Below, one piece after another: positions 1 to 64,000 of a stretch of DNA of 64,000 bases; positions within the stretch are counted from its first letter, which is position 1; every line of letters begins with the position of its first letter. The stretch comes from Clostridia bacterium (lineage in GTDB: Bacteria > Bacillota > Clostridia > Christensenellales > CAG-138). Position numbers and translations under genes: made by a program. The notes below the pieces were generated by a model, which saw only the letters and a list, made by a program, of their open reading frames with translations, was not told the DNA's origin and made no database searches. The DNA is taken from assembly GCA_017514685.1 (NCBI GenBank), contig JAFWJN010000012.1, positions 1 through 64,000 on the forward strand, given 5' to 3'.

Positions 1-148
1 ACCCGCGGTCACTGTGGAAGATCGGTTTTGCGTCAGGATTGGACCGGATCGCTTTGTTAAAAGTGTCAAACACCAGAAAGTTATCGTTCCTGGAACTGAT
101 CGAATAACTGACAACGGACCGGTCGTACAGATCCAGGATAGATGAACT
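1..148 (-). mobile_element. IS3-family transposase (OrfB) fragment
   Basis: On the minus strand, nt 145-1 encode a stretch that matches the integrase-core domain of IS3/IS150-type OrfB: ILDLYDRSVVSYSIS, LVFDTFNKAI and HSDRG at the window edge. HSDRG holds the second catalytic Asp of the DDE triad. It begins inside the domain, with no terminal inverted repeat at the junction with the aminotransferase, so this is not a simple clean insertion. The rest of the element, if any, lies outside the window. Confidence 0.75.
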
Positions 149-658
149 CATCAGTGCGCCCGTGGGATTGTTCGGGTTGTTGATGCATATCAGTTTTGTT
201 CCGGGAATTGCCTTTCTGCGCAATTCTTTAAGATCCGGGAGAAACCCGTTTTCAGGGAGAAGGCGGATAAGCTTAGTATCGGCATGAAAGGCTTCCGGGA
301 TAGAGTAAAGCTGCTGGTAAGTCGGGATGACACTGACAACACGGTCTCCCGGTTCCACCAGGGAATAAAAAACATGATGATTTGCTCCGATCGCTCCGTG
401 TGTCGTAAGGATTTCATCCGGCTGAATCGATTGATAAAGTTTACTGATCCCTTTCTTCAGTATGGGGGAACCTTCAATGTCTCCGTATGTCAGACGCGGT
501 GCGCAAAGACCGTTGAGAAAGCTTTCGCGGTCTGTTTCACAAAGGTCAAGAAGAGCTCCTAGGGAAAGAGAGTCAACGCAGGTCTCGGCAATATTATAGA
601 CTGCATTTTGTTCATTCTCGTTCATCCATTCTTCTACAGCAAATGGTTTGATCTTCAT
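1..658 (-). CDS. PLP-dependent class I/II aminotransferase, 5' part, reading in frame into an IS3 transposase fragment (partial)
   Basis: The frame opens at the ATG at 658-656 behind a strong AAAGGAGG site (about 663-670) and stays open to the window edge, 219 codons. Residues 1 to about 171 read as the N-terminal half of a class I/II aminotransferase: start MKIKPFAVEEWM, LTYGDIEGSP, LTTHGAIGANH, VIPTYQQLYS and the cofactor-region motif NNPNNPTGAL at about 160-169. The lysine that binds PLP would lie beyond this point and is not present. From about residue 172 (nt 151-137) the same frame reads as IS3-family OrfB transposase. The product therefore cannot be a working aminotransferase as it stands. 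Either a rearrangement or an assembly join explains it. The enzyme's substrate cannot be told from this half. Confidence 0.75.
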   Translation of the reverse strand, partial: MKIKPFAVEEWMNENEQNAVYNIAETCVDSLSLGALLDLCETDRESFLNGLCAPRLTYGDIEGSPILKKGISKLYQSIQPDEILTTHGAIGANHHVFYSLVEPGDRVVSVIPTYQQLYSIPEAFHADTKLIRLLPENGFLPDLKELRRKAIPGTKLICINNPNNPTGALMSSSILDLYDRSVVSYSISSRNDNFLVFDTFNKAIRSNPDAKPIFHSDRG

Positions 659-680
659 GGAAAGCCTCCTTTTGATTGAT

Positions 681-756
681 AAGGGCATCCAAAGCCACGC
701 CTTATAACATGTCGCATTGGACATGCCGTACCTACGGCGAAGATCTGGATGCCCTT
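681..756 (-). promoter_or_regulatory. Structured 5' leader of the aminotransferase gene, possible riboswitch or attenuator of unknown class
   Basis: A closing helix GGGCATCC/GGATGCCC (747-754 with 683-690) encloses about 56 nt with two smaller hairpins on the minus-strand RNA: GCCGT-AGGT-ACGGC and ATGTC-CAATGC-GACAT. The 3' side of the closing helix ends about 9 nt before the AAAGGAGG site of the aminotransferase, which suits control of translation. On the plus strand the same element is followed by TTTTT (755-759), so it could also act as a terminator in that direction. I could not match it to a riboswitch class from memory. Confidence 0.45.
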
Positions 757-809
757 TTTAAACTCCCGCACCCGGTGATGCAGGAAGGGTAAATTTGAAT
801 ATTTATTAT

Positions 810-838
810 AAAATACAATATAAAAGTTGTATTGTCAA
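810..838 (-). promoter_or_regulatory. Promoter of the aminotransferase gene with overlapping operator-like palindrome
   Basis: On the minus strand TTGACA (838-833), a 17-nt spacer and TATTTT (815-810). The palindrome AATACAA-N8-TTGTATT (812-833) sits between the two boxes, where a bound repressor would block transcription. The 13-mer ATAAAATACAATA occurs at 808-820 and again at 872-884, with another inverted repeat ATGTAT-AAAA-ATACAT at 845-860. The divergent MarR-type regulator at 1006 is an obvious candidate to bind here, but that is inference. Confidence 0.5.
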
Positions 839-920
839 GTTAAAATGTATAAAAATACATATATAAATGTAATAAAATACAATAATGTTGCTAAGCGGAA
901 ATAGATAAGCAGTAGTTTTC

Positions 921-949
921 TTGACAGCAATTTCGTAAGAGCGTATACT
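921..949 (+). promoter_or_regulatory. Promoter of the marR-ABC exporter operon
   Basis: TTGACA at 921-926, a 17-nt spacer and TATACT at 944-949, close to the sigma-A consensus. The ATG of the regulator follows 57 nt downstream. Confidence 0.8.
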
Positions 950-958
950 GAAGTCAAT

Positions 959-980
959 AATGGTTGCGCACGCAACGATT
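959..980 (+). promoter_or_regulatory. Dyad just downstream of the promoter, probable autoregulatory MarR operator
   Basis: A near-perfect 22-bp dyad, core GTTGCG-CA-CGCAAC (963-976), flanked by AAT/ATT. It starts 10 nt after the -10 box, so a bound dimer would cover the transcription start. MarR dimers commonly bind 16-22 bp dyads in this position. The match to this regulator is inferred from position only. Confidence 0.5.
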
Positions 981-1005
981 AAAGCAATCAAATGCGAGGT
1001 AGCAA

Positions 1006-1449
1006 ATGCGGTTTTTGAAGAATATCGGAATCATCAGCCGGTGCACGGATATGTACAGGGATGACCGGTTCAAAGAGCTTGGAATCAACAGCAGGCAGGC
1101 AGTCTATTTACAGCATATCTGCAGAGAACCTGGAATCACCCAGGATGCACTGGGGAAGAATATCTGTGTGAATAAAAGCAATGTAACTAGGCAAATATCG
1201 TTGCTGGAAGAGAACGGTTATGTGAAAAGATGTCCGGATGAATCTGACAGAAGGCAGATCTGTGTGTTTCCGACTGATAAAGCGAAAGAACTTTTACCGC
1301 AGATTCGACAGGGCTTTGCAGATTGGCGGCAGTATCTTTCGGAAGGTCTGACAGAACAGGAAGGAGAAATTCTGTGCAGCGTACTGGCAAAGATTGCGTC
1401 GAAGGCCGCTGATTATTGCGGACGGATCGTAACGGAGGATGAGCTGTGA
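1006..1449 (+). CDS. MarR-family transcriptional regulator
   Basis: A 147-residue protein of normal MarR length. The winged helix-turn-helix is clear at about 30-95: GITQDALGKNICVNKSNVTRQISLLE is split here as GITQDALGKN and VNKSNVTRQISLLE, followed by GYVKR and the wing DESDRRQICVFPT. The start ATG has GAGGT 6 nt upstream (995-999). The stop overlaps the GTG start of the next gene by 4 nt, so the regulator is cotranscribed with the ABC exporter it probably controls. It likely represses its own operon through the dyad at 959-980 and releases on binding a small molecule exported by the transporter. The ligand is unknown. Confidence 0.9.
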   Translation: MRFLKNIGIISRCTDMYRDDRFKELGINSRQAVYLQHICREPGITQDALGKNICVNKSNVTRQISLLEENGYVKRCPDESDRRQICVFPTDKAKELLPQIRQGFADWRQYLSEGLTEQEGEILCSVLAKIASKAADYCGRIVTEDEL

Positions 1450-3155
1450 AACGGGTATTGCATTATCTGAAACCGCAATCCGCAAAAGTCGCATTGCAGG
1501 TTACTATTAAATTTTCAGCGACGCTGCTGGAATTGTTCCTTCCCTGGATCCTGGAACATATTATTGATGTTGTGGCACCGCAAAAAGACTTGGGAATGCT
1601 CGCTATGTGGGGAACACTGATGTTGCTTTGCGCAGTTGCAGCATTTCTTGGGGCTGTATATGCAAATAGAATGGCAGCTAAAATTGCTGCTTCCTTTACA
1701 CGCTCACTGAGACACTCGCTATTTGAAAAAGTAACCGCACTTCCGAGCGAAAAAATAGATGGATTTACGGTTCCGTCGCTGATTTCCCGAATTTCAACCG
1801 ATACGTATCATGTCAACGATATGGTGGACAGAATGATGCGCCTTGGGATCCGGGCACCGATTCTTCTTGTCGGGGGCCTTCTTGTTTGTTCTTTAATGGA
1901 ACCTGTACTGACATTAATACTGGTAGCGACATTGCCACTGCTTGGCGGCCTTTTGATTTTAATCTCCAAACGAAGCATTCCCTTGTATACCAAAGCGCAG
2001 CAATGCGCCGAGGAGCTTGTCCGCAGAATACAGGAGAACATGACAGGAGTGAGGATCATTAAAGCCCTTTCAAAGGAGGAAGTGGAGAAAGAACGTTTTG
2101 ACGATGCCAGCAGGAATGTAATTGAGACGGATCAGCGTGCAGAAATCACGATGGCTGCAGCAAATCCGCTGATGAACATATTCCTAAATGTCGGGATGGC
2201 TGTTGTGATTGTAATCGGAGCATTTCGGGTTGACAGCGGATTGACGGAACCCGGAAAGATCATAGCCTTCCTGCACTATTTTACGATCCTGTTGAATGGA
2301 CTACTCGGGATCACCCGTATTTTTACTTTGTGCTCAAAAGGAATTGCAAGCGGAAACCGTGTCGGGGAAGTACTGGATACACCGGAAAAGATCCTTTCCG
2401 TTTCTGATCAGATTCCACTGAAAAATGCATATATTTCATTTGAGAATGTTTCATTCTCTTATAATAAAATCCGGGAAAACATATCAAATCTGAACTTTAC
2501 CCTTGATAAAGGACAGACGCTGGGAATCATCGGAGCAACAGGAAGCGGGAAAAGTACCGTGTTTCAACTCATGCTTCGTTTTTATCAACCGGATAAAGGA
2601 ACCATTTATCTGGAAGGAAAGCCTCTGAATACATATCGCAAAGAGGATCTTCATCATAAATTCGGAGTCGTTTTCCAGAACGATTTTCTATTTGGCGACA
2701 CGATTAAAAATAATATTGATTTTGAGCGAACAATAGCTGACGAAGCAAGAGTAAAAGCTGTATCGGTAGCACAGGCAGGTTTTATCAATGAACTGGAAGA
2801 AGGAGACGAGACGATTCTTGCCGAACGTGGCATGAATCTGTCCGGAGGGCAGAGACAAAGGCTTTTGATCGCCCGCGCGCTGGCTGCGGATCCGGAGATC
2901 CTGCTTCTGGATGATTGCTCGAGCGCATTGGATTACAGGACAGACGCTCAGCTTCGAAAAGCCCTGAAAGCCGGATTTAAGCATACAACGACGTTGATCA
3001 TCGCACAGAGGGTCAGTTCTATTCTCTTTGCTGACAAGATCCTTGTACTGGATGATGGAAAAACGGTTGGATACGGTACTCATGATGAGTTGCTGAAGAC
3101 CTGTGAGCATTACCGCGAGATTTATCTTTCACAGATGGGGGAGGAAGCAGCATGA
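1446..3155 (+). CDS. ABC exporter half-transporter with degenerate ATPase site (subunit 1)
   Basis: A 569-residue type I ABC exporter half: about six membrane helices in residues 1-300 and a nucleotide-binding domain after about 325. Walker A GATGSGKST (about 361), signature LSGGQRQR (about 465) and Walker B ILLLDDCSSALD (about 485) are visible. The residue after the Walker B Asp is Asp instead of the catalytic Glu, and the switch His is Gln (IIAQR). Together with the altered signature LSKGQ of the partner at 3152, this is the pattern of heterodimeric exporters such as BmrCD and TM287/288, with one degenerate and one active site. GTG start, overlapping marR by 4 nt. The substrate (drug, lipid or peptide) cannot be told. 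Confidence 0.9.
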   Translation: MKRVLHYLKPQSAKVALQVTIKFSATLLELFLPWILEHIIDVVAPQKDLGMLAMWGTLMLLCAVAAFLGAVYANRMAAKIAASFTRSLRHSLFEKVTALPSEKIDGFTVPSLISRISTDTYHVNDMVDRMMRLGIRAPILLVGGLLVCSLMEPVLTLILVATLPLLGGLLILISKRSIPLYTKAQQCAEELVRRIQENMTGVRIIKALSKEEVEKERFDDASRNVIETDQRAEITMAAANPLMNIFLNVGMAVVIVIGAFRVDSGLTEPGKIIAFLHYFTILLNGLLGITRIFTLCSKGIASGNRVGEVLDTPEKILSVSDQIPLKNAYISFENVSFSYNKIRENISNLNFTLDKGQTLGIIGATGSGKSTVFQLMLRFYQPDKGTIYLEGKPLNTYRKEDLHHKFGVVFQNDFLFGDTIKNNIDFERTIADEARVKAVSVAQAGFINELEEGDETILAERGMNLSGGQRQRLLIARALAADPEILLLDDCSSALDYRTDAQLRKALKAGFKHTTTLIIAQRVSSILFADKILVLDDGKTVGYGTHDELLKTCEHYREIYLSQMGEEAA

Positions 3156-4963
3156 GCCAGAAAGAAGTGAAAACTGTTTCCTTCCGCAGAGGACCCAAAA
3201 GAGGTTCATTCGAACGTCCTGTACAGCCTGCCGGGGTCATTTTAAAGAGACTATGGAATTATCTGAAGCCGCAGTTTCCACTGTTGCTGCTTGCGGGATT
3301 GCTTAGTATTATCGGAAACCTGATCGCACTTGTTGGTCCGCGGATATCAGGACGTGCAATCGATGCAATTACCGATTCGGGAGGCGTTGACTATCAGAAC
3401 GTATTCCGCTTTGCCGGAATGATGATCGTATGCTATCTGGTATCCGGTATCATGAGTTACATTCTTTCAGTCCTTATGATCAGAATCTCCAGAAAGGTTG
3501 TTTATTCGATGCGGAAAGATGCATTCGAAAAACTGCTGACCCTTCCGGTTTCCTTCTTTGACGGACATCAGCCCGGGGATGTGATCAGTATGATTTCCTA
3601 TGATATCGAAACGGTAAATACATCCTTGACGCATGATATCGTACTGATGGCTTCCAGCCTGATCACAGTTGTGGGATCATTCATCATGATGATGATCGTA
3701 TCTCCTCTGCTTGTACTGATTTTTGTGGTTACAATTCCTTTGGCGGTCCTAATTACCAGATATCGGGCAAAGAAAGTGCGCCCGCTGTACCGGAACAGAT
3801 CAGTGAAAATCGGAAAGATGAACGGCTTTGTGGAAGAAAACACCGCAGGGCTGAAAACGATTCGGGCATATGGGAGGGAGCAGGAATTCATCAAGCGGTT
3901 TGACGAGAAAAACAATGAAGCAGTTGATGCATACTATGAGGCGGACAGGTTTGCATGTGCCAATGGACCGATCGTGAATCTGATTAATAACATATCACTT
4001 GCCATGATCTCGGCATTTGGGGCTCTTCTCTACATCAGGGGGGGAGTAACGCTTGGAAACATTTCATCCTTTATGCTTTATTCCAGAAAGTTCTCGGGAC
4101 CGATCAATGAGTTCGCGAATATTATTTCCGAACTTCAGTCTGCACTGGCTGCCGCTGAAAGAGTATTCCGGCTGATCGATGAAGATCCTGAGAAAGCAGA
4201 CGCAAAGGATGCAATCGAACCGGAAAAAGTAAAGGGAGAAATAGAAGCACGGGATGTACGGTTCTCTTATGACCTCGGAAGAGAAATTCTGCATGGAATC
4301 AGCTTCTCCGCTAATTCAGGAAAGCTTGTGGCAATTGTCGGGGAGACAGGATGCGGCAAAACCACTCTGATCAATCTGTTAATGAGATTTTATGACAGAG
4401 ACAGCGGAATGATTACTCTGGATGAAAATCCAATTGAATCCTTGAAAAGGGCGAGACTCAGACAATCTTATACCATGGTGTTACAGGATGCCTGGCTGTT
4501 TCATGGAACGATCTATGAGAATATCGTTTATAGCAGACCATCTGCTTCCAGAGAAGATGTTGAGAACGCAGCAAAGGCGGCAATGATCCATGGATATATC
4601 GAATCTCTTCCAAAGGGCTATGATACATTGCTTTCGGATAATGCGGTCAATCTGTCCAAAGGACAGAAACAGCTTCTTACGATCGCTCGCGCGCTGCTGC
4701 TGGATTCACCGATGCTGATTCTGGATGAGGCGACCAGCAACGTTGATACGCAGACGGAACAGCGCATTCAGGCTGCTATGCTTAACCTGATGAAAGGGCG
4801 GACATGCTTTGTCATCGCTCATAGGCTTTCAACGATTAAGAATGCCGACGAAATCCTGGTTATGGACAATGGAAGTATCGTGGAGCGAGGGACACATCGC
4901 GAATTGCTTGACAATCACGGTGTGTATTACGGAATGTATTCCTCACAGTTTGAGGCAGTGTGA
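3152..4963 (+). CDS. ABC exporter half-transporter with intact Walker B Glu (subunit 2)
   Basis: A 603-residue type I exporter half with an N-terminal extension of about 30 residues before the first membrane helix, six predicted helices to about 340 and an ATPase domain after about 365. Walker A GETGCGKTT (about 398), altered signature LSKGQKQL (about 500), Walker B LILDEATSNVD with the catalytic Glu (about 520) and switch His in IAHRLSTI (about 555). It overlaps subunit 1 by 4 nt (ATGA). The two halves should form one heterodimer in which the Walker A/B of this subunit pairs with the canonical LSGGQ of subunit 1 to give the hydrolytic site. Confidence 0.92.
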   Translation: MSQKEVKTVSFRRGPKRGSFERPVQPAGVILKRLWNYLKPQFPLLLLAGLLSIIGNLIALVGPRISGRAIDAITDSGGVDYQNVFRFAGMMIVCYLVSGIMSYILSVLMIRISRKVVYSMRKDAFEKLLTLPVSFFDGHQPGDVISMISYDIETVNTSLTHDIVLMASSLITVVGSFIMMMIVSPLLVLIFVVTIPLAVLITRYRAKKVRPLYRNRSVKIGKMNGFVEENTAGLKTIRAYGREQEFIKRFDEKNNEAVDAYYEADRFACANGPIVNLINNISLAMISAFGALLYIRGGVTLGNISSFMLYSRKFSGPINEFANIISELQSALAAAERVFRLIDEDPEKADAKDAIEPEKVKGEIEARDVRFSYDLGREILHGISFSANSGKLVAIVGETGCGKTTLINLLMRFYDRDSGMITLDENPIESLKRARLRQSYTMVLQDAWLFHGTIYENIVYSRPSASREDVENAAKAAMIHGYIESLPKGYDTLLSDNAVNLSKGQKQLLTIARALLLDSPMLILDEATSNVDTQTEQRIQAAMLNLMKGRTCFVIAHRLSTIKNADEILVMDNGSIVERGTHRELLDNHGVYYGMYSSQFEAV

Positions 4964-5009
4964 TTGATTCGAAAAATACAGGAATTGTACAACATCCTTT
5001 TGGATGAAC

Positions 5010-5038
5010 TTGCGGGACGGAGTCTCCGGTGATATACT
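5010..5038 (+). promoter_or_regulatory. Promoter of ksgA placing the transcript start at the ATG
   Basis: TTGCGG (5010-5015), 17-nt spacer, TATACT (5033-5038). The start codon at 5046 begins 8 nt after the last base of the -10 box, so the mRNA would have essentially no 5' untranslated region. Confidence 0.6.
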
Positions 5039-5045
5039 TTTAAAT

Positions 5046-5864
5046 ATGAAAGCAAGCAAAGAATACATTTTAGCTGCGCTTGCCGCAGCAGATCATACCC
5101 CTAACCGTGCTCTCGGACAGAATTTCTGTATTGACGGGGCAAGGCTGAGTTCCTGTGTAATGCGCCTTGGCTTGAACGGAGAACCGGTGGTGGAAATAGG
5201 ACCGGGATTTGGTGCGCTGACGGAGATACTTCTCCCGCTGACCGGAAAATTGACTGCAATCGAAAAAGATGCCAATATGGCAGAGCATCTGAAGGACGCG
5301 TTTCAAAGCGAAAAGGTAAGCGTAATAACAGGGGATGCATTGCGGTTCAGGTTTGAGGAACAGGAAAAGCCTTTTTCTGTAGTTGGGAATCTGCCGTACT
5401 ATATAACGACCGAGATTTCCGAAAAGGTTCTTTTGTCTCAGCCGGAAGTTTTCGGCTGCATGGTTCAGAAAGAAGCCGCCGACAGGTTTTTTGCAAAACC
5501 GGGAAAGGATCATTACGGAGCGCTTTCCATTATCACCGATCTTTATTATGAACCCGAACTTCTGGATACATTCCCGGAAGAAAGTTTTTACCCGGCACCG
5601 AATGTTCAGTCGGTATTTCTGGCAATCAGACGCAAAGAAGAAAGTCCTGATGTACCGATCAGAAAAATGTTTGCATTTGCCAGGACGTGCCTCGGAATGC
5701 GCAGGAAGACGTTAAGAAATAATTTAAAAGGCGTTCAGAGCGGATTGGATGCATTGAGATTGGCCGGAATTGATGCGGAATTACGGGCTGAAACTTTATC
5801 GCCGGATCAGTTTCTGCTTTTGTACCGTGCATTGGAAGAACTTCAGCAAAAACAGATGAATTGA
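5046..5864 (+). CDS. ksgA: 16S rRNA (adenine(1518)-N6/adenine(1519)-N6)-dimethyltransferase
   Basis: KsgA/RsmA dimethylates two adjacent adenines near the 3' end of 16S rRNA during small-subunit assembly, using S-adenosylmethionine. Seen: LGQNF near residue 23, SAM-binding motif GPGFGALTE (about 54), the acidic residue at the end of strand 2 (AIEKD) and the catalytic NLPYYI (about 115). From this start the length is 272 residues, usual for the family. An upstream ATG at 5004 is in frame, but that codon would lie just 5' of the -35 box, so it is not used if the promoter at 5010 is right. No Shine-Dalgarno precedes 5046, which fits a leaderless mRNA. Confidence 0.93.
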   Translation: MKASKEYILAALAAADHTPNRALGQNFCIDGARLSSCVMRLGLNGEPVVEIGPGFGALTEILLPLTGKLTAIEKDANMAEHLKDAFQSEKVSVITGDALRFRFEEQEKPFSVVGNLPYYITTEISEKVLLSQPEVFGCMVQKEAADRFFAKPGKDHYGALSIITDLYYEPELLDTFPEESFYPAPNVQSVFLAIRRKEESPDVPIRKMFAFARTCLGMRRKTLRNNLKGVQSGLDALRLAGIDAELRAETLSPDQFLLLYRALEELQQKQMN

Positions 5865-5884
5865 CCAAAGAGAGGGACATTGTT

Positions 5885-6811
5885 ATGCTCAGGAAGTATT
5901 TGACATTAGCAGCAGTTCTTGATCCATCTTCTATCGAAAAACTCAAAGTCCTGAAAAACACAATTGAGGGAACCGAGAAACAGAGTGATACCGGATCATT
6001 TGCGATTCAAATCGGTTCCTTCGGAAGATTTCGCAAAAGAAGTCTTCAGAAAAAGATGGAAATGCAGGCTGAGTCCCTGTATTGTTTCGAACTGACATTA
6101 AATGAGTGGAAGGCTGTGTCAGAAAATGAAATCAGACTGTATCCGAACAAGGAAAACGGACTGTGGGTCGTTCAAGATCTTATTTGCCCGAAAGGAATAG
6201 GAGACAGAGAACTGCCCTACGTTCGGCTGCTGAGCGGGCCTGCTGAGCAGATAAAAGGTATGTCAGAAAAACTGAAGGAATCATTCCAGCCTGTGACAGT
6301 TACCGTATGTGCTTTGGAATTGAAAAAGACCGTAACCGGCGAGTGCCTGATACGTGAAGTTCTCCAGCCTGATCCGGAAAAAATAAATACATCTCGAGAG
6401 ACAAGCGAAAAAGATTTGTCTGAGATCCTTCTGAAAGAATTGCAACCGTCTCAGTTTTACGTCAGTGAAGAGAAACTTAGAAAGGCAGAACAATGGTTCA
6501 ATCCGGAAGATCTCTCCAATTTCGAGCCGATTTCCGTGAAAGAACTGGACGGAAAACTTGTGATGCTCGATGGACATACCAGAGCGGTTGCCGCTTTGAA
6601 TGCAGGCCTTGAAAAAGTACCCCTGATATGGGAGACAGAGGAATGGGATTGGGAAATGTATCGTCGATGCGTGCATGAATGCGAACAAAGGGACGTGCTG
6701 AGCCCGCTTGATCTGGTTCCCCGTGTGATCAGCGCTGCTGAATACTGGGAAAAGTGGGATGCTTGGTGTGACAGAATGCAGGCGGAAGTGGATGCGGCAA
6801 GGAAATCATAA
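5885..6811 (+). CDS. Unrecognised protein with a ParB-like (ParB/Srx fold) C-terminal domain
   Basis: 308 residues from the ATG at 5885, chosen because AGAGGG lies about 8 nt upstream. A TTG at 5861 overlapping the ksgA stop is the alternative. Residues about 190-240 resemble the ParB/sulfiredoxin fold: an FNPEDL...FEPISVKELDG stretch followed by VMLDGHTRAVAALNAG and VPLIWE, where DGHTR matches the DG(H)HR motif of that fold. Residues 1-150 have a pattern loosely like a 2H phosphoesterase (an IGSFGRF strand, later LPYVRLLSG), but the two HxT/S motifs are absent, so this is weak. It is cotranscribed with ksgA or close behind. The function is unknown. It is unlikely to be a chromosome-partition ParB because there is no DNA-binding helix-turn-helix. 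Confidence 0.6.
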   Translation: MLRKYLTLAAVLDPSSIEKLKVLKNTIEGTEKQSDTGSFAIQIGSFGRFRKRSLQKKMEMQAESLYCFELTLNEWKAVSENEIRLYPNKENGLWVVQDLICPKGIGDRELPYVRLLSGPAEQIKGMSEKLKESFQPVTVTVCALELKKTVTGECLIREVLQPDPEKINTSRETSEKDLSEILLKELQPSQFYVSEEKLRKAEQWFNPEDLSNFEPISVKELDGKLVMLDGHTRAVAALNAGLEKVPLIWETEEWDWEMYRRCVHECEQRDVLSPLDLVPRVISAAEYWEKWDAWCDRMQAEVDAARKS

Positions 6812-6820
6812 CAAATAAAT

Positions 6821-6868
6821 AAAACAGCCTGGCTCAGCCAAAAGCTGAACCCGGCTGTTTTCATTTTT
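6821..6868. terminator. Bidirectional rho-independent terminator
   Basis: Inverted repeat AACAGCC-TGG-CTCAGC / GCTGA-ACCC-GGCTGTT with loop CAAAA, flanked by A-rich sequence on the left and TTTTCATTTTT on the right. It separates the convergent 5885 gene and pheB. Confidence 0.8.
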
Positions 6869-6875
6869 GGAAAGG

Positions 6876-7316
6876 TCAACCGCCCAGAACTTCAAAAGTC
6901 ACAACGCCTTCCAGTTCCCTGACGGAAGTGATCAGCTCTTCCGCGGAGCCGGGAACTTCCGAGATCTCTGCTGAAATCGTCACTGCAGCGCATCCGTTGG
7001 TTGGAATGCTCTGGTTGATGGTAAGAATGTTAGCTCCGCTGGAAGCAAATGCGAGAAGGACATTCGATAAAACACCGGAACGGTCTTTTAAAAGAGCATA
7101 GAACGTTATGATCTGTTCTCTGCGCATGTCGGTAAAAGGAAGAATTGAATCATGATATTTATAGAAAGCGCTTCTGCTGATACCGACTCTTTTTACCGCA
7201 TCCGCCGCTGTGGATGCTTCACCTGCACGCAGCAGGCGATTGGCTTCCGCAACTTTCAAAAAGATTTCAGGCAGTGAATCCGCCGCGACCAGATAAAATT
7301 GGGTTTTGGATTCCAT
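6876..7316 (-). CDS. pheB: ACT domain protein, PheB/UPF0735 type
   Basis: 146 residues: an N-terminal segment with a helix-turn-helix-like stretch (about 30-55, ASTAADAVKRVGISRSAFY) and a C-terminal ACT domain (about 68-143) starting ITFYALLKDRSGVLSNVL. ACT domains bind amino acids and regulate enzymes of amino acid metabolism. PheB itself has no proven catalytic role. It follows asd by 20 nt with its own AAAGGAG, so it is the last gene of a hom-asd-pheB operon. Since hom here lacks an ACT domain, a regulatory role on that branch is possible but not shown. Confidence 0.85.
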   Translation of the reverse strand: MESKTQFYLVAADSLPEIFLKVAEANRLLRAGEASTAADAVKRVGISRSAFYKYHDSILPFTDMRREQIITFYALLKDRSGVLSNVLLAFASSGANILTINQSIPTNGCAAVTISAEISEVPGSAEELITSVRELEGVVTFEVLGG

Positions 7317-7336
7317 AAGTTTCTCCTTTTCAAGAA

Positions 7337-8335
7337 TCAGCAGAGCAGTTCCGCAATCTGTACAGCGTTGGTTGCAGCGCCTTTACGGACCTGATCTCCG
7401 CAGCACCACAAATTCAAGCCGCGATCATCGGTCAGATCCTCACGGATACGTCCGACATAGACGAGATCCTGATCGGAGGTGTCAAGAGGCATCGGATAGA
7501 TCAGATTGGGAAGATCGTCCACGAGCTTACATCCTTTTGCAGAGGCGATCAGTTCCTTTGCATGCTGAACGGAAATCTTTTCTTTTGTTCTAAGCAGAAC
7601 AGAAACGCTGTGGCTTCTGATGACAGGCACACGGGCACAGGTGCAGCTGACTTTCATTTCCGGCAGATGCAGAATTTTACGGCCTTCGTTTTGCATTTTC
7701 ATTTCCTCGGAAGTATAGCCTTTATAAGCTTCACCGCCGATCTGAGGGATAATATTATATGCGATCTGATGAGCGAATACTTTCGGTTCGTAGCTCTCTC
7801 CACGGATATGCGCAGCTACTTCCTCCTCCAGTTCGACAGGACCTGCCGCACCGGCACCGCTGACTGCCTGATAAGAAGAAGCAACGATCGTTTCTATCGG
7901 GCTTTCCTTTGCTAGTGCATAGACGGCTATTAAGGTAATGATGGTTGTGCAATTGGGGTTGGAGATGATGCCCTTATGTAATTTAGCGTCTTCCGGGTTG
8001 ATCTCGGGAACGATCAAAGGCACATCTGGGTCAAGACGGAAAGCGGAAGAATTGTCAATAAAGACAGCGCCAGACTTTTTGATCGCCGGAGCAAACCGCT
8101 TGGCGATATCATTTTCTGCAGCTCCCAGAACGATATCCAGTCCGGAAAAAGCATCGTCTGAAGCTTCTACAATGGTCAGATCCTCTCCTTTGAACGGAAG
8201 TTTCTTTCCGGCGTTTCTGGCAGATGCCAATGGACGCAGAGATGCGACGGGAAAATTCCGTTCCGCTAGGATCTTCATCATTTCACGGCCAACGGCGCCT
8301 GTGGCACCGAGAATTCCGACGTTCAGCTGTTTCAT
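7337..8335 (-). CDS. asd: Aspartate-semialdehyde dehydrogenase
   Basis: Reduces aspartyl phosphate to aspartate semialdehyde with NADPH, the branch point to lysine and to threonine/methionine. Seen: N-terminal Rossmann motif GATGAVG, the active-site cysteine in SNPNCTTI (about 130), SSYQAVSGAG and the catalytic His in VPVIRSHSVSV. 332 residues, the usual length. The start at 8335 was chosen because AGAGGT lies just upstream and the protein then begins MKQLNVGILGATG. An ATG 12 codons further out has no ribosome site and would overlap hom. Confidence 0.95.
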   Translation of the reverse strand: MKQLNVGILGATGAVGREMMKILAERNFPVASLRPLASARNAGKKLPFKGEDLTIVEASDDAFSGLDIVLGAAENDIAKRFAPAIKKSGAVFIDNSSAFRLDPDVPLIVPEINPEDAKLHKGIISNPNCTTIITLIAVYALAKESPIETIVASSYQAVSGAGAAGPVELEEEVAAHIRGESYEPKVFAHQIAYNIIPQIGGEAYKGYTSEEMKMQNEGRKILHLPEMKVSCTCARVPVIRSHSVSVLLRTKEKISVQHAKELIASAKGCKLVDDLPNLIYPMPLDTSDQDLVYVGRIREDLTDDRGLNLWCCGDQVRKGAATNAVQIAELLC

Positions 8336-8367
8336 GAGATTTACCTCTTTTCTGTGATGGATTATAT

Positions 8368-9480
8368 TCAAACTTCAACGGTATAAGGCAGTTTTGCCAA
8401 AAGCGCCGTTGAATCAATTCCGCGCAGTTTGGAAAGAACATAGAAGGCGTTTGCAACAGAGAGACAGCGTACGGTATACGTGCCATTCGCACGGAAAAGC
8501 CAAGGACCTTCCGTTCCGGCATTGTCGATACCGCAATCGTCCAGAGAATGGTCATTGTAGAATGGCGGGCATCCGCGTTTGATTTCCATACAATCGGCGA
8601 GAACATTGGATGCTGTCGGATAATCGCCTGCGCCGGCACCGAAGAAGCTCTGTTTTCCGATATGTTCAGCATACAGGGACACCAGATTATAAATATCGTT
8701 TGTCTGAGCCTCTGTGGTCGCGGAAGGGAACAGGGTAGGGCAGACATAAGCGGAAATGCCGGAACCATGACGCTCGGCGCGGGCACTCAGCTTGAATACG
8801 AGATTCCGTTCTTTCGCCCAGGCGATATCCTCGGAGGAGAGAGTGGAAATGCCTTCGCAGGGGACATCCTGTTCATTTACGGAAATATCAAAAGCAAGAT
8901 TTGCGGATAGAACAAGTTTTCTGCGTGTATCGAATCCTTCCACATCATCGGTCGGATCGGCTTCGGCATATCCGAGTTCCTGAGCCTCTCTCAGCAATTC
9001 CGAATAATCGGCACCGCGGGCTGTCATTTCCGAAAGCATGTAATTGGTGGTGCCGTTCAGGATTCCTTCCACGGCATCCAGACGATCCATCGCGGCAGCG
9101 CGGTTGATGGACGGAAGCCAGGGAATGCCTCCTCCGGCAGCAGCTGTACAGCGCAGACAAACACCGTTCTGCTCGGCAAGCGAAATCAGTTCCTTATAGT
9201 GTGCGCAGACTACCATCTTGTTGGCAGTCACAACATGTTTCTTCGCGTTAAGCGCGGCATAGATATAATCGAAGGCAGGATGCATTCCACCAATCAGTTC
9301 AACAACGGTATCGATCTCAGGATCGTTCAGGATTTCATCAAAAGAATACACGACCTGACACGAAAGACCTTCCCGTTCTCTTCGTGAAAGAAGCGTCTTG
9401 ACACAGAAACCTTCCTGATTCAAAGTAAGCCGGTAGAAACTGGAACCGATCGTACCGAATCCTAAAAGCCCGATATTCAT
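8368..9480 (-). CDS. hom: Homoserine dehydrogenase, without ACT domain
   Basis: Reduces aspartate semialdehyde to homoserine. Seen: N-terminal nucleotide-binding GLLGFGTIG, VTANKMVV, the catalytic-domain segments GILNGTTNYM, EADPTDDVEGFDTRRK and GAGAGDYPTASNVLAD. The protein is 370 residues, shorter than the roughly 430 of the Bacillus enzyme. After the catalytic domain only about 60 residues remain, too few for a full ACT domain, so threonine feedback through that domain is unlikely. First gene of the minus-strand operon hom-asd-pheB, with AGGAGG before the ATG at 9480. Confidence 0.93.
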   Translation of the reverse strand: MNIGLLGFGTIGSSFYRLTLNQEGFCVKTLLSRREREGLSCQVVYSFDEILNDPEIDTVVELIGGMHPAFDYIYAALNAKKHVVTANKMVVCAHYKELISLAEQNGVCLRCTAAAGGGIPWLPSINRAAAMDRLDAVEGILNGTTNYMLSEMTARGADYSELLREAQELGYAEADPTDDVEGFDTRRKLVLSANLAFDISVNEQDVPCEGISTLSSEDIAWAKERNLVFKLSARAERHGSGISAYVCPTLFPSATTEAQTNDIYNLVSLYAEHIGKQSFFGAGAGDYPTASNVLADCMEIKRGCPPFYNDHSLDDCGIDNAGTEGPWLFRANGTYTVRCLSVANAFYVLSKLRGIDSTALLAKLPYTVEV

Positions 9481-9555
9481 AACGCACCAACCTCCTGTAG
9501 AACGACGACTCTTGTGTGTCCGCCGTAGAAAAACACTTGACTTTCAATGAAAAAC

Positions 9556-9584
9556 AATATATCATATGAACCACGAAAAAACAA
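9556..9584 (-). promoter_or_regulatory. Promoter of the hom-asd-pheB operon
   Basis: On the minus strand TTGTTT (9584-9579), 17-nt spacer, TATATT (9561-9556), giving a leader of about 70 nt. The divergent thrC start is at 9635. A plus-strand promoter for thrC must lie within 9570-9625 but only a weak TAAAAT (about 9606) is visible. Confidence 0.6.
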
Positions 9585-9634
9585 GAACTTTTTTTCAATG
9601 CGTTGTAAAATAAAAGTATGAAAGAGGAAGAAAT

Positions 9635-11122
9635 ATGTTTTATCAAAGCAGCCGGAGCGATGACCTGACAGCAACGTCCGCAAAATCGATTCTGGAGGGA
9701 ATTGCGCCGGATGGCGGACTGTATAGCGTAAAAGATCTTGACGGGGTAGGTTTTGACTGGAAAGCAGTACTGAAAATGGATACTCGCTCAATGGCAGTCA
9801 AAATTCTTTCAGCTTTGCTTCCATCCTTTTCCGAAGAAGAAATGAGGGCCATTGTCGAAGCGGGTTATCATGAAAAGTTCGACACAGAAGAACTGACTCC
9901 GACGGTTTCGGTCGGGGAAGATACGATTCTGGAACTGTTCCGCGGGCCGACAAGCGCGTTTAAGGATGTAGCGCTGTCTCTGCTTCCGAGACTGATGGTG
10001 GCTTCCGGACATAAATGCGGAAGCACGGATGAGATCCTGATTCTGACTGCGACAAGCGGAGACACGGGAAAAGCGGCCATGGAAGGCTTCCGGGATGTTC
10101 CAGGCACAAGAATTCTCGTCTTTTATCCATATGGAAGCGTCAGCCAGGTGCAGGAATTGCAGATGACGACACAGGAAGGCAAAAATGTACTGGCATGTGC
10201 GGTAAAGGGAAATTTCGATGACGCACAGCGGGGCGTCAAAAATATATTCGGCAACGCGCTGATCGCAGAAGAACTGAAGAAAAACGCAATCAGACTTTCA
10301 TCTGCCAACTCCATCAATATAGGACGTCTGGCACCGCAGGTGGTCTATTATTTCAAAGCTTATGCGGATCTGATTCAAAAAGGGACGATCCTGCTCGGAG
10401 AGAAAGTAGACTTTTGTGTTCCGACCGGAAATTTCGGAGATATTCTTGCAGGATATTTTGCCAAAGAACTGGGGCTGCCTGTAGGGAAACTGATCTGTGC
10501 GTCGAATGCAAATAATGTTCTGACGGATTTTCTGTCTACAGGACGATTTGACTCCCGGCGGGAATTCTTTAGAACAGAATCACCGTCTATGGATATTCTT
10601 GTTCCCAGCAATCTGGAACGTATGCTTTTTATGCTTTGCAAAGACGCTGCGCAGGTCAGCAACATGATGGCGTCACTGAAATCAGATGGAGTATACGAAG
10701 TACCGGAACAGATCTTTAACCGGCTGACGGATATTTTCTGGCCGGGATGCTGCGGAGATGAGGGTACTGAGCAGTCGATCGGAGAAGTGTGGAAACAGTT
10801 CGGTTATCTGATGGATACCCATACAGCTGTTGCGTGGAATGTCGCACAGCAATATAAAAAAGCGAATCCGGATCATGCCCCTGTTGTGATTCTATCCACG
10901 GCGTCTCCGTATAAGTTCCCTGAAGCGGTTTTAAGGGCAATTGGCGAATCAAAAGGGAAAGATCCGTTTGATGACATGGAGAAACTGAAAGAAGTTACGG
11001 GAACCGCAGTCCCGAAAAATCTTTCCGGATTAAGAGAAAGACCTGTCCGTCACCACGACGTGATAGAATGCAAAGATATGGCGGACTATGTCGTAAAGAT
11101 GGCGCTGAAGAAAGCATGGTGA
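9635..11122 (+). CDS. thrC: Threonine synthase
   Basis: PLP enzyme that turns O-phosphohomoserine into threonine. Seen: N-terminal SILEGIAPDGGLY, the PLP-lysine region GPTSAFKDVALSLLPRL (about 105), ATSGDTGKAA (about 145), and the phosphate-binding cup CVPTGNFGDILAGY (about 265). At 495 residues it belongs to the long (fungal/E. coli-like) class. Start ATG behind AGAGGAAG. Followed by thrH with a 4-nt gap, so the two form an operon that makes threonine from homoserine. Confidence 0.96.
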   Translation: MFYQSSRSDDLTATSAKSILEGIAPDGGLYSVKDLDGVGFDWKAVLKMDTRSMAVKILSALLPSFSEEEMRAIVEAGYHEKFDTEELTPTVSVGEDTILELFRGPTSAFKDVALSLLPRLMVASGHKCGSTDEILILTATSGDTGKAAMEGFRDVPGTRILVFYPYGSVSQVQELQMTTQEGKNVLACAVKGNFDDAQRGVKNIFGNALIAEELKKNAIRLSSANSINIGRLAPQVVYYFKAYADLIQKGTILLGEKVDFCVPTGNFGDILAGYFAKELGLPVGKLICASNANNVLTDFLSTGRFDSRREFFRTESPSMDILVPSNLERMLFMLCKDAAQVSNMMASLKSDGVYEVPEQIFNRLTDIFWPGCCGDEGTEQSIGEVWKQFGYLMDTHTAVAWNVAQQYKKANPDHAPVVILSTASPYKFPEAVLRAIGESKGKDPFDDMEKLKEVTGTAVPKNLSGLRERPVRHHDVIECKDMADYVVKMALKKAW

Positions 11123-11126
11123 GGAT

Positions 11127-11726
11127 ATGAATATCGTATGTCTTGATATGGAAGGCGTTTTAACGCCGGAGATCTGGATCGAATTTTCCAAAGTTAGCGG
11201 AATCCCGGAATTGTCACGTACAACGAGGGATGAACCGGATTATGATAAACTGATGCGATGGCGTATCGGAATTCTAAAAGAACGCGGATTTGGGATAAGG
11301 GAGATACAGAATGTAATTGCCAGGATCGATCCGCTGCCGGGCGCGAGGGAATTCCTGGATGAGTTAAGAAAAAGAACTCAGACGATCATTTTGAGTGATA
11401 CTTTTGAGGAGTTTGCCTTCCCGCTGATTGAGAAACTGGGGATGCCGACGATTTTCTGCAATTCGCTGGAAATCACGGAAAATGGAGAAATCACTGGCAT
11501 CAGAATGCGCTGCAAAGAATCAAAACTGACAACGGTCAAAGCACTGCAATCCATTGGTTTTGATACCATTGCAGTCGGAGACAGCTATAATGACCTCGGA
11601 ATGATCTTAAACAGCAAAGCCGGATTCCTTTTCCGTACAACACCAGCCATCAGAAAAGAGTATCCCATGCTGAAAGCGTTTGAGACCCATGAAGAACTTC
11701 TTGATGCTATCTGTCAAGTCTTGTAA
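11127..11726 (+). CDS. thrH: ThrH: phosphoserine phosphatase / homoserine phosphotransferase
   Basis: A 199-residue HAD-superfamily protein beginning LDMEGVLTPEIW, the ThrH form of HAD motif I with Glu two residues after the nucleophile Asp. Motif II is ILSDTFEEF (about 90), motif III lysine in the CKESKL region (about 130), motif IV VGDSYNDLGM (about 150). In Pseudomonas ThrH dephosphorylates phosphoserine and can pass the phosphate to homoserine, replacing ThrB. Its position directly behind thrC, with no thrB in this window, suggests it makes the phosphohomoserine that ThrC needs. Confidence 0.9.
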   Translation: MNIVCLDMEGVLTPEIWIEFSKVSGIPELSRTTRDEPDYDKLMRWRIGILKERGFGIREIQNVIARIDPLPGAREFLDELRKRTQTIILSDTFEEFAFPLIEKLGMPTIFCNSLEITENGEITGIRMRCKESKLTTVKALQSIGFDTIAVGDSYNDLGMILNSKAGFLFRTTPAIRKEYPMLKAFETHEELLDAICQVL

Positions 11727-11744
11727 AGAAGGTTCCATAGAGAA

Positions 11745-11777
11745 AGGCACCGGTATTTTGCCGGTGCCTGATTTATT
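11745..11777. terminator. Rho-independent terminator between convergent thrH and malQ
   Basis: Perfect 9-bp stem AGGCACCGG/CCGGTGCCT with a 7-nt loop, followed by GATTTATT on the plus strand and TTTCT on the minus strand. It can serve both genes. Confidence 0.8.
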
Positions 11778-11788
11778 GGTAGGATCGA

Positions 11789-13282
11789 TTATTTTGCTTT
11801 TTTCTTCGGACGAATTTCACAGCGTGCTGACATTTCCGCATAGTAGCGGATCCTGTCGCACAGTTCTTTTGTGAAATCGCTCTTCTGTGCACGGTATCTC
11901 CACCAGCCGGTAGAAGAGGGCATATTCATCCGGGATTCATTTCCGAGACCAAGGTAATCCTGCATCGGGATGATCGCAAGTTCCGCCACGGAATTCAGGA
12001 CCCCTCGGATAAAACCGAACGGCATTCCTTCCCGTTCATTCAGACCGAGATAGTTGACAGCAAACTCGATGCATTCCGGTGTTGTATCATCGACCCAGCC
12101 CATAATCGGTGAGTTGTCATGGGTTCCTGTATAGGCGATACAGTGGACAGGGTAATTATGAGGCAGTTCTCTGGAATCCGTCATCGGGTCAAAACCGAAC
12201 TGCATAACTCGCATTCCGGGAAGTCCTGAATCAGAGAGAAGCTTTTTCACTTCAGGCGTCAGGAATCCGAGATCTTCCGCAATCAGGCGGACTGTCGGAC
12301 AATGGGCTTTCAGTGCTCGGATCAGATCCATTCCGGGTGATGGATACCATTTCCCTGGACGGGCATCTTCTGAGCCATAAGGGACAGCCCAGAAGCTTTC
12401 AAGACCACGGAAGTGATCGATTCTGACAACATCAAATCTGGCACCGGTCCGTTCCAGACGATGGCACCACCAGGTAAAATTATCGCGGCGGTGCACATCC
12501 CAGTCGTAAACCGGATTTCCCCAGAGCTGGCCGAGCTCTGTAAAATAATCAGGCGGTACACCGGCCAGAAGACGGGGACGGTGCTGTTCATTCATGCAGA
12601 ACAGATATGGCTGTGTCCATACTTCCACGGAATCATGGGGAACATAGATCGGAAGATCGCCGATGATCGAAATCCCCTTTGCGTAGGCATATGATTTCAG
12701 GGCATCATACTGCTTTGAGAATTCATACTGCAGGAAACACTGAAAATCTATATCATGCACAAGCATCTGCCTGTAGTATGTGATTGCGATCGGTTCTCTC
12801 GATACGATGGCTTCATCATCCCATTCATACCAGGGACGGTTGTCAAAATGGGTCTTGAGCGCCGTAAAAAGAGCGTATTCTTCAAGCCAATCCGAATTCT
12901 GCTCACGGAAAGACAGCATCTTACGCCGGTCGAAGCGTTCAAAAGCCTTCCGGAGAACATCATAGCGGTTTTCCCAGAGTTTTCCGAAATCAACATTTTT
13001 AGGATCGTTGCCCCAGTCACGATCACATTCTTCCTCCGTAAGGAGTCCTTCCTCAACCAGAAGATCAAGATCGATCAAATATGGGTTGCCTGCAAAGGAA
13101 CAAGCACTCTGATAAGGGGAATCGGAATACCCGGTCGGTGTCAGAGGAAGCATCTGCCAGTAACTCTGACCTGACTCCTTCAAAAAATCAACGAATGCAA
13201 AAGCTTCCTTGCCCATGGTCCCGATTCCGTATTTTCCGGGAAGGGACGAGATGTGCATGAGAATACCACAGGAGCGTTTCAT
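11789..13282 (-). CDS. malQ: 4-alpha-glucanotransferase (amylomaltase, GH77)
   Basis: Transfers alpha-1,4-glucan chains and releases glucose in maltodextrin and glycogen metabolism. Seen: N-terminal RSCGILMHISSLPGKYGIG, the substrate-loop region SYWQMLPLTPTGYSDSPYQ (about 40), nucleophile region FDVVRIDHFRG (about 288), general acid Glu in LIAEDLG (about 338) and transition-state Asp in YTGTHDN (about 390). 497 residues, usual. Single gene on the minus strand with its own promoter at 13342. No other maltodextrin genes are adjacent, though the divergent GH31 gene also acts on alpha-glycosides. Confidence 0.96.
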   Translation of the reverse strand: MKRSCGILMHISSLPGKYGIGTMGKEAFAFVDFLKESGQSYWQMLPLTPTGYSDSPYQSACSFAGNPYLIDLDLLVEEGLLTEEECDRDWGNDPKNVDFGKLWENRYDVLRKAFERFDRRKMLSFREQNSDWLEEYALFTALKTHFDNRPWYEWDDEAIVSREPIAITYYRQMLVHDIDFQCFLQYEFSKQYDALKSYAYAKGISIIGDLPIYVPHDSVEVWTQPYLFCMNEQHRPRLLAGVPPDYFTELGQLWGNPVYDWDVHRRDNFTWWCHRLERTGARFDVVRIDHFRGLESFWAVPYGSEDARPGKWYPSPGMDLIRALKAHCPTVRLIAEDLGFLTPEVKKLLSDSGLPGMRVMQFGFDPMTDSRELPHNYPVHCIAYTGTHDNSPIMGWVDDTTPECIEFAVNYLGLNEREGMPFGFIRGVLNSVAELAIIPMQDYLGLGNESRMNMPSSTGWWRYRAQKSDFTKELCDRIRYYAEMSARCEIRPKKKAK

Positions 13283-13341
13283 ATGTATTCCTTTCTGAAC
13301 AAAATTTGAAATAAGGAATCAACTTTCTTATTACGTTTGGT

Positions 13342-13370
13342 ATTATACAAAAAATGAAGGATGTTTACAA
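13342..13370 (-). promoter_or_regulatory. Promoter of malQ
   Basis: On the minus strand TTGTAA (13370-13365), 17-nt spacer, TATAAT (13347-13342), with the ATG about 60 nt downstream. The flanking TTGTAAACATCC resembles half of a catabolite-repression site but lacks the central CG, so I do not call one. Confidence 0.75.
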
Positions 13371-13467
13371 GCATAAAACACAGGTATGAATAGAATTAAC
13401 AGCAGGAATTCATTTGTGTGTCCAGAATAATGATGTTTTGTATCAGATAAAATGACATTAGCGAAAT

Positions 13468-13519
13468 AATGCGAGCAACGCATTGACAGATTGACTTTTT
13501 GATCAACTTTTGCTATCCT
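13468..13519 (+). promoter_or_regulatory. Promoter of the GH31-symporter operon with operator-like dyad
   Basis: TTGACT (13491-13496), 17-nt spacer, TATCCT (13514-13519). Just upstream of the -35 box is the inverted repeat AATGCG-AGCAA-CGCATT (13468-13484), a likely regulator site. No regulator gene is adjacent. The rest of the 13283-13551 gap is AT-rich, with nothing else I can name. Confidence 0.6.
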
Positions 13520-13551
13520 TGTAAAGAACAAGTAAAGAGGAAGAGTGGGAC

Positions 13552-15528
13552 ATGAAAGATCTGATCATCAATGAGCGTTCCTGGCTAATAAAAACGGATG
13601 GAAGGATTGCTGTACAGCATACTCCGGATCAGCCTTTTGCAACAGTTCTTAAAAGAGAGAAGACATATGTAACAGACCGTGGTTCCGTAAAGGAAACGAT
13701 CAGTGTGACGGAAACATCTCCATTGACGGAATTTGAAGAAAAAGGAGAAGAACTGATTTTATCCGGAAGCGGGCATGAGCTCAGAATCTGGATCGAACAA
13801 GCTGAGAGAGGCATTGTTCTTCGTTTCACTGGAGAAAAGGGATTTGCATACCGCTTCAATCTGCCTGCGGAAGAGAAAGAAGCTGTATTCGGCGGCGGAG
13901 AACAGTACCGGCAGGTCAATCTCAGAGGAGAGCAGGTCGTTAATTTCGTATCGGAACATATCACGGTCAAAACAATTCTTGAAAAAGCAATCAAGCCTCG
14001 TTTTATGTACCGGGAAAAGAAGGCTTCAGAGATAGGAAGTTATGCCCCCATGCCTGTGTTTGTTACCGACACAGGACGCTTGATACGCTTTGATGTCGGT
14101 TCCGACGGTGTTTCCGTGTTTCGGAAGGAGCCGTTTTCGTTCACTTTTGATGCGTGCCCCAAAGACCTGACGATATTGTTCGGGGATTCCTTTGAGGAAC
14201 TGCTGACCCGATATACTGAGCGTTATCCGAACAGGATGGGCGTTCCTGAATGGTGCCATGACGGTATGATCCTGGGCGTGCAGGGCGGAACGGAAGCAAT
14301 TCTTTCAAAAGCTTTTGCGATGCTGGACGCAGGGGCAAAGGTATCTGCAGTATGGAGCCAGGACTGGTCAGGCGAAAACCGTACGGTTATGGGAAAACAG
14401 GTCTGGTGGAACTGGGAAGTGGATGAGAGACTCTATCCCGATCTCAAAGGCGCGATTGAGAAGTTGAACCAACGGGGTGTTCGCTTCCTTGCGTATATTA
14501 ATCCTTATCTTGTCAAGGATGGAAGACTGTATGAAGTTTGCAGAGAGAAGGGTTATCTGATCACCAGAACAGACGGTTCTGTTTATCACATCCGATCCAC
14601 GACCTTTGATGCCGGCATGCTGGATCTGACAAACCCTGACGCGGTCCGCTACATCAAGGATGAACTGATCAAAAAGAACATGCTTGATCTTGGGATCAGC
14701 GGATGGATGGCAGACTTCGGAGAATACCTTCCGGTGGATTGTGTGCTTCATGACGGAGATCCGAAAGCACTTCATAATCAGTGGCCGGTTCTCTGGGCAA
14801 AGGTGAACAGGGATGCGATTGAAGAGTCAGGAAAAGATGACATTATGTTCTTCATGAGATCCGGATACCTGGGAATCCAGAATTACGCTCAGATCCTGTG
14901 GAACGGGGATCAGCACACGGATCTGACGAAAGATTACGGGATGCCTTGCGTGATGCCCGCTAGCTTTTCACTGGGCTTTTCGGGGGTTCCGGCCGTCCAT
15001 TGCGATATCGGCGGATTCTTCTCGATCGGCAAGCTGAAACGGAATGAGGAACTATTTACCCGCTGGATGGAAATGTGCACATTCTCACTCATGATGCGCA
15101 GCCATGAATCCATTCGCCCGTGGGCAAACGCTCAGTTTGACGCGCCTTCGGTGATTCCGCACACGGTCCGGCTGACCAATATCTTTGCTGCGCTTAAGCC
15201 TTACCGGCTGGAGCAGGAGATGAAACTGAAAAAAGGAATCCCGCCGATGCGTCCGGATTTCTGGAAGTCGGGCAAGTTCGATGCTTCCAAAGATCCGTAT
15301 TCCTATTTCTTCGGAGAGGACCTTTTCATCTGCCCGGTCATAGAATATAAGGCAAAGCAGAGAAAAGTTTCCCTTCCAGAGGGAGAATGGGTGCATTTGT
15401 GGACGGGGAAACCGTATTCAGGGAATACATCATTTACGATCGACGCACCCGTAGGATATCTTCCTGTGTTTTACAGAAAAGACAGCAGTTATTCGGAACT
15501 GTTTGAATCTATGAAAAATAAGCAATGA
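13552..15528 (+). CDS. GH31 alpha-glycosidase, YihQ (sulfoquinovosidase)-like but with altered sulfonate site
   Basis: 658 residues. An N-terminal beta-sandwich (about 1-230) precedes the (beta/alpha)8 barrel. The order of motifs follows E. coli YihQ: GVQGGT, SQDWSG (about 269), FLAYINPYL, nucleophile Asp388 in GWMADFGEYLP, acid/base Asp453 in WNGDQHTD, DIGGFF. Catalytic residues are intact, so it should be an active retaining alpha-glycosidase. As I recall them, true sulfoquinovosidases share Arg, Trp and Tyr around the sulfonate (E. coli R301, W304, Y508). Here the aligned residues are Gln283, Trp286 and Phe489, so a sulfoquinovoside substrate is doubtful. No signal peptide: it acts in the cytoplasm on a glycoside brought in by the symporter 23 nt downstream. 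Start behind AAGAGGAAG. Confidence 0.88.
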   Translation: MKDLIINERSWLIKTDGRIAVQHTPDQPFATVLKREKTYVTDRGSVKETISVTETSPLTEFEEKGEELILSGSGHELRIWIEQAERGIVLRFTGEKGFAYRFNLPAEEKEAVFGGGEQYRQVNLRGEQVVNFVSEHITVKTILEKAIKPRFMYREKKASEIGSYAPMPVFVTDTGRLIRFDVGSDGVSVFRKEPFSFTFDACPKDLTILFGDSFEELLTRYTERYPNRMGVPEWCHDGMILGVQGGTEAILSKAFAMLDAGAKVSAVWSQDWSGENRTVMGKQVWWNWEVDERLYPDLKGAIEKLNQRGVRFLAYINPYLVKDGRLYEVCREKGYLITRTDGSVYHIRSTTFDAGMLDLTNPDAVRYIKDELIKKNMLDLGISGWMADFGEYLPVDCVLHDGDPKALHNQWPVLWAKVNRDAIEESGKDDIMFFMRSGYLGIQNYAQILWNGDQHTDLTKDYGMPCVMPASFSLGFSGVPAVHCDIGGFFSIGKLKRNEELFTRWMEMCTFSLMMRSHESIRPWANAQFDAPSVIPHTVRLTNIFAALKPYRLEQEMKLKKGIPPMRPDFWKSGKFDASKDPYSYFFGEDLFICPVIEYKAKQRKVSLPEGEWVHLWTGKPYSGNTSFTIDAPVGYLPVFYRKDSSYSELFESMKNKQ

Positions 15529-15551
15529 ACAAAGGGAAAGGATAAGGAAAA

Positions 15552-16988
15552 ATGGAATCGAACAAAGAGTCTTCCTACATTGCCTCGACAAGCGGCATCA
15601 AGGCTAAGGATAAGATCGGCTATGCAATGGGTGATCTTGCGAGCTGTCTGGTGTTCGGACTGACGCAGAGCGTGCTGAACAAGTATTATACGGACGTTCT
15701 TGAGATCGGCGTATTGAGCGTCATGATCATGACAATCATTGCACGTATCTGGGATGCAATCAACGATCCGATCTGGGGTCGGATCATCGATGGCGCAAAA
15801 CCCCGCAAAGACGGCAGATACCGTCATTGGATCAAAGTGTTTGCAATTCCTGTTGCGCTTGCGGCTGTGTTGATGTTTGCAAATGTGACCGGATTTGCAG
15901 CAGGCGGCAAACTGGCGTGGATCTACATTACCTATATTCTGTTCGGGATGCTGTACACCTGTATCAATATTCCTTATGGCTCTCTTGCTCAGGTCATCAC
16001 ATCCAACGATAAGGAGCGCTCTTCACTGTCTGTTTTCCGGTCGATCGGTTCTACTTTCGGGGCCATGCCTGCGATGGTACTTGCTTCCATGTGCTATGTC
16101 AAACTTGCGGACGGTTCCAGCCAGATGGATTATACTCGGGTGTTCATAGGCGTTGTGATCATTGCTGCGCTTTCTGTATTGGCATACTTTTTGTGCTATC
16201 TCTGGACCAAAGAGCGTGTGGAATCCAAACCGGCTCCAAGGGAGAAAGGGAACACCAAAAAGGTCATCAAGACTTTATTGAAGAGCCGTCCGTTCATGGC
16301 GGTCAGCCTTGCTTCCATGCTGTTTCTGGCAGCGCAGATGTTCGGACAGGGATATAATACCTATCTGTTCCATCATTATTTCAACGCTCCGGGACTCACG
16401 ATGCTCCCGACTGTATTTCAATATCTTCCGGTAGCGATCGTCATGTTCTTCGCAACAAAGATGGGCAACCGATTCGGACGCAGGGAAGTCTGCTCTTACG
16501 GAATCCTGCTTGCCGCTGTATTCTATATCGTACTGTTCGTTCTGGCACTATTCGGAATCACGAATGTCTGGCTGTATCTGACGGCTTGCCTGATGAGCGG
16601 AATCGGAACGGCATTCATCTTCCTTCTGATCTGGGTACTGGCAACGGATGCGATCGATTATAATAAAGTCGAGTTCGGGCTGAATGACGAGGCGACAAGT
16701 TACGCATTCTACTCATTTATGAGAAAACTGGGTCAGACGGTTGCGACGATTCTGATCAATGTTCCGCTTCTTAGAATCGGATATAACGGAAGTGAACTGA
16801 AAACGGAAGGACTCAGTGCTGAGGCGCTGAAGAGCATGTATAATTCATCCGTTATGATCCCGGCGGTTCTGTTCCTGCTCGTGTTTATCCTGCTCCGATT
16901 TGTATATCCTCTTGGAAAGAAACAGATCGATGAGATGCAGGAAAAGAAAGAAAAGCTGTTTTCACAAAAATCATCCGCTGATGAATAA
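15552..16988 (+). CDS. GPH-family sugar:cation symporter (MelB/YihO-like)
   Basis: 478 residues with about 12 membrane helices. It starts with the family hallmark KDKIGYAMGDLASCLVFG, followed by DAINDPIWGRIID and the loop GRYRHWI, all typical of glycoside-pentoside-hexuronide:cation symporters (MelB, UidB, XylP, YihO). The C-terminal cytoplasmic tail is charged. It is the second gene of the GH31 operon, so it most likely imports the glycoside that the GH31 enzyme cleaves. The exact sugar and coupling ion cannot be told from sequence. Confidence 0.9.
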   Translation: MESNKESSYIASTSGIKAKDKIGYAMGDLASCLVFGLTQSVLNKYYTDVLEIGVLSVMIMTIIARIWDAINDPIWGRIIDGAKPRKDGRYRHWIKVFAIPVALAAVLMFANVTGFAAGGKLAWIYITYILFGMLYTCINIPYGSLAQVITSNDKERSSLSVFRSIGSTFGAMPAMVLASMCYVKLADGSSQMDYTRVFIGVVIIAALSVLAYFLCYLWTKERVESKPAPREKGNTKKVIKTLLKSRPFMAVSLASMLFLAAQMFGQGYNTYLFHHYFNAPGLTMLPTVFQYLPVAIVMFFATKMGNRFGRREVCSYGILLAAVFYIVLFVLALFGITNVWLYLTACLMSGIGTAFIFLLIWVLATDAIDYNKVEFGLNDEATSYAFYSFMRKLGQTVATILINVPLLRIGYNGSELKTEGLSAEALKSMYNSSVMIPAVLFLLVFILLRFVYPLGKKQIDEMQEKKEKLFSQKSSADE

Positions 16989-17013
16989 GGAAACGGTTTT
17001 GAAATAAAACGGG

Positions 17014-17050
17014 AAAAAGGCTCACTTCCATGGAGGAAGGGAGCCTTTCT
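17014..17050. terminator. Bidirectional terminator between symporter and isomerase genes
   Basis: Stem AAAGGCTC-A-CTTCC / GGAAG-G-GAGCCTTT with loop ATGGA, A-run on the left and TTTCT on the right. It separates two convergent genes. Confidence 0.8.
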
Positions 17051-17067
17051 AACGGAAACAGTAAGGA

Positions 17068-18408
17068 TCAGTAGCGAACGACATCCATTTTCAGCATTGC
17101 GGCAAGATGGGAAAGCGTGTCGGCATGATGTCCCTGAATGACTACATAGTGAGGTTCAAAGCCAAGCTGGACAGAGTCTTCCACGATTTTCCGGCAGGAG
17201 GAATCAGAACGGATCACAATGGATGTCCCGATGAACTGCTTGGGCTTATCCAGAGCTTCCCCTTCAAACAGGAAGAAACGGAACGTCCCATCCGGTTCTC
17301 GGCCGATCCGGAAAACAGTAGCCTCCGGAAACGCTTCACAGCCGAAATCCATCGCCGGTCCGATTTTGCGGTTTGGATGAACTCCGACCGTTGCGCCGGT
17401 GTCTTTTCTGGCAAGCGAGCAGGCAGCGGCACCGCAGTGCCAGTAGGTGATGGTGTTCTCTTCTTCATTCAGGGATACGGGATCTCCGAAGAAGACAGGC
17501 TTCTTGCTGAGCTGCATGCCAAGCCACATGGAAAGAGCACCGTAGATATCAGCCTCGCAGGCGGCAGCGATACCGTCATCGTTCAGAAGGGAAAGAACCG
17601 TGCAGACCGGAGTACCGAATGCAGTAAAAAAGTCAGGCCAGCAGCGGGAAGCCAATGCCCCAATTCCGTGGCCTTGGACAAATTCCGTATAGGCACGGTA
17701 GAGTTTCGCATGGTCGATCCTGTTATGAGCAGGAGTCTCACAAAGGCCACAGGTTGCAGATTCGGTCTTTTGATCATAGGAAAGACATTCTTCATCCGGA
17801 TAGGATTTTGCCAGATCGATCAGTTCCCTGGCTTCGATGCTCTCCAGCGTAACGCCGAAGGATGTCATCAGTTCGGAGTCAAGCGCACGGCCGAAGCCGA
17901 ATCCTTCCGGCGTGTGACCGACCGCGGCCAGCCGGAGATGCTTCATGGCATGAACACACTCAGCAGCGTGGACAGCGGATGCCAGCTGATGCTGAACAGA
18001 TTCTTCTTCCGGCATGCCGAATATATAAGGAAATTGCCGGATCCCGAAAGTACGCATGGCGTTGGCTGCGGAGTATGCGCCGGTCAGAGAATTCAGACGA
18101 AGCCTTCCACCGTCAATGACGGGTTCCCGAAGCGTCCATAGAGCGACCGGGCAGTGACAGAGATGCATGACCTCGGTCATATATGCGGAATTGGAGAAGG
18201 TTACATTCTGAAAAACAATCAGATCCGGCTGAAGATCTTCCAAAAAGGACCGTACTTTATCAACTCCGAGAAGAATTCCGTCGGGACAGACAAAACGGTC
18301 ATCTGTTTTTTTAAGAAGCGCCATAGACGCATAAAAACGGTCGGCTGCGCTTTCCATATGGAAAGTCGGTACGCCGACAGGAACATAGACTGGTAAAAAT
18401 GGTTTCAT
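17068..18408 (-). CDS. FucI/AraA-superfamily sugar isomerase (sulfoquinovose-isomerase-like candidate)
   Basis: 446 residues from the ATG at 18408, chosen because GGAGGT lies 5 nt upstream (an ATG at 18420 overlaps that site). The C-terminal half carries the L-fucose/L-arabinose isomerase pattern: SRCWPDFFTAFG (about 258), the metal-ligand Glu in AACEADIYGALSM (about 287), the Asp in PVFFGDP and the metal-ligand His in ITYWHCGAA (about 325). N-terminal residues form the Rossmann-like substrate domains. Such enzymes interconvert aldoses and ketoses with Mn2+. From its neighbours it would turn the hexose released by GH31 into the ketose used by the split transketolase. From memory, the isomerases of the sulfo-TK and sulfo-TAL pathways belong to this superfamily. 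Confidence 0.75.
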   Translation of the reverse strand: MKPFLPVYVPVGVPTFHMESAADRFYASMALLKKTDDRFVCPDGILLGVDKVRSFLEDLQPDLIVFQNVTFSNSAYMTEVMHLCHCPVALWTLREPVIDGGRLRLNSLTGAYSAANAMRTFGIRQFPYIFGMPEEESVQHQLASAVHAAECVHAMKHLRLAAVGHTPEGFGFGRALDSELMTSFGVTLESIEARELIDLAKSYPDEECLSYDQKTESATCGLCETPAHNRIDHAKLYRAYTEFVQGHGIGALASRCWPDFFTAFGTPVCTVLSLLNDDGIAAACEADIYGALSMWLGMQLSKKPVFFGDPVSLNEEENTITYWHCGAAACSLARKDTGATVGVHPNRKIGPAMDFGCEAFPEATVFRIGREPDGTFRFFLFEGEALDKPKQFIGTSIVIRSDSSCRKIVEDSVQLGFEPHYVVIQGHHADTLSHLAAMLKMDVVRY

Positions 18409-18435
18409 GATTACCTCCATATTTCGATTAGTAAC

Positions 18436-18464
18436 ATCATAATCAAATCAGCGAAATCTGTCAA
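18436..18464 (-). promoter_or_regulatory. Promoter of the isomerase gene
   Basis: On the minus strand TTGACA (18464-18459), 17-nt spacer, TATGAT (18441-18436). It is back to back with the transketolase promoter at 18496. AATCAAAT occurs in both (18441-18448 and 18510-18517), which could be a shared regulator half-site. Confidence 0.75.
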
Positions 18465-18495
18465 CGGAATTAAAAATGATTTGCAGTTCTGTCTG

Positions 18496-18524
18496 TTGAC
18501 ATTTATGAGAATCAAATATAAGAT
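18496..18524 (+). promoter_or_regulatory. Promoter of the transketolase-RpiB-permease operon
   Basis: TTGACA (18496-18501), 17-nt spacer, TAAGAT (18519-18524), with the first start codon 33 nt after the -10 box. Confidence 0.75.
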
Positions 18525-18556
18525 AACTTGGGATTTAAAGAGAGAGGGTGATCTGG

Positions 18557-19408
18557 TTGGCTCAGGATTTGAATTACATTTCAAAAGTGCTTCGAAGCGA
18601 TATCGTAAAGAGCATCGGTCAGGTCGGAGTGGGGCATATCGGTGGAAGCCTGTCTATCGTCGAACTGCTTACAGTGCTCTATTTTGAGGAGATGAACATA
18701 GATCCAAAGAATCCTCAGATGCACGGAAGGGACCGTCTGATTTGTTCGAAAGGACATGCGGGACCCGCTGTATATGCTGCTTTGGCTGAAAAGGGCTATT
18801 TTGACAGGGAAGTGCTGTGGACGCTGAACAAAGGCGGTACCCATCTTCCAAGTCATTGTGATATGAATCTGACACCCGGGATCGATATGACGACCGGAAG
18901 CCTTGGACAGGGCTTTTCATGCGCAGTTGGTTGTGCGCTTGGCTCAAAACTGGAAGATGACGGAGCGACAATCTATACGATCATCGGAGACGGTGAATCG
19001 CAGGAAGGTCAGATTTGGGAAAGCGCAATGTTCGCAGGAAACTATCATTTGTCCAATCTGATCGCGTTTACCGATTGCAACGGACTGCAGGTTGACGGGA
19101 ATGTCAGCGATGTCGGAAATCTAGAACCTTTGGCTGCGAAGTGGCGTGCATTTGGCTGGAACGTGATTGAAACGGAAAACGGAAATGATCTGGAACAGGT
19201 CCGGCATGCTGTAAAAACAGCAAAATTGAACAGGGCGACCGAAAAGCCTACCATGGTTCTATTGCATACAGTAAAGGGATGTGGTGTATCCTTTGTAGAA
19301 GCGAAAGGAGCAGCGAACCATAACGCTCCCTTCTCAAAAGATGATGCGGTCAGGGCTCTGGGTGAAATCTGGGGCGAAGGCAGTAAGGAGGCAGAGTTAT
19401 GGAAATGA
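18557..19408 (+). CDS. Transketolase, N-terminal (TPP-binding) subunit
   Basis: Residues make up the thiamine-diphosphate domain of a two-subunit transketolase: VGVGHIGGSLSIVELL (about 22), ICSKGHAGPAVY (about 58), GIDMTTGSLGQGFS (about 110) and the TPP motif GDGESQEGQIWES (about 145). The TTG at 18557 is preferred to a GTG at 18548 because GGTGATC (18547-18553), an excellent Shine-Dalgarno, would lie inside the longer version. It overlaps the partner subunit by 10 nt. Together they move a two-carbon ketol unit between sugars. The setting (isomerase, RpiB-like protein, GH31) suggests a dedicated catabolic enzyme instead of, or beside, the housekeeping pentose-phosphate one. Confidence 0.88.
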   Translation: MAQDLNYISKVLRSDIVKSIGQVGVGHIGGSLSIVELLTVLYFEEMNIDPKNPQMHGRDRLICSKGHAGPAVYAALAEKGYFDREVLWTLNKGGTHLPSHCDMNLTPGIDMTTGSLGQGFSCAVGCALGSKLEDDGATIYTIIGDGESQEGQIWESAMFAGNYHLSNLIAFTDCNGLQVDGNVSDVGNLEPLAAKWRAFGWNVIETENGNDLEQVRHAVKTAKLNRATEKPTMVLLHTVKGCGVSFVEAKGAANHNAPFSKDDAVRALGEIWGEGSKEAELWK

Positions 19409-20322
19409 GAGCGGCATATGCCGAATGCATGGCAAAACTCATGGAGCAGGATCCGAAGGTGATCGTTTTGGATGCGGATCTAGCGAATTCAACTGCAATG
19501 AGAAAACTCTATCCGCGTTTTCCGAAGCAGATGTTTGAGTGCGGTATTGCGGAGCAGAGTATGTGTTCCATCGCCGCAGGTCTTTCCGCATACGGCTTTA
19601 AACCCTATATTGAGACATTTGCGCCTTTTGCTTCAAGAAGAATCTGCGATCAGGTTTCGATTTCGGTCGCATATGCAAAACAGAACGTGAAGATTGTAGG
19701 AACGGATGGAGGAATCGGAGCGGAGCTGAACGGGGGTACCCATATGTCCGTTGAGGATATCGCAGTACTCAGGTCCATTCCGGGAATCATCATATTTGAG
19801 CCCTGTGATGAGATTCAGGTCAGAAAAGCAATCCCGGTTATCAACTCATATCAGGGACCCGTTTATATCAGGCTTTTCAGAAAAGAACTTCCGGCTGTAT
19901 TTACTGAAGATTATCAGTTTGAACTCTTCAAAGCGGACCTGTTAAAACCGGGAAAAGATCTTTCTGTCTTTGTATCCGGAATTCCGGTGTCTGACACGCT
20001 GGAAGCGGCAAAAGAACTGGAAGCGGAAGGAATCAAATGCGAAGTGATCAACGTTCATACGATCAAGCCGGTTGACCGCGAAACAGTACTGTCTTCAGCA
20101 AAGAAGACAGGTGCAGTTTTAACTGTGGAGAACCATAATGTTATCGGCGGACTTCATTCGGCAATCACGGAGACCCTGAGCAGAGAGCGTATTCCGTGTT
20201 ATGCGGTTGGAATTGAGGATCGGTTCTGTGAAGTAGGGAAACTGCCTTATTTGAAGGAAACGTTCGGTTTTACAAAAGAAAACATCAAAAACGCCATGAG
20301 AAATGCGTTCAATAGTAAATGA
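19399..20322 (+). CDS. Transketolase, C-terminal (pyrimidine-binding) subunit
   Basis: 307 residues: pyrimidine domain with the catalytic Glu in CGIAEQSM (about 50), then a C-terminal domain from about 185 (LSVFVSG, VENHNVIGGLHSA). AAGGAGG precedes the ATG. The substrate loop reads GTDGGIGAELNGGTHMS (about 100-117), whereas ordinary split transketolases have G(S/T)HxGxxxGEDGxxHQ. The first His is Asp and the GED triplet is ELN, so the sugar-binding site differs from the standard enzyme. The phosphate-side GPVYIRLFR is kept. This supports a special ketose donor, but the exact substrate is inferred from context only. Confidence 0.87.
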   Translation: MEMRAAYAECMAKLMEQDPKVIVLDADLANSTAMRKLYPRFPKQMFECGIAEQSMCSIAAGLSAYGFKPYIETFAPFASRRICDQVSISVAYAKQNVKIVGTDGGIGAELNGGTHMSVEDIAVLRSIPGIIIFEPCDEIQVRKAIPVINSYQGPVYIRLFRKELPAVFTEDYQFELFKADLLKPGKDLSVFVSGIPVSDTLEAAKELEAEGIKCEVINVHTIKPVDRETVLSSAKKTGAVLTVENHNVIGGLHSAITETLSRERIPCYAVGIEDRFCEVGKLPYLKETFGFTKENIKNAMRNAFNSK

Positions 20323-20350
20323 AGTTTTTTATTCGGAAAGGAAACAGAAA

Positions 20351-20827
20351 ATGAAACTTGCAATCGGAAGTGATAAATCCGGATTTACCGTGAAAGAAGC
20401 ACTGAAAGCATATCTTTTGAGTGCGGGAATTGAATTTGATGATCTAGGAACGACGGATCTCGAACATGTTGTTCCGTACTATGCTGTCGCAAGTAAAGTT
20501 GCCCCGCTGGTACAGGATGGAACATATGAGAAAGCCGTTCTGATCTGCGGAACAGGTGCGGGCATGTCTGTCGTATCGAATAAATTTAAGGGAGTATACG
20601 CAGTCGCGTGCGAAGGTATTTATTCGGCAAAAATGGCAAGAGCGATCAATAATGCGAATATTCTCTGCATGGGAGGATGGATCGTAGGACCGGAGATTGC
20701 CGTGGAAATGGTAAAAACGTTCCTGAATACAGAATGGTGCCAGGATCTGGAAGACTGGCGCAAAGAGAACATGAAAAAGTTTGCTGTTCAAGTGAAAGCA
20801 ATCGAGGAAAAGACCTGTAAGGACTGA
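20351..20827 (+). CDS. RpiB/LacAB-family isomerase with altered active site (SqwI-like candidate)
   Basis: 158 residues, start at 20351 behind GGAAAGGAAA, so about 28 nt after the transketolase stop. The fold is clearly RpiB: IGSDKSGF, the proton-transfer Cys66 in LICGTGAGMS, GGWIVGPEIA. Two ribose-5-phosphate features are missing. The His of the usual GxDHxGF is Lys9, and the RQHND segment that carries the ring-opening His in E. coli RpiB reads RAINN (97-101). The enzyme should therefore act on a sugar that needs neither phosphate binding nor ring opening, such as a 4-deoxytetrose. That is what the sulfo-TK pathway gives to its RpiB-like isomerase. Confidence 0.8.
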   Translation: MKLAIGSDKSGFTVKEALKAYLLSAGIEFDDLGTTDLEHVVPYYAVASKVAPLVQDGTYEKAVLICGTGAGMSVVSNKFKGVYAVACEGIYSAKMARAINNANILCMGGWIVGPEIAVEMVKTFLNTEWCQDLEDWRKENMKKFAVQVKAIEEKTCKD

Positions 20828-20847
20828 CTGTAAAAAGATAGGATCCA

Positions 20848-21762
20848 ATGAATAGGCGCGTACAGAACGGCATACTGATCGGCGGGATGATTCTTTGCTG
20901 GTCCATATTCTATGCTGTATCCAAATTTGCTGTGGATGCAATTGGATCTCCTTATCTCGCGGGAGGTCTGCTTCGTGGCGCTGCCTTGATTTTCCTGACA
21001 GCTCAGCTTTTTATCATGGGAAAGGCCGGGCAGCTTTTTAAACAGGGAAAAACGATCTGGATTCTGTTTATTATCGGAACGATTGGATTTCTTGGGGATC
21101 TTTTTGCAAATCTGGGATACGCGAAAGGTTCTCTTGGAACAGGAACGGCTCTTCTGAAGACAGATGTCCTGATGGCGAATCTCGTGACCGTTCTGATCTA
21201 CAGAAAGAAGCTGACAGCGTTCGACTGGCTTGGGACGTTTGTAATGCTGTTCGGGGTCTTGCTCGTGCTGAACTTTGATTTTGCAACTGCTGAGTTCCAT
21301 GTGTATGACCTGTTCTTCCTGCTCAGTGCGGGAAGTCTTGCAGCGAATGCTTTTGTGATCAAGATCGCTCAGCAGAAATATCATAAGGACCCTGATATGA
21401 TTTCCTATTTTAACAACCTCACGGTTCTGACTTTGTTTATGATCGCTTCCTGGATTGGCGGTGATTTGAACCGGACGGGGGATGTAATCAGGGATTTTCC
21501 ATGGCAGATCCTTCTGGGAGGGCTTGCTCAGACAGGAATTTACTTTTTCTATTACCGGAATCTTCAGAGACATGAAGTGTGGAAAGTCAAGCTGTATTTG
21601 CTCCTGATGCCTGTAGTAAGCTGTATGTTCGGCGTGATTTTCTTCCGTGAGACTCTGACGGTTCGCTCACTTATCGGGATTGCTGTCGTCCTGCTGGGAG
21701 CGGGGTTGCTGCTGGTTAAAAGCAGACTGGAAAACAGAAAGACAGAAAACGCCGCCCAATGA
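20848..21762 (+). CDS. DMT-superfamily (EamA) permease
   Basis: 304 residues with about ten membrane helices in two EamA repeats, e.g. GGLLRGAALIFLTAQLF in repeat 1 and FRETLTVRSLIGIAVVLLGAGLLLV near the end. Start ATG 20 nt after the RpiB-like stop, last gene of the transketolase operon. DMT permeases move many metabolites in either direction. In this setting export of the pathway's end product, or import of a related compound, is plausible but unproven. Confidence 0.8.
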   Translation: MNRRVQNGILIGGMILCWSIFYAVSKFAVDAIGSPYLAGGLLRGAALIFLTAQLFIMGKAGQLFKQGKTIWILFIIGTIGFLGDLFANLGYAKGSLGTGTALLKTDVLMANLVTVLIYRKKLTAFDWLGTFVMLFGVLLVLNFDFATAEFHVYDLFFLLSAGSLAANAFVIKIAQQKYHKDPDMISYFNNLTVLTLFMIASWIGGDLNRTGDVIRDFPWQILLGGLAQTGIYFFYYRNLQRHEVWKVKLYLLLMPVVSCMFGVIFFRETLTVRSLIGIAVVLLGAGLLLVKSRLENRKTENAAQ

Positions 21763-21782
21763 GCGGATAGTAGAATCAAACG

Positions 21783-21811
21783 TTAAGACAATAGGACAAA
21801 AAACCTATAAG
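21783..21811 (+). promoter_or_regulatory. Probable promoter of psuG
   Basis: TTAAGA (21783-21788), 17-nt spacer, TATAAG (21806-21811), then AGGAGGAG before the start codon at 21835. Confidence 0.5.
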
Positions 21812-21834
21812 GTGCTTTTAGTCAGGAGGAGAAA

Positions 21835-22752
21835 ATGATGAATCAGGCATATTTACAGCTTTCGCCGGAAGTCGAAGCAGCATTGAAGTCAGGGAAACCT
21901 GTCGTTGCACTGGAAAGTACGATTATTTCACACGGGATGCCGTATCCGCAGAATGTGGAAACAGCACTCAGCTGTCAGAGAATCTGCCGTGAGAACGGAG
22001 CGGTTCCCGCTACCTGCGCAATAATCGGAGGGAAACTTTGCGCGGGTCTGACGGATGAACAGATCGATTACCTTGGAAGAGAAGGAACGAGAGTCACAAA
22101 AGCATCCAGAAGAGATCTCCCCTTGCTGACGGCCAAAGGAATGGACGGTGCGACGACGGTGGCGGCGACCATGATTATTGCTGCCATGGCCGGAATCCGC
22201 ATTTTTGCAACAGGTGGAATCGGAGGAGTTCACCGCGGAGCGGAAGTTACAATGGATATTTCCGCTGATCTGGAGGAGCTTGCAAAAACTCCGGTATGTG
22301 TTGTATGTGCCGGGGCAAAAAGCATACTGGATCTGGGCCTTACCATGGAGTATCTGGAAACAAAAGGCGTTCCGGTTATTGGTTTCGGTACGGATGAATT
22401 ACCTGCGTTCTATACACGTAAAAGCGGATTTGCTGTCCCGTGGAGATGCGATAAACCGGAAGAAATCGCAAAAGCAATCTGCGCTCAGCGCGAGATCGGG
22501 TATGACGGCGGCATGCTGGTGGTCAATCCGATTCCTGAAGAATATTCCATGGATGCTGAAGTAATCGGCAAAGCAATCGAAGAAGCGCTTGAAGAGGCAA
22601 AACAGCTCGGAATCAAAGGGAAAGAGACAACGCCGTTCCTTCTTGCAAAAATCAAGGATTTGACTGGCGGAGAGAGCCTTGCATCCAATATTCAGCTTGT
22701 GTTCAATAATGTAGCGCTCGCATCTCAAATTGCCTGTTCGCTGAACGGATAA
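21835..22752 (+). CDS. psuG: Pseudouridine-5'-phosphate glycosidase
   Basis: PsuG cleaves the C-C glycosidic bond of pseudouridine 5'-phosphate to uracil and ribose 5-phosphate. The 305-residue length and conserved blocks match: PVVALESTIISHGMPYP (about 22), VTKASRRDL (about 85), DGATTVAATM, FATGGIGGVHRGAE (about 125), GAKSILDLGLT, VIGFGTDELPAFY (about 182) and the active-site Asn region GMLVVNPIPEEYS. No psuK kinase is next to it. Start may be either of two adjacent ATGs (21835, 21838). Ends before a strong terminator at 22816. Confidence 0.95.
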   Translation: MMNQAYLQLSPEVEAALKSGKPVVALESTIISHGMPYPQNVETALSCQRICRENGAVPATCAIIGGKLCAGLTDEQIDYLGREGTRVTKASRRDLPLLTAKGMDGATTVAATMIIAAMAGIRIFATGGIGGVHRGAEVTMDISADLEELAKTPVCVVCAGAKSILDLGLTMEYLETKGVPVIGFGTDELPAFYTRKSGFAVPWRCDKPEEIAKAICAQREIGYDGGMLVVNPIPEEYSMDAEVIGKAIEEALEEAKQLGIKGKETTPFLLAKIKDLTGGESLASNIQLVFNNVALASQIACSLNG

Positions 22753-22815
22753 TATCCGTAGTTTTATAACTGCGGCTAAAGCAAAATCACTTTTAAACAT
22801 AATTGTTTATGTTAT

Positions 22816-22850
22816 AAAAAACCCTGAAAGAACGAACTTTCAGGGTTTTT
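22816..22850. terminator. Bidirectional terminator between psuG and the NCS2 permease
   Basis: Perfect stem AAAACCCTGAAAG/CTTTCAGGGTTTT with a 6-nt loop, A-run on the left and T-run on the right. Confidence 0.9.
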
Positions 22851-22882
22851 GCTATGACGTAAAGATTAAGGATTACTTCATA

Positions 22883-24352
22883 TTAGTTTTCTGCTTTCGG
22901 AGCTTCTTCCGGTGCTTTATCCTTGGGAATGATAATATTGAGAAGGATCGCAATCAAAGCAGCAGGAACGATTCCGGAGCCGCCGAAGATATATTTCAGC
23001 CATTGCGGCATGAAAGCCTGGGCTGCGGTTGAAGAACCAAGACCAAAGCCGAGACCGAGAGCAATCGCGACGATCGTTGCATTTCTGCCCGTAAGCGGTT
23101 CTTTGGTGATCAGATTGATACCGGAGATCACGATGCTCGCGAACATGAAAACTGCAGCGCCGCCGAGAACAGGCTGCGGCATGATGTTGATAATCGCACC
23201 GATTTTCGGGAACAAACCGGCAAGAACGAGGATGCCTGCGCCCATGGCGATTGCAAAGCGGTTAACAACCTTCGTCATTCCGACAAGACCGACGTTCTGA
23301 CTGAAAGAAGTGTTCGGAAGGACGCCGAACAGTGCAGCGATGGAAGAACCGAAACCGTCGCAAACGACGGAACCGGACAACTCCTTGTCTGTGGGAGCAC
23401 GGTTCAAACCGCCTTCAACAACACCGGAAGTATCGCCGATGGTTTCGACTGCCGTTACGATGAACATGATGCACATCGGAATGATCGCATCAAGACGGAA
23501 ACGGATATTCGTGAAGATTTCTTTCGGAGGGAGGGGAATTGCAAACCATTTGGCGGTTGCGACCTGTTCCCATTTCGTGATATATGCGGGAACCACAGTT
23601 GCTTCGGCGATTTCGATCGTGTTGGGCAGAACAAAACCCATGATCAGAGAAGCGATATATCCGACGATGATACCGAGAAGAACCGAAGCGATGGACGGGA
23701 ATCCTTTAAACGCATGTTTGAAGACCAGAATCGCAATCAAGGTGATCAATCCGAGCAGGAGATTCCACATGCTTCCGAAGTCTTTCACACCTGAGCCGCC
23801 TCCGAAGAAGTTGATACCAACGGAGATCAGGCTTAAGCCGATTGCAATAACGACCGTACCGGTTACTACCGGTGGGAAGAACTTCCGCAGCGGTTTGATC
23901 AAAAAGCCGAGTCCCATTTCGAATACGCCGCCTACGATACAGGTCCCCATCAGTACACCATAGGCGAAGATGCCGGCATTGGCATCCGTTGTGATCGTTC
24001 CGGCTGCAATACCGCCCATTGTGCTGATTGCAATCGAGTTGTTGATGCCGATAAACCCGGAGGAAGTACCCATGACGATCGGTAGTCTTCCGCCGATGGG
24101 TCCGATCGGATAGAGCTGGATAAATGTCACCACGCCGGCGATAACCATTGCGTTTTGGAGCAGCGTAACTCGGAGATCACCGAATCCATTATCTACCGTT
24201 AGACCGCAGGTAGCGAGGATGATCAGAAGCGGTGAAAGATTGCCGACAAACATCGCCAGAACATGCTGTAACCCGAGCGGAACAGCCTGACTGAGCGGAA
24301 TTCGTCCGTTCAGGTCATAAGGCGAAGTATAGTTTGGTTTTTTCTTTTCCAT
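22883..24352 (-). CDS. NCS2 (NAT) family nucleobase permease, uric acid/xanthine type
   Basis: 489 residues, about 14 membrane helices. The NAT signature reads FSQNVGLVGMTKV (about 330), of the QN-V-G-xxx-xT form seen in xanthine and urate permeases. Also seen: QHVLAMFVGNLSPLLI in helix 1 and the acidic residue in TAVETIGDTSGV (about 290). The protein should import a purine base (xanthine or urate) with a proton. It ends in a charged lysine/glutamate tail. Single gene, own promoter at 24382, AGGAGG before the ATG. No xanthine dehydrogenase or phosphoribosyltransferase is adjacent, so the substrate is not fixed. Confidence 0.88.
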   Translation of the reverse strand: MEKKKPNYTSPYDLNGRIPLSQAVPLGLQHVLAMFVGNLSPLLIILATCGLTVDNGFGDLRVTLLQNAMVIAGVVTFIQLYPIGPIGGRLPIVMGTSSGFIGINNSIAISTMGGIAAGTITTDANAGIFAYGVLMGTCIVGGVFEMGLGFLIKPLRKFFPPVVTGTVVIAIGLSLISVGINFFGGGSGVKDFGSMWNLLLGLITLIAILVFKHAFKGFPSIASVLLGIIVGYIASLIMGFVLPNTIEIAEATVVPAYITKWEQVATAKWFAIPLPPKEIFTNIRFRLDAIIPMCIMFIVTAVETIGDTSGVVEGGLNRAPTDKELSGSVVCDGFGSSIAALFGVLPNTSFSQNVGLVGMTKVVNRFAIAMGAGILVLAGLFPKIGAIINIMPQPVLGGAAVFMFASIVISGINLITKEPLTGRNATIVAIALGLGFGLGSSTAAQAFMPQWLKYIFGGSGIVPAALIAILLNIIIPKDKAPEEAPKAEN

Positions 24353-24381
24353 ATGATACCTCCTATTAGTATTCTAATGTC

Positions 24382-24410
24382 ATTTTACAGAATGTATATA
24401 ATTTGGTCAA
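24382..24410 (-). promoter_or_regulatory. Promoter of the NCS2 permease
   Basis: On the minus strand TTGACC (24410-24405), 17-nt spacer, TAAAAT (24387-24382). The short leader (about 25 nt) leaves no room for a purine riboswitch. Confidence 0.75.
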
Positions 24411-24511
24411 GTTCTGAATATGTGATTTGTGGGATTAATTGCTTCGTTCTCAAATGTCAGAAACAGATAACTGCATGAAGATGACGCTTGCAAATAACCC
24501 TCGTTTTTGAT

Positions 24512-24521
24512 ATGTTATAAT
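24512..24521 (+). promoter_or_regulatory. Extended -10 promoter of the surE operon
   Basis: TGTTATAAT (24513-24521) is a consensus -10 box (24516-24521) with a TGN extension and no good -35. The transcript would start near 24528 with GGGAGA before the ATG at 24547. Confidence 0.6.
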
Positions 24522-24546
24522 AAGATTATTATGCGGGAGAATATGA

Positions 24547-25326
24547 ATGAACATTCTGCTTTCTAATGATGATGGAATCAATGCGCCTGGAATGGATGCG
24601 CTGATCCGAGGACTAATCAAAAAGCATAAGGTGTTTGTCTCAGCACCGAGCACTCAGAAGAGTTCAATCAGCAGGGCAGTATCGATCGGGATCCCGGTAC
24701 GAGTGGAAAAGAGAACAATGCAGGCATTTCCACAGGTTACTGCGTTTGCTGTTGACGGTACTCCGGTAGATTGTGTTAGGATTGCTCTTGGAAACCTGAT
24801 TCATGAGAAAATTGATCTTTGTATGACCGGAATTAATTTTGGTTATAATATCGGAACAGATACACTTTATTCCGGGACGGCAGCGGCAGCCTTGGAAGCA
24901 GCCGTAAACGGCATTCCGGCGGTTGCGCTTTCTCTGGGGCTTGAAAACAAAGGCAGTCACTATGATACAGCAGCGGAAGTTGCTCTTAGGATGGTTGATT
25001 TTTGCAAAAGACATCCACTTCCAAGAGGAGCATTCTATAATGTGAATATCCCGGATGTTCCTGCCTCAAATCTGAAAGGAGCTAAAATTACGACACTTTC
25101 GGATATCCCGTATGATCTGAAATATCTGGAAACTGAAGATAACTTGGGAAACCGGTACTATACAACACCATGGGATAAAGATCCGGAAACAGAACCGGAT
25201 ACTGACAGATCAGCAGTTCTGGATGGTTTTGTTGCGATTTCTGCTTTGATTTTCGATAACGAGAACAATTCTTTGTTCGGAGCAGTTGATCAGGAAGAGC
25301 TGAATCAAATAGGAGGCATCGGATGA
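24547..25326 (+). CDS. surE: 5'/3'-nucleotidase SurE
   Basis: Metal-dependent nucleotidase and exopolyphosphatase that dephosphorylates nucleoside monophosphates. Seen: ILLSNDDGINAPG (Asp-Asp metal ligands, about 4), APSTQKSSISRAVS (about 38), VDGTPVDCVRIAL and the metal-ligand Asn region TGINFGYNIGTDTLYSGTA (about 93). 259 residues, usual length. First gene of a tightly packed operon: the next start overlaps its stop by 4 nt. Confidence 0.95.
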   Translation: MNILLSNDDGINAPGMDALIRGLIKKHKVFVSAPSTQKSSISRAVSIGIPVRVEKRTMQAFPQVTAFAVDGTPVDCVRIALGNLIHEKIDLCMTGINFGYNIGTDTLYSGTAAAALEAAVNGIPAVALSLGLENKGSHYDTAAEVALRMVDFCKRHPLPRGAFYNVNIPDVPASNLKGAKITTLSDIPYDLKYLETEDNLGNRYYTTPWDKDPETEPDTDRSAVLDGFVAISALIFDNENNSLFGAVDQEELNQIGGIG

Positions 25327-26549
25327 AAGTCGCGGTTGTCGGTGGCGGAGCTGCAGGTATGATCGCAGCTGTTTTCTCCGCCCGGAACGGAAACGAGACG
25401 ATTCTTCTGGAGCAGAATGAAAAACTCGGGAAAAAGCTTTATATCACGGGGAAAGGCCGCTGCAATCTGACCAACGCCTGCGGATGGGAGGAGTTTTTCC
25501 AAAACATTCCGAGAAATCCGAGATTTCTTTACAGTGCACGGTCGTTCTTCGGTCCGGAAGATATCATATCTCTTGTGGAAAAAGCAGGGATCCCTACGAA
25601 AACAGAACGCGGAAAACGTGTTTTTCCGGTTTCCGACAAATCAAGCGATATAATTAAGGCACTCTCCAAAACCCTCGCAAGTGAAGGTGTATCCGTTCGT
25701 TTGAATTCCCGGGTGAAGGAGATAATCGTTGAGGAGAATACAGTCTGCGGAATTCGGATCGGTCAGGAAGTGGAGCCGTTTGATGCTGTCATATTGGCAA
25801 CCGGCGGATTGTCTTATCCGTCAACGGGGAGTACGGGGGACGGATTCCGTTTTGCAAAAGCGCTCGGCCATACTGTGACCCCTTTGTATGGGTCCCTGGT
25901 TCCGTTGGAAACAGAAGAGTCGTGGTGCCGATCGCTTTCCGGGCTGACACTGAAGAATGTGACGCTGACCGCTTTCCGGGGTAAAAAACAGCTGTTTTCA
26001 GAGCTTGGCGAAATGCTGTTTACCCACTTCGGAGTAAGCGGACCGCTGGTGCTGTCGTGTTCGGCGCTGATCGCGGAGCAGCCGGCAGGAGTAACGCTCT
26101 TCATCGATTTCAAACCCGGACTTTCGGAAGAACAGCTGGATGCGAGAATTATAAGAGATATTGCAGCAAATACAAGAAAGACCCTCGCCGGAGCGCTCTA
26201 CGGGCTTCTTCCTCAGAGACTGTTGACCGTTGTACTGGAGCAGGCTCATCTTGATGCGGAAATGAGCGCGTCATCATTCACAAGGGAACAGAGGAAAACA
26301 CTTGTCAATACTTTGAAGGCACTCCCACTTCATGTGAAGAGCACTAGGCCGATTGAAGAGGCAATCATCACAAGAGGCGGAATTGAAATAAAGGAAGTCA
26401 ATCCTTCCACGATGGAATCTAAAAAAATCAGAAATCTCTACTTTGCCGGTGAGATGCTTGATGTGGATGGGTTCACAGGCGGATTCAATTTGCAGACCGC
26501 ATGGGCAACAGGTGCACTGGCGGGAAGCAGTATTAAGGAGCAGGTATGA
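25323..26549 (+). CDS. NAD(P)/FAD-dependent oxidoreductase, HI0933/YhiN family
   Basis: 408-residue flavoprotein. FAD-binding GGGAAGMIAA at the N-terminus (about 7), EKLGKKLYITGKGRCNLTNA (about 36-55) which marks the HI0933 family, ILATGGLSYPSTGSTGDG (about 158) and the C-terminal FAD contact FAGEMLDVDGFTGGFNLQ (about 373-390). The role of this widespread family is still poorly defined. It is encoded between surE and cmk with 4-nt overlaps on both sides, an arrangement seen in many Clostridia. Confidence 0.9.
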   Translation: MKVAVVGGGAAGMIAAVFSARNGNETILLEQNEKLGKKLYITGKGRCNLTNACGWEEFFQNIPRNPRFLYSARSFFGPEDIISLVEKAGIPTKTERGKRVFPVSDKSSDIIKALSKTLASEGVSVRLNSRVKEIIVEENTVCGIRIGQEVEPFDAVILATGGLSYPSTGSTGDGFRFAKALGHTVTPLYGSLVPLETEESWCRSLSGLTLKNVTLTAFRGKKQLFSELGEMLFTHFGVSGPLVLSCSALIAEQPAGVTLFIDFKPGLSEEQLDARIIRDIAANTRKTLAGALYGLLPQRLLTVVLEQAHLDAEMSASSFTREQRKTLVNTLKALPLHVKSTRPIEEAIITRGGIEIKEVNPSTMESKKIRNLYFAGEMLDVDGFTGGFNLQTAWATGALAGSSIKEQV

Positions 26550-27208
26550 AATATAGTATTGCAATTGACGGTCCCGCAGGAGCGGGAAAGAGCACAGTAG
26601 CAAAAATCGCAGCAAAAAGGCTTGGGATTCCATATCTGGATACGGGAGCCATGTACCGTGCGGCAGCGGTTGCCTGCAAACAGAATGCGGTTGATGTCAA
26701 AGATTGGGATGCTGTCAGAGCATTTCTTCCCTTCATGAATATCGAAGTAAGATACCTGCCGACCGGAGAGCAAAGAATGATTTCGGACGGAGAAGATATC
26801 ACACATCTGCTTCGTACGGAAGAAATCTCGCAGGGGGCTTCCCTTGTCAGCATGATTCCGGAAGTAAGGGATTATCTCGTCGAACTGCAGCGTAAAGTGG
26901 CGCATGCACAGGCTGTTATCATGGACGGCCGTGACATCTGCACAAACGTTCTCTCGGATACTCCGCATAAGTTTTTTATTACCGCATCTGCAGAAGAGCG
27001 TGCCCGGCGCAGAGTCAAGCAGCTTGTTGAACAGGGACAGCCTGCTGATTATGAAACAATTTTGAATGACATAATACGACGTGACAAGCAGGACAGTGAA
27101 AGAGAATACATGCCGCTGGTGTGCAAAGAAGATACAATTAAGATTGACACGACAGAATTAACAATAGACGAAGTCGTTGACGCGCTGCTTCGGGAGGTAC
27201 GAGAATAA
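26546..27208 (+). CDS. cmk: Cytidylate kinase
   Basis: Phosphorylates CMP and dCMP with ATP. P-loop GPAGAGKST (about 8), LDTGAMYRA (about 31), the NMP-binding insert, VIMDGRDICTNVLSDT (about 122) and the lid RAR-RVKQL region. 220 residues, the usual size for bacterial Cmk. Overlaps the flavoprotein gene by 4 nt and plsC by 1 nt (TAATG). Confidence 0.96.
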   Translation: MKYSIAIDGPAGAGKSTVAKIAAKRLGIPYLDTGAMYRAAAVACKQNAVDVKDWDAVRAFLPFMNIEVRYLPTGEQRMISDGEDITHLLRTEEISQGASLVSMIPEVRDYLVELQRKVAHAQAVIMDGRDICTNVLSDTPHKFFITASAEERARRRVKQLVEQGQPADYETILNDIIRRDKQDSEREYMPLVCKEDTIKIDTTELTIDEVVDALLREVRE

Positions 27209-27807
27209 TGCTTTATTTTCTTGCTTATATTCTGGCAGTTCCGATTCTAACCCTTATTTACAGACCTAAGGTGCTGAACAGAAAAGCCCTCAGACAGAAA
27301 GGAAGAGTCATATATGTTGCGAACCATCTGACGATGGGAGATCCGATCGCATTGGCGGCAATTATTCCGAGAGTTGTGCATTTTATGGCAAAAGCAACTC
27401 TGTCAGACAATCGTTTTATGGCCTGGGTATTCCGTTCACTTTTGACATTCCCTGTCGTACAATACACTGCGGATACCAAAGCAATTCGTAAAGCAATTGA
27501 TCTTCTTGAACGGGAAAAGGCATTCGGAGTTTTTCCGGAAGGCCATCGAGCAACGGATGGAACAGATATGGATACCATCGACAAGGGATGCGCGTTTATT
27601 GCTGTCCGGGCAAACGCACCGATTGTCCCCATGTATATAATGCCTCATGCTTTTAAACTTGGCGGCAGATGGAAGATTGCAGTCGGGAATCCGATTTATC
27701 CGGAAGAAGTTGCAGCCCGCTGTCCGGCGAAAAAGCCTGTCGATGCAGTGAATGCCGCACTCGCGGACGAGATGATGACACTGAGAGACCAGGCCAGGAG
27801 CCTCTGA
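27208..27807 (+). CDS. plsC: 1-acyl-sn-glycerol-3-phosphate acyltransferase
   Basis: 199 residues. Acyltransferase motif I VANHLTMGDPIA has the NHxxxxD catalytic pair (about 34-39); motif III is FPEGHRATDG (about 110) and motif IV IVPMYI (about 138). One N-terminal hydrophobic segment anchors it to the inner face of the membrane, where it makes phosphatidic acid from lysophosphatidic acid. It overlaps the ispH-rpsA start by 1 nt. The cmk-plsC-ispH/rpsA order is a well-known block in Clostridia. Confidence 0.92.
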   Translation: MLYFLAYILAVPILTLIYRPKVLNRKALRQKGRVIYVANHLTMGDPIALAAIIPRVVHFMAKATLSDNRFMAWVFRSLLTFPVVQYTADTKAIRKAIDLLEREKAFGVFPEGHRATDGTDMDTIDKGCAFIAVRANAPIVPMYIMPHAFKLGGRWKIAVGNPIYPEEVAARCPAKKPVDAVNAALADEMMTLRDQARSL

Positions 27808-30203
27808 TGAAAATACTAGTTGGAAAACACAGCGGTTTCTGCTTTGGCGTGCAGAGAGCGGTCAGAATGGCCGAAGAGGCGTCAGAGCATGGGACCGTTT
27901 ATACTTATGGAAAAATCATCCATAACGATGAAGTTGTCGAAGATCTACGCCAAAAGGGCGTATTTCCTGCGGATTCGTTAGAAGAGTTAAATGAAGGGGA
28001 CACGCTGATCATACGTGCTCACGGCGCACCTCCAAAGGTTTACCGTGAATGTGAAAAGAAAGGGATCCGTGTTCTGGATGCAACCTGTCCTTTCGTTATG
28101 CGGACTCATCGCATAGCGGAGGAAGCGGCAAAGCACAACGAACTTTTCTACATTGCAGGACGCCCGGATCATCCGGAAATCATCGGTATCATCGGTTGTG
28201 CGGGAGAAAAAGCATTTGTGTTGGAGAACTCCGAGCAGGCGTCCGAGGAACCTGAATCAATGACAGCTGTTCTGACTTCTCAGACAACGCTTAAACAGGA
28301 TGTTTTTGAAAAGATCAAGGAAGCGCTGAAGGCCCGAATTGCAGATCTTTCTGTTTATGATACGATCTGTGATACGACAAGACTGAGGCAGGAGGAAGCG
28401 GAAGCGTTATCCAAAGTCTGCACGCGGATGTTTGTTTTAGGCTCCCTTGGAAGTGCCAACACAAAAGCACTGTATGATTTGTGTAAGGAACACTGTAAAA
28501 ATGCCGAAATCATCGATAAAATCGATAAAATTCCTCTTGAAAAATGCAAACACGATGATATAATAGGAATAGTCGCCGGAGCATCGACTCCAATAGCGAC
28601 TATTAGGGAGGTATATTCACGAATGAGCGAACTCGAAAAGACGATCGAAACCATCGAAGCGGAAGCTCCCGCTGAGGTTGTCGTCGAAACCACTGAACCC
28701 GTCGCGGAAGAGACCGTGGCAGAGACCGTTGCTGTCGAAGCGGAAAAAGCAGTTTGTGAAGCTTGCGAAGCCGTTGAAGAAAAGGCTGAGGAAGTTGTTG
28801 AGGCTGCTGAAGAAGTTGCTGAAGCTGTTCAGGAAAAAGCTGAAGAATCCGCCGATAATTTTGAACAAGCCTTTGAAAAGACCGTCAAGCGTATCCGCCC
28901 CGGTCAGTTTATTACCGGCACGGTGCTGCAGGTAGTTGATGGCGAAGTTTTCGTTAACATCGGCTACAAATCCGACGGAATCGTTCCGAAAACTGAATTC
29001 TCAGCTGATCCGGAACTCCGTCCGGAAGACGTTGTCAAAGAGGGCGACAGCATTGATGTCGAAGTCCTTAAGGTCAATGATGGTGAAGGCAATGTGCTCC
29101 TTTCCCGCAAGAATGTCGAAGGCAAGAAAGTTTGGGATGAGCTCCTTTCTCCGGAATCTGTCGGCCAGGTTTATGACGCCGTCGGCAAAGAGGTCGTCAA
29201 AGGCGGTCTCGTAACCGATATCAAAGGCGTGCGCGCTTTTGTGCCCGCTTCGCTCGTTTCGACTAAATATGTTGAAAAACTTGACGAATATGTCGGCAAG
29301 ACCTTTAAGGTTAAGATCCTCGAAGTAGACCGCCAGAGAAAGCGCATGGTCGCTTCCGCAAAGCAGGTTCTGCTGGATGAGGCAGCTGCTGCAAAGCAGG
29401 CAAAGTGGGATGCACTGGTTGTTGGCGAGAAAGTCCACGGCGTTGTTCGCAGAATCACTGATTTCGGTGCTTTTGTTGACATCGGCGGCATCGACGGTCT
29501 CGTTCATGTAACCGACTGCGCATGGGGCAGAGTCAAGCAGCCGAGCGATGCACTGTCAATCGGTCAGGAGATCGAAGTTCTGATTCTTAATGTAGATAAG
29601 GAAAAGGAACGTGTTTCTCTGGGCTACAAGCAGCTCCAGCCCAAGCCCTGGACCAAAGCGGCTGAAAAGTATCCGATCGGTTCCATCGTTGAAGGCAAAG
29701 TCGTCCGTATCGTGCCGTTCGGTGCATTTGTAGCACTTGAACCGACGATCGACGGTTTGATTCACATTTCTCAGGTCGCTGTCAAGCGCGTTGAGAAAGT
29801 TGAAGATGAACTGAAGGTTGGCGACATCGTCCGTTGCAAAGTTCTGGAAGTCAATGTCGAAGCGAAGCGCATCAGCCTGTCCCGCAAGGAAGCGATCCTT
29901 GAGGAGAATCCTGAAGTTGCAGAGCAGCTGGCAGCTGAAAAAGCAGAGCGCGAGCGTCTCTATCAGGAAAGAAAAGCAGCACGTGAGCAGGCGAACAAAG
30001 AGCGTCAGGAACGTCAGGAGCGTCGTGCCCATGAGACTGCGCAGAGCAATGCAAGCGCACCCGCAAATCCCGAGCGTCAGACCTCTCGTCCGGATCGCCG
30101 CCGTCGCAGCGAAGACGGAGAGTATGAACTTCCTCCGGTACAGCAGACCACCACATCTCTGGCTGATCTGTTTGCAAACTTCAAACCGGAAAACGAAGAA
30201 TAA
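27807..30203 (+). CDS. ispH-rpsA: Fusion of 4-hydroxy-3-methylbut-2-enyl diphosphate reductase (IspH) and ribosomal protein S1
   Basis: 798 residues. Residues 1 to about 275 are IspH, the last enzyme of the MEP isoprenoid pathway: [4Fe-4S] cysteines in SGFCFGV (about 13), DATCPFV (about 96) and YDTICDTT (about 188), and the His/Glu pair of DHPEIIG. A Glu/Ala-rich linker (about 276-350) follows, then four S1 RNA-binding repeats (about 361-430, 446-515, 532-600, 620-695) and a charged tail with SLADLFANF near the end. Such fusions are known in Clostridia. An in-frame ATG at 28623 (residue 273) has GGGAGGT 10 nt upstream, so S1 alone could also be made. Start at 27807 because it fits the IspH N-terminus and the plsC junction. 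Confidence 0.95.
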   Translation: MKILVGKHSGFCFGVQRAVRMAEEASEHGTVYTYGKIIHNDEVVEDLRQKGVFPADSLEELNEGDTLIIRAHGAPPKVYRECEKKGIRVLDATCPFVMRTHRIAEEAAKHNELFYIAGRPDHPEIIGIIGCAGEKAFVLENSEQASEEPESMTAVLTSQTTLKQDVFEKIKEALKARIADLSVYDTICDTTRLRQEEAEALSKVCTRMFVLGSLGSANTKALYDLCKEHCKNAEIIDKIDKIPLEKCKHDDIIGIVAGASTPIATIREVYSRMSELEKTIETIEAEAPAEVVVETTEPVAEETVAETVAVEAEKAVCEACEAVEEKAEEVVEAAEEVAEAVQEKAEESADNFEQAFEKTVKRIRPGQFITGTVLQVVDGEVFVNIGYKSDGIVPKTEFSADPELRPEDVVKEGDSIDVEVLKVNDGEGNVLLSRKNVEGKKVWDELLSPESVGQVYDAVGKEVVKGGLVTDIKGVRAFVPASLVSTKYVEKLDEYVGKTFKVKILEVDRQRKRMVASAKQVLLDEAAAAKQAKWDALVVGEKVHGVVRRITDFGAFVDIGGIDGLVHVTDCAWGRVKQPSDALSIGQEIEVLILNVDKEKERVSLGYKQLQPKPWTKAAEKYPIGSIVEGKVVRIVPFGAFVALEPTIDGLIHISQVAVKRVEKVEDELKVGDIVRCKVLEVNVEAKRISLSRKEAILEENPEVAEQLAAEKAERERLYQERKAAREQANKERQERQERRAHETAQSNASAPANPERQTSRPDRRRRSEDGEYELPPVQQTTTSLADLFANFKPENEE
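28606..28625 (+). promoter_or_regulatory. Internal ribosome binding site at the IspH/S1 junction
   Basis: GGGAGGT (28606-28612) and ATG (28623-28625) with a 10-nt gap, in frame with the S1 half. It falls exactly between the two domains, which suggests a separate S1 product or the relic of two genes. Confidence 0.45.
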
Positions 30204-30232
30204 TCTTCGGGAATTCAAAAACGAAAGAAAAA

Positions 30233-30264
30233 GGAAAGCCGATCCAATGAGATCGGCTTTCTTG
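30233..30264. terminator. Terminator after the surE-rpsA operon
   Basis: Stem AAAGCCGATC/GATCGGCTTT with loop CAATGA, followed by CTTGTCTT on the plus strand; on the minus strand TTTCCTTTTTC follows, so it also serves the convergent HAD gene. Confidence 0.85.
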
Positions 30265-30284
30265 TCTTCATTCCTATCGGACTC

Positions 30285-31079
30285 TCAGCGAATCAGCCCG
30301 TAATGAAGAAGCGCTTTTTCGATTCCGTCATCGTAGAAACCGCTTGTAACATATTCGCATACGGCTTTCACTGAATCGGGCGCTTCCGCCATTGCAACAG
30401 AATGCAGTACGGACTGCAGCATAGGAAGGTCGTTCGGTCCGTCACCGAAAGCAAAGCAGTTTTCTGCGGGAATATTCAGCATAGAGCGGACATATAAAAT
30501 TCCTGTCTGTTTGGAATATCCTTTACGGATACATTCATAGAAATGATCACGTCCTCGGTCTATGACGGTGCATTTTTCCTTTATAAAACCGAGAAATGTT
30601 TTCAGATCAGAATGATCTGTCTCAAAAACACAAAACTTATCAAAGCGAAAAGACGAATCAGTAACAGAACCATGGGTGATAAGTCCATAAGAATCAAACC
30701 GATCACGGTCGGAACGGATCAGTTGAGGAACAGGTCCGGAAAAATCGAGCCAGAGTCCGTTTTCAGATTCATATAGAGAATCGAGACCGCAATGACGACT
30801 CAGAGCTGCAATTTCATGACTCTCTTCAATGGAAAAACCTTCGTGAAGAATTGTTTTCCCCTCGAACTCAATATGCTGCCCACAGGAACAGACATAGCCG
30901 TCGAACCCGAGTGCCCTGACGCGTCGGTCGATATGACCGAACGGACGGCCCGTGTTGACAAAACAGAGCGCTCCGGTCTGCTGTACTGCTTTCAGAGCAC
31001 GAATCGTGGAGGCAGGAATCAGACCATCTGAATCGATGATTGTTCCGTCTATATCAAAGAAAAGAAGTGCTTTTTCCAT
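30285..31079 (-). CDS. HAD-superfamily (Cof-type) sugar-phosphate or flavin-phosphate phosphatase
   Basis: 264 residues from the ATG at 31079, which places the nucleophile motif FFDIDGTII at about residue 8 behind a GGCGGG site. Motif II is CFVNTGRP, the motif III Lys lies in GYSKQTG (about 190) and motif IV is FAFGDGPNDLPML (about 210). The C2-type cap between motifs II and III places it in the Cof/IIB group. Members dephosphorylate varied small phosphates, and the substrate cannot be told. On the minus strand alone, opposite the neighbouring operons. TATAAT on the minus strand at 31116-31111 is its likely -10 box. Confidence 0.88.
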   Translation of the reverse strand: MEKALLFFDIDGTIIDSDGLIPASTIRALKAVQQTGALCFVNTGRPFGHIDRRVRALGFDGYVCSCGQHIEFEGKTILHEGFSIEESHEIAALSRHCGLDSLYESENGLWLDFSGPVPQLIRSDRDRFDSYGLITHGSVTDSSFRFDKFCVFETDHSDLKTFLGFIKEKCTVIDRGRDHFYECIRKGYSKQTGILYVRSMLNIPAENCFAFGDGPNDLPMLQSVLHSVAMAEAPDSVKAVCEYVTSGFYDDGIEKALLHYGLIR

Positions 31080-31193
31080 GCAGTGTCCCGCCTGTCTGGT
31101 TTTCCATCGAATTATACTTCTTTTTTTCAATGGAAAAAAGGATTTTATGAAAAAAAGTAGAAATTATTAATAACGTCTCTTTTTGGAGGGTAT

Positions 31194-32210
31194 ATGACGC
31201 AAGACGGGTATCTTCGCAAACAACGGGAAGAGTGGGAAAAGCAAATGCTTTCTCCATATGCCATGTTGGTTGTGAATTCCAAAGGACGGGAGGTTCCCAT
31301 GGAACCATGTCCTCTCCGGACTGATTTTATTCGTGACAGGGACAGAATCCTGCATTGCAAGTCATTCCGCCGCATGAAACATAAGACTCAGGTTTTTTTA
31401 TCTCCGACAGGCGACCACTACAGAACCCGGCTGACGCATACGCTGGAAGTAGCCCAGATTGCAAGAACGATCTCAAGAGCTCTGAGACTGAATGAAGATT
31501 TGACAGAAGCAATTGCACTGGGCCATGATCTCGGGCACACACCGTTCGGACATGCAGGTGAGGAGGTTCTCAATTCGCTGGTTCCAGGAGGATTTGAACA
31601 TAATATACAAAGCCTCCGGGTCGTGGAACGTCTTGAGTATGAAGGAAAAGGTCTGAATCTGACCTGGGAAGTAAGAGACGGCATACTGAATCACAAACGG
31701 AGCGGGCACCCTGCGACACTGGAAGGAAAGGTTGTTTCTTTTGCTGACAGGATCGCATATCTGAATCATGATATCGACGATTCCATCCGAGCGGGGATTC
31801 TGAAAGAGGAACAAATTCCGGAATCCTGCAGGAAACTGTTCGGAGAGTCCCATTCCCAAAGGATCAATAATCTGATCATCAATATCGTGGAAAACAGTCT
31901 GGACCGTCTGGTGATTCGCTTTTCAGACGATTATGCCGAAGAATTTGATAAACTAAGAACTTTCATGTTTGAGAGCGTATATCTGAATCCAACGGCGAAA
32001 GGTGAGGAAGTAAAGGCAAAAGCCCTCTTTAAGAGTCTGTACTTCTACTATCTTGAAAATCCGGATCAGATGCCGGAAGAGTATCTCGCCATTAAGGAAA
32101 CGGACGGTATTGAACGCGCAGTCGCTGATTTCCTGTCCGGGATGACGGATAATTATGCGATTCATGATTATGAAAGAATCTTTGTCCCATCCGGTTGGGA
32201 TGGAATCTGA
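31194..32210 (+). CDS. dgt: dGTPase-like deoxynucleoside triphosphate triphosphohydrolase
   Basis: 338-residue HD-domain protein. Seen: CKSFRRMKHKTQVF, HYRTRLTHTLEVAQIARTI split as RTRLTHTLEVAQ (about 77, first metal His), the HD pair in IALGHDLGHTPFGHAGE (about 106-122) and FADRIAYLNHDIDD (about 180, last metal Asp). It hydrolyses dNTPs to the nucleoside and triphosphate. Start ATG with TTGGAGGG upstream. It lies just before dnaG and rpoD, an order shared with other Clostridia. Confidence 0.93.
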   Translation: MTQDGYLRKQREEWEKQMLSPYAMLVVNSKGREVPMEPCPLRTDFIRDRDRILHCKSFRRMKHKTQVFLSPTGDHYRTRLTHTLEVAQIARTISRALRLNEDLTEAIALGHDLGHTPFGHAGEEVLNSLVPGGFEHNIQSLRVVERLEYEGKGLNLTWEVRDGILNHKRSGHPATLEGKVVSFADRIAYLNHDIDDSIRAGILKEEQIPESCRKLFGESHSQRINNLIINIVENSLDRLVIRFSDDYAEEFDKLRTFMFESVYLNPTAKGEEVKAKALFKSLYFYYLENPDQMPEEYLAIKETDGIERAVADFLSGMTDNYAIHDYERIFVPSGWDGI

Positions 32211-32247
32211 AAACGTTACATACAAGGAATTTTGATTATCATATCAT

Positions 32248-34005
32248 ATGGCATTTCCCTCTGCATGGCTCAATGAGCTGTTTGCAAAAAACGAGATCGT
32301 AAGCGTTATCTCTTCATATGTAGATCTGAAACCCAAGGGAAGAAAACTCTGGGCCTGTTGCCCTTTGCATGGGGAAAAGACTCCTTCTTTCAGCGTTTCG
32401 CCGGATAAACAACTGTTTTATTGTTTCGGCTGCCATGCCGGTGGGACGGTCGTACAGTTCATAATGGACATGGAGCGCCTGACTTTTCCCGAAGCAGTCA
32501 AGTATCTGGCTGACCGTGTCGGAATGGAAATGCCGAATGAGGTAAACGATGAGGACCTGCGGAAGATCAGAGAGCACAAGAACCGCTTGTATGAAGCCAA
32601 CAAACTTGCTGCCCGATACTATTTTGACTGCCTGATGGACCCGGAACGCGGAAAACCGGGACGCGAATACGCTGCAAAGCGCGGTCTTTCCAGTGAGATC
32701 ATCACACGGTTCGGAATCGGATATGCCCCGGAGGGATGGAACAATCTGAAAGACTACCTGACGGAAAAAGGGTTCAAACTGAATGAACTTCTGGACGCGG
32801 GGCTTTTGGTAAAGAATGAGAACAAAAATTCCATATATGACGCATATCGGGGAAGAATGATCTTTCCGATTCTCGGGATCAACGGACAGGTGCTTGGATT
32901 CGGAGCCCGTGTACTGAACGATGACAAACCGAAATATATCAATACCGGCGATACTCCGATTTATAATAAAAGGAAAAATCTGTACGGACTGAACCTTCAC
33001 AAAAATGAAAAGCTCTCTGATCTGATCATGACAGAAGGATATATGGATGTAATCGGATTATATAAAGCGGGAGTGACCAATGCAGTTGCTTCGCTGGGGA
33101 CAGCGCTGACGCAGCAGCAGGCTGGGCTTCTGAAGCGGTATGTTGATCTGGTATATATTGCATATGACGGTGACGCCGCCGGACAGAACGCGACGGTAAG
33201 AGGACTGGATATCCTGAAATCCGAAGGGCTTGACGTAAGGGTCATTACATTTCCGGACAATCTTGATCCTGATGAATATGTTCAGATTTACGGTAAAGAA
33301 GGATTTGACCGTCTCAAGGAAAATGCATTCACATTGAATGAATTCAAGATTCGTGCAATGGCGAAAGAGTTTGATCTGAACAATGAAAATGAGAGAGAAC
33401 GCTTCGCAATTCAGGCTTGTTCTTTTGTTGCCGGACTGCAGCCGATTGAACAGAAACGGTATTACAAAGTGATTTCTGAGATGACTGGATATCCTTTGGA
33501 AGCTTTGATCGAACAGGGAAAAAAGGATGGCGGTATTGCATATTCCGCAAATCAGACCGTAAAAAACTATTATGGGATCCGCAGAAAATCCGATGCAAAA
33601 GACGACTCAAGATTTGTAACGGAACGGACCCTGATCGCGGCATGTGCCAGGAGCAGAGATGCGATTCGGATCGTTAAGGAAAACAAGGCTGAAGAATTGA
33701 TCAGGAATGAAGCGTTGAAATCCTTTCTAAAGGCGCTGATCGCTGATGAACATCTTTCGATTACGAATTATATCGGGGAACTGGAACAAAAGGATGCAGA
33801 GACGGTATCAACCTTGCTTCAGGATGAAAACGCACTTCAGAACCCGGAAAGAACAGCAGCTGACTGCATCAAAAAACTGAAAGATGAAAATGAAAAAGCT
33901 TCGATGGAAGAATTGCAGAAACGTCTTCTTCAGCCGGATCTGTCAAAGGCGGAGCGGGAAGAACTGCTTGAACTGATTAATCGAAAGTTTAAATCAAGGA
34001 AATAA
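32248..34005 (+). CDS. dnaG: DNA primase
   Basis: Makes RNA primers for replication. Zinc-finger domain at the N-terminus: CCPLHGEKTPSF ... FYCFGCHAGG (about 32-62). TOPRIM core motifs LIMTEGYMDVIGLY (about 260) and YIAYDGDAAGQNA (about 303). The C-terminal region (about 430-585) is the helicase-interaction domain, less conserved. 585 residues, usual. There is no good ribosome binding site near the ATG. TATCAT (32237-32242) lies 5 nt before it, so a very short leader is possible. Followed by rpoD in the macromolecular-synthesis order. Confidence 0.95.
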   Translation: MAFPSAWLNELFAKNEIVSVISSYVDLKPKGRKLWACCPLHGEKTPSFSVSPDKQLFYCFGCHAGGTVVQFIMDMERLTFPEAVKYLADRVGMEMPNEVNDEDLRKIREHKNRLYEANKLAARYYFDCLMDPERGKPGREYAAKRGLSSEIITRFGIGYAPEGWNNLKDYLTEKGFKLNELLDAGLLVKNENKNSIYDAYRGRMIFPILGINGQVLGFGARVLNDDKPKYINTGDTPIYNKRKNLYGLNLHKNEKLSDLIMTEGYMDVIGLYKAGVTNAVASLGTALTQQQAGLLKRYVDLVYIAYDGDAAGQNATVRGLDILKSEGLDVRVITFPDNLDPDEYVQIYGKEGFDRLKENAFTLNEFKIRAMAKEFDLNNENERERFAIQACSFVAGLQPIEQKRYYKVISEMTGYPLEALIEQGKKDGGIAYSANQTVKNYYGIRRKSDAKDDSRFVTERTLIAACARSRDAIRIVKENKAEELIRNEALKSFLKALIADEHLSITNYIGELEQKDAETVSTLLQDENALQNPERTAADCIKKLKDENEKASMEELQKRLLQPDLSKAEREELLELINRKFKSRK

Positions 34006-34068
34006 AACAGCAAAATCGGATGGCGGAAAACGCCGAAAACATATCATTTCAATAGGTAGGAGAAAAAT

Positions 34069-35172
34069 ATGTCAATGGACAAAGAAAAAGAACCGGTTCA
34101 GGTGAAAGACTCCCAGGCTGAAATTCAGAAACTGATCGAGTGCGGTAAACAGAGAGGAATGCTGACCTACGGGGAAGTCATGGAAGCACTCGGAGATCTG
34201 GAACTGGATCAGGATCAGATCGAGAAGGTATATGCTGAATTTGAGGAGCAGAATATTGATATCGTGGAAGAAGTGGAAGTTCCGGAAGATATCAACGAGG
34301 AAATTGCGGAACTGGAACTGGTCCTTCCGTCAAGCGAGGCTGTCAACATTGATGATCCCGTTCGCATGTATCTGAAAGAAATCGGAAAAGTACCTCTTCT
34401 GACCGCTGATGAAGAGATTGATATCGCCCGGAGAATGGCAGAAGGCGATCTGGATGCGAAACATCAGCTTGCAGAGGCCAACCTGCGACTGGTTGTTTCC
34501 ATCGCGAAGCGTTATGTAGGCCGCGGGATGCTTTTCCTTGATCTGATTCAGGAAGGAAACCTCGGTCTGATTAAAGCAGTTGAAAAATTTGATTACCGCA
34601 AAGGGTATAAGTTCTCCACATATGCGACCTGGTGGATCCGTCAGGCCATCACCCGCGCGATTGCGGACCAGGCCAGAACGATCCGCATTCCGGTTCATAT
34701 GGTAGAAACCATTAACAAACTGATCCGTGTCAACCGTCAGCTGGTTCAGGAATACGGCCGCGATCCCAGACCGGATGAGATTGCGAAGGAAATGGGGATT
34801 TCCGAAGATAAAGTCCGTGAAATCATTAAAATTGCTCAGGAGCCTGTTTCCCTGGAAACTCCGATCGGTGAGGAGGATGATTCTCATCTGGGAGATTTTA
34901 TCCCGGATGATGATGCTCCCGCACCTGCGGACGCAGTAGCGAGCTCCCTTCTGAAAGAGCAGCTTGCGGAAGTTCTCTCGACTCTAACTCCGAGAGAAGC
35001 AAAAGTTCTGAAACTGCGTTATGGTCTCGAAGACGGAAAAGCAAGGACTCTGGAAGAAGTCGGACGTGAGTTCAATGTAACGCGCGAACGTATCCGCCAG
35101 ATAGAAGCAAAAGCGCTTCGTAAGCTTCGCCATCCGTCCAGAAGCAAGAAACTGAAAGATTTCCTCGAATAA
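34069..35172 (+). CDS. rpoD: Primary RNA polymerase sigma factor (sigma-70/SigA)
   Basis: 367 residues. Region 1.1 is short (about 1-80); region 1.2 [16 protein letters not shown] (about 97), region 2 [17 protein letters not shown] and [22 protein letters not shown] (about 140-182), region 2.4 [17 protein letters not shown], region 3 and region 4 [25 protein letters not shown] (about 330-355, helix-turn-helix for the -35 box). The intact region 2.4 and 4 match the TTGACA/TATAAT promoters seen throughout. Start with TAGGAGA upstream. Confidence 0.96.
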
Positions 35173-35208
35173 GAAAACAAGTTTTAATTTTGAATTTGGA
35201 GTGAAAGA

Positions 35209-38200
35209 ATGTATCAGAAAGTATCGACCGACATGAATTTCGTCGCTCGCGAGCTTGAGACACTCGCGTTTTGGAAAAAGAACAAGGTGTTCGAGAAAAG
35301 TGTTGCCCTGAGAAAAGGCGCACCCACATATACCTTTTTTGACGGACCTCCGACAGCAAACGGAAAACCGCATATCGGACATGTTCTGACCAGAAGCATA
35401 AAGGATCTGATCCCGCGCTATAAGACGATGAAAGGATACGATGTCCTGAGAAAAGCGGGATGGGATACGCACGGACTGCCTGTAGAACTCGAAGTCGAAA
35501 AATCACTCGGGCTTGACGGAAAAGAACAGATTGAAGCATACGGCGTGGAACCGTTTATCAAAGCGTGCAAAGAATCCGTCTGGAAATATGAAGGCCAGTG
35601 GGAAGAGATGAGCGACCGCGTAGGGTTCTGGTGTGACATGAAGGACCCTTATGTCACTTATCATGATAATTATATCGAATCAGAATGGTGGGCGCTTAAG
35701 ACCATTTATGATAAGGGACTTCTGTACAAGGGACACAAGATTGTTCCGTATTGCCCGCGCTGCGGAACGGCGCTTTCCAGCCACGAAGTAGCACAGGGAT
35801 ACCACGATGTCAAAGAAACTTCCGCAATTGCGAAATTCCGGCTGAAGGACGGAAGCGGAGCGCAGTTCCTTGCTTGGACGACGACACCTTGGACGCTGCC
35901 GTCCAACGTTGCGCTGTGCGTTAATGCCCATGAGCAGTATGTGAAAGTCCAGAGCGGGGAAGATGTTTATATCCTTGCAGAAGCGCTGGTTCCTTCCGTA
36001 ATCGGAGAAAACGCAGTGATTCTGGAACGGTATCTTGGAAGTGAACTGGAAGGAACGGAATATGAACCGCTGTTTGATCTTCCGGTCAAATTCGGAGGAA
36101 AGAAAGGCTATCGTGTTGTATCCGACGATTATGTTACGCTGACAGACGGTACCGGAATCGTTCATATTGCGCCTGCATTTGGTGAAGACGACAACCGGGT
36201 CGGAAAAGACTGGCAGCTGCCGTTTGTGCAGTTTGTCAATGCAAGCGGTCATATGTGCGGTGGAACGCCCTGGGACGGCTTGTTTGTAAAAGAGGCAGAC
36301 AAACCAATCCTTTCCGCACTGAAAGAGAGCGGAAAACTGTACGCTGCGCTTCCTTTCGAACATAGCTATCCGTTCTGCTGGCGGTGTGACACGCCTTTGA
36401 TTTATTATGCCCGTGAAAGCTGGTTTATCAAGATGACCGCGGTCAAGGACAAACTGATCGAATTCAACCGCTCCGTCAACTGGATCCCTGATACCATCAA
36501 GGAAGGCCGTATGGGAAACTTCCTGGAAAACGTAATTGACTGGGGTATTTCCCGCGAACGTTACTGGGGCACTCCGCTTCCCGTATGGACCTGCGAATGC
36601 GGCAATGTGCATGTAATCGGAAGCAAGGCTGAACTGAAAGCAATGTCGGATAACTGCCCTGAGAATATCGAGCTTCATAAGCCATATATTGATCAGGTAA
36701 ACGTATATTGCCCGAAGTGCGGAAAGCGCATGAAGCGCGAACCGGTTGTGATCGACTGCTGGTTTGACAGCGGATCCATGCCGTTTGCACAGTGGCATTA
36801 TCCTTTTGAAAACAAGGAAATCTTTGAAAAACGCTATCCGGCAGCCTTTATTTCGGAAGCAGTCGACCAGACTCGCGGATGGTTCTATACACTTCTCGCA
36901 ATTGCGACATGTCTGTTTGACAAGGCTCCTTTTGAGAACTGCCTGGTACTCGGACTTGTCTGTGATAAGGACGGAAAGAAAATGTCCAAGCATATCGGCA
37001 ATGTCGTTGCACCAAAGGATGTGCTGGATAAGCAGGGAGCGGATGCCGTGCGCTGGTACTTCTATACCGCTTCATCGCCATGGCTGCCGAGCCGCTTCTC
37101 CGGAGAGAATGTATCGGAATATCAGCGTAAGTTCATGTCCACGCTCTGGAATACTTATGCATTCTATATTCTGTATGCGGATATTGACGGGTTCGATCCC
37201 ACAAAGCACTCTCTGAAAAAAGAAAATCTGACGTTGATGGACCGCTGGATTCTCTCAAGACTGCAGACTCTGATCAAGACTGTGGATGAAGATCTGGAAA
37301 ATATCCGGATTACGGAAGCGGGAAGAGAACTTCAGGACTTTGTGGACGAACTGTCCAACTGGTATGTAAGACGCTGCCGTGACCGTTACTGGGGAAGTGA
37401 AATGACGGACGATAAGGAAGCAGCTTATATGACGCTCTTCACGGTGCTGAAGACCATGTCACTGCTTTCAGCACCTTTCGTACCGTTCATGAGTGAAGCA
37501 ATGTATCAGAACATGGTCCGCACTGTGGATCAGTCTGCACCCGAATCTGTACATCTTTGCGATTTCCCGGTAGCCGATGAATCTCTGATCGACTATGAAC
37601 TGGAAAAAGGAATGGACCGCGTGCTTCAGATCGTTACTCTCGGCAGAGCGGCAAGAAACGATGCCGCAACGAAAGTCCGTCAGCCTCTCAGTGAGATGTT
37701 CGTCCAGGGAGAAGCGCTGACCGAAGCGGAATCCGAGATCGTTAAGGAAGAACTGAACATCAAGCAGATTTCTTTCGTTGAAGATGCAACAGGCTTTATC
37801 AGTTACCGGACTAAACCGCAGATGAGAACACTCGGACCGCGGTATGGAAAACTGCTCCCGAAACTGAATGCCTATCTTGCACAGGAAGGAATCGGCGATC
37901 AGGTGGTTGCTGCTCATAATGCCGGGAAAGATTATATCTTTGATCTGGAAGGAACGGAAATCGTCCTCGGAAAAGATGATGTGCTTGTTTCCGCACAGCA
38001 GAAAGCTGGATTCGTGTCTGAAACCGAGAAAGGTCTGACGGTTGTTCTGAATACAAACCTGACGCCTGAGCTGATCGAAGAAGGCAATGTCAGAGAAATC
38101 ACAAGCAAATTGCAGACAATGCGCAAAGAGGCAGGGTTTGAAGTTGCGGATCATATCAGGATCGGCTATGATCCTTCCAGCCCGCTCTGTGATTTGATCG

Positions 38201-38325
38201 AACAGAACAAAGAGCAGATTATGGCAGATACCCTTGCCAATGAACTGACTTCAGTCCTTACCGGGTACGAAAAAGAGTGGAACATCAACGGCTCTGCTTT
38301 GAAGCTGAGTGTTGAAAAACTGTAA
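35209..38325 (+). CDS. ileS: Isoleucyl-tRNA synthetase, eukaryote-like type 2
   Basis: 1038 residues. HIGH motif KPHIGHVL (about 49) preceded by TFFDGPPTANG, KMSKS motif GKKMSKHIGN (about 590), WxxSGSMP region and zinc-type CPKCGKRM (about 503). The N-terminal FFDGPPTANGKPHIGH form and overall length fit the IleRS2 clade, which is naturally resistant to mupirocin, instead of the usual Gram-positive IleRS1 (HDGPPYANG...). The gap to rpoD is 36 nt with GGAGTG as the binding site and no T-box, so ileS is likely carried on the dnaG-rpoD transcript. Catalyses charging of tRNA-Ile with editing of valine (domain about 190-380). Confidence 0.94.
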   Translation: MYQKVSTDMNFVARELETLAFWKKNKVFEKSVALRKGAPTYTFFDGPPTANGKPHIGHVLTRSIKDLIPRYKTMKGYDVLRKAGWDTHGLPVELEVEKSLGLDGKEQIEAYGVEPFIKACKESVWKYEGQWEEMSDRVGFWCDMKDPYVTYHDNYIESEWWALKTIYDKGLLYKGHKIVPYCPRCGTALSSHEVAQGYHDVKETSAIAKFRLKDGSGAQFLAWTTTPWTLPSNVALCVNAHEQYVKVQSGEDVYILAEALVPSVIGENAVILERYLGSELEGTEYEPLFDLPVKFGGKKGYRVVSDDYVTLTDGTGIVHIAPAFGEDDNRVGKDWQLPFVQFVNASGHMCGGTPWDGLFVKEADKPILSALKESGKLYAALPFEHSYPFCWRCDTPLIYYARESWFIKMTAVKDKLIEFNRSVNWIPDTIKEGRMGNFLENVIDWGISRERYWGTPLPVWTCECGNVHVIGSKAELKAMSDNCPENIELHKPYIDQVNVYCPKCGKRMKREPVVIDCWFDSGSMPFAQWHYPFENKEIFEKRYPAAFISEAVDQTRGWFYTLLAIATCLFDKAPFENCLVLGLVCDKDGKKMSKHIGNVVAPKDVLDKQGADAVRWYFYTASSPWLPSRFSGENVSEYQRKFMSTLWNTYAFYILYADIDGFDPTKHSLKKENLTLMDRWILSRLQTLIKTVDEDLENIRITEAGRELQDFVDELSNWYVRRCRDRYWGSEMTDDKEAAYMTLFTVLKTMSLLSAPFVPFMSEAMYQNMVRTVDQSAPESVHLCDFPVADESLIDYELEKGMDRVLQIVTLGRAARNDAATKVRQPLSEMFVQGEALTEAESEIVKEELNIKQISFVEDATGFISYRTKPQMRTLGPRYGKLLPKLNAYLAQEGIGDQVVAAHNAGKDYIFDLEGTEIVLGKDDVLVSAQQKAGFVSETEKGLTVVLNTNLTPELIEEGNVREITSKLQTMRKEAGFEVADHIRIGYDPSSPLCDLIEQNKEQIMADTLANELTSVLTGYEKEWNINGSALKLSVEKL

Positions 38326-38365
38326 TATAGCCTGATCAGAGGAACTTTTTCTCTGCTGAGGAAGG

Positions 38366-38393
38366 TTGACAAAGCATTTGAACGTGATATAAT
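38366..38393 (+). promoter_or_regulatory. Promoter of thrS
   Basis: TTGACA (38366-38371), 16-nt spacer, TATAAT (38388-38393): both boxes are perfect consensus. Confidence 0.9.
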
Positions 38394-38404
38394 GCATATT
38401 AATC

Positions 38405-38607
38405 TGAAATGAATCAGGAAGCAGTACCGTTTATCGGCACAGCAAAGCGAGCGACCGGTTGGTGGAAAGGGTTGCGCTGTGTACATCGGGAAGACCGCCG
38501 GAGGATCAGAACGGGTACGCCCGTTACAGCGTAAAAGAGTCCCAAATAGGGTGGAACCACGTATAAAATGCGTCCCTTGTTTTTAAGCAAGGGACGTTTT
38601 ATTATTT
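38405..38607 (+). promoter_or_regulatory. T-box riboswitch of thrS
   Basis: Senses uncharged tRNA-Thr. Seen: the AGTA S-turn (38423-38426), upper stem I CACAGC/GCTGTG, stem III AACGGG-TACG-CCCGTT (about 38510-38525), the T-box core AGGGTGGAACCACG (38548-38561) and a terminator stem CGTCCCTTG/CAAGGGACG (38571-38596) with TTTTATTATTT. The threonine codon ACC at 38494-38496, on the 3' side of stem I opposite the S-turn, is the likely specifier, though I have not folded the RNA. Confidence 0.92.
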
Positions 38608-38635
38608 GATGAAAAGATACAATGGAGGTTGAACT

Positions 38636-40561
38636 ATGATTATTACATTTCCCGATGGTTCGAAGCGTGAATTCGAAAACGGTATGACAGCTCTGGATAT
38701 CGCAGGCGCGATCAGCAACGGCCTCAAAAAGGCGACTCTGGCCTGCCAGATCGACGGTGAGCGCGCGGATGCGTTCCGTCCGATTGAGAAGGATTGTGAG
38801 CTGAAGCTTCTGACCTTCGAGGATGAAGACGGACGGTGGGCATACCGTCATACAGGATCACATATCCTTGCACAGGCTGTAAAACGGCTGTGGCCTGAAG
38901 TAAAACTCGCTATCGGTCCTGCAATTGCGGATGGATTCTATTATGATTTTGATACGCCGCAGCCTTTCACTCCGGATGATCTGAAAAAGATCGAGAAGGA
39001 AATGGACCGCATCGTTACAGCAAACTATAAGCTGGAGCGGTTCGAACTGCCCCGTGAGGAAGCGATTGCTTTCATGAAAGAAAAGGACGAACCATATAAG
39101 GTCGAACTGATTGAGGATCTTCCGGAAGATGAAACAATCAGTTTCTATCGGCAGGGTGAGTTTGTGGATCTGTGCGCCGGCCCGCATGTTGCATCTACCG
39201 GAAAGGTAAAAAACATCAAGATTATGAGCATTGCAGGCGCATACTGGCGCGGTTCGGAAAAGAACAAGATGCTGCAGAGAATCTATGCGACAGCATTCGA
39301 AAAGAAGGCGGATCTGGAAGCATATATCACAAGAATCGAAGAAGCCAAGAAACGTGATCACAGAAAACTCGGCAGAGAACTCGGATTGTTCATGACGGAT
39401 GAGCTGGTTGGAAAAGGCATGCCGATGTTCCTTCCGAAGGGCTATACCTTGTGGAGGATTCTGGAGAATTACATCAGAGATCGCGAGATCAAATCCGGTT
39501 ATCAGCATGTGCTGACCCCTTGTATCGGAACGATCGATCTTTATAAGACTTCGGGACACTGGGACCATTATCAGCAGAATATGTTTCCTGCGATGAAGGT
39601 GGAAGACGAAACTTATGTTCTGCGTCCGATGAACTGCCCGCATCATATGCGCATTTATGCCAACTCTCCGCATTCCTACCGCAATCTGCCGGTACGAATC
39701 GGTGAAATCGCACATGATTTCCGCTATGAAGCATCCGGTACTCTGAAGGGAATCGAACGCGGACGTCACTTCTGCCAGAACGACGCGCATCTGTTTGTAA
39801 CCCCGGAACAGATTCAGGAAGAGTTTGCCAAAGTCGTTGATCTGATCTTCTCAACATACAAAGACTTTGGAATTACCAATTACCGTTGTATTCTGTCTCT
39901 TCGCGATCCGAAGGACAAGGTTAAATACCATGACGATGATGAGATGTGGAATACGGCGGAAAATGCGCTGCGGAACGTCCTTGATTCACTCGGACTTGAG
40001 TATACGGAAGAGATCGGAGAAGCCGCGTTCTATGGACCGAAACTGGATGTCAATGTGACTCCGGCCGTCGGTGCTGAATATACGCTTTCCACCTGTCAGC
40101 TGGATTTCTGCCTGCCTGCCAGATTCAATCTGACCTATATCGATAAGGACGGTAAAGAACGTACGCCTGTAGTCCTGCATCGAGCGATTCTCGGTTCCCT
40201 GGACCGGTTCATGGCGTATCTGATCGAGGAAACGATGGGCGCATTCCCAGCATGGCTTGCACCGGTACAGGTCAAGATTTTAACCATTACTGACCGTGCA
40301 AATGAAGCGGCAGAAGCCATCAGAGCCAAGTATGAAGACCTTGGTATCCGTGTTGAGACTGATATGCGGAATGAGAAAATCGGGTTCAAGATCCGTGAAG
40401 CTCAGATGATGAAGATCCCGTATATGCTGATCCTTGGCGATCAGGAAGTCGAAAACGGTACAGTCGCAGTACGCTCCAGAAAAGAAGGAGATCTTGGCGC
40501 GATGCCGGTTGATGCGTTTGCAGAAAAGATTCTGGAAGAAGTCAGAACAAGAGCAAAATAA
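38636..40561 (+). CDS. thrS: Threonyl-tRNA synthetase
   Basis: 641 residues: TGS domain (1-62), second editing-type domain with HxxxH-like SHILAQAVKRLWP (about 78) and CAGPHVAS (about 183), class II core with motif 2 RYEASGTLKGIERGRHFCQND (about 365-385, read as FRYEASGTLKG and RGRHFCQND), zinc ligand in RPMNCPHHM (about 334), motif 3 HRAILGSLDRFM and the C-terminal anticodon domain (about 535-641). Start behind GGAGGTTG. Expression is controlled by the T-box immediately upstream. Confidence 0.97.
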   Translation: MIITFPDGSKREFENGMTALDIAGAISNGLKKATLACQIDGERADAFRPIEKDCELKLLTFEDEDGRWAYRHTGSHILAQAVKRLWPEVKLAIGPAIADGFYYDFDTPQPFTPDDLKKIEKEMDRIVTANYKLERFELPREEAIAFMKEKDEPYKVELIEDLPEDETISFYRQGEFVDLCAGPHVASTGKVKNIKIMSIAGAYWRGSEKNKMLQRIYATAFEKKADLEAYITRIEEAKKRDHRKLGRELGLFMTDELVGKGMPMFLPKGYTLWRILENYIRDREIKSGYQHVLTPCIGTIDLYKTSGHWDHYQQNMFPAMKVEDETYVLRPMNCPHHMRIYANSPHSYRNLPVRIGEIAHDFRYEASGTLKGIERGRHFCQNDAHLFVTPEQIQEEFAKVVDLIFSTYKDFGITNYRCILSLRDPKDKVKYHDDDEMWNTAENALRNVLDSLGLEYTEEIGEAAFYGPKLDVNVTPAVGAEYTLSTCQLDFCLPARFNLTYIDKDGKERTPVVLHRAILGSLDRFMAYLIEETMGAFPAWLAPVQVKILTITDRANEAAEAIRAKYEDLGIRVETDMRNEKIGFKIREAQMMKIPYMLILGDQEVENGTVAVRSRKEGDLGAMPVDAFAEKILEEVRTRAK

Positions 40562-40576
40562 GAACACAAAATGCAG

Positions 40577-40605
40577 GAAAGCCGCAGATGCGGCTTTCTT
40601 TCGTT
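40577..40605 (+). terminator. Terminator of thrS
   Basis: Perfect 9-bp stem GAAAGCCGC/GCGGCTTTC with loop AGAT, followed by TTTCGTTTTC. Confidence 0.85.
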
Positions 40606-40653
40606 TTCACTGTTCCGTGCCCGTGGATTCTTTGCTCAAATAGTACCGAATTC

Positions 40654-40682
40654 TTGACGGAAGTGACAAGATGAAGTAAAAT
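40654..40682 (+). promoter_or_regulatory. Promoter of the yybS-gdpP-rplI-dnaB operon
   Basis: TTGACG (40654-40659), 17-nt spacer, TAAAAT (40677-40682). The box overlaps an upstream ATG at 40681 and ends 7 nt before the ATG at 40690, so the message would be leaderless from 40690. Confidence 0.65.
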
Positions 40683-40689
40683 GTATTTC

Positions 40690-41724
40690 ATGGAATCTTT
40701 AAATCGTTTGCCGAGAAGAGAATATCTTTGGGGTGCGCTCGCAGTAATCTGCACATTATTGCTGAGTGCTGCAACACATATCAATTTATCCTTTATAACT
40801 GCCGAAACAGAAAGTGCCAAAGCAACTTTTGAACTGCTGGGTTTCATTCTCCGGATTGCAGCGGTTGTTCCTTTGCTTTGTGTGACAGCAGCTTTCTGGT
40901 CGCGGGCAGCATGGGCGACCGGACCGCTGATGCTGGCGGTTTTAACAGGTCTTTCTTATGGGGTAGGCCTGATGTTTGAAAAGAGCTATACAGGCGCTCT
41001 TTATTTTGTCGGAATGATCGCTCCGGCGGGGATCATCCTGTATTATCTTCAGAGATATCAGTTCAGTAACTTTTATACGGTTTTCTATTTATCCGTTGCC
41101 TTTTTGGCAGGCTTATTCATCAGGGTTTCACTTCCTTCTTTGATCGAGAACGGAGATGCTTTTCTTCCGATGAAAGATATGGTTGAAGCTTACCGGACCC
41201 TTTGGGAAGCTTCGGCGGAAGGTCTCCTTTCGGAGGAAATGATTTCTGCAATGAAGGAAACGCTGACAGAGCTGAAACTTGGTTCGGATCAATATCTGAT
41301 TGAACTTCTGTATTATCCATCCGCTCTTGCAGCACTGGCTAACGTACTGCTGTCTCACTTGCTGAACCGGAATGGCAGCGCAATCCTTGTTCCGCTTCCT
41401 CCGTTCGAGGAATGGACCGTGGAACGCGGATACGTATACGGTTCTTTGATCCTGACAGTGATATCCTATATCCTGGCTTTGTCTAAGGTGCGATACGGGA
41501 GCGGATTGCTGCAGATTGCGTATCTGGTCTGGATGCTACCGATGTCACTGGCCGGACTTTGCTATTTAAAGAAGCGTACAAAAGGAAAAACCTGGTTGTT
41601 CGTTCTGCTGACGATTCTGTCCATCTCCATGTATTCCATATTCGGATGGGCACTTTCCCTGATGGGAATGATCGGATTTTTCCGTAAAGAACAAGAGAGA
41701 AGACAAGGGGGAGGCGCAAAATGA
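40690..41724 (+). CDS. yybS: YybS-like DUF2232 membrane protein
   Basis: 344 residues from 40690 with about eight membrane helices, e.g. LWGALAVICTLLLSA, FILRIAAVVPLLCVTAAF, GALYFVGMIAPAGIILYYL and the final SMYSIFGWALSLMGMIGFF, with a soluble loop at about 155-205. The protein shows no catalytic motif. It is called YybS/DUF2232 because of topology and because it lies directly before gdpP, rplI and dnaB, the same order as yybS-yybT in Bacillus. Function unknown. It overlaps gdpP by 4 nt. No Shine-Dalgarno precedes the start, which fits the leaderless promoter. Confidence 0.75.
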   Translation: MESLNRLPRREYLWGALAVICTLLLSAATHINLSFITAETESAKATFELLGFILRIAAVVPLLCVTAAFWSRAAWATGPLMLAVLTGLSYGVGLMFEKSYTGALYFVGMIAPAGIILYYLQRYQFSNFYTVFYLSVAFLAGLFIRVSLPSLIENGDAFLPMKDMVEAYRTLWEASAEGLLSEEMISAMKETLTELKLGSDQYLIELLYYPSALAALANVLLSHLLNRNGSAILVPLPPFEEWTVERGYVYGSLILTVISYILALSKVRYGSGLLQIAYLVWMLPMSLAGLCYLKKRTKGKTWLFVLLTILSISMYSIFGWALSLMGMIGFFRKEQERRQGGGAK

Positions 41725-43664
41725 AACAGTACAGGGGATTGCTGATTTTCACAGGCATATTTCTCGTGATCTGTGCAGCCGCGTTCATCCCTTTCAAGCT
41801 CTATTGGTATGCTCTGGCAGCGCTGGCTGCCGGAATATTGCTTTTTATTATCCTTTTTATCTGGCTTTCCGTAACGGCAAAAAAACAGCAGGAAGTTATG
41901 GACCGGGTGTTCAGGGAAAATGATTCGGCAGTCGCATTGCTGGTAGATGAAGTAACAGTACCGGCTTTGCTGTTTGATCCCGAAAACGGAAGAATTAAAT
42001 GGCGTAATCCTGCATTCGCAGAGATATTTGACGGAAAGAAAATTACGGATCTCCTTGAGACTTATAATTCCGACCGTCCTGCGAATTCCATTTATGAAGT
42101 TATTCACGGGAATTCATATCAGATCATGAATATTGTCGTTCCGAGAAAAAGGAACCGTTCCCTGATTTTCCAATATTGGCTCGACCGTTCGGAAGCTGCG
42201 CATTATCAGAGACTGTACACGGAGCAGCGCCCTTATACTGCTTTGATTCATGTTGACAATTACGAGGAACTGACACGTGATTCTCAGATCCGCAGTACTG
42301 CAGTTTTGGCGGAAGTCGAAAAACTGGTAGAGGAACTCTGCAAACGTCTCGGAGGCATCTACCGCAGATATGAAAACGGAAGGTTCATGCTGATCCTTGA
42401 AGCCAAGCAAATGACACAGCTGGAACAGGAAAAGTTCCCCTTGATTGAAGCTGCGCATCGGATTGAAACCGGTACCGGAACAGAGGTTTCCCTGTCGGTT
42501 GCGGTTGGAATTGCGCCGAGACTTTCCCAGTCAGAAGCAGACGCCAGGCAGGCGATGGAACTTGCGCTTGGCCGTGGCGGCGATCAAGCTGTTGTGAAGG
42601 ATGGAGCAGATTACCGCTTCTATGGCGGACGAAGGCAGCAGGATCCCAGACAATCCCGAGTCAAGGCCAGACTGTTCTCGAAAGCGCTCTACCAGCTGTT
42701 TGAGAACAGCGGTGATGTCATTATCATGGGACATAAGAATCCAGATATGGACAGCTTCGGTTCCGCTCTTGGTATAATGACCTGCGCCAACTATGTCGGA
42801 CGCCATGCATATATCGTTCTGGATGGTGCAAATACGATGATTGAAGGAGCGTTATCGCGCCTGGAGCAGGATGGAACGGCAGAATCCCTGATTGTCAACC
42901 CGGATGAAGCGGAACAGATGATTCAGTCTAACACCGTTCTTGTGATTGTAGATACACAGCGTGGTTCCAATACGGTTGCACCGAAGCTGCTGTCAAAAGC
43001 GGAGCGAATTGTTGTGATCGACCATCATCGCCGCGGGGCGGAATATATTGAAAATTCCACGCTTCATTATCTGGAAACCCGTGCATCATCTGCAAGTGAA
43101 ATGGTAACGGAAGTCATTGAATACTTCTCTGATAATGTGAAGCCAACATCTTTCACCTGTTCTGCATTGCTTGCCGGAATAACAACGGATACCAAACAAT
43201 TCGTTCTGAACGTCGGTTCCAGAACATTTGATGCAGCAGGATACCTGAGAAGGAATGGCGCCGATCTCAGCTCGGTCAAGTCCATGTATCAGAATGACTA
43301 TGAAAACTTTGTCAACTGTGCGAAAGTTGTAGAACATGCCACGATACGTAAGAGCGGAATCGCGATTTCCTACTGTGAGAAGAATGTTCCCGACAGCAAA
43401 CTGATCGCGGCGCAGTCTGCTGACGAGCTGTTGACAATCAAAGGAATCAAAGCAGCTTTCGTGCTCGGTGAAACCAATGATATGGTTTCGATTTCCGGCA
43501 GAAGCTTCGGAGATATCAATGTACAGGTTATCCTGGAAAAAATGGGTGGCGGCGGTCATCTGACCATGGCCGGCGCGCAGGTATATCATGCAAGCTGGCA
43601 GGAAGTAATGAATCAGCTTGTTCCGCTGATCGAACAGTATGAAGCGGAAAACAATAATCTCTAA
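41721..43664 (+). CDS. gdpP: Cyclic-di-AMP phosphodiesterase GdpP
   Basis: 647 residues: two N-terminal membrane helices (about 5-57), a degenerate PAS region (about 70-150), a degenerate GGDEF domain (about 165-300) lacking the GGDEF motif, then DHH (about 335-490) and DHHA1 (about 575-640) phosphoesterase domains. Metal-binding motifs IIMGHKNPDMDSFGSA, IVDTQRG and VVIDHHRRG are intact, and the C-terminal GGGGHLTMAGAQ is present. It breaks down c-di-AMP to pApA, which affects cell-wall and potassium control. Overlaps yybS and precedes rplI by 19 nt. Confidence 0.94.
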   Translation: MKQYRGLLIFTGIFLVICAAAFIPFKLYWYALAALAAGILLFIILFIWLSVTAKKQQEVMDRVFRENDSAVALLVDEVTVPALLFDPENGRIKWRNPAFAEIFDGKKITDLLETYNSDRPANSIYEVIHGNSYQIMNIVVPRKRNRSLIFQYWLDRSEAAHYQRLYTEQRPYTALIHVDNYEELTRDSQIRSTAVLAEVEKLVEELCKRLGGIYRRYENGRFMLILEAKQMTQLEQEKFPLIEAAHRIETGTGTEVSLSVAVGIAPRLSQSEADARQAMELALGRGGDQAVVKDGADYRFYGGRRQQDPRQSRVKARLFSKALYQLFENSGDVIIMGHKNPDMDSFGSALGIMTCANYVGRHAYIVLDGANTMIEGALSRLEQDGTAESLIVNPDEAEQMIQSNTVLVIVDTQRGSNTVAPKLLSKAERIVVIDHHRRGAEYIENSTLHYLETRASSASEMVTEVIEYFSDNVKPTSFTCSALLAGITTDTKQFVLNVGSRTFDAAGYLRRNGADLSSVKSMYQNDYENFVNCAKVVEHATIRKSGIAISYCEKNVPDSKLIAAQSADELLTIKGIKAAFVLGETNDMVSISGRSFGDINVQVILEKMGGGGHLTMAGAQVYHASWQEVMNQLVPLIEQYEAENNNL

Positions 43665-43683
43665 GAAAGGACGGACATAAGCG

Positions 43684-44124
43684 ATGAAGGTATTGCTTGG
43701 ACAGGATGTAAAAGGAACCGGAAAGAAAGGGGAAATTGTTGAGGTATCAGACGGATACGCAAGAAACTTTTTGTTCCCGAGAAAAATGGCGACTCCTGCG
43801 GATGCCGCGTCCATAAACGCTGCGAACATTTCAAAAAGCGCTGCTCAGCATCGGAAATTTACTGCGGGCGTCAAAGCCAGAGAAAATGCATCTAAACTGG
43901 AGGGAAAGCGTATAACAGTCCATGCACGTGTCGGTGAGAACGGGAAATTGTTCGGAACGATTACCGGAAAGGAAATCGCTCTTGCACTGAAAGAACAGCA
44001 GGGACTGGAAATCGATAAAAAGAAGATCTCGGTTGATCCGATCAAATCAACCGGGGAATATACCGCGAAAGCAAGTTTGTTTGAAAATGTGTCCTGCACG
44101 TTTACGGTCATTGTGACAGATTAA
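43684..44124 (+). CDS. rplI: 50S ribosomal protein L9
   Basis: 146 residues. N-terminal MKVLLGQDVKGTGKKGEIVEVSDGYARNFL is diagnostic and is cited here as MKVLLGQDVKGTGKKG and DGYARNFLFPR; a long connecting helix and the C-terminal RNA-binding domain (about 75-146, GKLFGTITGKEIA) follow. AAAGGACGG lies upstream. The stop is 2 nt before dnaB. Confidence 0.97.
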   Translation: MKVLLGQDVKGTGKKGEIVEVSDGYARNFLFPRKMATPADAASINAANISKSAAQHRKFTAGVKARENASKLEGKRITVHARVGENGKLFGTITGKEIALALKEQQGLEIDKKKISVDPIKSTGEYTAKASLFENVSCTFTVIVTD

Positions 44125-44126
44125 AA

Positions 44127-45488
44127 ATGGAAGAACAGCAGCAATTTCAAAAACTAGATAAAGCCCTGCCTAACAGTCTGGAAGCGGAACGTTCGGTCTT
44201 GGGTGCGATGTTACTCGATAATGAAGCGCTTGACGCTATGATCGAGCAGTTGCAGCCGGAAGACTTTTATCTGACTGCGCACAATTATATTTTTGCGGCA
44301 ATGCGGGACACCCGTATGGCGGGGGATGCAGTCGATCTGATTACGCTGAATAATGCTTTGGAGCGCAGCGGAAAACTGGAGGCGTCCGGCGGGATCATTT
44401 ATTTAACGGAGCTGATGAATTTCGTTCCGACAGCCGCCAATGTTTCTTACTATGCTTCTATCGTAGAGGAACATTCCATGCAGCGCGCGATGATCCGGCT
44501 TGGCAATGAGATGATCCGTAACGGGATGAATGATCAGAAACCGGTTGATGATTCGCTGAATGAAGCCGAAAGAAAGATCTATGATATCACGATGCGCAAA
44601 AATGAGGCATCGCTTTCACCTGCACAGGATATCGTTCCGTCCACTTTGAATCAGATAGGAGAACTGATTCAACGAAAGGGAAAACTGACGGGTGTTGCGA
44701 CTGGATTTTCCAAACTGGACCGTCTGACCAACGGATTACAGAAAAGCGACCTGATCATTCTGGCAGCCCGTCCTGCAATGGGGAAATCGGCGTTCGCTAT
44801 GAACATCGGTCAGTACGCTGCTATGCATGACAACCGTACAGTTGCCGTGTTCAGCCTTGAAATGAGCAAAGAACAGCTGATGATGCGTATTCTCTGCACG
44901 GAATCTTCTGTTGATTCCCAGAAGATTAAAGACGGTACACTGGATGATACTGAAACGCAGAGGCTGATGGAAGCTGCCACAGAGATGCAGAACACAAAGT
45001 TCTTCATTGACGATACAGCCGGTACTACGGTTGCAAGTATTCGATCCAAATGTCGCAGATTGAAAGCTCAGCAAGGACTGGATCTGGTTATTATTGACTA
45101 TATGCAGCTGATTCAGGGAACCGGAATGGGACAGAGAAAATCAGACAGCCGTGTGCAGGAAGTTTCCGATATGACACGTGCCCTGAAGCTTCTCGCAAGA
45201 GAATTGGAAGTTCCTATTATTTTGCTCGCACAGTTGAACCGCGGCCCTGAAGCACGAGCTGATCACCGCCCCATGATTTCAGATCTTCGTGAATCCGGTT
45301 CTATTGAACAGGATGCAGATATGGTTATACTTCTTTACCGTCCTGTGGTGTATGATCCGGAAGCGGGAAATGAAGCAGAGGCAATTGTTGCGAAGAACCG
45401 TCACGGCCCGATTGAAACCATCGATCTGGCCTTTGAAGGAATGTATACAAGGTTCCGTACTCTTCTGAAAGATGGGGAAAATCCATGA
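44127..45488 (+). CDS. dnaB: Replicative DNA helicase DnaB
   Basis: 453 residues. N-terminal collar domain (LPNSLEAERSVLGAMLLD, about 12), linker helix, and the RecA-like core with Walker A ARPAMGKSAFAM (about 214), Walker B LVIIDYMQLI (about 318), QLNRGPEARADHRP (about 372) and the arginine finger region ESGSIEQDAD. No intein. Translation probably couples to rplI, as no separate ribosome site is visible in the 2-nt gap. Confidence 0.97.
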   Translation: MEEQQQFQKLDKALPNSLEAERSVLGAMLLDNEALDAMIEQLQPEDFYLTAHNYIFAAMRDTRMAGDAVDLITLNNALERSGKLEASGGIIYLTELMNFVPTAANVSYYASIVEEHSMQRAMIRLGNEMIRNGMNDQKPVDDSLNEAERKIYDITMRKNEASLSPAQDIVPSTLNQIGELIQRKGKLTGVATGFSKLDRLTNGLQKSDLIILAARPAMGKSAFAMNIGQYAAMHDNRTVAVFSLEMSKEQLMMRILCTESSVDSQKIKDGTLDDTETQRLMEAATEMQNTKFFIDDTAGTTVASIRSKCRRLKAQQGLDLVIIDYMQLIQGTGMGQRKSDSRVQEVSDMTRALKLLARELEVPIILLAQLNRGPEARADHRPMISDLRESGSIEQDADMVILLYRPVVYDPEAGNEAEAIVAKNRHGPIETIDLAFEGMYTRFRTLLKDGENP

Positions 45489-45506
45489 TAATATTCTAAA
45501 ACAACG

Positions 45507-45548
45507 AAGCAGTCTGCAGGCTTTTGACAGCCTGAGGCTGCTTTTACT
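45507..45548 (+). terminator. Terminator of the yybS-dnaB operon
   Basis: Inner stem CAGGCT/AGCCTG and outer stem AGCAG/CTGCT separated by a small internal loop, followed by TTTTACTTT. Confidence 0.7.
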
Positions 45549-45603
45549 TTGGATTTGTATTTCTAAGCAGTATGGAAGTATCAGTTGATGGGGGAGCAGA
45601 TGC

Positions 45604-47088
45604 ATGAGTTATGATCAGAAGAAATGGCTGGAACAGATTGACCGGGTAATCGGACAGGGGCCGTACGAGGCGACCTGGGAGAGTCTTTCCAAACATAAGA
45701 CACCTGACTGGTTCATGGACGCGAAATTCGGAATTTTCATTCATTGGGGCGTTTACAGCGTTCCGGCATTTGGAAACGAATGGTATTCAAGAAGCATGTA
45801 TCTTGAAGGGAAACCGGAATTCGAGCATCATATCAAAACCTATGGACCTCAAAAAGAGTTTGGCTATAAAGATTTTATCCCGCTTTTCAGAGCAGAACAC
45901 TTCAATGCGTCTGCATGGCTGGATCTGTTTCAAAAAGCGGGTGCGAGATATGTGGTCCCTGTCGCAGAACATCATGACGGCTTCCAGATGTATCGAAGCG
46001 AACTTTCTCACTGGAATGCGTTCGAAATGGGACCGAAAAGGGATGTGCTCGGTGAATTAACCAGTGAAATCGGAAAACATGGAATGATCAACGGGGCGTC
46101 TTCTCACAGGATTGAGCATTGGTGGTTTATGGGTGGAGGAAGGCATTTTGAGAGCGATATCACAGGGAAAGAGAAACGTGGGGATCTTTATTGGCCGTCC
46201 ATAAAGGAACAGCCGGAGAACATGGACGATCCGTTCTTCGAACCTGGTCCGTCAGAAGAGTTTCTGAATGATTGGATGATTCGGACCTGTGAATTGATTG
46301 ACCGGTATCAGCTTCATGAATTGTATTTCGATTGGTGGATCCATCATGTTGCTGCCAAGCCTTACCTGAAAAAAATCGCGGCCTATTTCTATAACAGAGC
46401 TGTAGAATGGGGGCAGGACGTAATGATCGCATACAAGCATGATGCATTCATGTTTGGAACAGCGGTAGTGGATATTGAACGGGGACAGTTTGCAGACGTA
46501 CAGCCGTTTCCGTGGCAGACAGACACGGCCATCGCCAAGAATTCCTGGTGCTATACGCAAAATAACGTTTTCAAAACGCCACAGACCATCCTATGTAATC
46601 TGATAGACGTGGTAAGCAAGAACGGAACGATGCTATTAAATGTCGGGCCAAAGGCAGATGGAACCATTTCAGAAGAAGATACGGAAGTCCTTCTCAAAAT
46701 AGGGGAATGGCTCGATATAAACGGAGAAGCAATTTACGGAAGCAGACCCTGGAGATATTCGAAAGAGGGTCCGACTCCTGATCTGCAGGGAGGATTCACA
46801 GATGGAAAAGAGAAAGAATACACTTCAGAAGATTTTCGGTTTACCGTAAATAACGGAAAATTATACGCTGCATGTTTGAACTTCCCGAAGAGCGGTGAAA
46901 TTCTGATCAGAACGCTGGGAAGAAAGGCGTATAACGCGGATTCACTGTTTTGCGGAATCGTAGAAAAAGTGGAAGTACTTGGCTGTGAAGAAGCGCCGGA
47001 ATTCAAACAGACCGAAGACGGACTCTCCGTGGTGACTCGATACAGAAACGGAGATATGCCGGTTGTGTTTCGGATTTCCATCCGGTGA
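45604..47088 (+). CDS. Alpha-L-fucosidase (GH29)
   Basis: 494 residues, no signal peptide, so cytoplasmic. GH29 marks: KFGIFIHWGVYSVPAFGNEWY (about 39-58, read as FGIFIHWGVYSVP), RYVVPVAEHHDGFQMY (about 117), the nucleophile Asp in ELYFDWWIHH (about 241) and NGTMLLNVGPKADG (about 340-353). A C-terminal beta-sandwich ends the protein. It cleaves terminal alpha-fucose from glycans such as host mucin or milk sugars after import, or acts on small fucosides. It is a single gene, with GGGGGAG before the ATG. No fucose catabolic genes are adjacent; the FucI-like isomerase at 17068 is 27 kb away. Confidence 0.92.
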   Translation: MSYDQKKWLEQIDRVIGQGPYEATWESLSKHKTPDWFMDAKFGIFIHWGVYSVPAFGNEWYSRSMYLEGKPEFEHHIKTYGPQKEFGYKDFIPLFRAEHFNASAWLDLFQKAGARYVVPVAEHHDGFQMYRSELSHWNAFEMGPKRDVLGELTSEIGKHGMINGASSHRIEHWWFMGGGRHFESDITGKEKRGDLYWPSIKEQPENMDDPFFEPGPSEEFLNDWMIRTCELIDRYQLHELYFDWWIHHVAAKPYLKKIAAYFYNRAVEWGQDVMIAYKHDAFMFGTAVVDIERGQFADVQPFPWQTDTAIAKNSWCYTQNNVFKTPQTILCNLIDVVSKNGTMLLNVGPKADGTISEEDTEVLLKIGEWLDINGEAIYGSRPWRYSKEGPTPDLQGGFTDGKEKEYTSEDFRFTVNNGKLYAACLNFPKSGEILIRTLGRKAYNADSLFCGIVEKVEVLGCEEAPEFKQTEDGLSVVTRYRNGDMPVVFRISIR

Positions 47089-47136
47089 GAAATGAATCAG
47101 AGAACAATGTCCTTGCCAATCGGCGTGAAAAGGAAT

Positions 47137-47172
47137 GAAAAAACCTCGAAACACAAGGTTTCGAGGTTTTTG
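47137..47172. terminator. Bidirectional terminator between the fucosidase and rpsI
   Basis: Perfect stem AAAAACCTCGAAAC/ GTTTCGAGGTTTTT-type (loop ACAAG), with A-run and T-run at its two sides. Confidence 0.9.
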
Positions 47173-47197
47173 AGTTGTCGTAAAAAATTGGGAACGA

Positions 47198-47590
47198 TCA
47201 GCGCTTGCTGAACTGAGGAGCACGACGTGCTGCATGCAGACCGTACTTTTTGCGCTCTTTCATTCTCGGATCACGTGTCAGGAATCCTGCCTTCTTCAGA
47301 ACCGCACGATACTCGGGATCTACGGTGAGAAGAGCACGGGCGATACCGTGACGGATTGCACCTGCCTGACCGGTTGTGCCGCCGCCGAATACGCTGACAT
47401 TCACGTCAAACTTTTCGAGGGTGTTGGTCAGAACGAGAGGGGAACGAACGATCATCTTCAGGGTCTCAAGTCCGAAGTAATCTTCCACATCACGCTTGTT
47501 GACGGTGATATTGCCGGAACCCGGGAGGAGACGAACGCGTGCAACGGACTTTTTCCGTCTGCCGGTGCCGATATAAGCTGTCTTTGCCAT
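47198..47590 (-). CDS. rpsI: 30S ribosomal protein S9
   Basis: 130 residues: [16 protein letters not shown] near the start, [19 protein letters not shown] (about 68-86) and the C-terminal [17 protein letters not shown] whose last Arg contacts tRNA in the P site. Start ATG behind GGAAGGAG. Second gene of the rplM-rpsI operon, 15 nt after rplM. Confidence 0.98.
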
Positions 47591-47605
47591 ATTTGTTCTC
47601 CTTCC

Positions 47606-48040
47606 TTATTTCTTGAGTTCGTAGGGCTGGGGCTGCTGTGCCTCATGGTTGTGATCCGGTCCCGCATATACACGGAGCTTCTTCAGCATCTGACGGCCGA
47701 GAGGTCCCTTCGGCATCATGCGGCGGATGGATTCGTAAACCGCAAATTCGGGTTTCTCAGAAAGCAGGGTACGGTAGGATACCTCTTTGAGTCCGCCCGG
47801 ATAACCAGTATGATGAATGTATTTTTTATCATCGAGCTTTTTGCCGGTTAAACGGACTTTATCAGCATTGACGATAATGACGTGGTCTCCGCAATCAACG
47901 TGCGGGGTAAAAGTGGGCTTGTGTTTGCCGCGGAGAATCGCAGCGACCTGAGAAGACAGACGACCGAGTACCATATCGGTTGCATCTACAACATACCAGC
48001 TGCGCTCTACGGTTTCGCCCTTTGCCATATAGGATTTCAT
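47606..48040 (-). CDS. rplM: 50S ribosomal protein L13
   Basis: 144 residues: [19 protein letters not shown] (about 15), [25 protein letters not shown] and the [18 protein letters not shown] region (about 108). GGAGGG lies 6 nt before the ATG at 48040. Transcribed on the minus strand with rpsI from the promoter at 48145-48173. Confidence 0.98.
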
Positions 48041-48173
48041 GGCGATCCCTCCATATAAAAAGTATATTGATTTATTAAAAAACTGCTGTCAGAAGACTTA
48101 ATCTATCGGGGCTGTGACAGACTACGCCTAATGGCACATCGAATATATTAACAAACCAAGGGAAGCATGTCAA
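48041..48173 (-). promoter_or_regulatory. Promoter and structured leader of rplM-rpsI (candidate L13 leader)
   Basis: On the minus strand TTGACA (48173-48168), 17-nt spacer, TAATAT (48150-48145), then a leader of about 95 nt holding a hairpin with outer stem CTGTCA/TGACAG (48120-48115 with 48091-48086). Firmicutes often carry an L13-binding leader here for feedback control. Whether this one fits the known consensus needs folding. Confidence 0.6.
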
Positions 48174-48264
48174 GAAGTTTTTTCAGCAAAAAACCTTGAT
48201 TTTACAGTTTGTTCAACGTTTTGACCAACCTTGCGAAAGGACAAAGCGGAGGCTTTAACTTCAT

Positions 48265-48299
48265 TTGACGGATCCTTTAACAACAGATATAATTATATC
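48265..48299 (+). promoter_or_regulatory. Promoter of the secreted nucleotidase gene
   Basis: TTGACG (48265-48270), 17-nt spacer, TATAAT (48288-48293), the -10 lying in a perfect palindrome GATATAATTATATC (48286-48299). About 95 nt of leader follow, with GATCTGAAAGATC as a small hairpin (48300-48313). A second TTGACA at 48344 has no good -10 partner. Nothing else is seen in 48174-48395. Confidence 0.65.
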
Positions 48300-48395
48300 A
48301 GATCTGAAAGATCATTTCACACAAAAAATAGGTAATATTATATCTTGACAAGCAGGACGGTTAGTCCACACGGATCATAAAATAAGGAGCAAGCC

Positions 48396-50333
48396 ATGAA
48401 AAGAAGACTGATTGCTTTTTTTGCAGCATTGCTGATGCTGACTTCAATTGCGATTCCGGCATTTGCGGAAGAACCGCAGACAGACCCGGCGGGAACAGAA
48501 CCTCCGGAAGACACTGAGCAGATTCTGGATGCTACCACAACAACGGAGATGATGGAAGTGCTGGAAGACGGCACGACGGTCAAGGTGATCACGTCTGTTA
48601 CGGTAATTCCGGCTGAGGAAGAAGCAGAAGCGGAACCGGATCATGATATTGTGATCCTGTTTACCAATGATGTCCATTGCGGCGTTCAGAAAGGAGTCGG
48701 ATACAGCGGACTTGCCCGTCTGAAACAGTCATTGATTCAGGCCGGAAAGAATGTTCTTCTTGTGGATTCCGGTGATTCTGTGCAGGGAGATACGATCGGT
48801 ACCCTGAGTAAAGGGGAATATATCATCGAGCTTATGAACCAGGTCGGATATCATATTGCAACGATAGGAAACCATGAGTTCGATTACGGAATGGAACAAT
48901 TTTTCAGCAACATTGAAAAAGCAGAGTTTCCTTATGTGTGCTGCAACTTTCTGAACAGTGAGGGAAAACCTGTCCTGGATGCATACAGGATTTTTGAAAT
49001 TGCAGGAAAGAAAGTTGCTTTTGTAGGGGTTGCGACGCCTGACACATTTACTTCATCGACTCCGACTTATTTTCAGGATTCTGACGCGAAATACATCTAT
49101 TCGTTCTGTGAAGACGATACAGGCAGAAAGCTATATGACACTGTCCAGCTTGCGGTAAACGGTTCGATTGCTGAGGGAGCAGATTACGTGATTGTTCTGT
49201 CCCACCTTGGAATCAATGCGGAGGACTCACCGTGGACCAGTTCAGAACTGATCGAACATACTAACGGGATCAATGCTGTCCTGGACGGACATTCACATTC
49301 TGTCATTGAAAAGGAACTTGTTAAGAATAAAGATGGAAAAGATGTCATTTTGACTTCCACCGGAACGCATCTCGAAAATGTAGGATGCCTCATGATATCG
49401 GAAGAAGGAAAAATGAATTCGATCCTCCTCAATAACAGTACTGTTGAGTTCGGGATGTTAAACGGTACACTCTCTGATGATGGCGGTATAAGCGAATTAA
49501 TCGATAAGATCAATGAAGAATTTGCGGAGTTGACCGGTACGGTGATTGCGCATACGGACTATGATCTTGTAACACATGACCCCGTGGATCCTTCCATCCG
49601 GATCATCCGCAGTCAGGAAACAAATATGGGAGACCTGTGTGCAGATGCATTCAGAGAGGTTTCCGGCGCTGATATCGCTTTTATCAACGGAGGAGGCGTT
49701 CGCGCTGCGATTCCGGAAGGGGACATTACATACGGTACGGTCATTGCTGTTCATCCGTTCGGAAACCATCTGAGCGTAGCGGAAGTAACAGGACAGGAAA
49801 TTCTGGACGCACTGGAGTTTTCCGCACATTCTCTGCCGGGTGAATTCGGAGGATTTCTACATGTTTCCGGGCTAACCTATATGATCAACCTGAATGTAGA
49901 CAGCACGGTCGAGATGAATGACCACGGAGAATTTGAGTCTGTAAAAGGTGACCGGCGCGTAAAAAACGTAAGGGTGCTGAACCGGGACACCAATGAAATG
50001 GAACCGATCGATCCTGAAAAACAGTATACTCTGGCATCGTTTGATTACTTGCTTCAGGATGGAGGAGATGGTTATACAATGTTTGCGGATAACAATTATC
50101 TGCAGGACAGAGTTATGCTGGATAATCAGGTCCTGATTACTTATATTGAACAGCGGCTGAATGCGCTGATACCGGAACAGTATCGTGATCCTTACGGCGA
50201 GGGCAGAATTGAAGTCATCGAAAGAGGAAAAGCGACGTCAGACATGCAGGACCAGGAAGAAAACTCTTCTGACGATGAAGATGCTGAGCCACAGGAAAAT
50301 GCTCACTCTTCAGCCCCGGGACTGAACGGATAA
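48396..50333 (+). CDS. Secreted bifunctional 5'-nucleotidase / metallophosphatase (UshA family)
   Basis: 645 residues with a clear signal peptide (KRRLIAFFAALLMLTSIAI, cleavage likely at AFA-EEP, residue 26) and an acidic spacer (about 27-80). Metallophosphatase domain: ILFTNDVHCG (about 86), VDSGDSVQGD, IGNHEFDYG (about 162), VLSHLG, LDGHSHS (about 297). C-terminal substrate domain from about 390: NMGDLCADAF, INGGGVRAAI (about 430), LQDGGDGYTMF (about 555). An acidic tail ends the protein with no LPXTG anchor, so it is released or held by charge. It would free nucleosides from extracellular nucleotides. RBS AAGGAG. Confidence 0.9.
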   Translation: MKRRLIAFFAALLMLTSIAIPAFAEEPQTDPAGTEPPEDTEQILDATTTTEMMEVLEDGTTVKVITSVTVIPAEEEAEAEPDHDIVILFTNDVHCGVQKGVGYSGLARLKQSLIQAGKNVLLVDSGDSVQGDTIGTLSKGEYIIELMNQVGYHIATIGNHEFDYGMEQFFSNIEKAEFPYVCCNFLNSEGKPVLDAYRIFEIAGKKVAFVGVATPDTFTSSTPTYFQDSDAKYIYSFCEDDTGRKLYDTVQLAVNGSIAEGADYVIVLSHLGINAEDSPWTSSELIEHTNGINAVLDGHSHSVIEKELVKNKDGKDVILTSTGTHLENVGCLMISEEGKMNSILLNNSTVEFGMLNGTLSDDGGISELIDKINEEFAELTGTVIAHTDYDLVTHDPVDPSIRIIRSQETNMGDLCADAFREVSGADIAFINGGGVRAAIPEGDITYGTVIAVHPFGNHLSVAEVTGQEILDALEFSAHSLPGEFGGFLHVSGLTYMINLNVDSTVEMNDHGEFESVKGDRRVKNVRVLNRDTNEMEPIDPEKQYTLASFDYLLQDGGDGYTMFADNNYLQDRVMLDNQVLITYIEQRLNALIPEQYRDPYGEGRIEVIERGKATSDMQDQEENSSDDEDAEPQENAHSSAPGLNG

Positions 50334-50351
50334 ACTCCAGAGAAATTTACA

Positions 50352-50385
50352 GTCACCCGCTGTTTTTGACAGCGGGTGATGTTTG
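50352..50385 (+). terminator. Terminator of the nucleotidase gene
   Basis: Perfect 11-bp stem TCACCCGCTGT/ACAGCGGGTGA with a short T-rich loop, followed by TGTTTGT. Confidence 0.8.
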
Positions 50386-50406
50386 TAAAACGAACTCTCT
50401 TTTTAC

Positions 50407-50435
50407 TTGCAAAGATAAATCTTGTTAGATATACT
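50407..50435 (+). promoter_or_regulatory. Promoter of the DMT permease gene, transcript start at the ATG
   Basis: TTGCAA (50407-50412), 17-nt spacer, TATACT (50430-50435), 7 nt before the ATG at 50443. Confidence 0.65.
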
Positions 50436-50442
50436 TTGGCGT

Positions 50443-51366
50443 ATGGAACTGATACGTAAAAAACCGCTGCGCGGAACTGTTATTTTATTGATTGCCACCA
50501 TTGCATGGGGGTTTTCTTACGTGATGCAGAGTAAGGCGATGGATTATCTGGAACCATTGACCTATAACGGTATCCGGATACTGGTCGGAGGAATCGCGCT
50601 GATACCGGTAGTCTTTTTATTCCGGAAACTGGATCCCGCTTATCGGAAAATGGATCCGGAATCGACCCAAAAGATGAACCGTATCACTTTCTGTGGCGGG
50701 ATCGTCTGCGGAATCTGTCTCTGCGGGGCTGCTTCCTTGCAGCAATACGGTATCTCCATGAGTTCCGCGGGAAAATCCGGTTTTATTACGGCACTCTATA
50801 TTGTAATGGTTCCGATCTTCGGAATTCTCTTCCGGAGAAGAGTTACATGGGTTGCTGCTTTAGGCGTTTTACTGGCTGCAATAGGTTTTTATTTCTTGTC
50901 AGTCAAAGAACGTTTCGAAATCGAGACCGGTGATTTCCTTCTGCTGGCAGGAGCGTTTCTGTTTTCATTTCAGATTCTTTTTATTGATCATTTCCTGGAA
51001 AAAGGCGCGGAACCTGTCATGATGTGCTGCGTTGAGTTCTTAACGGCAGGCATCATTCTGATTCCGGTAATGTTTCTGACAGAACATCCGGTATGGCAGA
51101 ATATATGGGATGCAAAGGAAACGATCCTTTATGCGGGTCTTGTTTCCGGGGCTTTCGGTTATTGTCTGCAGATGATCGGACAGCGTGACCTTGAACCGAC
51201 TGCCGCATCCTTGCTCATGAGTTTGGAATCGGTTTTTGCAGCGCTTTTCGGATGGCTTGTTCTGAACGAACATCTTTCGCTGAAAGAACTGCTGGGTTGC
51301 GCACTTGTCTTTGCTGCGGTCATCCTCGCACAGATCCCGGTGAGAGAAAAAGGAATGCATTCATAG
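50443..51366 (+). CDS. DMT-superfamily (EamA) permease
   Basis: 307 residues, about ten membrane helices in two EamA repeats: TVILLIATIAWGFSYVMQSKA (helix 1, read as LLIATIAWGFSYV), GIRILVGGIALIPVVFL, GISMSSAGKSGFITALYIVMVP (the SAGKSGFITALY stretch is typical), ASLLMSLESVFAALFGWLVL (about 255). Exporter or importer of an unknown metabolite. The ATG at 50443 is chosen because an in-frame TTG at 50422 lies upstream of the -10 box. No Shine-Dalgarno, so probably a leaderless mRNA. Stands alone between a terminator and the purine operon promoter. Confidence 0.85.
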   Translation: MELIRKKPLRGTVILLIATIAWGFSYVMQSKAMDYLEPLTYNGIRILVGGIALIPVVFLFRKLDPAYRKMDPESTQKMNRITFCGGIVCGICLCGAASLQQYGISMSSAGKSGFITALYIVMVPIFGILFRRRVTWVAALGVLLAAIGFYFLSVKERFEIETGDFLLLAGAFLFSFQILFIDHFLEKGAEPVMMCCVEFLTAGIILIPVMFLTEHPVWQNIWDAKETILYAGLVSGAFGYCLQMIGQRDLEPTAASLLMSLESVFAALFGWLVLNEHLSLKELLGCALVFAAVILAQIPVREKGMHS

Positions 51367-51419
51367 GCTGTAACCGGTTTTCACCTGAATCGTATGCTCA
51401 CATTTTACACGTAGCTGTC

Positions 51420-51449
51420 TTGACACTTTTTAGAGGCATATGGCATAAT
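51420..51449 (+). promoter_or_regulatory. Promoter of the purine operon
   Basis: TTGACA (51420-51425), 18-nt spacer, CATAAT (51444-51449), with the ZTP riboswitch starting about 20 nt later. Confidence 0.7.
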
Positions 51450-51469
51450 TTAGAAGTAATAGAAATGCT

Positions 51470-51586
51470 CTTTGCGACTGACGGAAGAATGTGGAGCACC
51501 ACAGCGGAACAAAGAACATAACAATAATTGCCGACCGTCTGGGCACACTTGAACATGACTGTACAAGTGCGCCTTTTTATTTTTTC
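51470..51586 (+). promoter_or_regulatory. ZTP (pfl) riboswitch with terminator
   Basis: The 5' part CGACTGACGGA pairs through ACGG with the CCGT of the hallmark 3' element CCGTCTGGGCA (51535-51545; consensus CCGCCTGGGCA). GTGGAGCACCAC (51491-51502) is the internal hairpin, followed by AGCGGAACAAAG. The GGGCA overlaps a terminator stem GGCACACTTG/CAAGTGCGCC (51542-51573, one mismatch) ending in TTTTTATTTTTT. ZTP or ZMP accumulates when 10-formyl-THF is short and would keep the terminator from forming, turning on the purine and one-carbon genes downstream. Confidence 0.88.
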
Positions 51587-51602
51587 AGAGGAGGACAGGG
51601 AC

Positions 51603-52097
51603 TTGAAAAAGATCGGTATCGTGATGGGAAGCGACAGTGATCTTCCGATCGTCAAAAAAGCCGTCGATACGCTGAAGGAATTGAAAATTCCATATGAAGT
51701 GCATGTATATTCCGCACACAGAACGCCTGAGCAAGCCAGAGATTTTGCTCTCTCAGCAAGGGAACGCGGGTTTGGTGCAATCATAGCAGCTGCAGGGATG
51801 GCAGCACATCTTGCAGGAGCAATCGCTGCGAATACAACTCTTCCGGTAATAGGAATACCTTGTCAATCAAATACTTTAGACGGCATTGATGCACTTCTTT
51901 CAACCGTACAGATGCCAAGCGGAATTCCGGTGGCAACGGTTGCAATTAACGGGGGGGTCAATGCCGCTTTACTTTGTGCCGAGATCCTTGCGGTCACGGA
52001 TGAGGAACTGGAAAAGCGCCTTGCGGAAAAGAGAAAGGCAGCGGCGCTGACGGTTCTCGAAAAAGATGCTGCAATTCAGAAGCAGCTACAGGACTGA
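51603..52097 (+). CDS. purE: N5-carboxyaminoimidazole ribonucleotide mutase (class I PurE)
   Basis: 164 residues from a TTG start at 51603, chosen because GAGGAGG lies about 8 nt upstream and the protein then begins [16 protein letters not shown]. Conserved blocks: [18 protein letters not shown] (catalytic His), [11 protein letters not shown] and [18 protein letters not shown]. The SAHRT form is class I, which uses N5-CAIR made by PurK. No purK is in the window. First gene of the operon under the ZTP riboswitch. Confidence 0.95.
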
Positions 52098-52134
52098 AAA
52101 CATCATAAAAAGTAAAAGAACAGGAGATATGATT

Positions 52135-52827
52135 ATGGCTTTAAAACTCGTGTACACCGGAAAAACAAAGAACGTTTATGCGCTGGATAACGGAAACTAT
52201 CTTTTGAAGTTTAAAGACGACTGCACCGGAAAAGACGGTGTATTTGATCCGGGCGAGAACTCTATCGGGCTGACAATTGAGGGCGTAGGCGATATTAACC
52301 TCAGAATGTCAATCTATTTCTTTGAAAAAGTGAATGCAGCGGGAATCAAGACGCATTATGTTTCCGCGAATCTGGATGATACTACAATGGAAGTTTTACC
52401 GGCGAAAGTCTTCGGAAAAGGGCTTGAAGTCATCTGCCGTTATAAAGCGGTCGGCAGTTTCTATCGCCGTTACGGTGAATACTGCACGCTCGGTCAGGAT
52501 CTGCCCGCTTATGTGGAAACCACTTTCAAAAACGATGAAAAAGGTGATCCACTTGTTACCAAAGACGCATTGGTTGCTTTGAATATCATGACTGCGGAAC
52601 AGTATGATGCGATCAAGGAAATGACACAGAAGATTACCAAAATCGTTTCGGACGAGATGGAGAAGAAGGGCCTCGTACTCTATGACATCAAGTTTGAATT
52701 CGGCTATGATCAGGATGGAAACGTTATGCTGATCGATGAAATCGCATCCGGAAACATGAGAGTATATAAGGACGGCGAATATATCGAGCCTATGGAGCTT
52801 TCCAAACTGTTCTTTGCCGAGGCATAA
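52135..52827 (+). CDS. purC: SAICAR synthetase
   Basis: Joins CAIR and aspartate with ATP. 230 residues beginning [15 protein letters not shown]; the P-loop equivalent [29 protein letters not shown] (about 100), [18 protein letters not shown] (about 190) are family blocks. The ATG at 52135 has AGGAG 8 nt upstream; an ATG at 52129 is too close to it. Ends 7 nt before purF. Confidence 0.95.
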
Positions 52828-52834
52828 TAGATCA

Positions 52835-54259
52835 ATGGGCGGTTTTTTCGGAATTACATCCAAAGAAGAATGTCTGATTGACGTCTTTTTCGGCGTGGAT
52901 TATCATTCCCATCTGGGGACGCGCCGAGGGGGGCTTGCCGCATATGATCCGGAGATCGGTCTGCAGCGTAAGATCCATAATATCGAAAACGCTCCATTCC
53001 GGACCAAGTTCGAAAAGATATTTGAAGAGATGAACGGCTGCGCAGCTATCGGCTGCATCAGTGACACTGATCCGCAGCCGCTCTTGGTGCGCTCAAAACT
53101 CGGGAATTATGCGATCTCCATGATCGGCGTCATTAACAATGCGGAGGAACTGATTGAGCGGTGTCTATCTGTGGAAGGGACTTCTTTTGATGCTATGACC
53201 GGGGGCAGAATAAACAGCACAGAATTGCTGTCTGTCCTGATCAATCATAAAGATGATATCACTTCCGGGATCCGTTATGCTCAGAATTCGATCAAGGGAA
53301 CAGCGTCTGTTCTGATGCTGATGGACGACGGTTCGATAATCGCTGCTCGGGACAAAATGGGAAGGCTGCCGGTTCATATCGGAAAAAGAGAAGACGGATA
53401 CGCAGTTTCCTTTGAATCATTTGCCTATCAGAAACTCGGCTTTGAAGATGTTTGCGAACTGGGACCAGGCGAAATCGTACGTATCACCCCGGAAGAAATC
53501 ACACAGCTGGCAGCTCCCGGAAAGACGAAGAGAATCTGTTCCTTCCTTTGGAGTTACTATGGCTATCCGACATCAACCTATGAAGGAATCAACGTCGAGG
53601 AAATGCGTTACCGCAACGGCAAGAGCCTTGCGGAGCAGGATGAGAAGAACGGATTCCTGGATGAAGTAGACTATGTCGGAGGAGTTCCGGATTCCGGAAC
53701 ACCGCACGCGATCGGATATGCAAACCAGAGCGGAAAACCTTTTGCAAGAGCGTTTATCAAATATACGCCGACATGGGCAAGAAGCTTTATGCCGCCAAAT
53801 CAGAAAGAACGCAACACCATAGCGAAGATGAAACAGATTCCGGTCAAGGAACTGATCCGTGACAAGAATCTTCTTTTCGTGGACGATTCCATTGTACGGG
53901 GGACGCAGCTGAAAGAAACTGTCGAATTTCTGTACGAGAACGGCGCGAAGAATGTCCATATGCGTTCTGCGTGTCCTCCGATCATGTATGGATGCAAATT
54001 CCTCAATTTCTCCCGAGCGACTTCCGATATGGAACTGATTGCAAGAAGAGTGATTATGGAACTGGAGGGGGAAGAGGGCGAACGGCATCTTGATGAGTAC
54101 AGCGACGGAACGACGGAACGCGGAAAAAATCTCAGAAGAGCGATTTGCGAAAAGTTCCATTTTTCATCACTCGATTTTCAGTCCCTGGATAATGTGATCA
54201 AGGCGATCGGCCTGGATCCGTGTGATCTCTGCACCTACTGCTGGAACGGAAAGGAATAA
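52835..54259 (+). CDS. purF: Amidophosphoribosyltransferase-like PurF lacking the glutaminase cysteine
   Basis: 474 residues. The N-terminal Ntn-glutaminase fold is recognisable (HSHLGTRRGGLAAYD, about 32), but the protein begins MGGFFGITS where active PurF has MCGIFGI: the N-terminal Cys nucleophile is Gly, and the oxyanion-hole HNGxLxN reads MIGVINNAEEL (about 98). No upstream in-frame start restores a Cys. The phosphoribosyltransferase half is intact: PDSGTPHAIGYA (about 289) and PRPP loop LLFVDDSIVRGTQ (about 345). It should make phosphoribosylamine from PRPP with ammonia instead of glutamine, unless another protein supplies the glutaminase. The position between purC and purM confirms the pathway. 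Confidence 0.88.
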   Translation: MGGFFGITSKEECLIDVFFGVDYHSHLGTRRGGLAAYDPEIGLQRKIHNIENAPFRTKFEKIFEEMNGCAAIGCISDTDPQPLLVRSKLGNYAISMIGVINNAEELIERCLSVEGTSFDAMTGGRINSTELLSVLINHKDDITSGIRYAQNSIKGTASVLMLMDDGSIIAARDKMGRLPVHIGKREDGYAVSFESFAYQKLGFEDVCELGPGEIVRITPEEITQLAAPGKTKRICSFLWSYYGYPTSTYEGINVEEMRYRNGKSLAEQDEKNGFLDEVDYVGGVPDSGTPHAIGYANQSGKPFARAFIKYTPTWARSFMPPNQKERNTIAKMKQIPVKELIRDKNLLFVDDSIVRGTQLKETVEFLYENGAKNVHMRSACPPIMYGCKFLNFSRATSDMELIARRVIMELEGEEGERHLDEYSDGTTERGKNLRRAICEKFHFSSLDFQSLDNVIKAIGLDPCDLCTYCWNGKE

Positions 54260-54262
54260 GGA

Positions 54263-55309
54263 ATGATTAACGAGAATTCTAAGTCGGAAGCCTATGCATC
54301 CGCGGGAGTGGATATCACCGCGGGATACAGAGCCGTTGAACTTATGAAGACACATATCGCCCGCACTATGACGAGCGGTGTATGCTCCGATATAGGCGGC
54401 TTCGGCGGACTGTTTGAACTGGATCTGGACGGTATTAAAAAACCCGTTTTGGTTTCTGGTACGGATGGAGTCGGAACAAAACTAAAGATCGCTTTCTTAA
54501 TGGACCGTCATGATACTGTAGGTATCGATTGTGTCGCAATGTGTGTCAATGACATCATTTGCTGCGGCGCTAAACCTTTGTTTTTCCTGGATTACATTGC
54601 CTGTGGGAAAAACCGTCCTGAGCGCATTGCGGATATCGTAAAAGGCGTTGCGGAAGGCTGCGTTCAGGCAGGCTGCGCGCTGATCGGAGGCGAGACCGCC
54701 GAAATGCCGGGCTTTTATCCGGAAGAGGAATATGATCTTGCGGGATACTCCACCGGTGTTGTCGATAAAGAAAGAATCATTGACAGGAATCAGATGCAGG
54801 CGGGAGATGCCGTGATTGCACTTCCGTCAAGCGGAGTTCATTCCAACGGCTTTTCTCTTGTCCGGAAAGTTTTCGATGTTGAAAACAGAAACCTCCGTGA
54901 ACCTGTTAACGAACTTGACGGAAAATCATTGGGCGAAGTTCTTCTGACTCCGACGAAAATTTATGTGAAACCGGTACTCGAGCTTTTGAAGCAGGTTCAC
55001 GTACACGGTATTTCGCACATTACAGGAGGCGGTTTCTATGAAAACATCCCGAGAAGCATTCCGGAAGGACTCGGTGCGAGAATCGAAAAAGAATCCGTCC
55101 GGATCCTGCCCATCTTTAAACTGATCCAGAATGCAGGAAACATCAGTGAACGGGACATGTTCAATACGTTCAACATGGGTGTCGGTATGAGTATCATCGT
55201 TCCCGACGATGAAAAGGAACTTGCTTTGAAGATTCTTCAGGAAAACGGAGAAGATGCCTATTTGATCGGATATATTCAGAAGAGTGAGGAAAGGATTCAG
55301 ATATGCTGA
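54263..55309 (+). CDS. purM: Phosphoribosylformylglycinamidine cyclo-ligase (AIR synthetase)
   Basis: 348 residues: [16 protein letters not shown] (about 32), [15 protein letters not shown] (about 58), [12 protein letters not shown] (metal/ATP), [13 protein letters not shown] (about 140), [15 protein letters not shown] (about 190), [13 protein letters not shown] (about 252). It closes the imidazole ring with ATP. AAGGAATAAGG precedes the ATG. Its stop overlaps the formate channel start by 7 nt. Confidence 0.96.
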
Positions 55310-55914
55310 AAAAGATCTTATCCGGAATTTCCGCCGGCGTTTGCATCTGCCTGGGAGGAGCTGTCTTTCTGGCATGTGAGAATCGCATCGCAGGCGCGAT
55401 CCTGTTTTCTGTAGCGCTTCTGTGCATCTGTATGAAAGGATATGCGCTATTTACCGGAAAGGTCGGTTACATTCCGGAAGCACATGATAAGGATGCAGTT
55501 TCTCTTCTGCTCTTGGCTCTTCTCGGAAATGCCATTGCTACTGTTGCAGGCGGGTATCTGATCGCGCTTGGCCTTCCAAAACTGAAAACGGCTGCGGAAA
55601 CGATCTGCCTTTCCAAATTGGATCAGCAATGGTGGGAGACCCTGATCCGCGGAACCTTCTGCGGGATATTGATGTACCTTGCAGTCAGTACATACAGAGA
55701 TAACAAAACTCCTCTTGGAATCATGTTCTGCATTCCGGTCTTTATTCTGAGCGGGTTTGAGCACTCCATTGCGGATATCTTCTATTTTGCAGCATCCGGT
55801 ATCGTTTCGCTCAAAGCGTTCGTATTCCTTTGGCTTGTGATTTTAGGCAATTCGATCGGAGGAATGCTCCTTCCCGTCATCAACGGTTTGTGGAGGAAAA
55901 AGCAGAATGGATAA
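55303..55914 (+). CDS. Short formate/nitrite transporter (FNT/FocA) family channel
   Basis: 203 residues, about six hydrophobic segments. FNT hallmarks: [15 protein letters not shown] in helix 1, the omega-loop-like [10 protein letters not shown] (about 49, cf. FocA LFTSTV), [12 protein letters not shown] in helix 3, [14 protein letters not shown] in helix 4, and [16 protein letters not shown] (about 147-162), whose central His is the gating residue of FocA (GFEHSIANMF), then [13 protein letters not shown]. It is about 70 residues shorter than FocA because loops and termini are trimmed. It overlaps purM and purN, and the same operon ends in fhs (formate-THF ligase), so formate uptake for 10-formyl-THF is the obvious role. 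That role is inferred. Confidence 0.75.
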
Positions 55915-56524
55915 GCGTAAGGCACGTGTTGCTGTACTTGTTTCCGGAGGCGGAACAAATCTGCAGGCAATCATAGACGCCGAAAGAGCAGGAATCATCT
56001 CCAGCGGAGAGATCTGTCTGGTGATTTCAAATAAAAGCGGGGCGTATGCTTTGAAACGTGCCGAAACAGCCGGAATTCCGGCTCTTACAATTTTAAAAAA
56101 GAACTTTGGCGGGCAGGAAGGATTTGAAAAAGAACTGATCCGGACGCTCGAAGAATATAAAATCGACCTGATTGTTCTGGCCGGGTTTTTAGCAATTTTA
56201 AGCAAGCAATTTACGGATCACTATCCGGAACGGATCATCAATGTTCATCCGTCGCTGATCCCGTCTTTTTGCGGGGAAGGTTACTACGGCCTGAAAGTGC
56301 ATGAAGCTGCACTTGAAAAAGGAGTCAAAGTAACAGGAGCTACGGTCCATTTTGTAAATGAGATTCCGGACGGGGGGAAGATCCTTCTGCAGAAAGCTGT
56401 AACGATCAGAAAAGGTGATACGCCTGAGATCCTTCAGAGGCGCGTCATGGAGAAAGCGGAATGGAAATTGCTTCCAAGAGCAGTTGAAATGGTATCAAAA
56501 TCAATCATCGCACAGAGATCATAA
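55907..56524 (+). CDS. purN: Phosphoribosylglycinamide formyltransferase 1
   Basis: 205 residues. VAVLVSGGGTNLQAIID (phosphate loop, about 7), LVISNKSGAYAL, catalytic Asn/His in IINVHPSLIPSF (about 106) and Asp in TVHFVNEIPDGGKILLQ (about 145). Transfers formyl from 10-formyl-THF to GAR, so it uses the product of fhs in the same operon. Overlaps the channel gene by 8 nt. Confidence 0.95.
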   Translation: MDKRKARVAVLVSGGGTNLQAIIDAERAGIISSGEICLVISNKSGAYALKRAETAGIPALTILKKNFGGQEGFEKELIRTLEEYKIDLIVLAGFLAILSKQFTDHYPERIINVHPSLIPSFCGEGYYGLKVHEAALEKGVKVTGATVHFVNEIPDGGKILLQKAVTIRKGDTPEILQRRVMEKAEWKLLPRAVEMVSKSIIAQRS

Positions 56525-56551
56525 ATGCCGTAACAGAAAGGGGCAATTGAA

Positions 56552-57271
56552 ATGAATATTTACAGAACACCTGCTATTGAAGAATTGATCACTGGAAATC
56601 CGTACGTCGGCCGCGGCATCGTGATCGGAAAAACAGCGGATGGAAAGAACGCTGTCACAGCTTATTTTATCATGGGACGCAGCCAGAATTCGAGAAACAG
56701 AATCTTCACTGAAACAGACGGAGAAGTTTTTACGGAACCGTTTGACCGCAGCAAGGTACAGGATCCGAGTCTGATCATCTATGCTGCAATCAGACAGCTT
56801 GAGAACAATCTGATCGTAACAAACGGAGATCAGACGGATACTATCTATGACGGGCTTGCCCACGGGTTGTCTTTTGCGGAAGCTCTCAGAAGCAGAACAT
56901 TTGAACCGGACGGACCGAATTTTACTCCTCGCATCAGCGGAATGCTGACTTTCGGAAACGGTGATTTCTGCTATCAGATGAGCATCCTGAAGAGCATTGA
57001 TGAAGATGGATCCGACTGCGCACGTTATACCTTTGAATACCCTTCAAAAGCGGGACTTGGCCATTTTCTGCATACATACGTTACAGACGGCAATCCGATT
57101 CCGACTTTCCAGGGGGAACCGGAGAGAGTCGCGATTCCGAATGACATCGATGATTTTACGGAAGCTCTTTGGAATGCGCTGGATGAGAACAATCGAATTT
57201 CGCTTTATGTCCGTTATACGGACATCGAAACAGGTGCTGTCAGCGAAAGCCTGATCAACAAAAACCGGTAA
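56552..57271 (+). CDS. purO: Stand-alone IMP cyclohydrolase, PurO type
   Basis: 239 residues. PurO pattern: NPYVGRGIVIG (about 16), YFIMGRSQNSRNRIF (about 37), LIIYAAIRQ, TNGDQTDTI (about 90) and EPDGPNFTPRISG (about 123). PurO closes the last ring of IMP and is best known from archaea, but homologs exist in Clostridia. Here it replaces the N-terminal half of PurH. It precedes the separate AICAR transformylase by 14 nt, behind AAAGGGG. Confidence 0.9.
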   Translation: MNIYRTPAIEELITGNPYVGRGIVIGKTADGKNAVTAYFIMGRSQNSRNRIFTETDGEVFTEPFDRSKVQDPSLIIYAAIRQLENNLIVTNGDQTDTIYDGLAHGLSFAEALRSRTFEPDGPNFTPRISGMLTFGNGDFCYQMSILKSIDEDGSDCARYTFEYPSKAGLGHFLHTYVTDGNPIPTFQGEPERVAIPNDIDDFTEALWNALDENNRISLYVRYTDIETGAVSESLINKNR

Positions 57272-57285
57272 AAGGAGACATTAAG

Positions 57286-58470
57286 ATGAAAGAATTTGAA
57301 TTGAAATACGGATGCAACCCGAATCAGAAACCTGCTAAAATCTATATGCACGACGGAAGCGACCTTCCGATCGAAATCCTTTCCGGAAGACCGGGATATA
57401 TCAATTTTCTCGATGCTTTCAATTCATGGCAGCTTGTCAAAGAACTCAAGGAAGCGCTTGGACTTCCGGCAGTTACTTCTTTTAAGCATGTCAGTCCGAC
57501 CAGTGCTGCTGTCGGAATCGTGCTCCCGGAAAAACTGAAGAAAGCCTGTTTTGTCGATGATATTGAGGGACTGGATGATTCGCTTCTGGCCTGCGCATAT
57601 GCAAGGGCAAGGGGAACGGACCGTATGTGCTCTTTCGGCGACTGGGTTGCACTTTCTGATGTCTGCGATGTGACGACAGCGAAGATGATCAAACGGGAAG
57701 TATCCGATGGAATCATTGCGCCGGGGTATGAACCGGAAGCGTTGGAAATCTTAAAGACCAAGAGAAACGGCAACTATAACATTGTAAAGATCGATCCGGA
57801 CTATGTCCCTGATCCACAGGAACACAAGCAGGTCTTCGGGATCACGTTTGAGCAGGGCAGAAACAACTTCAAAATCAACCGTGAACTGTTGTCCAATGTT
57901 GTGACTGATAAGAAAACGCTTCCGGAAGAAGCGGTCCGGGATTTGATCGTTGCTTTGATTACGCTGAAATACACACAGTCCAATTCTGTCTGTTATGCGG
58001 TAGACGGTCAGGCGATCGGCGTAGGCGCTGGTCAGCAGTCGCGTATTCACTGCACGCGGCTCGCCGGCGGCAAGGCAGATACATGGTTTCTCCGTCAGGC
58101 GGACAAGGTCCTGTCACTTCCGTTCCGGAAGGATATCGGACGTCCGGACAGGGACAATGTCATCGATGGATATATCAACCAGAATGAAGAAGATGTCACA
58201 GCTGACGGTGTATGGCAGAAGTACTTTACAGAACAGCCCAAGCCGTTTACAAGAGAAGAGCAGAAAGCATATCTTGCTACGGTTGATGGCGTTTCCCTCG
58301 GCTCAGACGCCTTCTTCCCGTTCTATGACAATATCGAGCGCGCGCACCGCTCAGGCGTGAAGTACATCGCTGAGCCGGGCGGTTCCATCCGGGACGATCT
58401 TGTAATTGACTGCTGCAACCGCTATGGAATTTCGATGGCATTTACGGGAATGCGCCTGTTCCATCATTAA
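57286..58470 (+). CDS. purH: Stand-alone AICAR formyltransferase (PurH transformylase domain)
   Basis: 394 residues matching only the transformylase part of PurH: YGCNPNQKPA (about 6), the catalytic Lys-His in SFKHVSPTSAAVG (about 65), YARARGTDRMCSFGDWVA, QSNSVCYAVDGQAIGVGAGQQSR (about 224, read as QSNSVCYA and GVGAGQQSR), GSDAFFPFYDNIERAHRSG (about 341) and AEPGGSIRDD. The N-terminal IMP cyclohydrolase half is absent, and its job is done by purO next door. It uses 10-formyl-THF to formylate AICAR. ZMP, its substrate, is the ligand of the operon's riboswitch. Confidence 0.93.
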   Translation: MKEFELKYGCNPNQKPAKIYMHDGSDLPIEILSGRPGYINFLDAFNSWQLVKELKEALGLPAVTSFKHVSPTSAAVGIVLPEKLKKACFVDDIEGLDDSLLACAYARARGTDRMCSFGDWVALSDVCDVTTAKMIKREVSDGIIAPGYEPEALEILKTKRNGNYNIVKIDPDYVPDPQEHKQVFGITFEQGRNNFKINRELLSNVVTDKKTLPEEAVRDLIVALITLKYTQSNSVCYAVDGQAIGVGAGQQSRIHCTRLAGGKADTWFLRQADKVLSLPFRKDIGRPDRDNVIDGYINQNEEDVTADGVWQKYFTEQPKPFTREEQKAYLATVDGVSLGSDAFFPFYDNIERAHRSGVKYIAEPGGSIRDDLVIDCCNRYGISMAFTGMRLFHH

Positions 58471-58539
58471 TAACGAAGTAGATAAAAAATATTAATCGGC
58501 CGGATACGGCCTGTACGAAATTATACGGAGGGATTCAAG

Positions 58540-59808
58540 ATGAGAGTCATGGTAATCGGCGGCGGCGGAAGAGAGCATGCCATTATTAAAAGAATCAGGG
58601 AGAATCCAAAGGTTACGGAATTATATGCTCTGCCGGGAAACGGAGGAATCGCGCTGGACTGTGAATGTGTTCCGATCGGCGCGACGGATCTCGAAAGAAT
58701 CGCGGCGTTTGCAGTGGAGAAAAAGATAGACTATGCTGTTGTTACACCGGATGATCCGCTGGTTTTAGGAGCTGTGGATCTTCTGGAAAGCAAAGGAATT
58801 CCCTGCTTCGGGCCAAACAAGGCAGCGGCGATCATTGAGGGAAGCAAAGCGTTTTCCAAGGATCTCATGCACCGCTACGGAATTCCGACTGCGGCATATC
58901 AGACTTTTCATGATCCAAAGGACGCGCTAGAGTATGTAAAAACTTCACCGCTTCCGATTGTGATCAAAGCGGATGGACTTGCGCTAGGAAAAGGTGTTGT
59001 CATTGCGGAAACCAGAGAGCAGGCCTCCGAAGCGGTAAAGAGCGCCATGTGCGATAAAAAGTTCGGCGCAAGCGGTGAAGTGATTGTTATCGAGGAGTTC
59101 CTGACGGGACCTGAAGTGTCTGTTCTTGCTTTTACAGACGGGATCAGCATTGTCCCGATGGTTTCTTCCATGGATCACAAGCGGGCGCTGGATCATGATG
59201 AAGGGCTGAATACAGGTGGAATGGGAACGATCGCTCCGAATCCTTACTATACTCCCGCAATCGCGGAAGAATGTATGAGAACGATCTTTCTTCCGACGGT
59301 ACAGGCTATGAATTCCGAAGGAAGAACTTTCAAAGGATGTCTGTATTTTGGTCTCATGCTGACACCCGACGGACCGAAAGTGATTGAATACAACTGCCGG
59401 TTCGGTGATCCTGAAACCCAGGTCGTGCTGGCGCTTCTGAAAAGTGATCTCCTTTCCGTCATGCAGGCAGTTACGGAATCCAGACTCGGGTCGGAAAAGG
59501 TCGAGTTCTCCAAACAATGCGCGGCATGTGTGATCATGGCTTCCGAGGGATATCCATCTTCCTATAAGAAGGGGTTTGAAGTACAAGTACCGGATGATGT
59601 GAAAGATCATGTTTTATTTGCAGGCGTCAGATCCGACAACGGAATGCTGCTGACCAGCGGAGGAAGAGTGCTCGGCGTAACTGCTGTCGAAGATACATTG
59701 AAAGATGCTATCCGGACTGCATATGAAAGAACTGCGAAAATCACCTTTGAGAACGCGTACTATCGCAAAGATATAGGCGAACGTGCGCTGAAAGCTTTGG
59801 AGGAATAA
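58540..59808 (+). CDS. purD: Phosphoribosylamine-glycine ligase
   Basis: 422-residue ATP-grasp enzyme: VIGGGGREHAII (about 5), GPNKAAAIIEGSKAFSK (about 89), VIKADGLALGKGVVIA (about 138), MDHKRALDHDEGLNTGGMG (about 209-227), EYNCRFGDPETQ (about 285). GGAGGGA lies before the ATG. A 69-nt gap after purH carries only a small GGCC-type hairpin (about 58498-58513). purL starts directly after the stop. Confidence 0.96.
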   Translation: MRVMVIGGGGREHAIIKRIRENPKVTELYALPGNGGIALDCECVPIGATDLERIAAFAVEKKIDYAVVTPDDPLVLGAVDLLESKGIPCFGPNKAAAIIEGSKAFSKDLMHRYGIPTAAYQTFHDPKDALEYVKTSPLPIVIKADGLALGKGVVIAETREQASEAVKSAMCDKKFGASGEVIVIEEFLTGPEVSVLAFTDGISIVPMVSSMDHKRALDHDEGLNTGGMGTIAPNPYYTPAIAEECMRTIFLPTVQAMNSEGRTFKGCLYFGLMLTPDGPKVIEYNCRFGDPETQVVLALLKSDLLSVMQAVTESRLGSEKVEFSKQCAACVIMASEGYPSSYKKGFEVQVPDDVKDHVLFAGVRSDNGMLLTSGGRVLGVTAVEDTLKDAIRTAYERTAKITFENAYYRKDIGERALKALEE

Positions 59809-62800
59809 ATGGTTTACAGAATCTTTGTTGAAAAGAAATCGGGATTTACACAGGAAGCGGATGCTCTGTTCTTTGAAGCGACGCAGATGTTGGGAATCAA
59901 ATCTCTGAATAAAGTCAGGATTCTGAACCGGTATGATGCTGAAAACATCACCGGAAACATGTTTAAATATGCTGTATCTACCGTTTTTTCTGAGCCACAG
60001 GTTGATGTGGTATTTCAGACGGTAGACTTTGAAGGTGCCGCATGCTTTGCAGTGGAATACCTGCCGGGCCAGTTTGATCAGCGTGCCGATTCCGCAGCGC
60101 AGTGTATCCAGATTTTGTCCATGGGAGAACGTCCCATCATCCGATCTGCCAAGGTCTATATTTTGTATGGATCATTGACATCTGATGAGATCAACGCGAT
60201 CAAAAAATACGTCATCAATCCGGTGGAGGCGAGGGAAGCTTCCATGGAAAAACCGCAGACGTTAAAAATCGACTATCAGATTCCGACGGAAGTATCCGTT
60301 CTGAATGGCTTTATTTCGCTGGACCGATCCGGCCTTGAGAACATGATCAAGCAGTACGGACTAGCCATGGACGCGGAAGATATCGCATTTTGCCAGAACT
60401 ATTTTCGTTCCGAAAAAAGAGATCCGACCATTACGGAACTCAAAATGATCGATACTTACTGGTCGGATCATTGCCGACATACCACTTTTTTAACGATCAT
60501 CGATCATGTTACGTTTCAGGATGAACTTCTGCAGAAAGCATTCGATGACTACATGCAGGTTCGTAAAGACCTGAACCGGACAAAACCGGTCTGCCTGATG
60601 GATATTGCAACGATCGCCGTCAAATCCTTAAGGCAGCAGGGAAAGCTGGACAAGCTGGATGAGTCGGAAGAGATCAACGCCTGCACGGTCAAAATCGAGA
60701 TTGAGGCAGACGGGAAGAAAGAACCATGGCTGCTGCTCTTTAAAAACGAAACACACAATCATCCGACGGAAATCGAACCTTTCGGCGGAGCTGCGACTTG
60801 TATCGGTGGAGCAATCCGTGATCCGCTTTCCGGCAGATCCTATGTTTACGGCGCTATGCGTGTAACCGGAGCGGCTGATCCGACCGTACCCGTCAGTGAA
60901 ACCATCCCCGGAAAACTGCCACAGCGTAAACTGGTTACGACTGCCGCTGCCGGTTATTCTTCCTACGGAAATCAGATCGGTCTTGCAACCGGCGTCGTGG
61001 ACGAAATTTATCATCCCGGATATGCTGCCAAGCGGATGGAGATCGGTGCTGTCATCGCTGCGGCTCCTGCGGAAAATGTCAGGAGAGAAAGACCGGCTCC
61101 GGGAGATGTTGTAATTCTTCTCGGCGGATCGACCGGACGCGACGGAATCGGTGGGGCAACCGGATCCAGCAAGGCACATAATGCGCACTCTGTTGAAACT
61201 TGTGGCGCTGAAGTCCAGAAAGGAAATGCTCCGGAGGAACGTAAACTGCAGAGGCTGTTCAGAACCGGAGAAGCATGCCGCATGATCAAACGCTGCAATG
61301 ATTTCGGTGCGGGAGGCGTTTCCGTTGCAATCGGTGAACTGGCTGACGGACTTCAGATTGATTTGAATGCTGTTCCGAAGAAATATGAAGGACTGGACGG
61401 AACAGAACTTGCAATCAGTGAATCGCAGGAACGCATGGCTGTCGTTGTGGAAGCAGCTGATGTTGTTCCCTTCTTAAAACTTGCTGAAAAAGAGAACCTC
61501 CAGGCGTGTCCGGTGGCAGTTGTAACGGAAGAACCGAGACTGGTCATGACTTGGAACGGGAAAAAGATTGTTGATGTCAGCAGAGAATTTTTAAATTCCA
61601 ACGGCGCTGAAAAACATATTTCGATTGAACCGGAGTCACCGGCTTTCCGTCCGAAAACAATCAAAGGCGGATTTAAAGAAAACATGATCCGGCTGGCAGG
61701 AGATCTGAACATCTGTTCCAAACGCGGACTGGCGGAACGCTTTGACTCTACGATCGGTGCCGGTACCGTGCTGATGCCTTTCGGCGGAAAATACCAGAGG
61801 ACGCCTGCGCAGGCAATGGTGCAGAAAATCTCAGTTGAGAAAGAACATACGGATGACTGCTCTCTGATGGCATACGGATATAATCCGTTCCTTTCTGAGC
61901 AGAGTCCCTATCATGGCGCTTATTCGGCTGTGGTCGAATCTGTTTCAAAACTGATTGCCAGCGGTGCTGATTTTTCCGACGTATATCTGACCTTGCAGGA
62001 ATATTTTGAGAAACCCGGAAAAGATCCTAAACGCTGGGGGAAGCCTCTGGCTGCGCTTCTCGGAGCGTTTAAAGCCCAGATGGATCTTGGAATCGGCGCT
62101 ATCGGCGGAAAAGATTCCATGAGCGGATCGTTCGAAAAGCTTGATGTGCCTCCGACCCTGGTCTCGTTTGCCGTAACCACTGAAAAAATGGATGCGATTG
62201 TATCGGGAGAATTCAAAAAGGCGGGGAACAAAGTATATCTTCTTTCACCGGAATATGACGGGAACGGTTTACCGTCGTCCGAGTCATTGAAAGCATTGTA
62301 CCATAAAGTCACAGGTCTTCTGAGAACAGGAAACGGTGTTGCGTGCTATACACCCGGTATGGGAGGAATTGCGGCATCGGTCTGGAAGATGTCGATTGGC
62401 AACGGATTTGGTTTCAGCTTTGATTCAGGATTGACGCTTGAGAACCTGCTGGAAGAAAAGTGCGGGCAATTTATCATTGAAGCGAACGGAGAAGTGCCGG
62501 AAGGTGTTCTGCTCGGGACCGTAACGGATGAAAACTGCTTCCTTTACAGGAATGAAACGGTATCGCTGAATGATCTGACGGAAACATATGAGAACCGTCT
62601 TGAAGGCGTCTATGCATGCAACATTCCTCAGAAAGGAACGGCTGAAACAATTTCTTATTCCGCAAAAGAGCATGCAAAGTCTTCCATACAGATTGCGAAA
62701 CCGCGTGTGCTGATTCCGGTTTTCCCCGGAACGAACTGCGAATATGACAGCGCAAAAGCGGTGCGTGATGCAGGCGCGGAACCGGTTGTGCTGGTATTGA

Positions 62801-63495
62801 ACAATCTTAGTTCCGAGGGAATCAGCGCATCTGTTCGTGAATTCGCAAAACAGATGAAACAATCTCAGATGATCTTCATTCCGGGCGGCTTTTCCGGAGG
62901 AGATGAACCTGACGGAAGCGGTAAATTCATAACCGCATTCTTCCGGAGCGACGAAGTAAAGGCAGGGGTTACGGAACTTCTGGAATACAGGGATGGTCTG
63001 ATCCTGGGAATCTGCAACGGATTCCAGGCACTGATCAAACTCGGACTGGTTCCTTACGGACGTATCATGGATGTTGACGTTTCCTGCCCGACCCTTACGT
63101 TCAATACGATCGGCCGTCATCAGTCAAAGATTGTCCGGACGCGGATCGCTTCCAATAAATCTCCCTGGCTCAGTCTCATGAAGACCGGAGATATTGTCAA
63201 TGTTCCGGTATCTCATGGAGAAGGCAGATTCATTGCGGATGAAAAACTGATCAGACAACTGGCTAAAAACGGTCAGATTGCTACGCAGTATGTTGATTTT
63301 GACGGAAATGCTTCGATGGATATTCAGTTCAATCCGAACGGATCCATGGAGGCGATTGAAGGAATTACTTCTCCGGATGGACGAGTGTTCGGTAAAATGG
63401 GTCACAGCGAAAGAATCGGTGCCGGGCTTTACAAAAACGTTCCTGGGGAATATGATACACATATCTTTGAGGCGGCAGTCCGCTACTTTGGTTAA
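59809..63495 (+). CDS. purL: Phosphoribosylformylglycinamidine synthase, single-chain
   Basis: 1228 residues holding all three parts: PurS-like N-terminus (1-150), two AIR-synthetase-like halves of FGAM synthetase (about 200-940: TYWSDHCRHTTF about 220, KNETHNHPTEIEPFGGAATC about 313-332, GGKDSMSG about 766) and a C-terminal class I glutaminase (about 965-1228: PVFPGTNCEYDS, nucleophile Cys in LGICNGFQAL about 1068, and VSHGEGRF, then the catalytic His/Glu near the end). Unlike purF, its glutaminase is intact. Starts immediately after the purD stop. Confidence 0.95.
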   Translation: MVYRIFVEKKSGFTQEADALFFEATQMLGIKSLNKVRILNRYDAENITGNMFKYAVSTVFSEPQVDVVFQTVDFEGAACFAVEYLPGQFDQRADSAAQCIQILSMGERPIIRSAKVYILYGSLTSDEINAIKKYVINPVEAREASMEKPQTLKIDYQIPTEVSVLNGFISLDRSGLENMIKQYGLAMDAEDIAFCQNYFRSEKRDPTITELKMIDTYWSDHCRHTTFLTIIDHVTFQDELLQKAFDDYMQVRKDLNRTKPVCLMDIATIAVKSLRQQGKLDKLDESEEINACTVKIEIEADGKKEPWLLLFKNETHNHPTEIEPFGGAATCIGGAIRDPLSGRSYVYGAMRVTGAADPTVPVSETIPGKLPQRKLVTTAAAGYSSYGNQIGLATGVVDEIYHPGYAAKRMEIGAVIAAAPAENVRRERPAPGDVVILLGGSTGRDGIGGATGSSKAHNAHSVETCGAEVQKGNAPEERKLQRLFRTGEACRMIKRCNDFGAGGVSVAIGELADGLQIDLNAVPKKYEGLDGTELAISESQERMAVVVEAADVVPFLKLAEKENLQACPVAVVTEEPRLVMTWNGKKIVDVSREFLNSNGAEKHISIEPESPAFRPKTIKGGFKENMIRLAGDLNICSKRGLAERFDSTIGAGTVLMPFGGKYQRTPAQAMVQKISVEKEHTDDCSLMAYGYNPFLSEQSPYHGAYSAVVESVSKLIASGADFSDVYLTLQEYFEKPGKDPKRWGKPLAALLGAFKAQMDLGIGAIGGKDSMSGSFEKLDVPPTLVSFAVTTEKMDAIVSGEFKKAGNKVYLLSPEYDGNGLPSSESLKALYHKVTGLLRTGNGVACYTPGMGGIAASVWKMSIGNGFGFSFDSGLTLENLLEEKCGQFIIEANGEVPEGVLLGTVTDENCFLYRNETVSLNDLTETYENRLEGVYACNIPQKGTAETISYSAKEHAKSSIQIAKPRVLIPVFPGTNCEYDSAKAVRDAGAEPVVLVLNNLSSEGISASVREFAKQMKQSQMIFIPGGFSGGDEPDGSGKFITAFFRSDEVKAGVTELLEYRDGLILGICNGFQALIKLGLVPYGRIMDVDVSCPTLTFNTIGRHQSKIVRTRIASNKSPWLSLMKTGDIVNVPVSHGEGRFIADEKLIRQLAKNGQIATQYVDFDGNASMDIQFNPNGSMEAIEGITSPDGRVFGKMGHSERIGAGLYKNVPGEYDTHIFEAAVRYFG

Positions 63496-63519
63496 TAATA
63501 CTTTACAGGAGAGTTTGAA

Positions 63520-64000
63520 ATGGCATATTTATCAGACATTGAAATTGCACAGCAGTGCAATATGCAGCCGATTCAGGAAATCGCTAAAAGAGCGCATGTA
63601 AATGAAAAATATCTTGAACCGTACGGACACTATAAAGCGAAAATCGATCCTGCGCTCTTGAAGGAAACTGACAAAAAAGACGGGAAGTTGATCCTGGTGA
63701 CTGCCATAACGCCGACTCCCGCTGGAGAAGGCAAGACAACAACGACGATCGGACTTGCGGATGGTCTCAGAAGAATCGGAAAAGATGTTACGGTTGCGCT
63801 TCGCGAGCCTTCCCTGGGACCGGTTTTCGGCGTAAAAGGCGGAGCGGCAGGCGGCGGATATGCGCAGGTAGTTCCGATGGAAGATATCAATCTTCATTTC
63901 ACAGGTGACTTCCACGCAATCGGTGCTGCAAACAACCTGCTTGCGGCGATGCTGGACAACCATATTCAGCAGGGAAATCAGCTTGGAATCGATGTGAGAA
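63520..64000 (+). CDS. fhs: Formate-tetrahydrofolate ligase (partial, runs off the window)
   Basis: The first 160 residues of an about 555-residue enzyme. P-loop [18 protein letters not shown] (about 66) and [24 protein letters not shown] (about 90-113, read as [19 protein letters not shown]), [11 protein letters not shown] (about 126). It makes 10-formyl-THF from formate, THF and ATP. AGGAGAG before the ATG, 24 nt after purL, so it belongs to the purine operon. It feeds purN and the AICAR transformylase. Confidence 0.96.

Follow-up and report, generated by a model that had tools for sequence, protein, structure and literature searches.

The window, by which we mean the whole stretch of 64,000 nucleotides analysed, belongs to a Clostridia genome (G000) that is 82.6% complete, and it carries a cluster of seven genes whose reading frames are all open. 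The first encodes a GH31 glycosidase of the YihQ subfamily (13552..15528, + strand; 611 bits with the YihQ model NF007746, cut-off 553) and is followed by a gene for a symporter, placed in the GPH family by family searches and presumed to import a glycoside (15552..16988, +). The opposite strand carries the gene for a predicted SftI-type sulfoquinovose isomerase of the FucI superfamily (17068..18420, -), and the other genes all run on the + strand: a SqwG-like transketolase N subunit with a GTG start (18548..19408), recognised from open reading frames and family matches; a SqwH-like transketolase C subunit with the motif R-S-F-D-R (19399..20322), assigned by tree and motif columns; a SqwI-like sugar isomerase of the RpiB family (20351..20827, the frame running from 20303 with 20351 as the probable start), assigned by identity and residues; and an EamA/DMT permease (20848..21762), presumed from its family and its relatives to export a C2 sulfonate. 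ORF calls and family searches confirm the gene types proposed in a sequence-only reading of this DNA, with the isomerase on the minus strand; that reading also called the symporter YihO-like, and here the GPH family holds whilst the likeness to YihO is weak (26% identity, with 27% to YihP).

A weak promoter-like site lies 5' of the GH31 gene (TTGACT-17-TATCCT, 9/12, 13491..13519, +), and the gap between the isomerase and transketolase genes contains a divergent pair, TTGACA-17-TATGAT for the isomerase (11/12, 18436..18464, -) and TTGACA-17-TAAGAT for the transketolase operon (10/12, 18496..18524, +). The back-to-back promoters claimed earlier are present as sites. Such sites are about as frequent as chance predicts: the whole stretch has 13 promoter-like sites against 10.1 expected from shuffles, so that the count alone is no evidence. 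An inverted repeat read by eye at 17016..17048, between the convergent symporter and isomerase genes, is a candidate two-way terminator that the terminator scan did not list.

The only NCBIfam match of the isomerase is to the SftI model NF048012, over its full length (2.3e-113, 379 bits) and under the cut-off of 700; its Pfam match, Fucose_iso_C, is likewise under the cut-off (25.9 against 29.3 bits). At an E-value of 1e-40 the SftI model finds nothing in 14 control genomes. The counterpart in cluster L078, itself scoring 394 bits on the SftI model, is 52% identical to the window protein, and that cluster, known like the other comparison clusters from genes alone, contains a transaldolase and DUF4867 (Pfam) and a GH31, with a ROK gene, a permease resembling TauE and a 3-HIBDH-like reductase labelled by eye. 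Across 85 other rows, which include six from other cluster types, 132 columns are conserved, and the window isomerase keeps 131 of these. The isomerases of a further set of loci, L214 to L226, are merely 24-28% identical to it, including that of L215 where a transketolase adjoins, and a search for related solved structures gave no credible match.

Counterparts of the isomerase at 69-80% identity are found in 17 of the 23 genomes of the genus, the window's own counted, and the core of isomerase, split transketolase and RpiB-like gene recurs in rumen MAGs. Gene maps of the relatives were built by tblastn, and the counts that follow describe only the nearest loci, the best 80 of 566 relatives, several of whose contigs end early. 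Among these 80 the two transketolase genes are present in 77 (N) and 74 (C) loci and the RpiB-like gene in 67, and with the isomerase counterparts in the genus this recurrence makes the clustering more than chance. An iron-dependent alcohol dehydrogenase (iron-ADH) adjoins the RpiB-like gene in 58/80; it is absent with the contig continuing in 6, the contig edge intervenes in 3 and the RpiB-like gene is missing from the stretch in 13. The DMT permease occurs in 52/80 of the same loci, a ROK regulator in 39/80 and DUF4867, described as known from sulfoquinovose (SQ) clusters though not exclusively (PMC11968277), in 29/80. The genes adjoining the core in 15 same-genus loci include ADH (11), ROK (11), a PNP-like gene (11) and DUF4867 (10), none of which is in the window's cluster, and the earlier statement that this cluster has no reductase, dehydrogenase or regulator is borne out. 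Neither SqwF nor SqwD with SqwKL is found in it, whilst the relatives have the ADH.

In the transketolase tree the window falls in a clade with L215 and rumen clusters (98/92), with the genome's own paralogs L211 and L212 outside and long branches elsewhere; the grouping with housekeeping copies that had been named beforehand as a refutation of the idea is not what the tree gives. The motif R-A-F-D-R, described for sulfofructose transketolase in PMC11659671, is present in 68 of 74 cluster rows and in one more with its first letter missing. The window protein reads R-S-F-D-R with the loop TDGGIGA, as against R-A-F-D-R with TDPGISA, and it keeps 120/123 conserved columns in the N subunit and 119/127 in the C subunit. 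The motif Asp, considered as proof of a sulfo-sugar, was dropped since the genome's second transketolase (C-F-D-R) has the same Asp and the residue alone is not diagnostic.

The RpiB-like protein keeps 85/85 conserved columns, and all 82 rows of at least 55% identity have Lys at one and Ile (81) or Val (1) at the other of two positions that are His in three aligned solved RpiB proteins; of the genome's paralogs, L212 has His at both and L194 has Pro and Ser. Proteins of this SqwI-like kind, at E <=1e-38, are found in 16 of 396 genomes of the order. A tree places 24 SqwI-like rows together (94/80, not starred) and proves little because the two paralogs of the window's genome sit on branches of length 10, so that the separation of this gene from housekeeping copies comes from identity and residues. 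The idea that ordinary pentose-phosphate genes adjoin here by chance is what the family names by themselves would suggest, and it has next to no probability given a transketolase clade apart from the genome's copies, the altered RpiB-like letters and the conserved synteny; the transketolase tree and the residues rule out housekeeping genes.

We consider it very probable that the cluster is a divergent sulfo-TK operon for SQ glycosides. In such an operon the GPH symporter would import an alpha-sulfoquinovoside, from which the GH31 would free SQ, and the SftI-type isomerase would convert SQ to 6-deoxy-6-sulfofructose. The split transketolase would then transfer a C2 unit to glyceraldehyde 3-phosphate and leave 4-sulfoerythrose, which the SqwI-like protein would isomerise to 4-sulfoerythrulose; a second C2 unit would be taken from the latter by the transketolase, leaving sulfoacetaldehyde, and the DMT permease would export a C2 sulfonate. 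Every substrate and both transport directions in this scheme are predictions drawn from gene families, synteny, the transketolase clade and active-site letters.

The sulfo-TK pathway itself is already known, including in rumen Oscillospiraceae. As described for Clostridium sp. MSTE9 and Faecalicatena (SqvD, SqwGH, SqwI, SqwF; PMC11659671, PMC9594981), it shares with the window an isomerase, a split transketolase and an RpiB-family isomerase, and its iron-ADH, DMT permease and regulator are matched in the window's relatives. The isomerase of the window type differs in lying closer to the SftI model, and the window's cluster has no transaldolase; the activity of SqwI is described in PMC9594981 as not directly measured. 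Closer in setting is the rumen Ca. Limivicinus (Oscillospiraceae), reported to transcribe sqwG, sqwH and sqwI in SQ-fed mixed microcosms making isethionate (PMC13219744, 2026). Sulfo-TK genes in rumen Oscillospiraceae are common to that case and this one, without the window's genus being equated with Ca. Limivicinus; SqwF, named in the legend to the cluster figure of that study, is absent from the window.

Of the two branches left open by the sequence-only reading, the divergent sulfo-TK one draws support from synteny, from the SftI model match, from the transketolase tree and the residues of the transketolase and RpiB-like proteins, and from this published rumen study. Against it stand an isomerase score far under the SftI cut-off, the R-S-F-D-R and TDGGIGA letters and the failure to find a reductase of the relatives' type in this incomplete genome.

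The GH31 is a further point against it. Arg301, Trp304 and Tyr508 of YihQ are taken here to be the sulfonate-binding positions, and in the alignment the window protein has Gln for Arg301 and Phe for Tyr508, as had been noticed earlier, with Trp304 and the catalytic pair D405 and D472 kept. It is 35-39% identical to YihQ and retains 220/227 conserved GH31 columns. Subfamily, Asp pair and Trp304 are thus common to it and to the sulfoquinovosidases E. coli YihQ and E. rectale SftG (5AED, 6PNR), from which it differs in the Arg and the Tyr. The Gln/Trp/Phe proteins form a long-branch clade, and what is new in this work is that such a GH31 clade, lacking two of the three sulfonate-site residues, lies beside sulfo-TK cores. 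Of the named loci closest to the window (the best 80 of 566), 26 have only the Arg-Trp-Tyr form, 27 only Gln-Trp-Phe, 2 have both and 25 have none or an incomplete one, the counts being limited to named loci because the unnamed loci L063-L077 partly repeat them. On the core tree, a quick tree of 73 of 84 loci without bootstrap, the GH31 type switches at least 6 times over the 52 rows that remain once two-copy rows are set aside. Loci with two GH31 genes, L152 and L168, have both forms and may be compared with the Ca. Limivicinus species described as having two yihQ copies in distinct clades (PMC13219744). A parallel is described for the GH188 sulfoquinovosidases, where a subgroup with a changed sulfonate-site letter occurs inside sulfoglycolytic clusters, although GH188 is another glycosidase family and its sulfonate contact is made via the backbone (PMC11465081).

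The GH31 substitutions, the changed transketolase motif letter and the failure to find a SqwF-like gene in the lineage would also fit a route in which the transketolase breaks down a neutral hexose, 6-deoxy or modified at C6 in another way, and which yields acetaldehyde or some similar C2 end product. We regard this as highly doubtful: the isomerase is conserved at all but one column, the canonical YihQ stands beside the same core in 26/80 of the nearest loci and DUF4867 is a recurrent neighbour. This second branch of the sequence-only reading found no support, and no described family of neutral 6-deoxyhexose transketolase pathways was found for comparison; the ADH whose absence had prompted it adjoins the core in most of the nearest loci, and the relatives largely decide for divergent sulfo-TK, through the SftI match, the ADH, ROK and DUF4867 neighbours, the canonical YihQ, the transketolase clade and the rumen paper. 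There is also a slim chance that the Gln/Trp/Phe clade acts on glycosides of another C6-substituted glucose rather than on sulfoquinovosides, with the transketolase pocket and exporter of the window's lineage adapted to that sugar, so that the scheme of two transketolase cleavages would serve a second substrate.

Within the divergent sulfo-TK reading, the ending in the window's lineage may differ. No ADH lies between the RpiB-like gene and the DMT permease in the window, in L064 and L109 of genome G002 or in L188 of G018, and in the window's genome the best match to the neighbours' ADH reaches 37% identity. Of the 23 genus genomes 13 have a dedicated ADH; in these three none was found, and they form one clade (SH-aLRT 100 in the quick core tree). 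When a column is counted as changed only if no lineage row keeps it, 8 of the 125 columns of the DMT exporter that are conserved elsewhere are changed in both rows of the lineage, where the same test gives 0-2 of 114-117 for nine other lineages; the window alone keeps 115/125 DMT columns and, in the symporter, 174/175.

A different C2 ending in this three-genome lineage is possible, and with the sugar unchanged we give a modest chance to the lineage oxidising or otherwise handling sulfoacetaldehyde without SqwF, the exporter having followed. The missing ADH, the single clade, the exporter columns and the well-kept isomerase, RpiB-like protein and symporter favour this, as does the presence in the window's genome of an aldehyde ferredoxin oxidoreductase, the tungstate-binding protein TupA and an iron-ADH with fused ferredoxin domains. 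However, the oxidoreductase occurs in the window's genome only of the 23 in the genus, and as a replacement for SqwF it is a mere lead; a relative of the fused iron-ADH is found only there and in G018. ADH loss recurs on the core tree (at least 8 changes) and separates even L184 from L180, whose cores are near-identical; an unnoticed general alcohol dehydrogenase could serve instead, and the genomes are few and 71 to 90% complete. The lineage's transketolase changes (A31S, G33A, P104G; 3/127) are unremarkable beside 0-11 of 123-130 in ten other lineages, a control that weakens them as a mark of the lineage, some of those other lineages having the ADH. SqwKL was considered as well, and the sole PF13607 match in the window's genome reads by eye as an ordinary SucC-SucD pair. 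That the cluster is instead a decaying sulfo-TK cluster is suggested by the loss of the ADH, ROK, PNP-like and DUF4867 genes of 10-11 of the 15 same-genus loci; with seven open frames and most conserved columns kept in each protein, we think this very unlikely.

A GH31 clade without two sulfonate-site residues matters for yihQ as a marker gene of rumen sulfoquinovose degradation; most rumen yihQ amplicons are described as falling on a "long branch" (PMC13219744), which might or might not be this clade. Where, as in the window's lineage, the sugar-side enzymes are kept and no reductase was found, the fate of the C2 product sulfoacetaldehyde, and hence the feed of sulfide producers, may differ.

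All of the gene families that the sequence-only reading had named for this cluster were found in the window by ORF and profile searches. The genes for a GH31 glycosidase, a GPH symporter, two overlapping transketolase subunits, an RpiB-like protein and a DMT permease lie on the plus strand, and the gene for the FucI-superfamily isomerase runs the other way, on the minus strand and away from the transketolase operon; one promoter-like site per strand lies between the two, in line with the back-to-back promoters proposed earlier. Directly 3' of the DMT gene is an Indigoidine_A-family gene (21835-22752), presumably a pseudouridine-5'-phosphate glycosidase, for which no counterpart was matched in the loci of relatives. 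The GH31 belongs to the YihQ subfamily (611 bits, model cut-off 553), and the sole NCBIfam match of the isomerase is the sulfoquinovose (SQ) isomerase SftI (E-value 2.3e-113; 379 bits, where the model cut-off is 700). The GH31 had been said to lack the sulfonate-binding Arg and Tyr, and at Arg301 and Tyr508 of YihQ, which we take to be these residues, it does indeed have Gln and Phe. Recognition of the sulfonate has been attributed to conserved residues, which the abstract of that report does not name (PMC11968277).

Counterparts of the isomerase at 69-80% identity are present in 16 further genomes of the genus, making 17 of 23 once the genome of the window is counted; in one genus genome, G011, with an estimated contamination of 6%, the isomerase is on two contigs, C7 and C13. 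An iron-containing alcohol dehydrogenase (ADH, SqwF-like) follows the RpiB-like gene in 11 of the 15 same-genus loci mapped, which also hold a ROK-family regulator (11), DUF4867 (10) and a phosphorylase-superfamily gene (PF01048, ~250 aa, for example L065:880-1632) that adjoins the isomerase in 11 and is absent beside it in the loci of the window and of genomes G018 and G002. When the scan was extended to named genomes 566 relatives were found. Of the best 80 of these 566 loci, 58 have ADH after the RpiB-like gene, 6 lack it despite room on the contig, 3 reach a contig end there, and 13 show no RpiB-like gene within the stretch examined. DMT occurs in 52 of these best 80, ROK in 39 and DUF4867 in 29, and the host animal, where named, is a ruminant. 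The window cluster does lack a reductase and a regulator, as had been noted, but since its relatives carry ADH (58/80) and ROK (39/80) this absence is a matter of lineage and not the mark of another pathway. The other branch offered at the time, a transketolase route for a neutral 6-deoxy or otherwise 6-modified hexose, is unlikely.

Five lines of evidence agree in pointing to SQ as the predicted substrate: the isomerase model, the GH31 neighbours, the clade and motif of the transketolase, the residues of the RpiB-like protein and a rumen study (PMC13219744). The window isomerase is 52% identical to that of locus L078, which scores 394 bits on the SftI model and has as neighbours transaldolase, DUF4867 and GH31 genes and, by eye, reductase, permease and regulator genes, a layout matching sulfo-TAL, of which L078 is a putative case. 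At the YihQ positions Arg301, Trp304 and Tyr508, the GH31 beside the core genes (isomerase, split transketolase, RpiB-like) in the best 80 of 566 loci is Arg-Trp-Tyr in 26, Gln-Trp-Phe in 27, both in 2 and none or incomplete in 25, and over 52 rows of the core tree its kind changes at least six times. The transketolase C subunit falls in a clade with locus L215 and the rumen clusters (98/92), with the other split transketolases of the genome outside it; for this gene, the grouping with housekeeping enzymes that had been named as contrary evidence is not seen. The motif R-A-F-D-R, reported for sulfofructose transketolase (PMC11659671), is present in 68 of 74 transketolase cluster rows and, minus its first letter, in 1 further row. 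The window has R-S-F-D-R. At the Asp of the cluster transketolases, His is found in the solved structure of a split transketolase, 6YAJ. All 82 rows of RpiB-like proteins of at least 55% identity have Lys and Ile (Val in one) at two positions where aligned solved RpiB proteins have His, and these His positions we take to be catalytic. Close relatives of the RpiB-like protein (E <=1e-38) occur in 16 of 396 genomes of the order, and many such relatives adjoin ADH, ROK, another FucI-type isomerase, DUF4867, DMT and GH31. Finally, sulfo-transketolase (sulfo-TK) genes of rumen Ca. Limivicinus, which need not be the window's genus, were reported to be transcribed in SQ-fed mixed microcosms in which ~7 mM isethionate was formed, the pathway being given for 35.5% of 313 Ca. 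Limivicinus genomes and two yihQ copies for some species (PMC13219744).

The Gln-Trp-Phe GH31s, together with that of L214 and the incomplete one of L216, form one group on a quick tree (long stem of 1.41, SH-aLRT 100), which also takes in GH31s of clusters from other families of the order and was not found described in the open-licence PubMed Central literature. Gln-Trp-Tyr is found just outside the group in L078 and L086 and within it in L214 (with Glu at position 262), thus the change of Arg to Gln is common to other sulfo-type clusters and that of Tyr to Phe is peculiar to this group. The clusters from other families (L214, L216, L218, L219, L221-L226) hold SqwI-like, ROK and distant FucI-type isomerase (24-28%) genes, mostly with ADH (not L222), DUF4867, DMT and a GH31 that is Gln-Trp-Phe in 6 of 8 examined; no transketolase lies within these loci, and their genomes have a related split transketolase (41-51%) at another site. 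Locus L097 (G248) combines at 9344-16096 a FucI-type isomerase (27%) with a split transketolase whose motif has His. Read by eye, it also holds aldehyde ferredoxin oxidoreductase-like, TIM-barrel and ComA-like (phosphosulfolactate synthase-like) genes and an ABC transporter, and it is perhaps another sulfonated-sugar pathway. The window's own genome has a second split transketolase in a FucI-like neighbourhood (L212, G000:C60:1-16000, at 3271-13105); by eye, this neighbourhood also contains epimerase-type TIM barrels, a DeoC-like gene and two near-identical nucleoside phosphorylase-like genes. The DMT gene of G018 (L188, contig C42, 934-9654) has as neighbours an AraC regulator, DUF4867 and a GPH-type transporter, together with genes that by eye resemble those of an alpha-L-rhamnosidase and a PfkB kinase.

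The window groups with G018 and G002 in one clade (SH-aLRT 100) that has no ADH beside the RpiB-like gene, a lineage not found described in the open-licence PubMed Central literature. Of the columns whose conservation reaches 97% or more in the remaining rows, the window retains 131/132 in the isomerase, 85/85 in the RpiB-like protein, 174/175 in the symporter, 120/123 and 119/127 in the transketolase subunits, 220/227 in the GH31 and 115/125 in the permease. The comparison was controlled with further lineages, each represented by two to four loci: transketolase columns changed in all rows of the lineage number 3 of 127 (0 to 11 in control lineages) and permease columns 8 of 125 (0 to 2 in nine control lineages), which shows that the permease changes are special and the transketolase changes are not. 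The missing ADH and the altered permease would fit a different C2 ending for the same sugar in this lineage, suggested by few genomes; however, the control removed the transketolase changes from its support, which lowered its odds, and ADH loss recurs elsewhere, with at least eight changes on the core tree, so that loss alone says little, and we hold such an ending to be doubtful. In the window's genome (82.6% complete) no match to the ADH of the neighbouring loci exceeds 37% identity. A PF13607 match there resembles SucC-SucD and was rejected as SqwKL. Another contig (L192, G000:C45:45001-60000) carries at 4745-9993 an aldehyde ferredoxin oxidoreductase, an iron-ADH with fused ferredoxin (4Fe-4S) domains and the tungstate-binding TupA; the oxidoreductase occurs in 1 of 23 genus genomes, the window's own, and a relative of the fused iron-ADH in 2 of 23.

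The cluster is very probably a divergent member of the sulfo-TK pathway without a linked reductase, its substrate being predicted, and that branch of the sequence-only reading is supported by the isomerase model, synteny, transketolase clade and RpiB-like residues; the sulfo-TK kind has already been published for rumen Oscillospiraceae.
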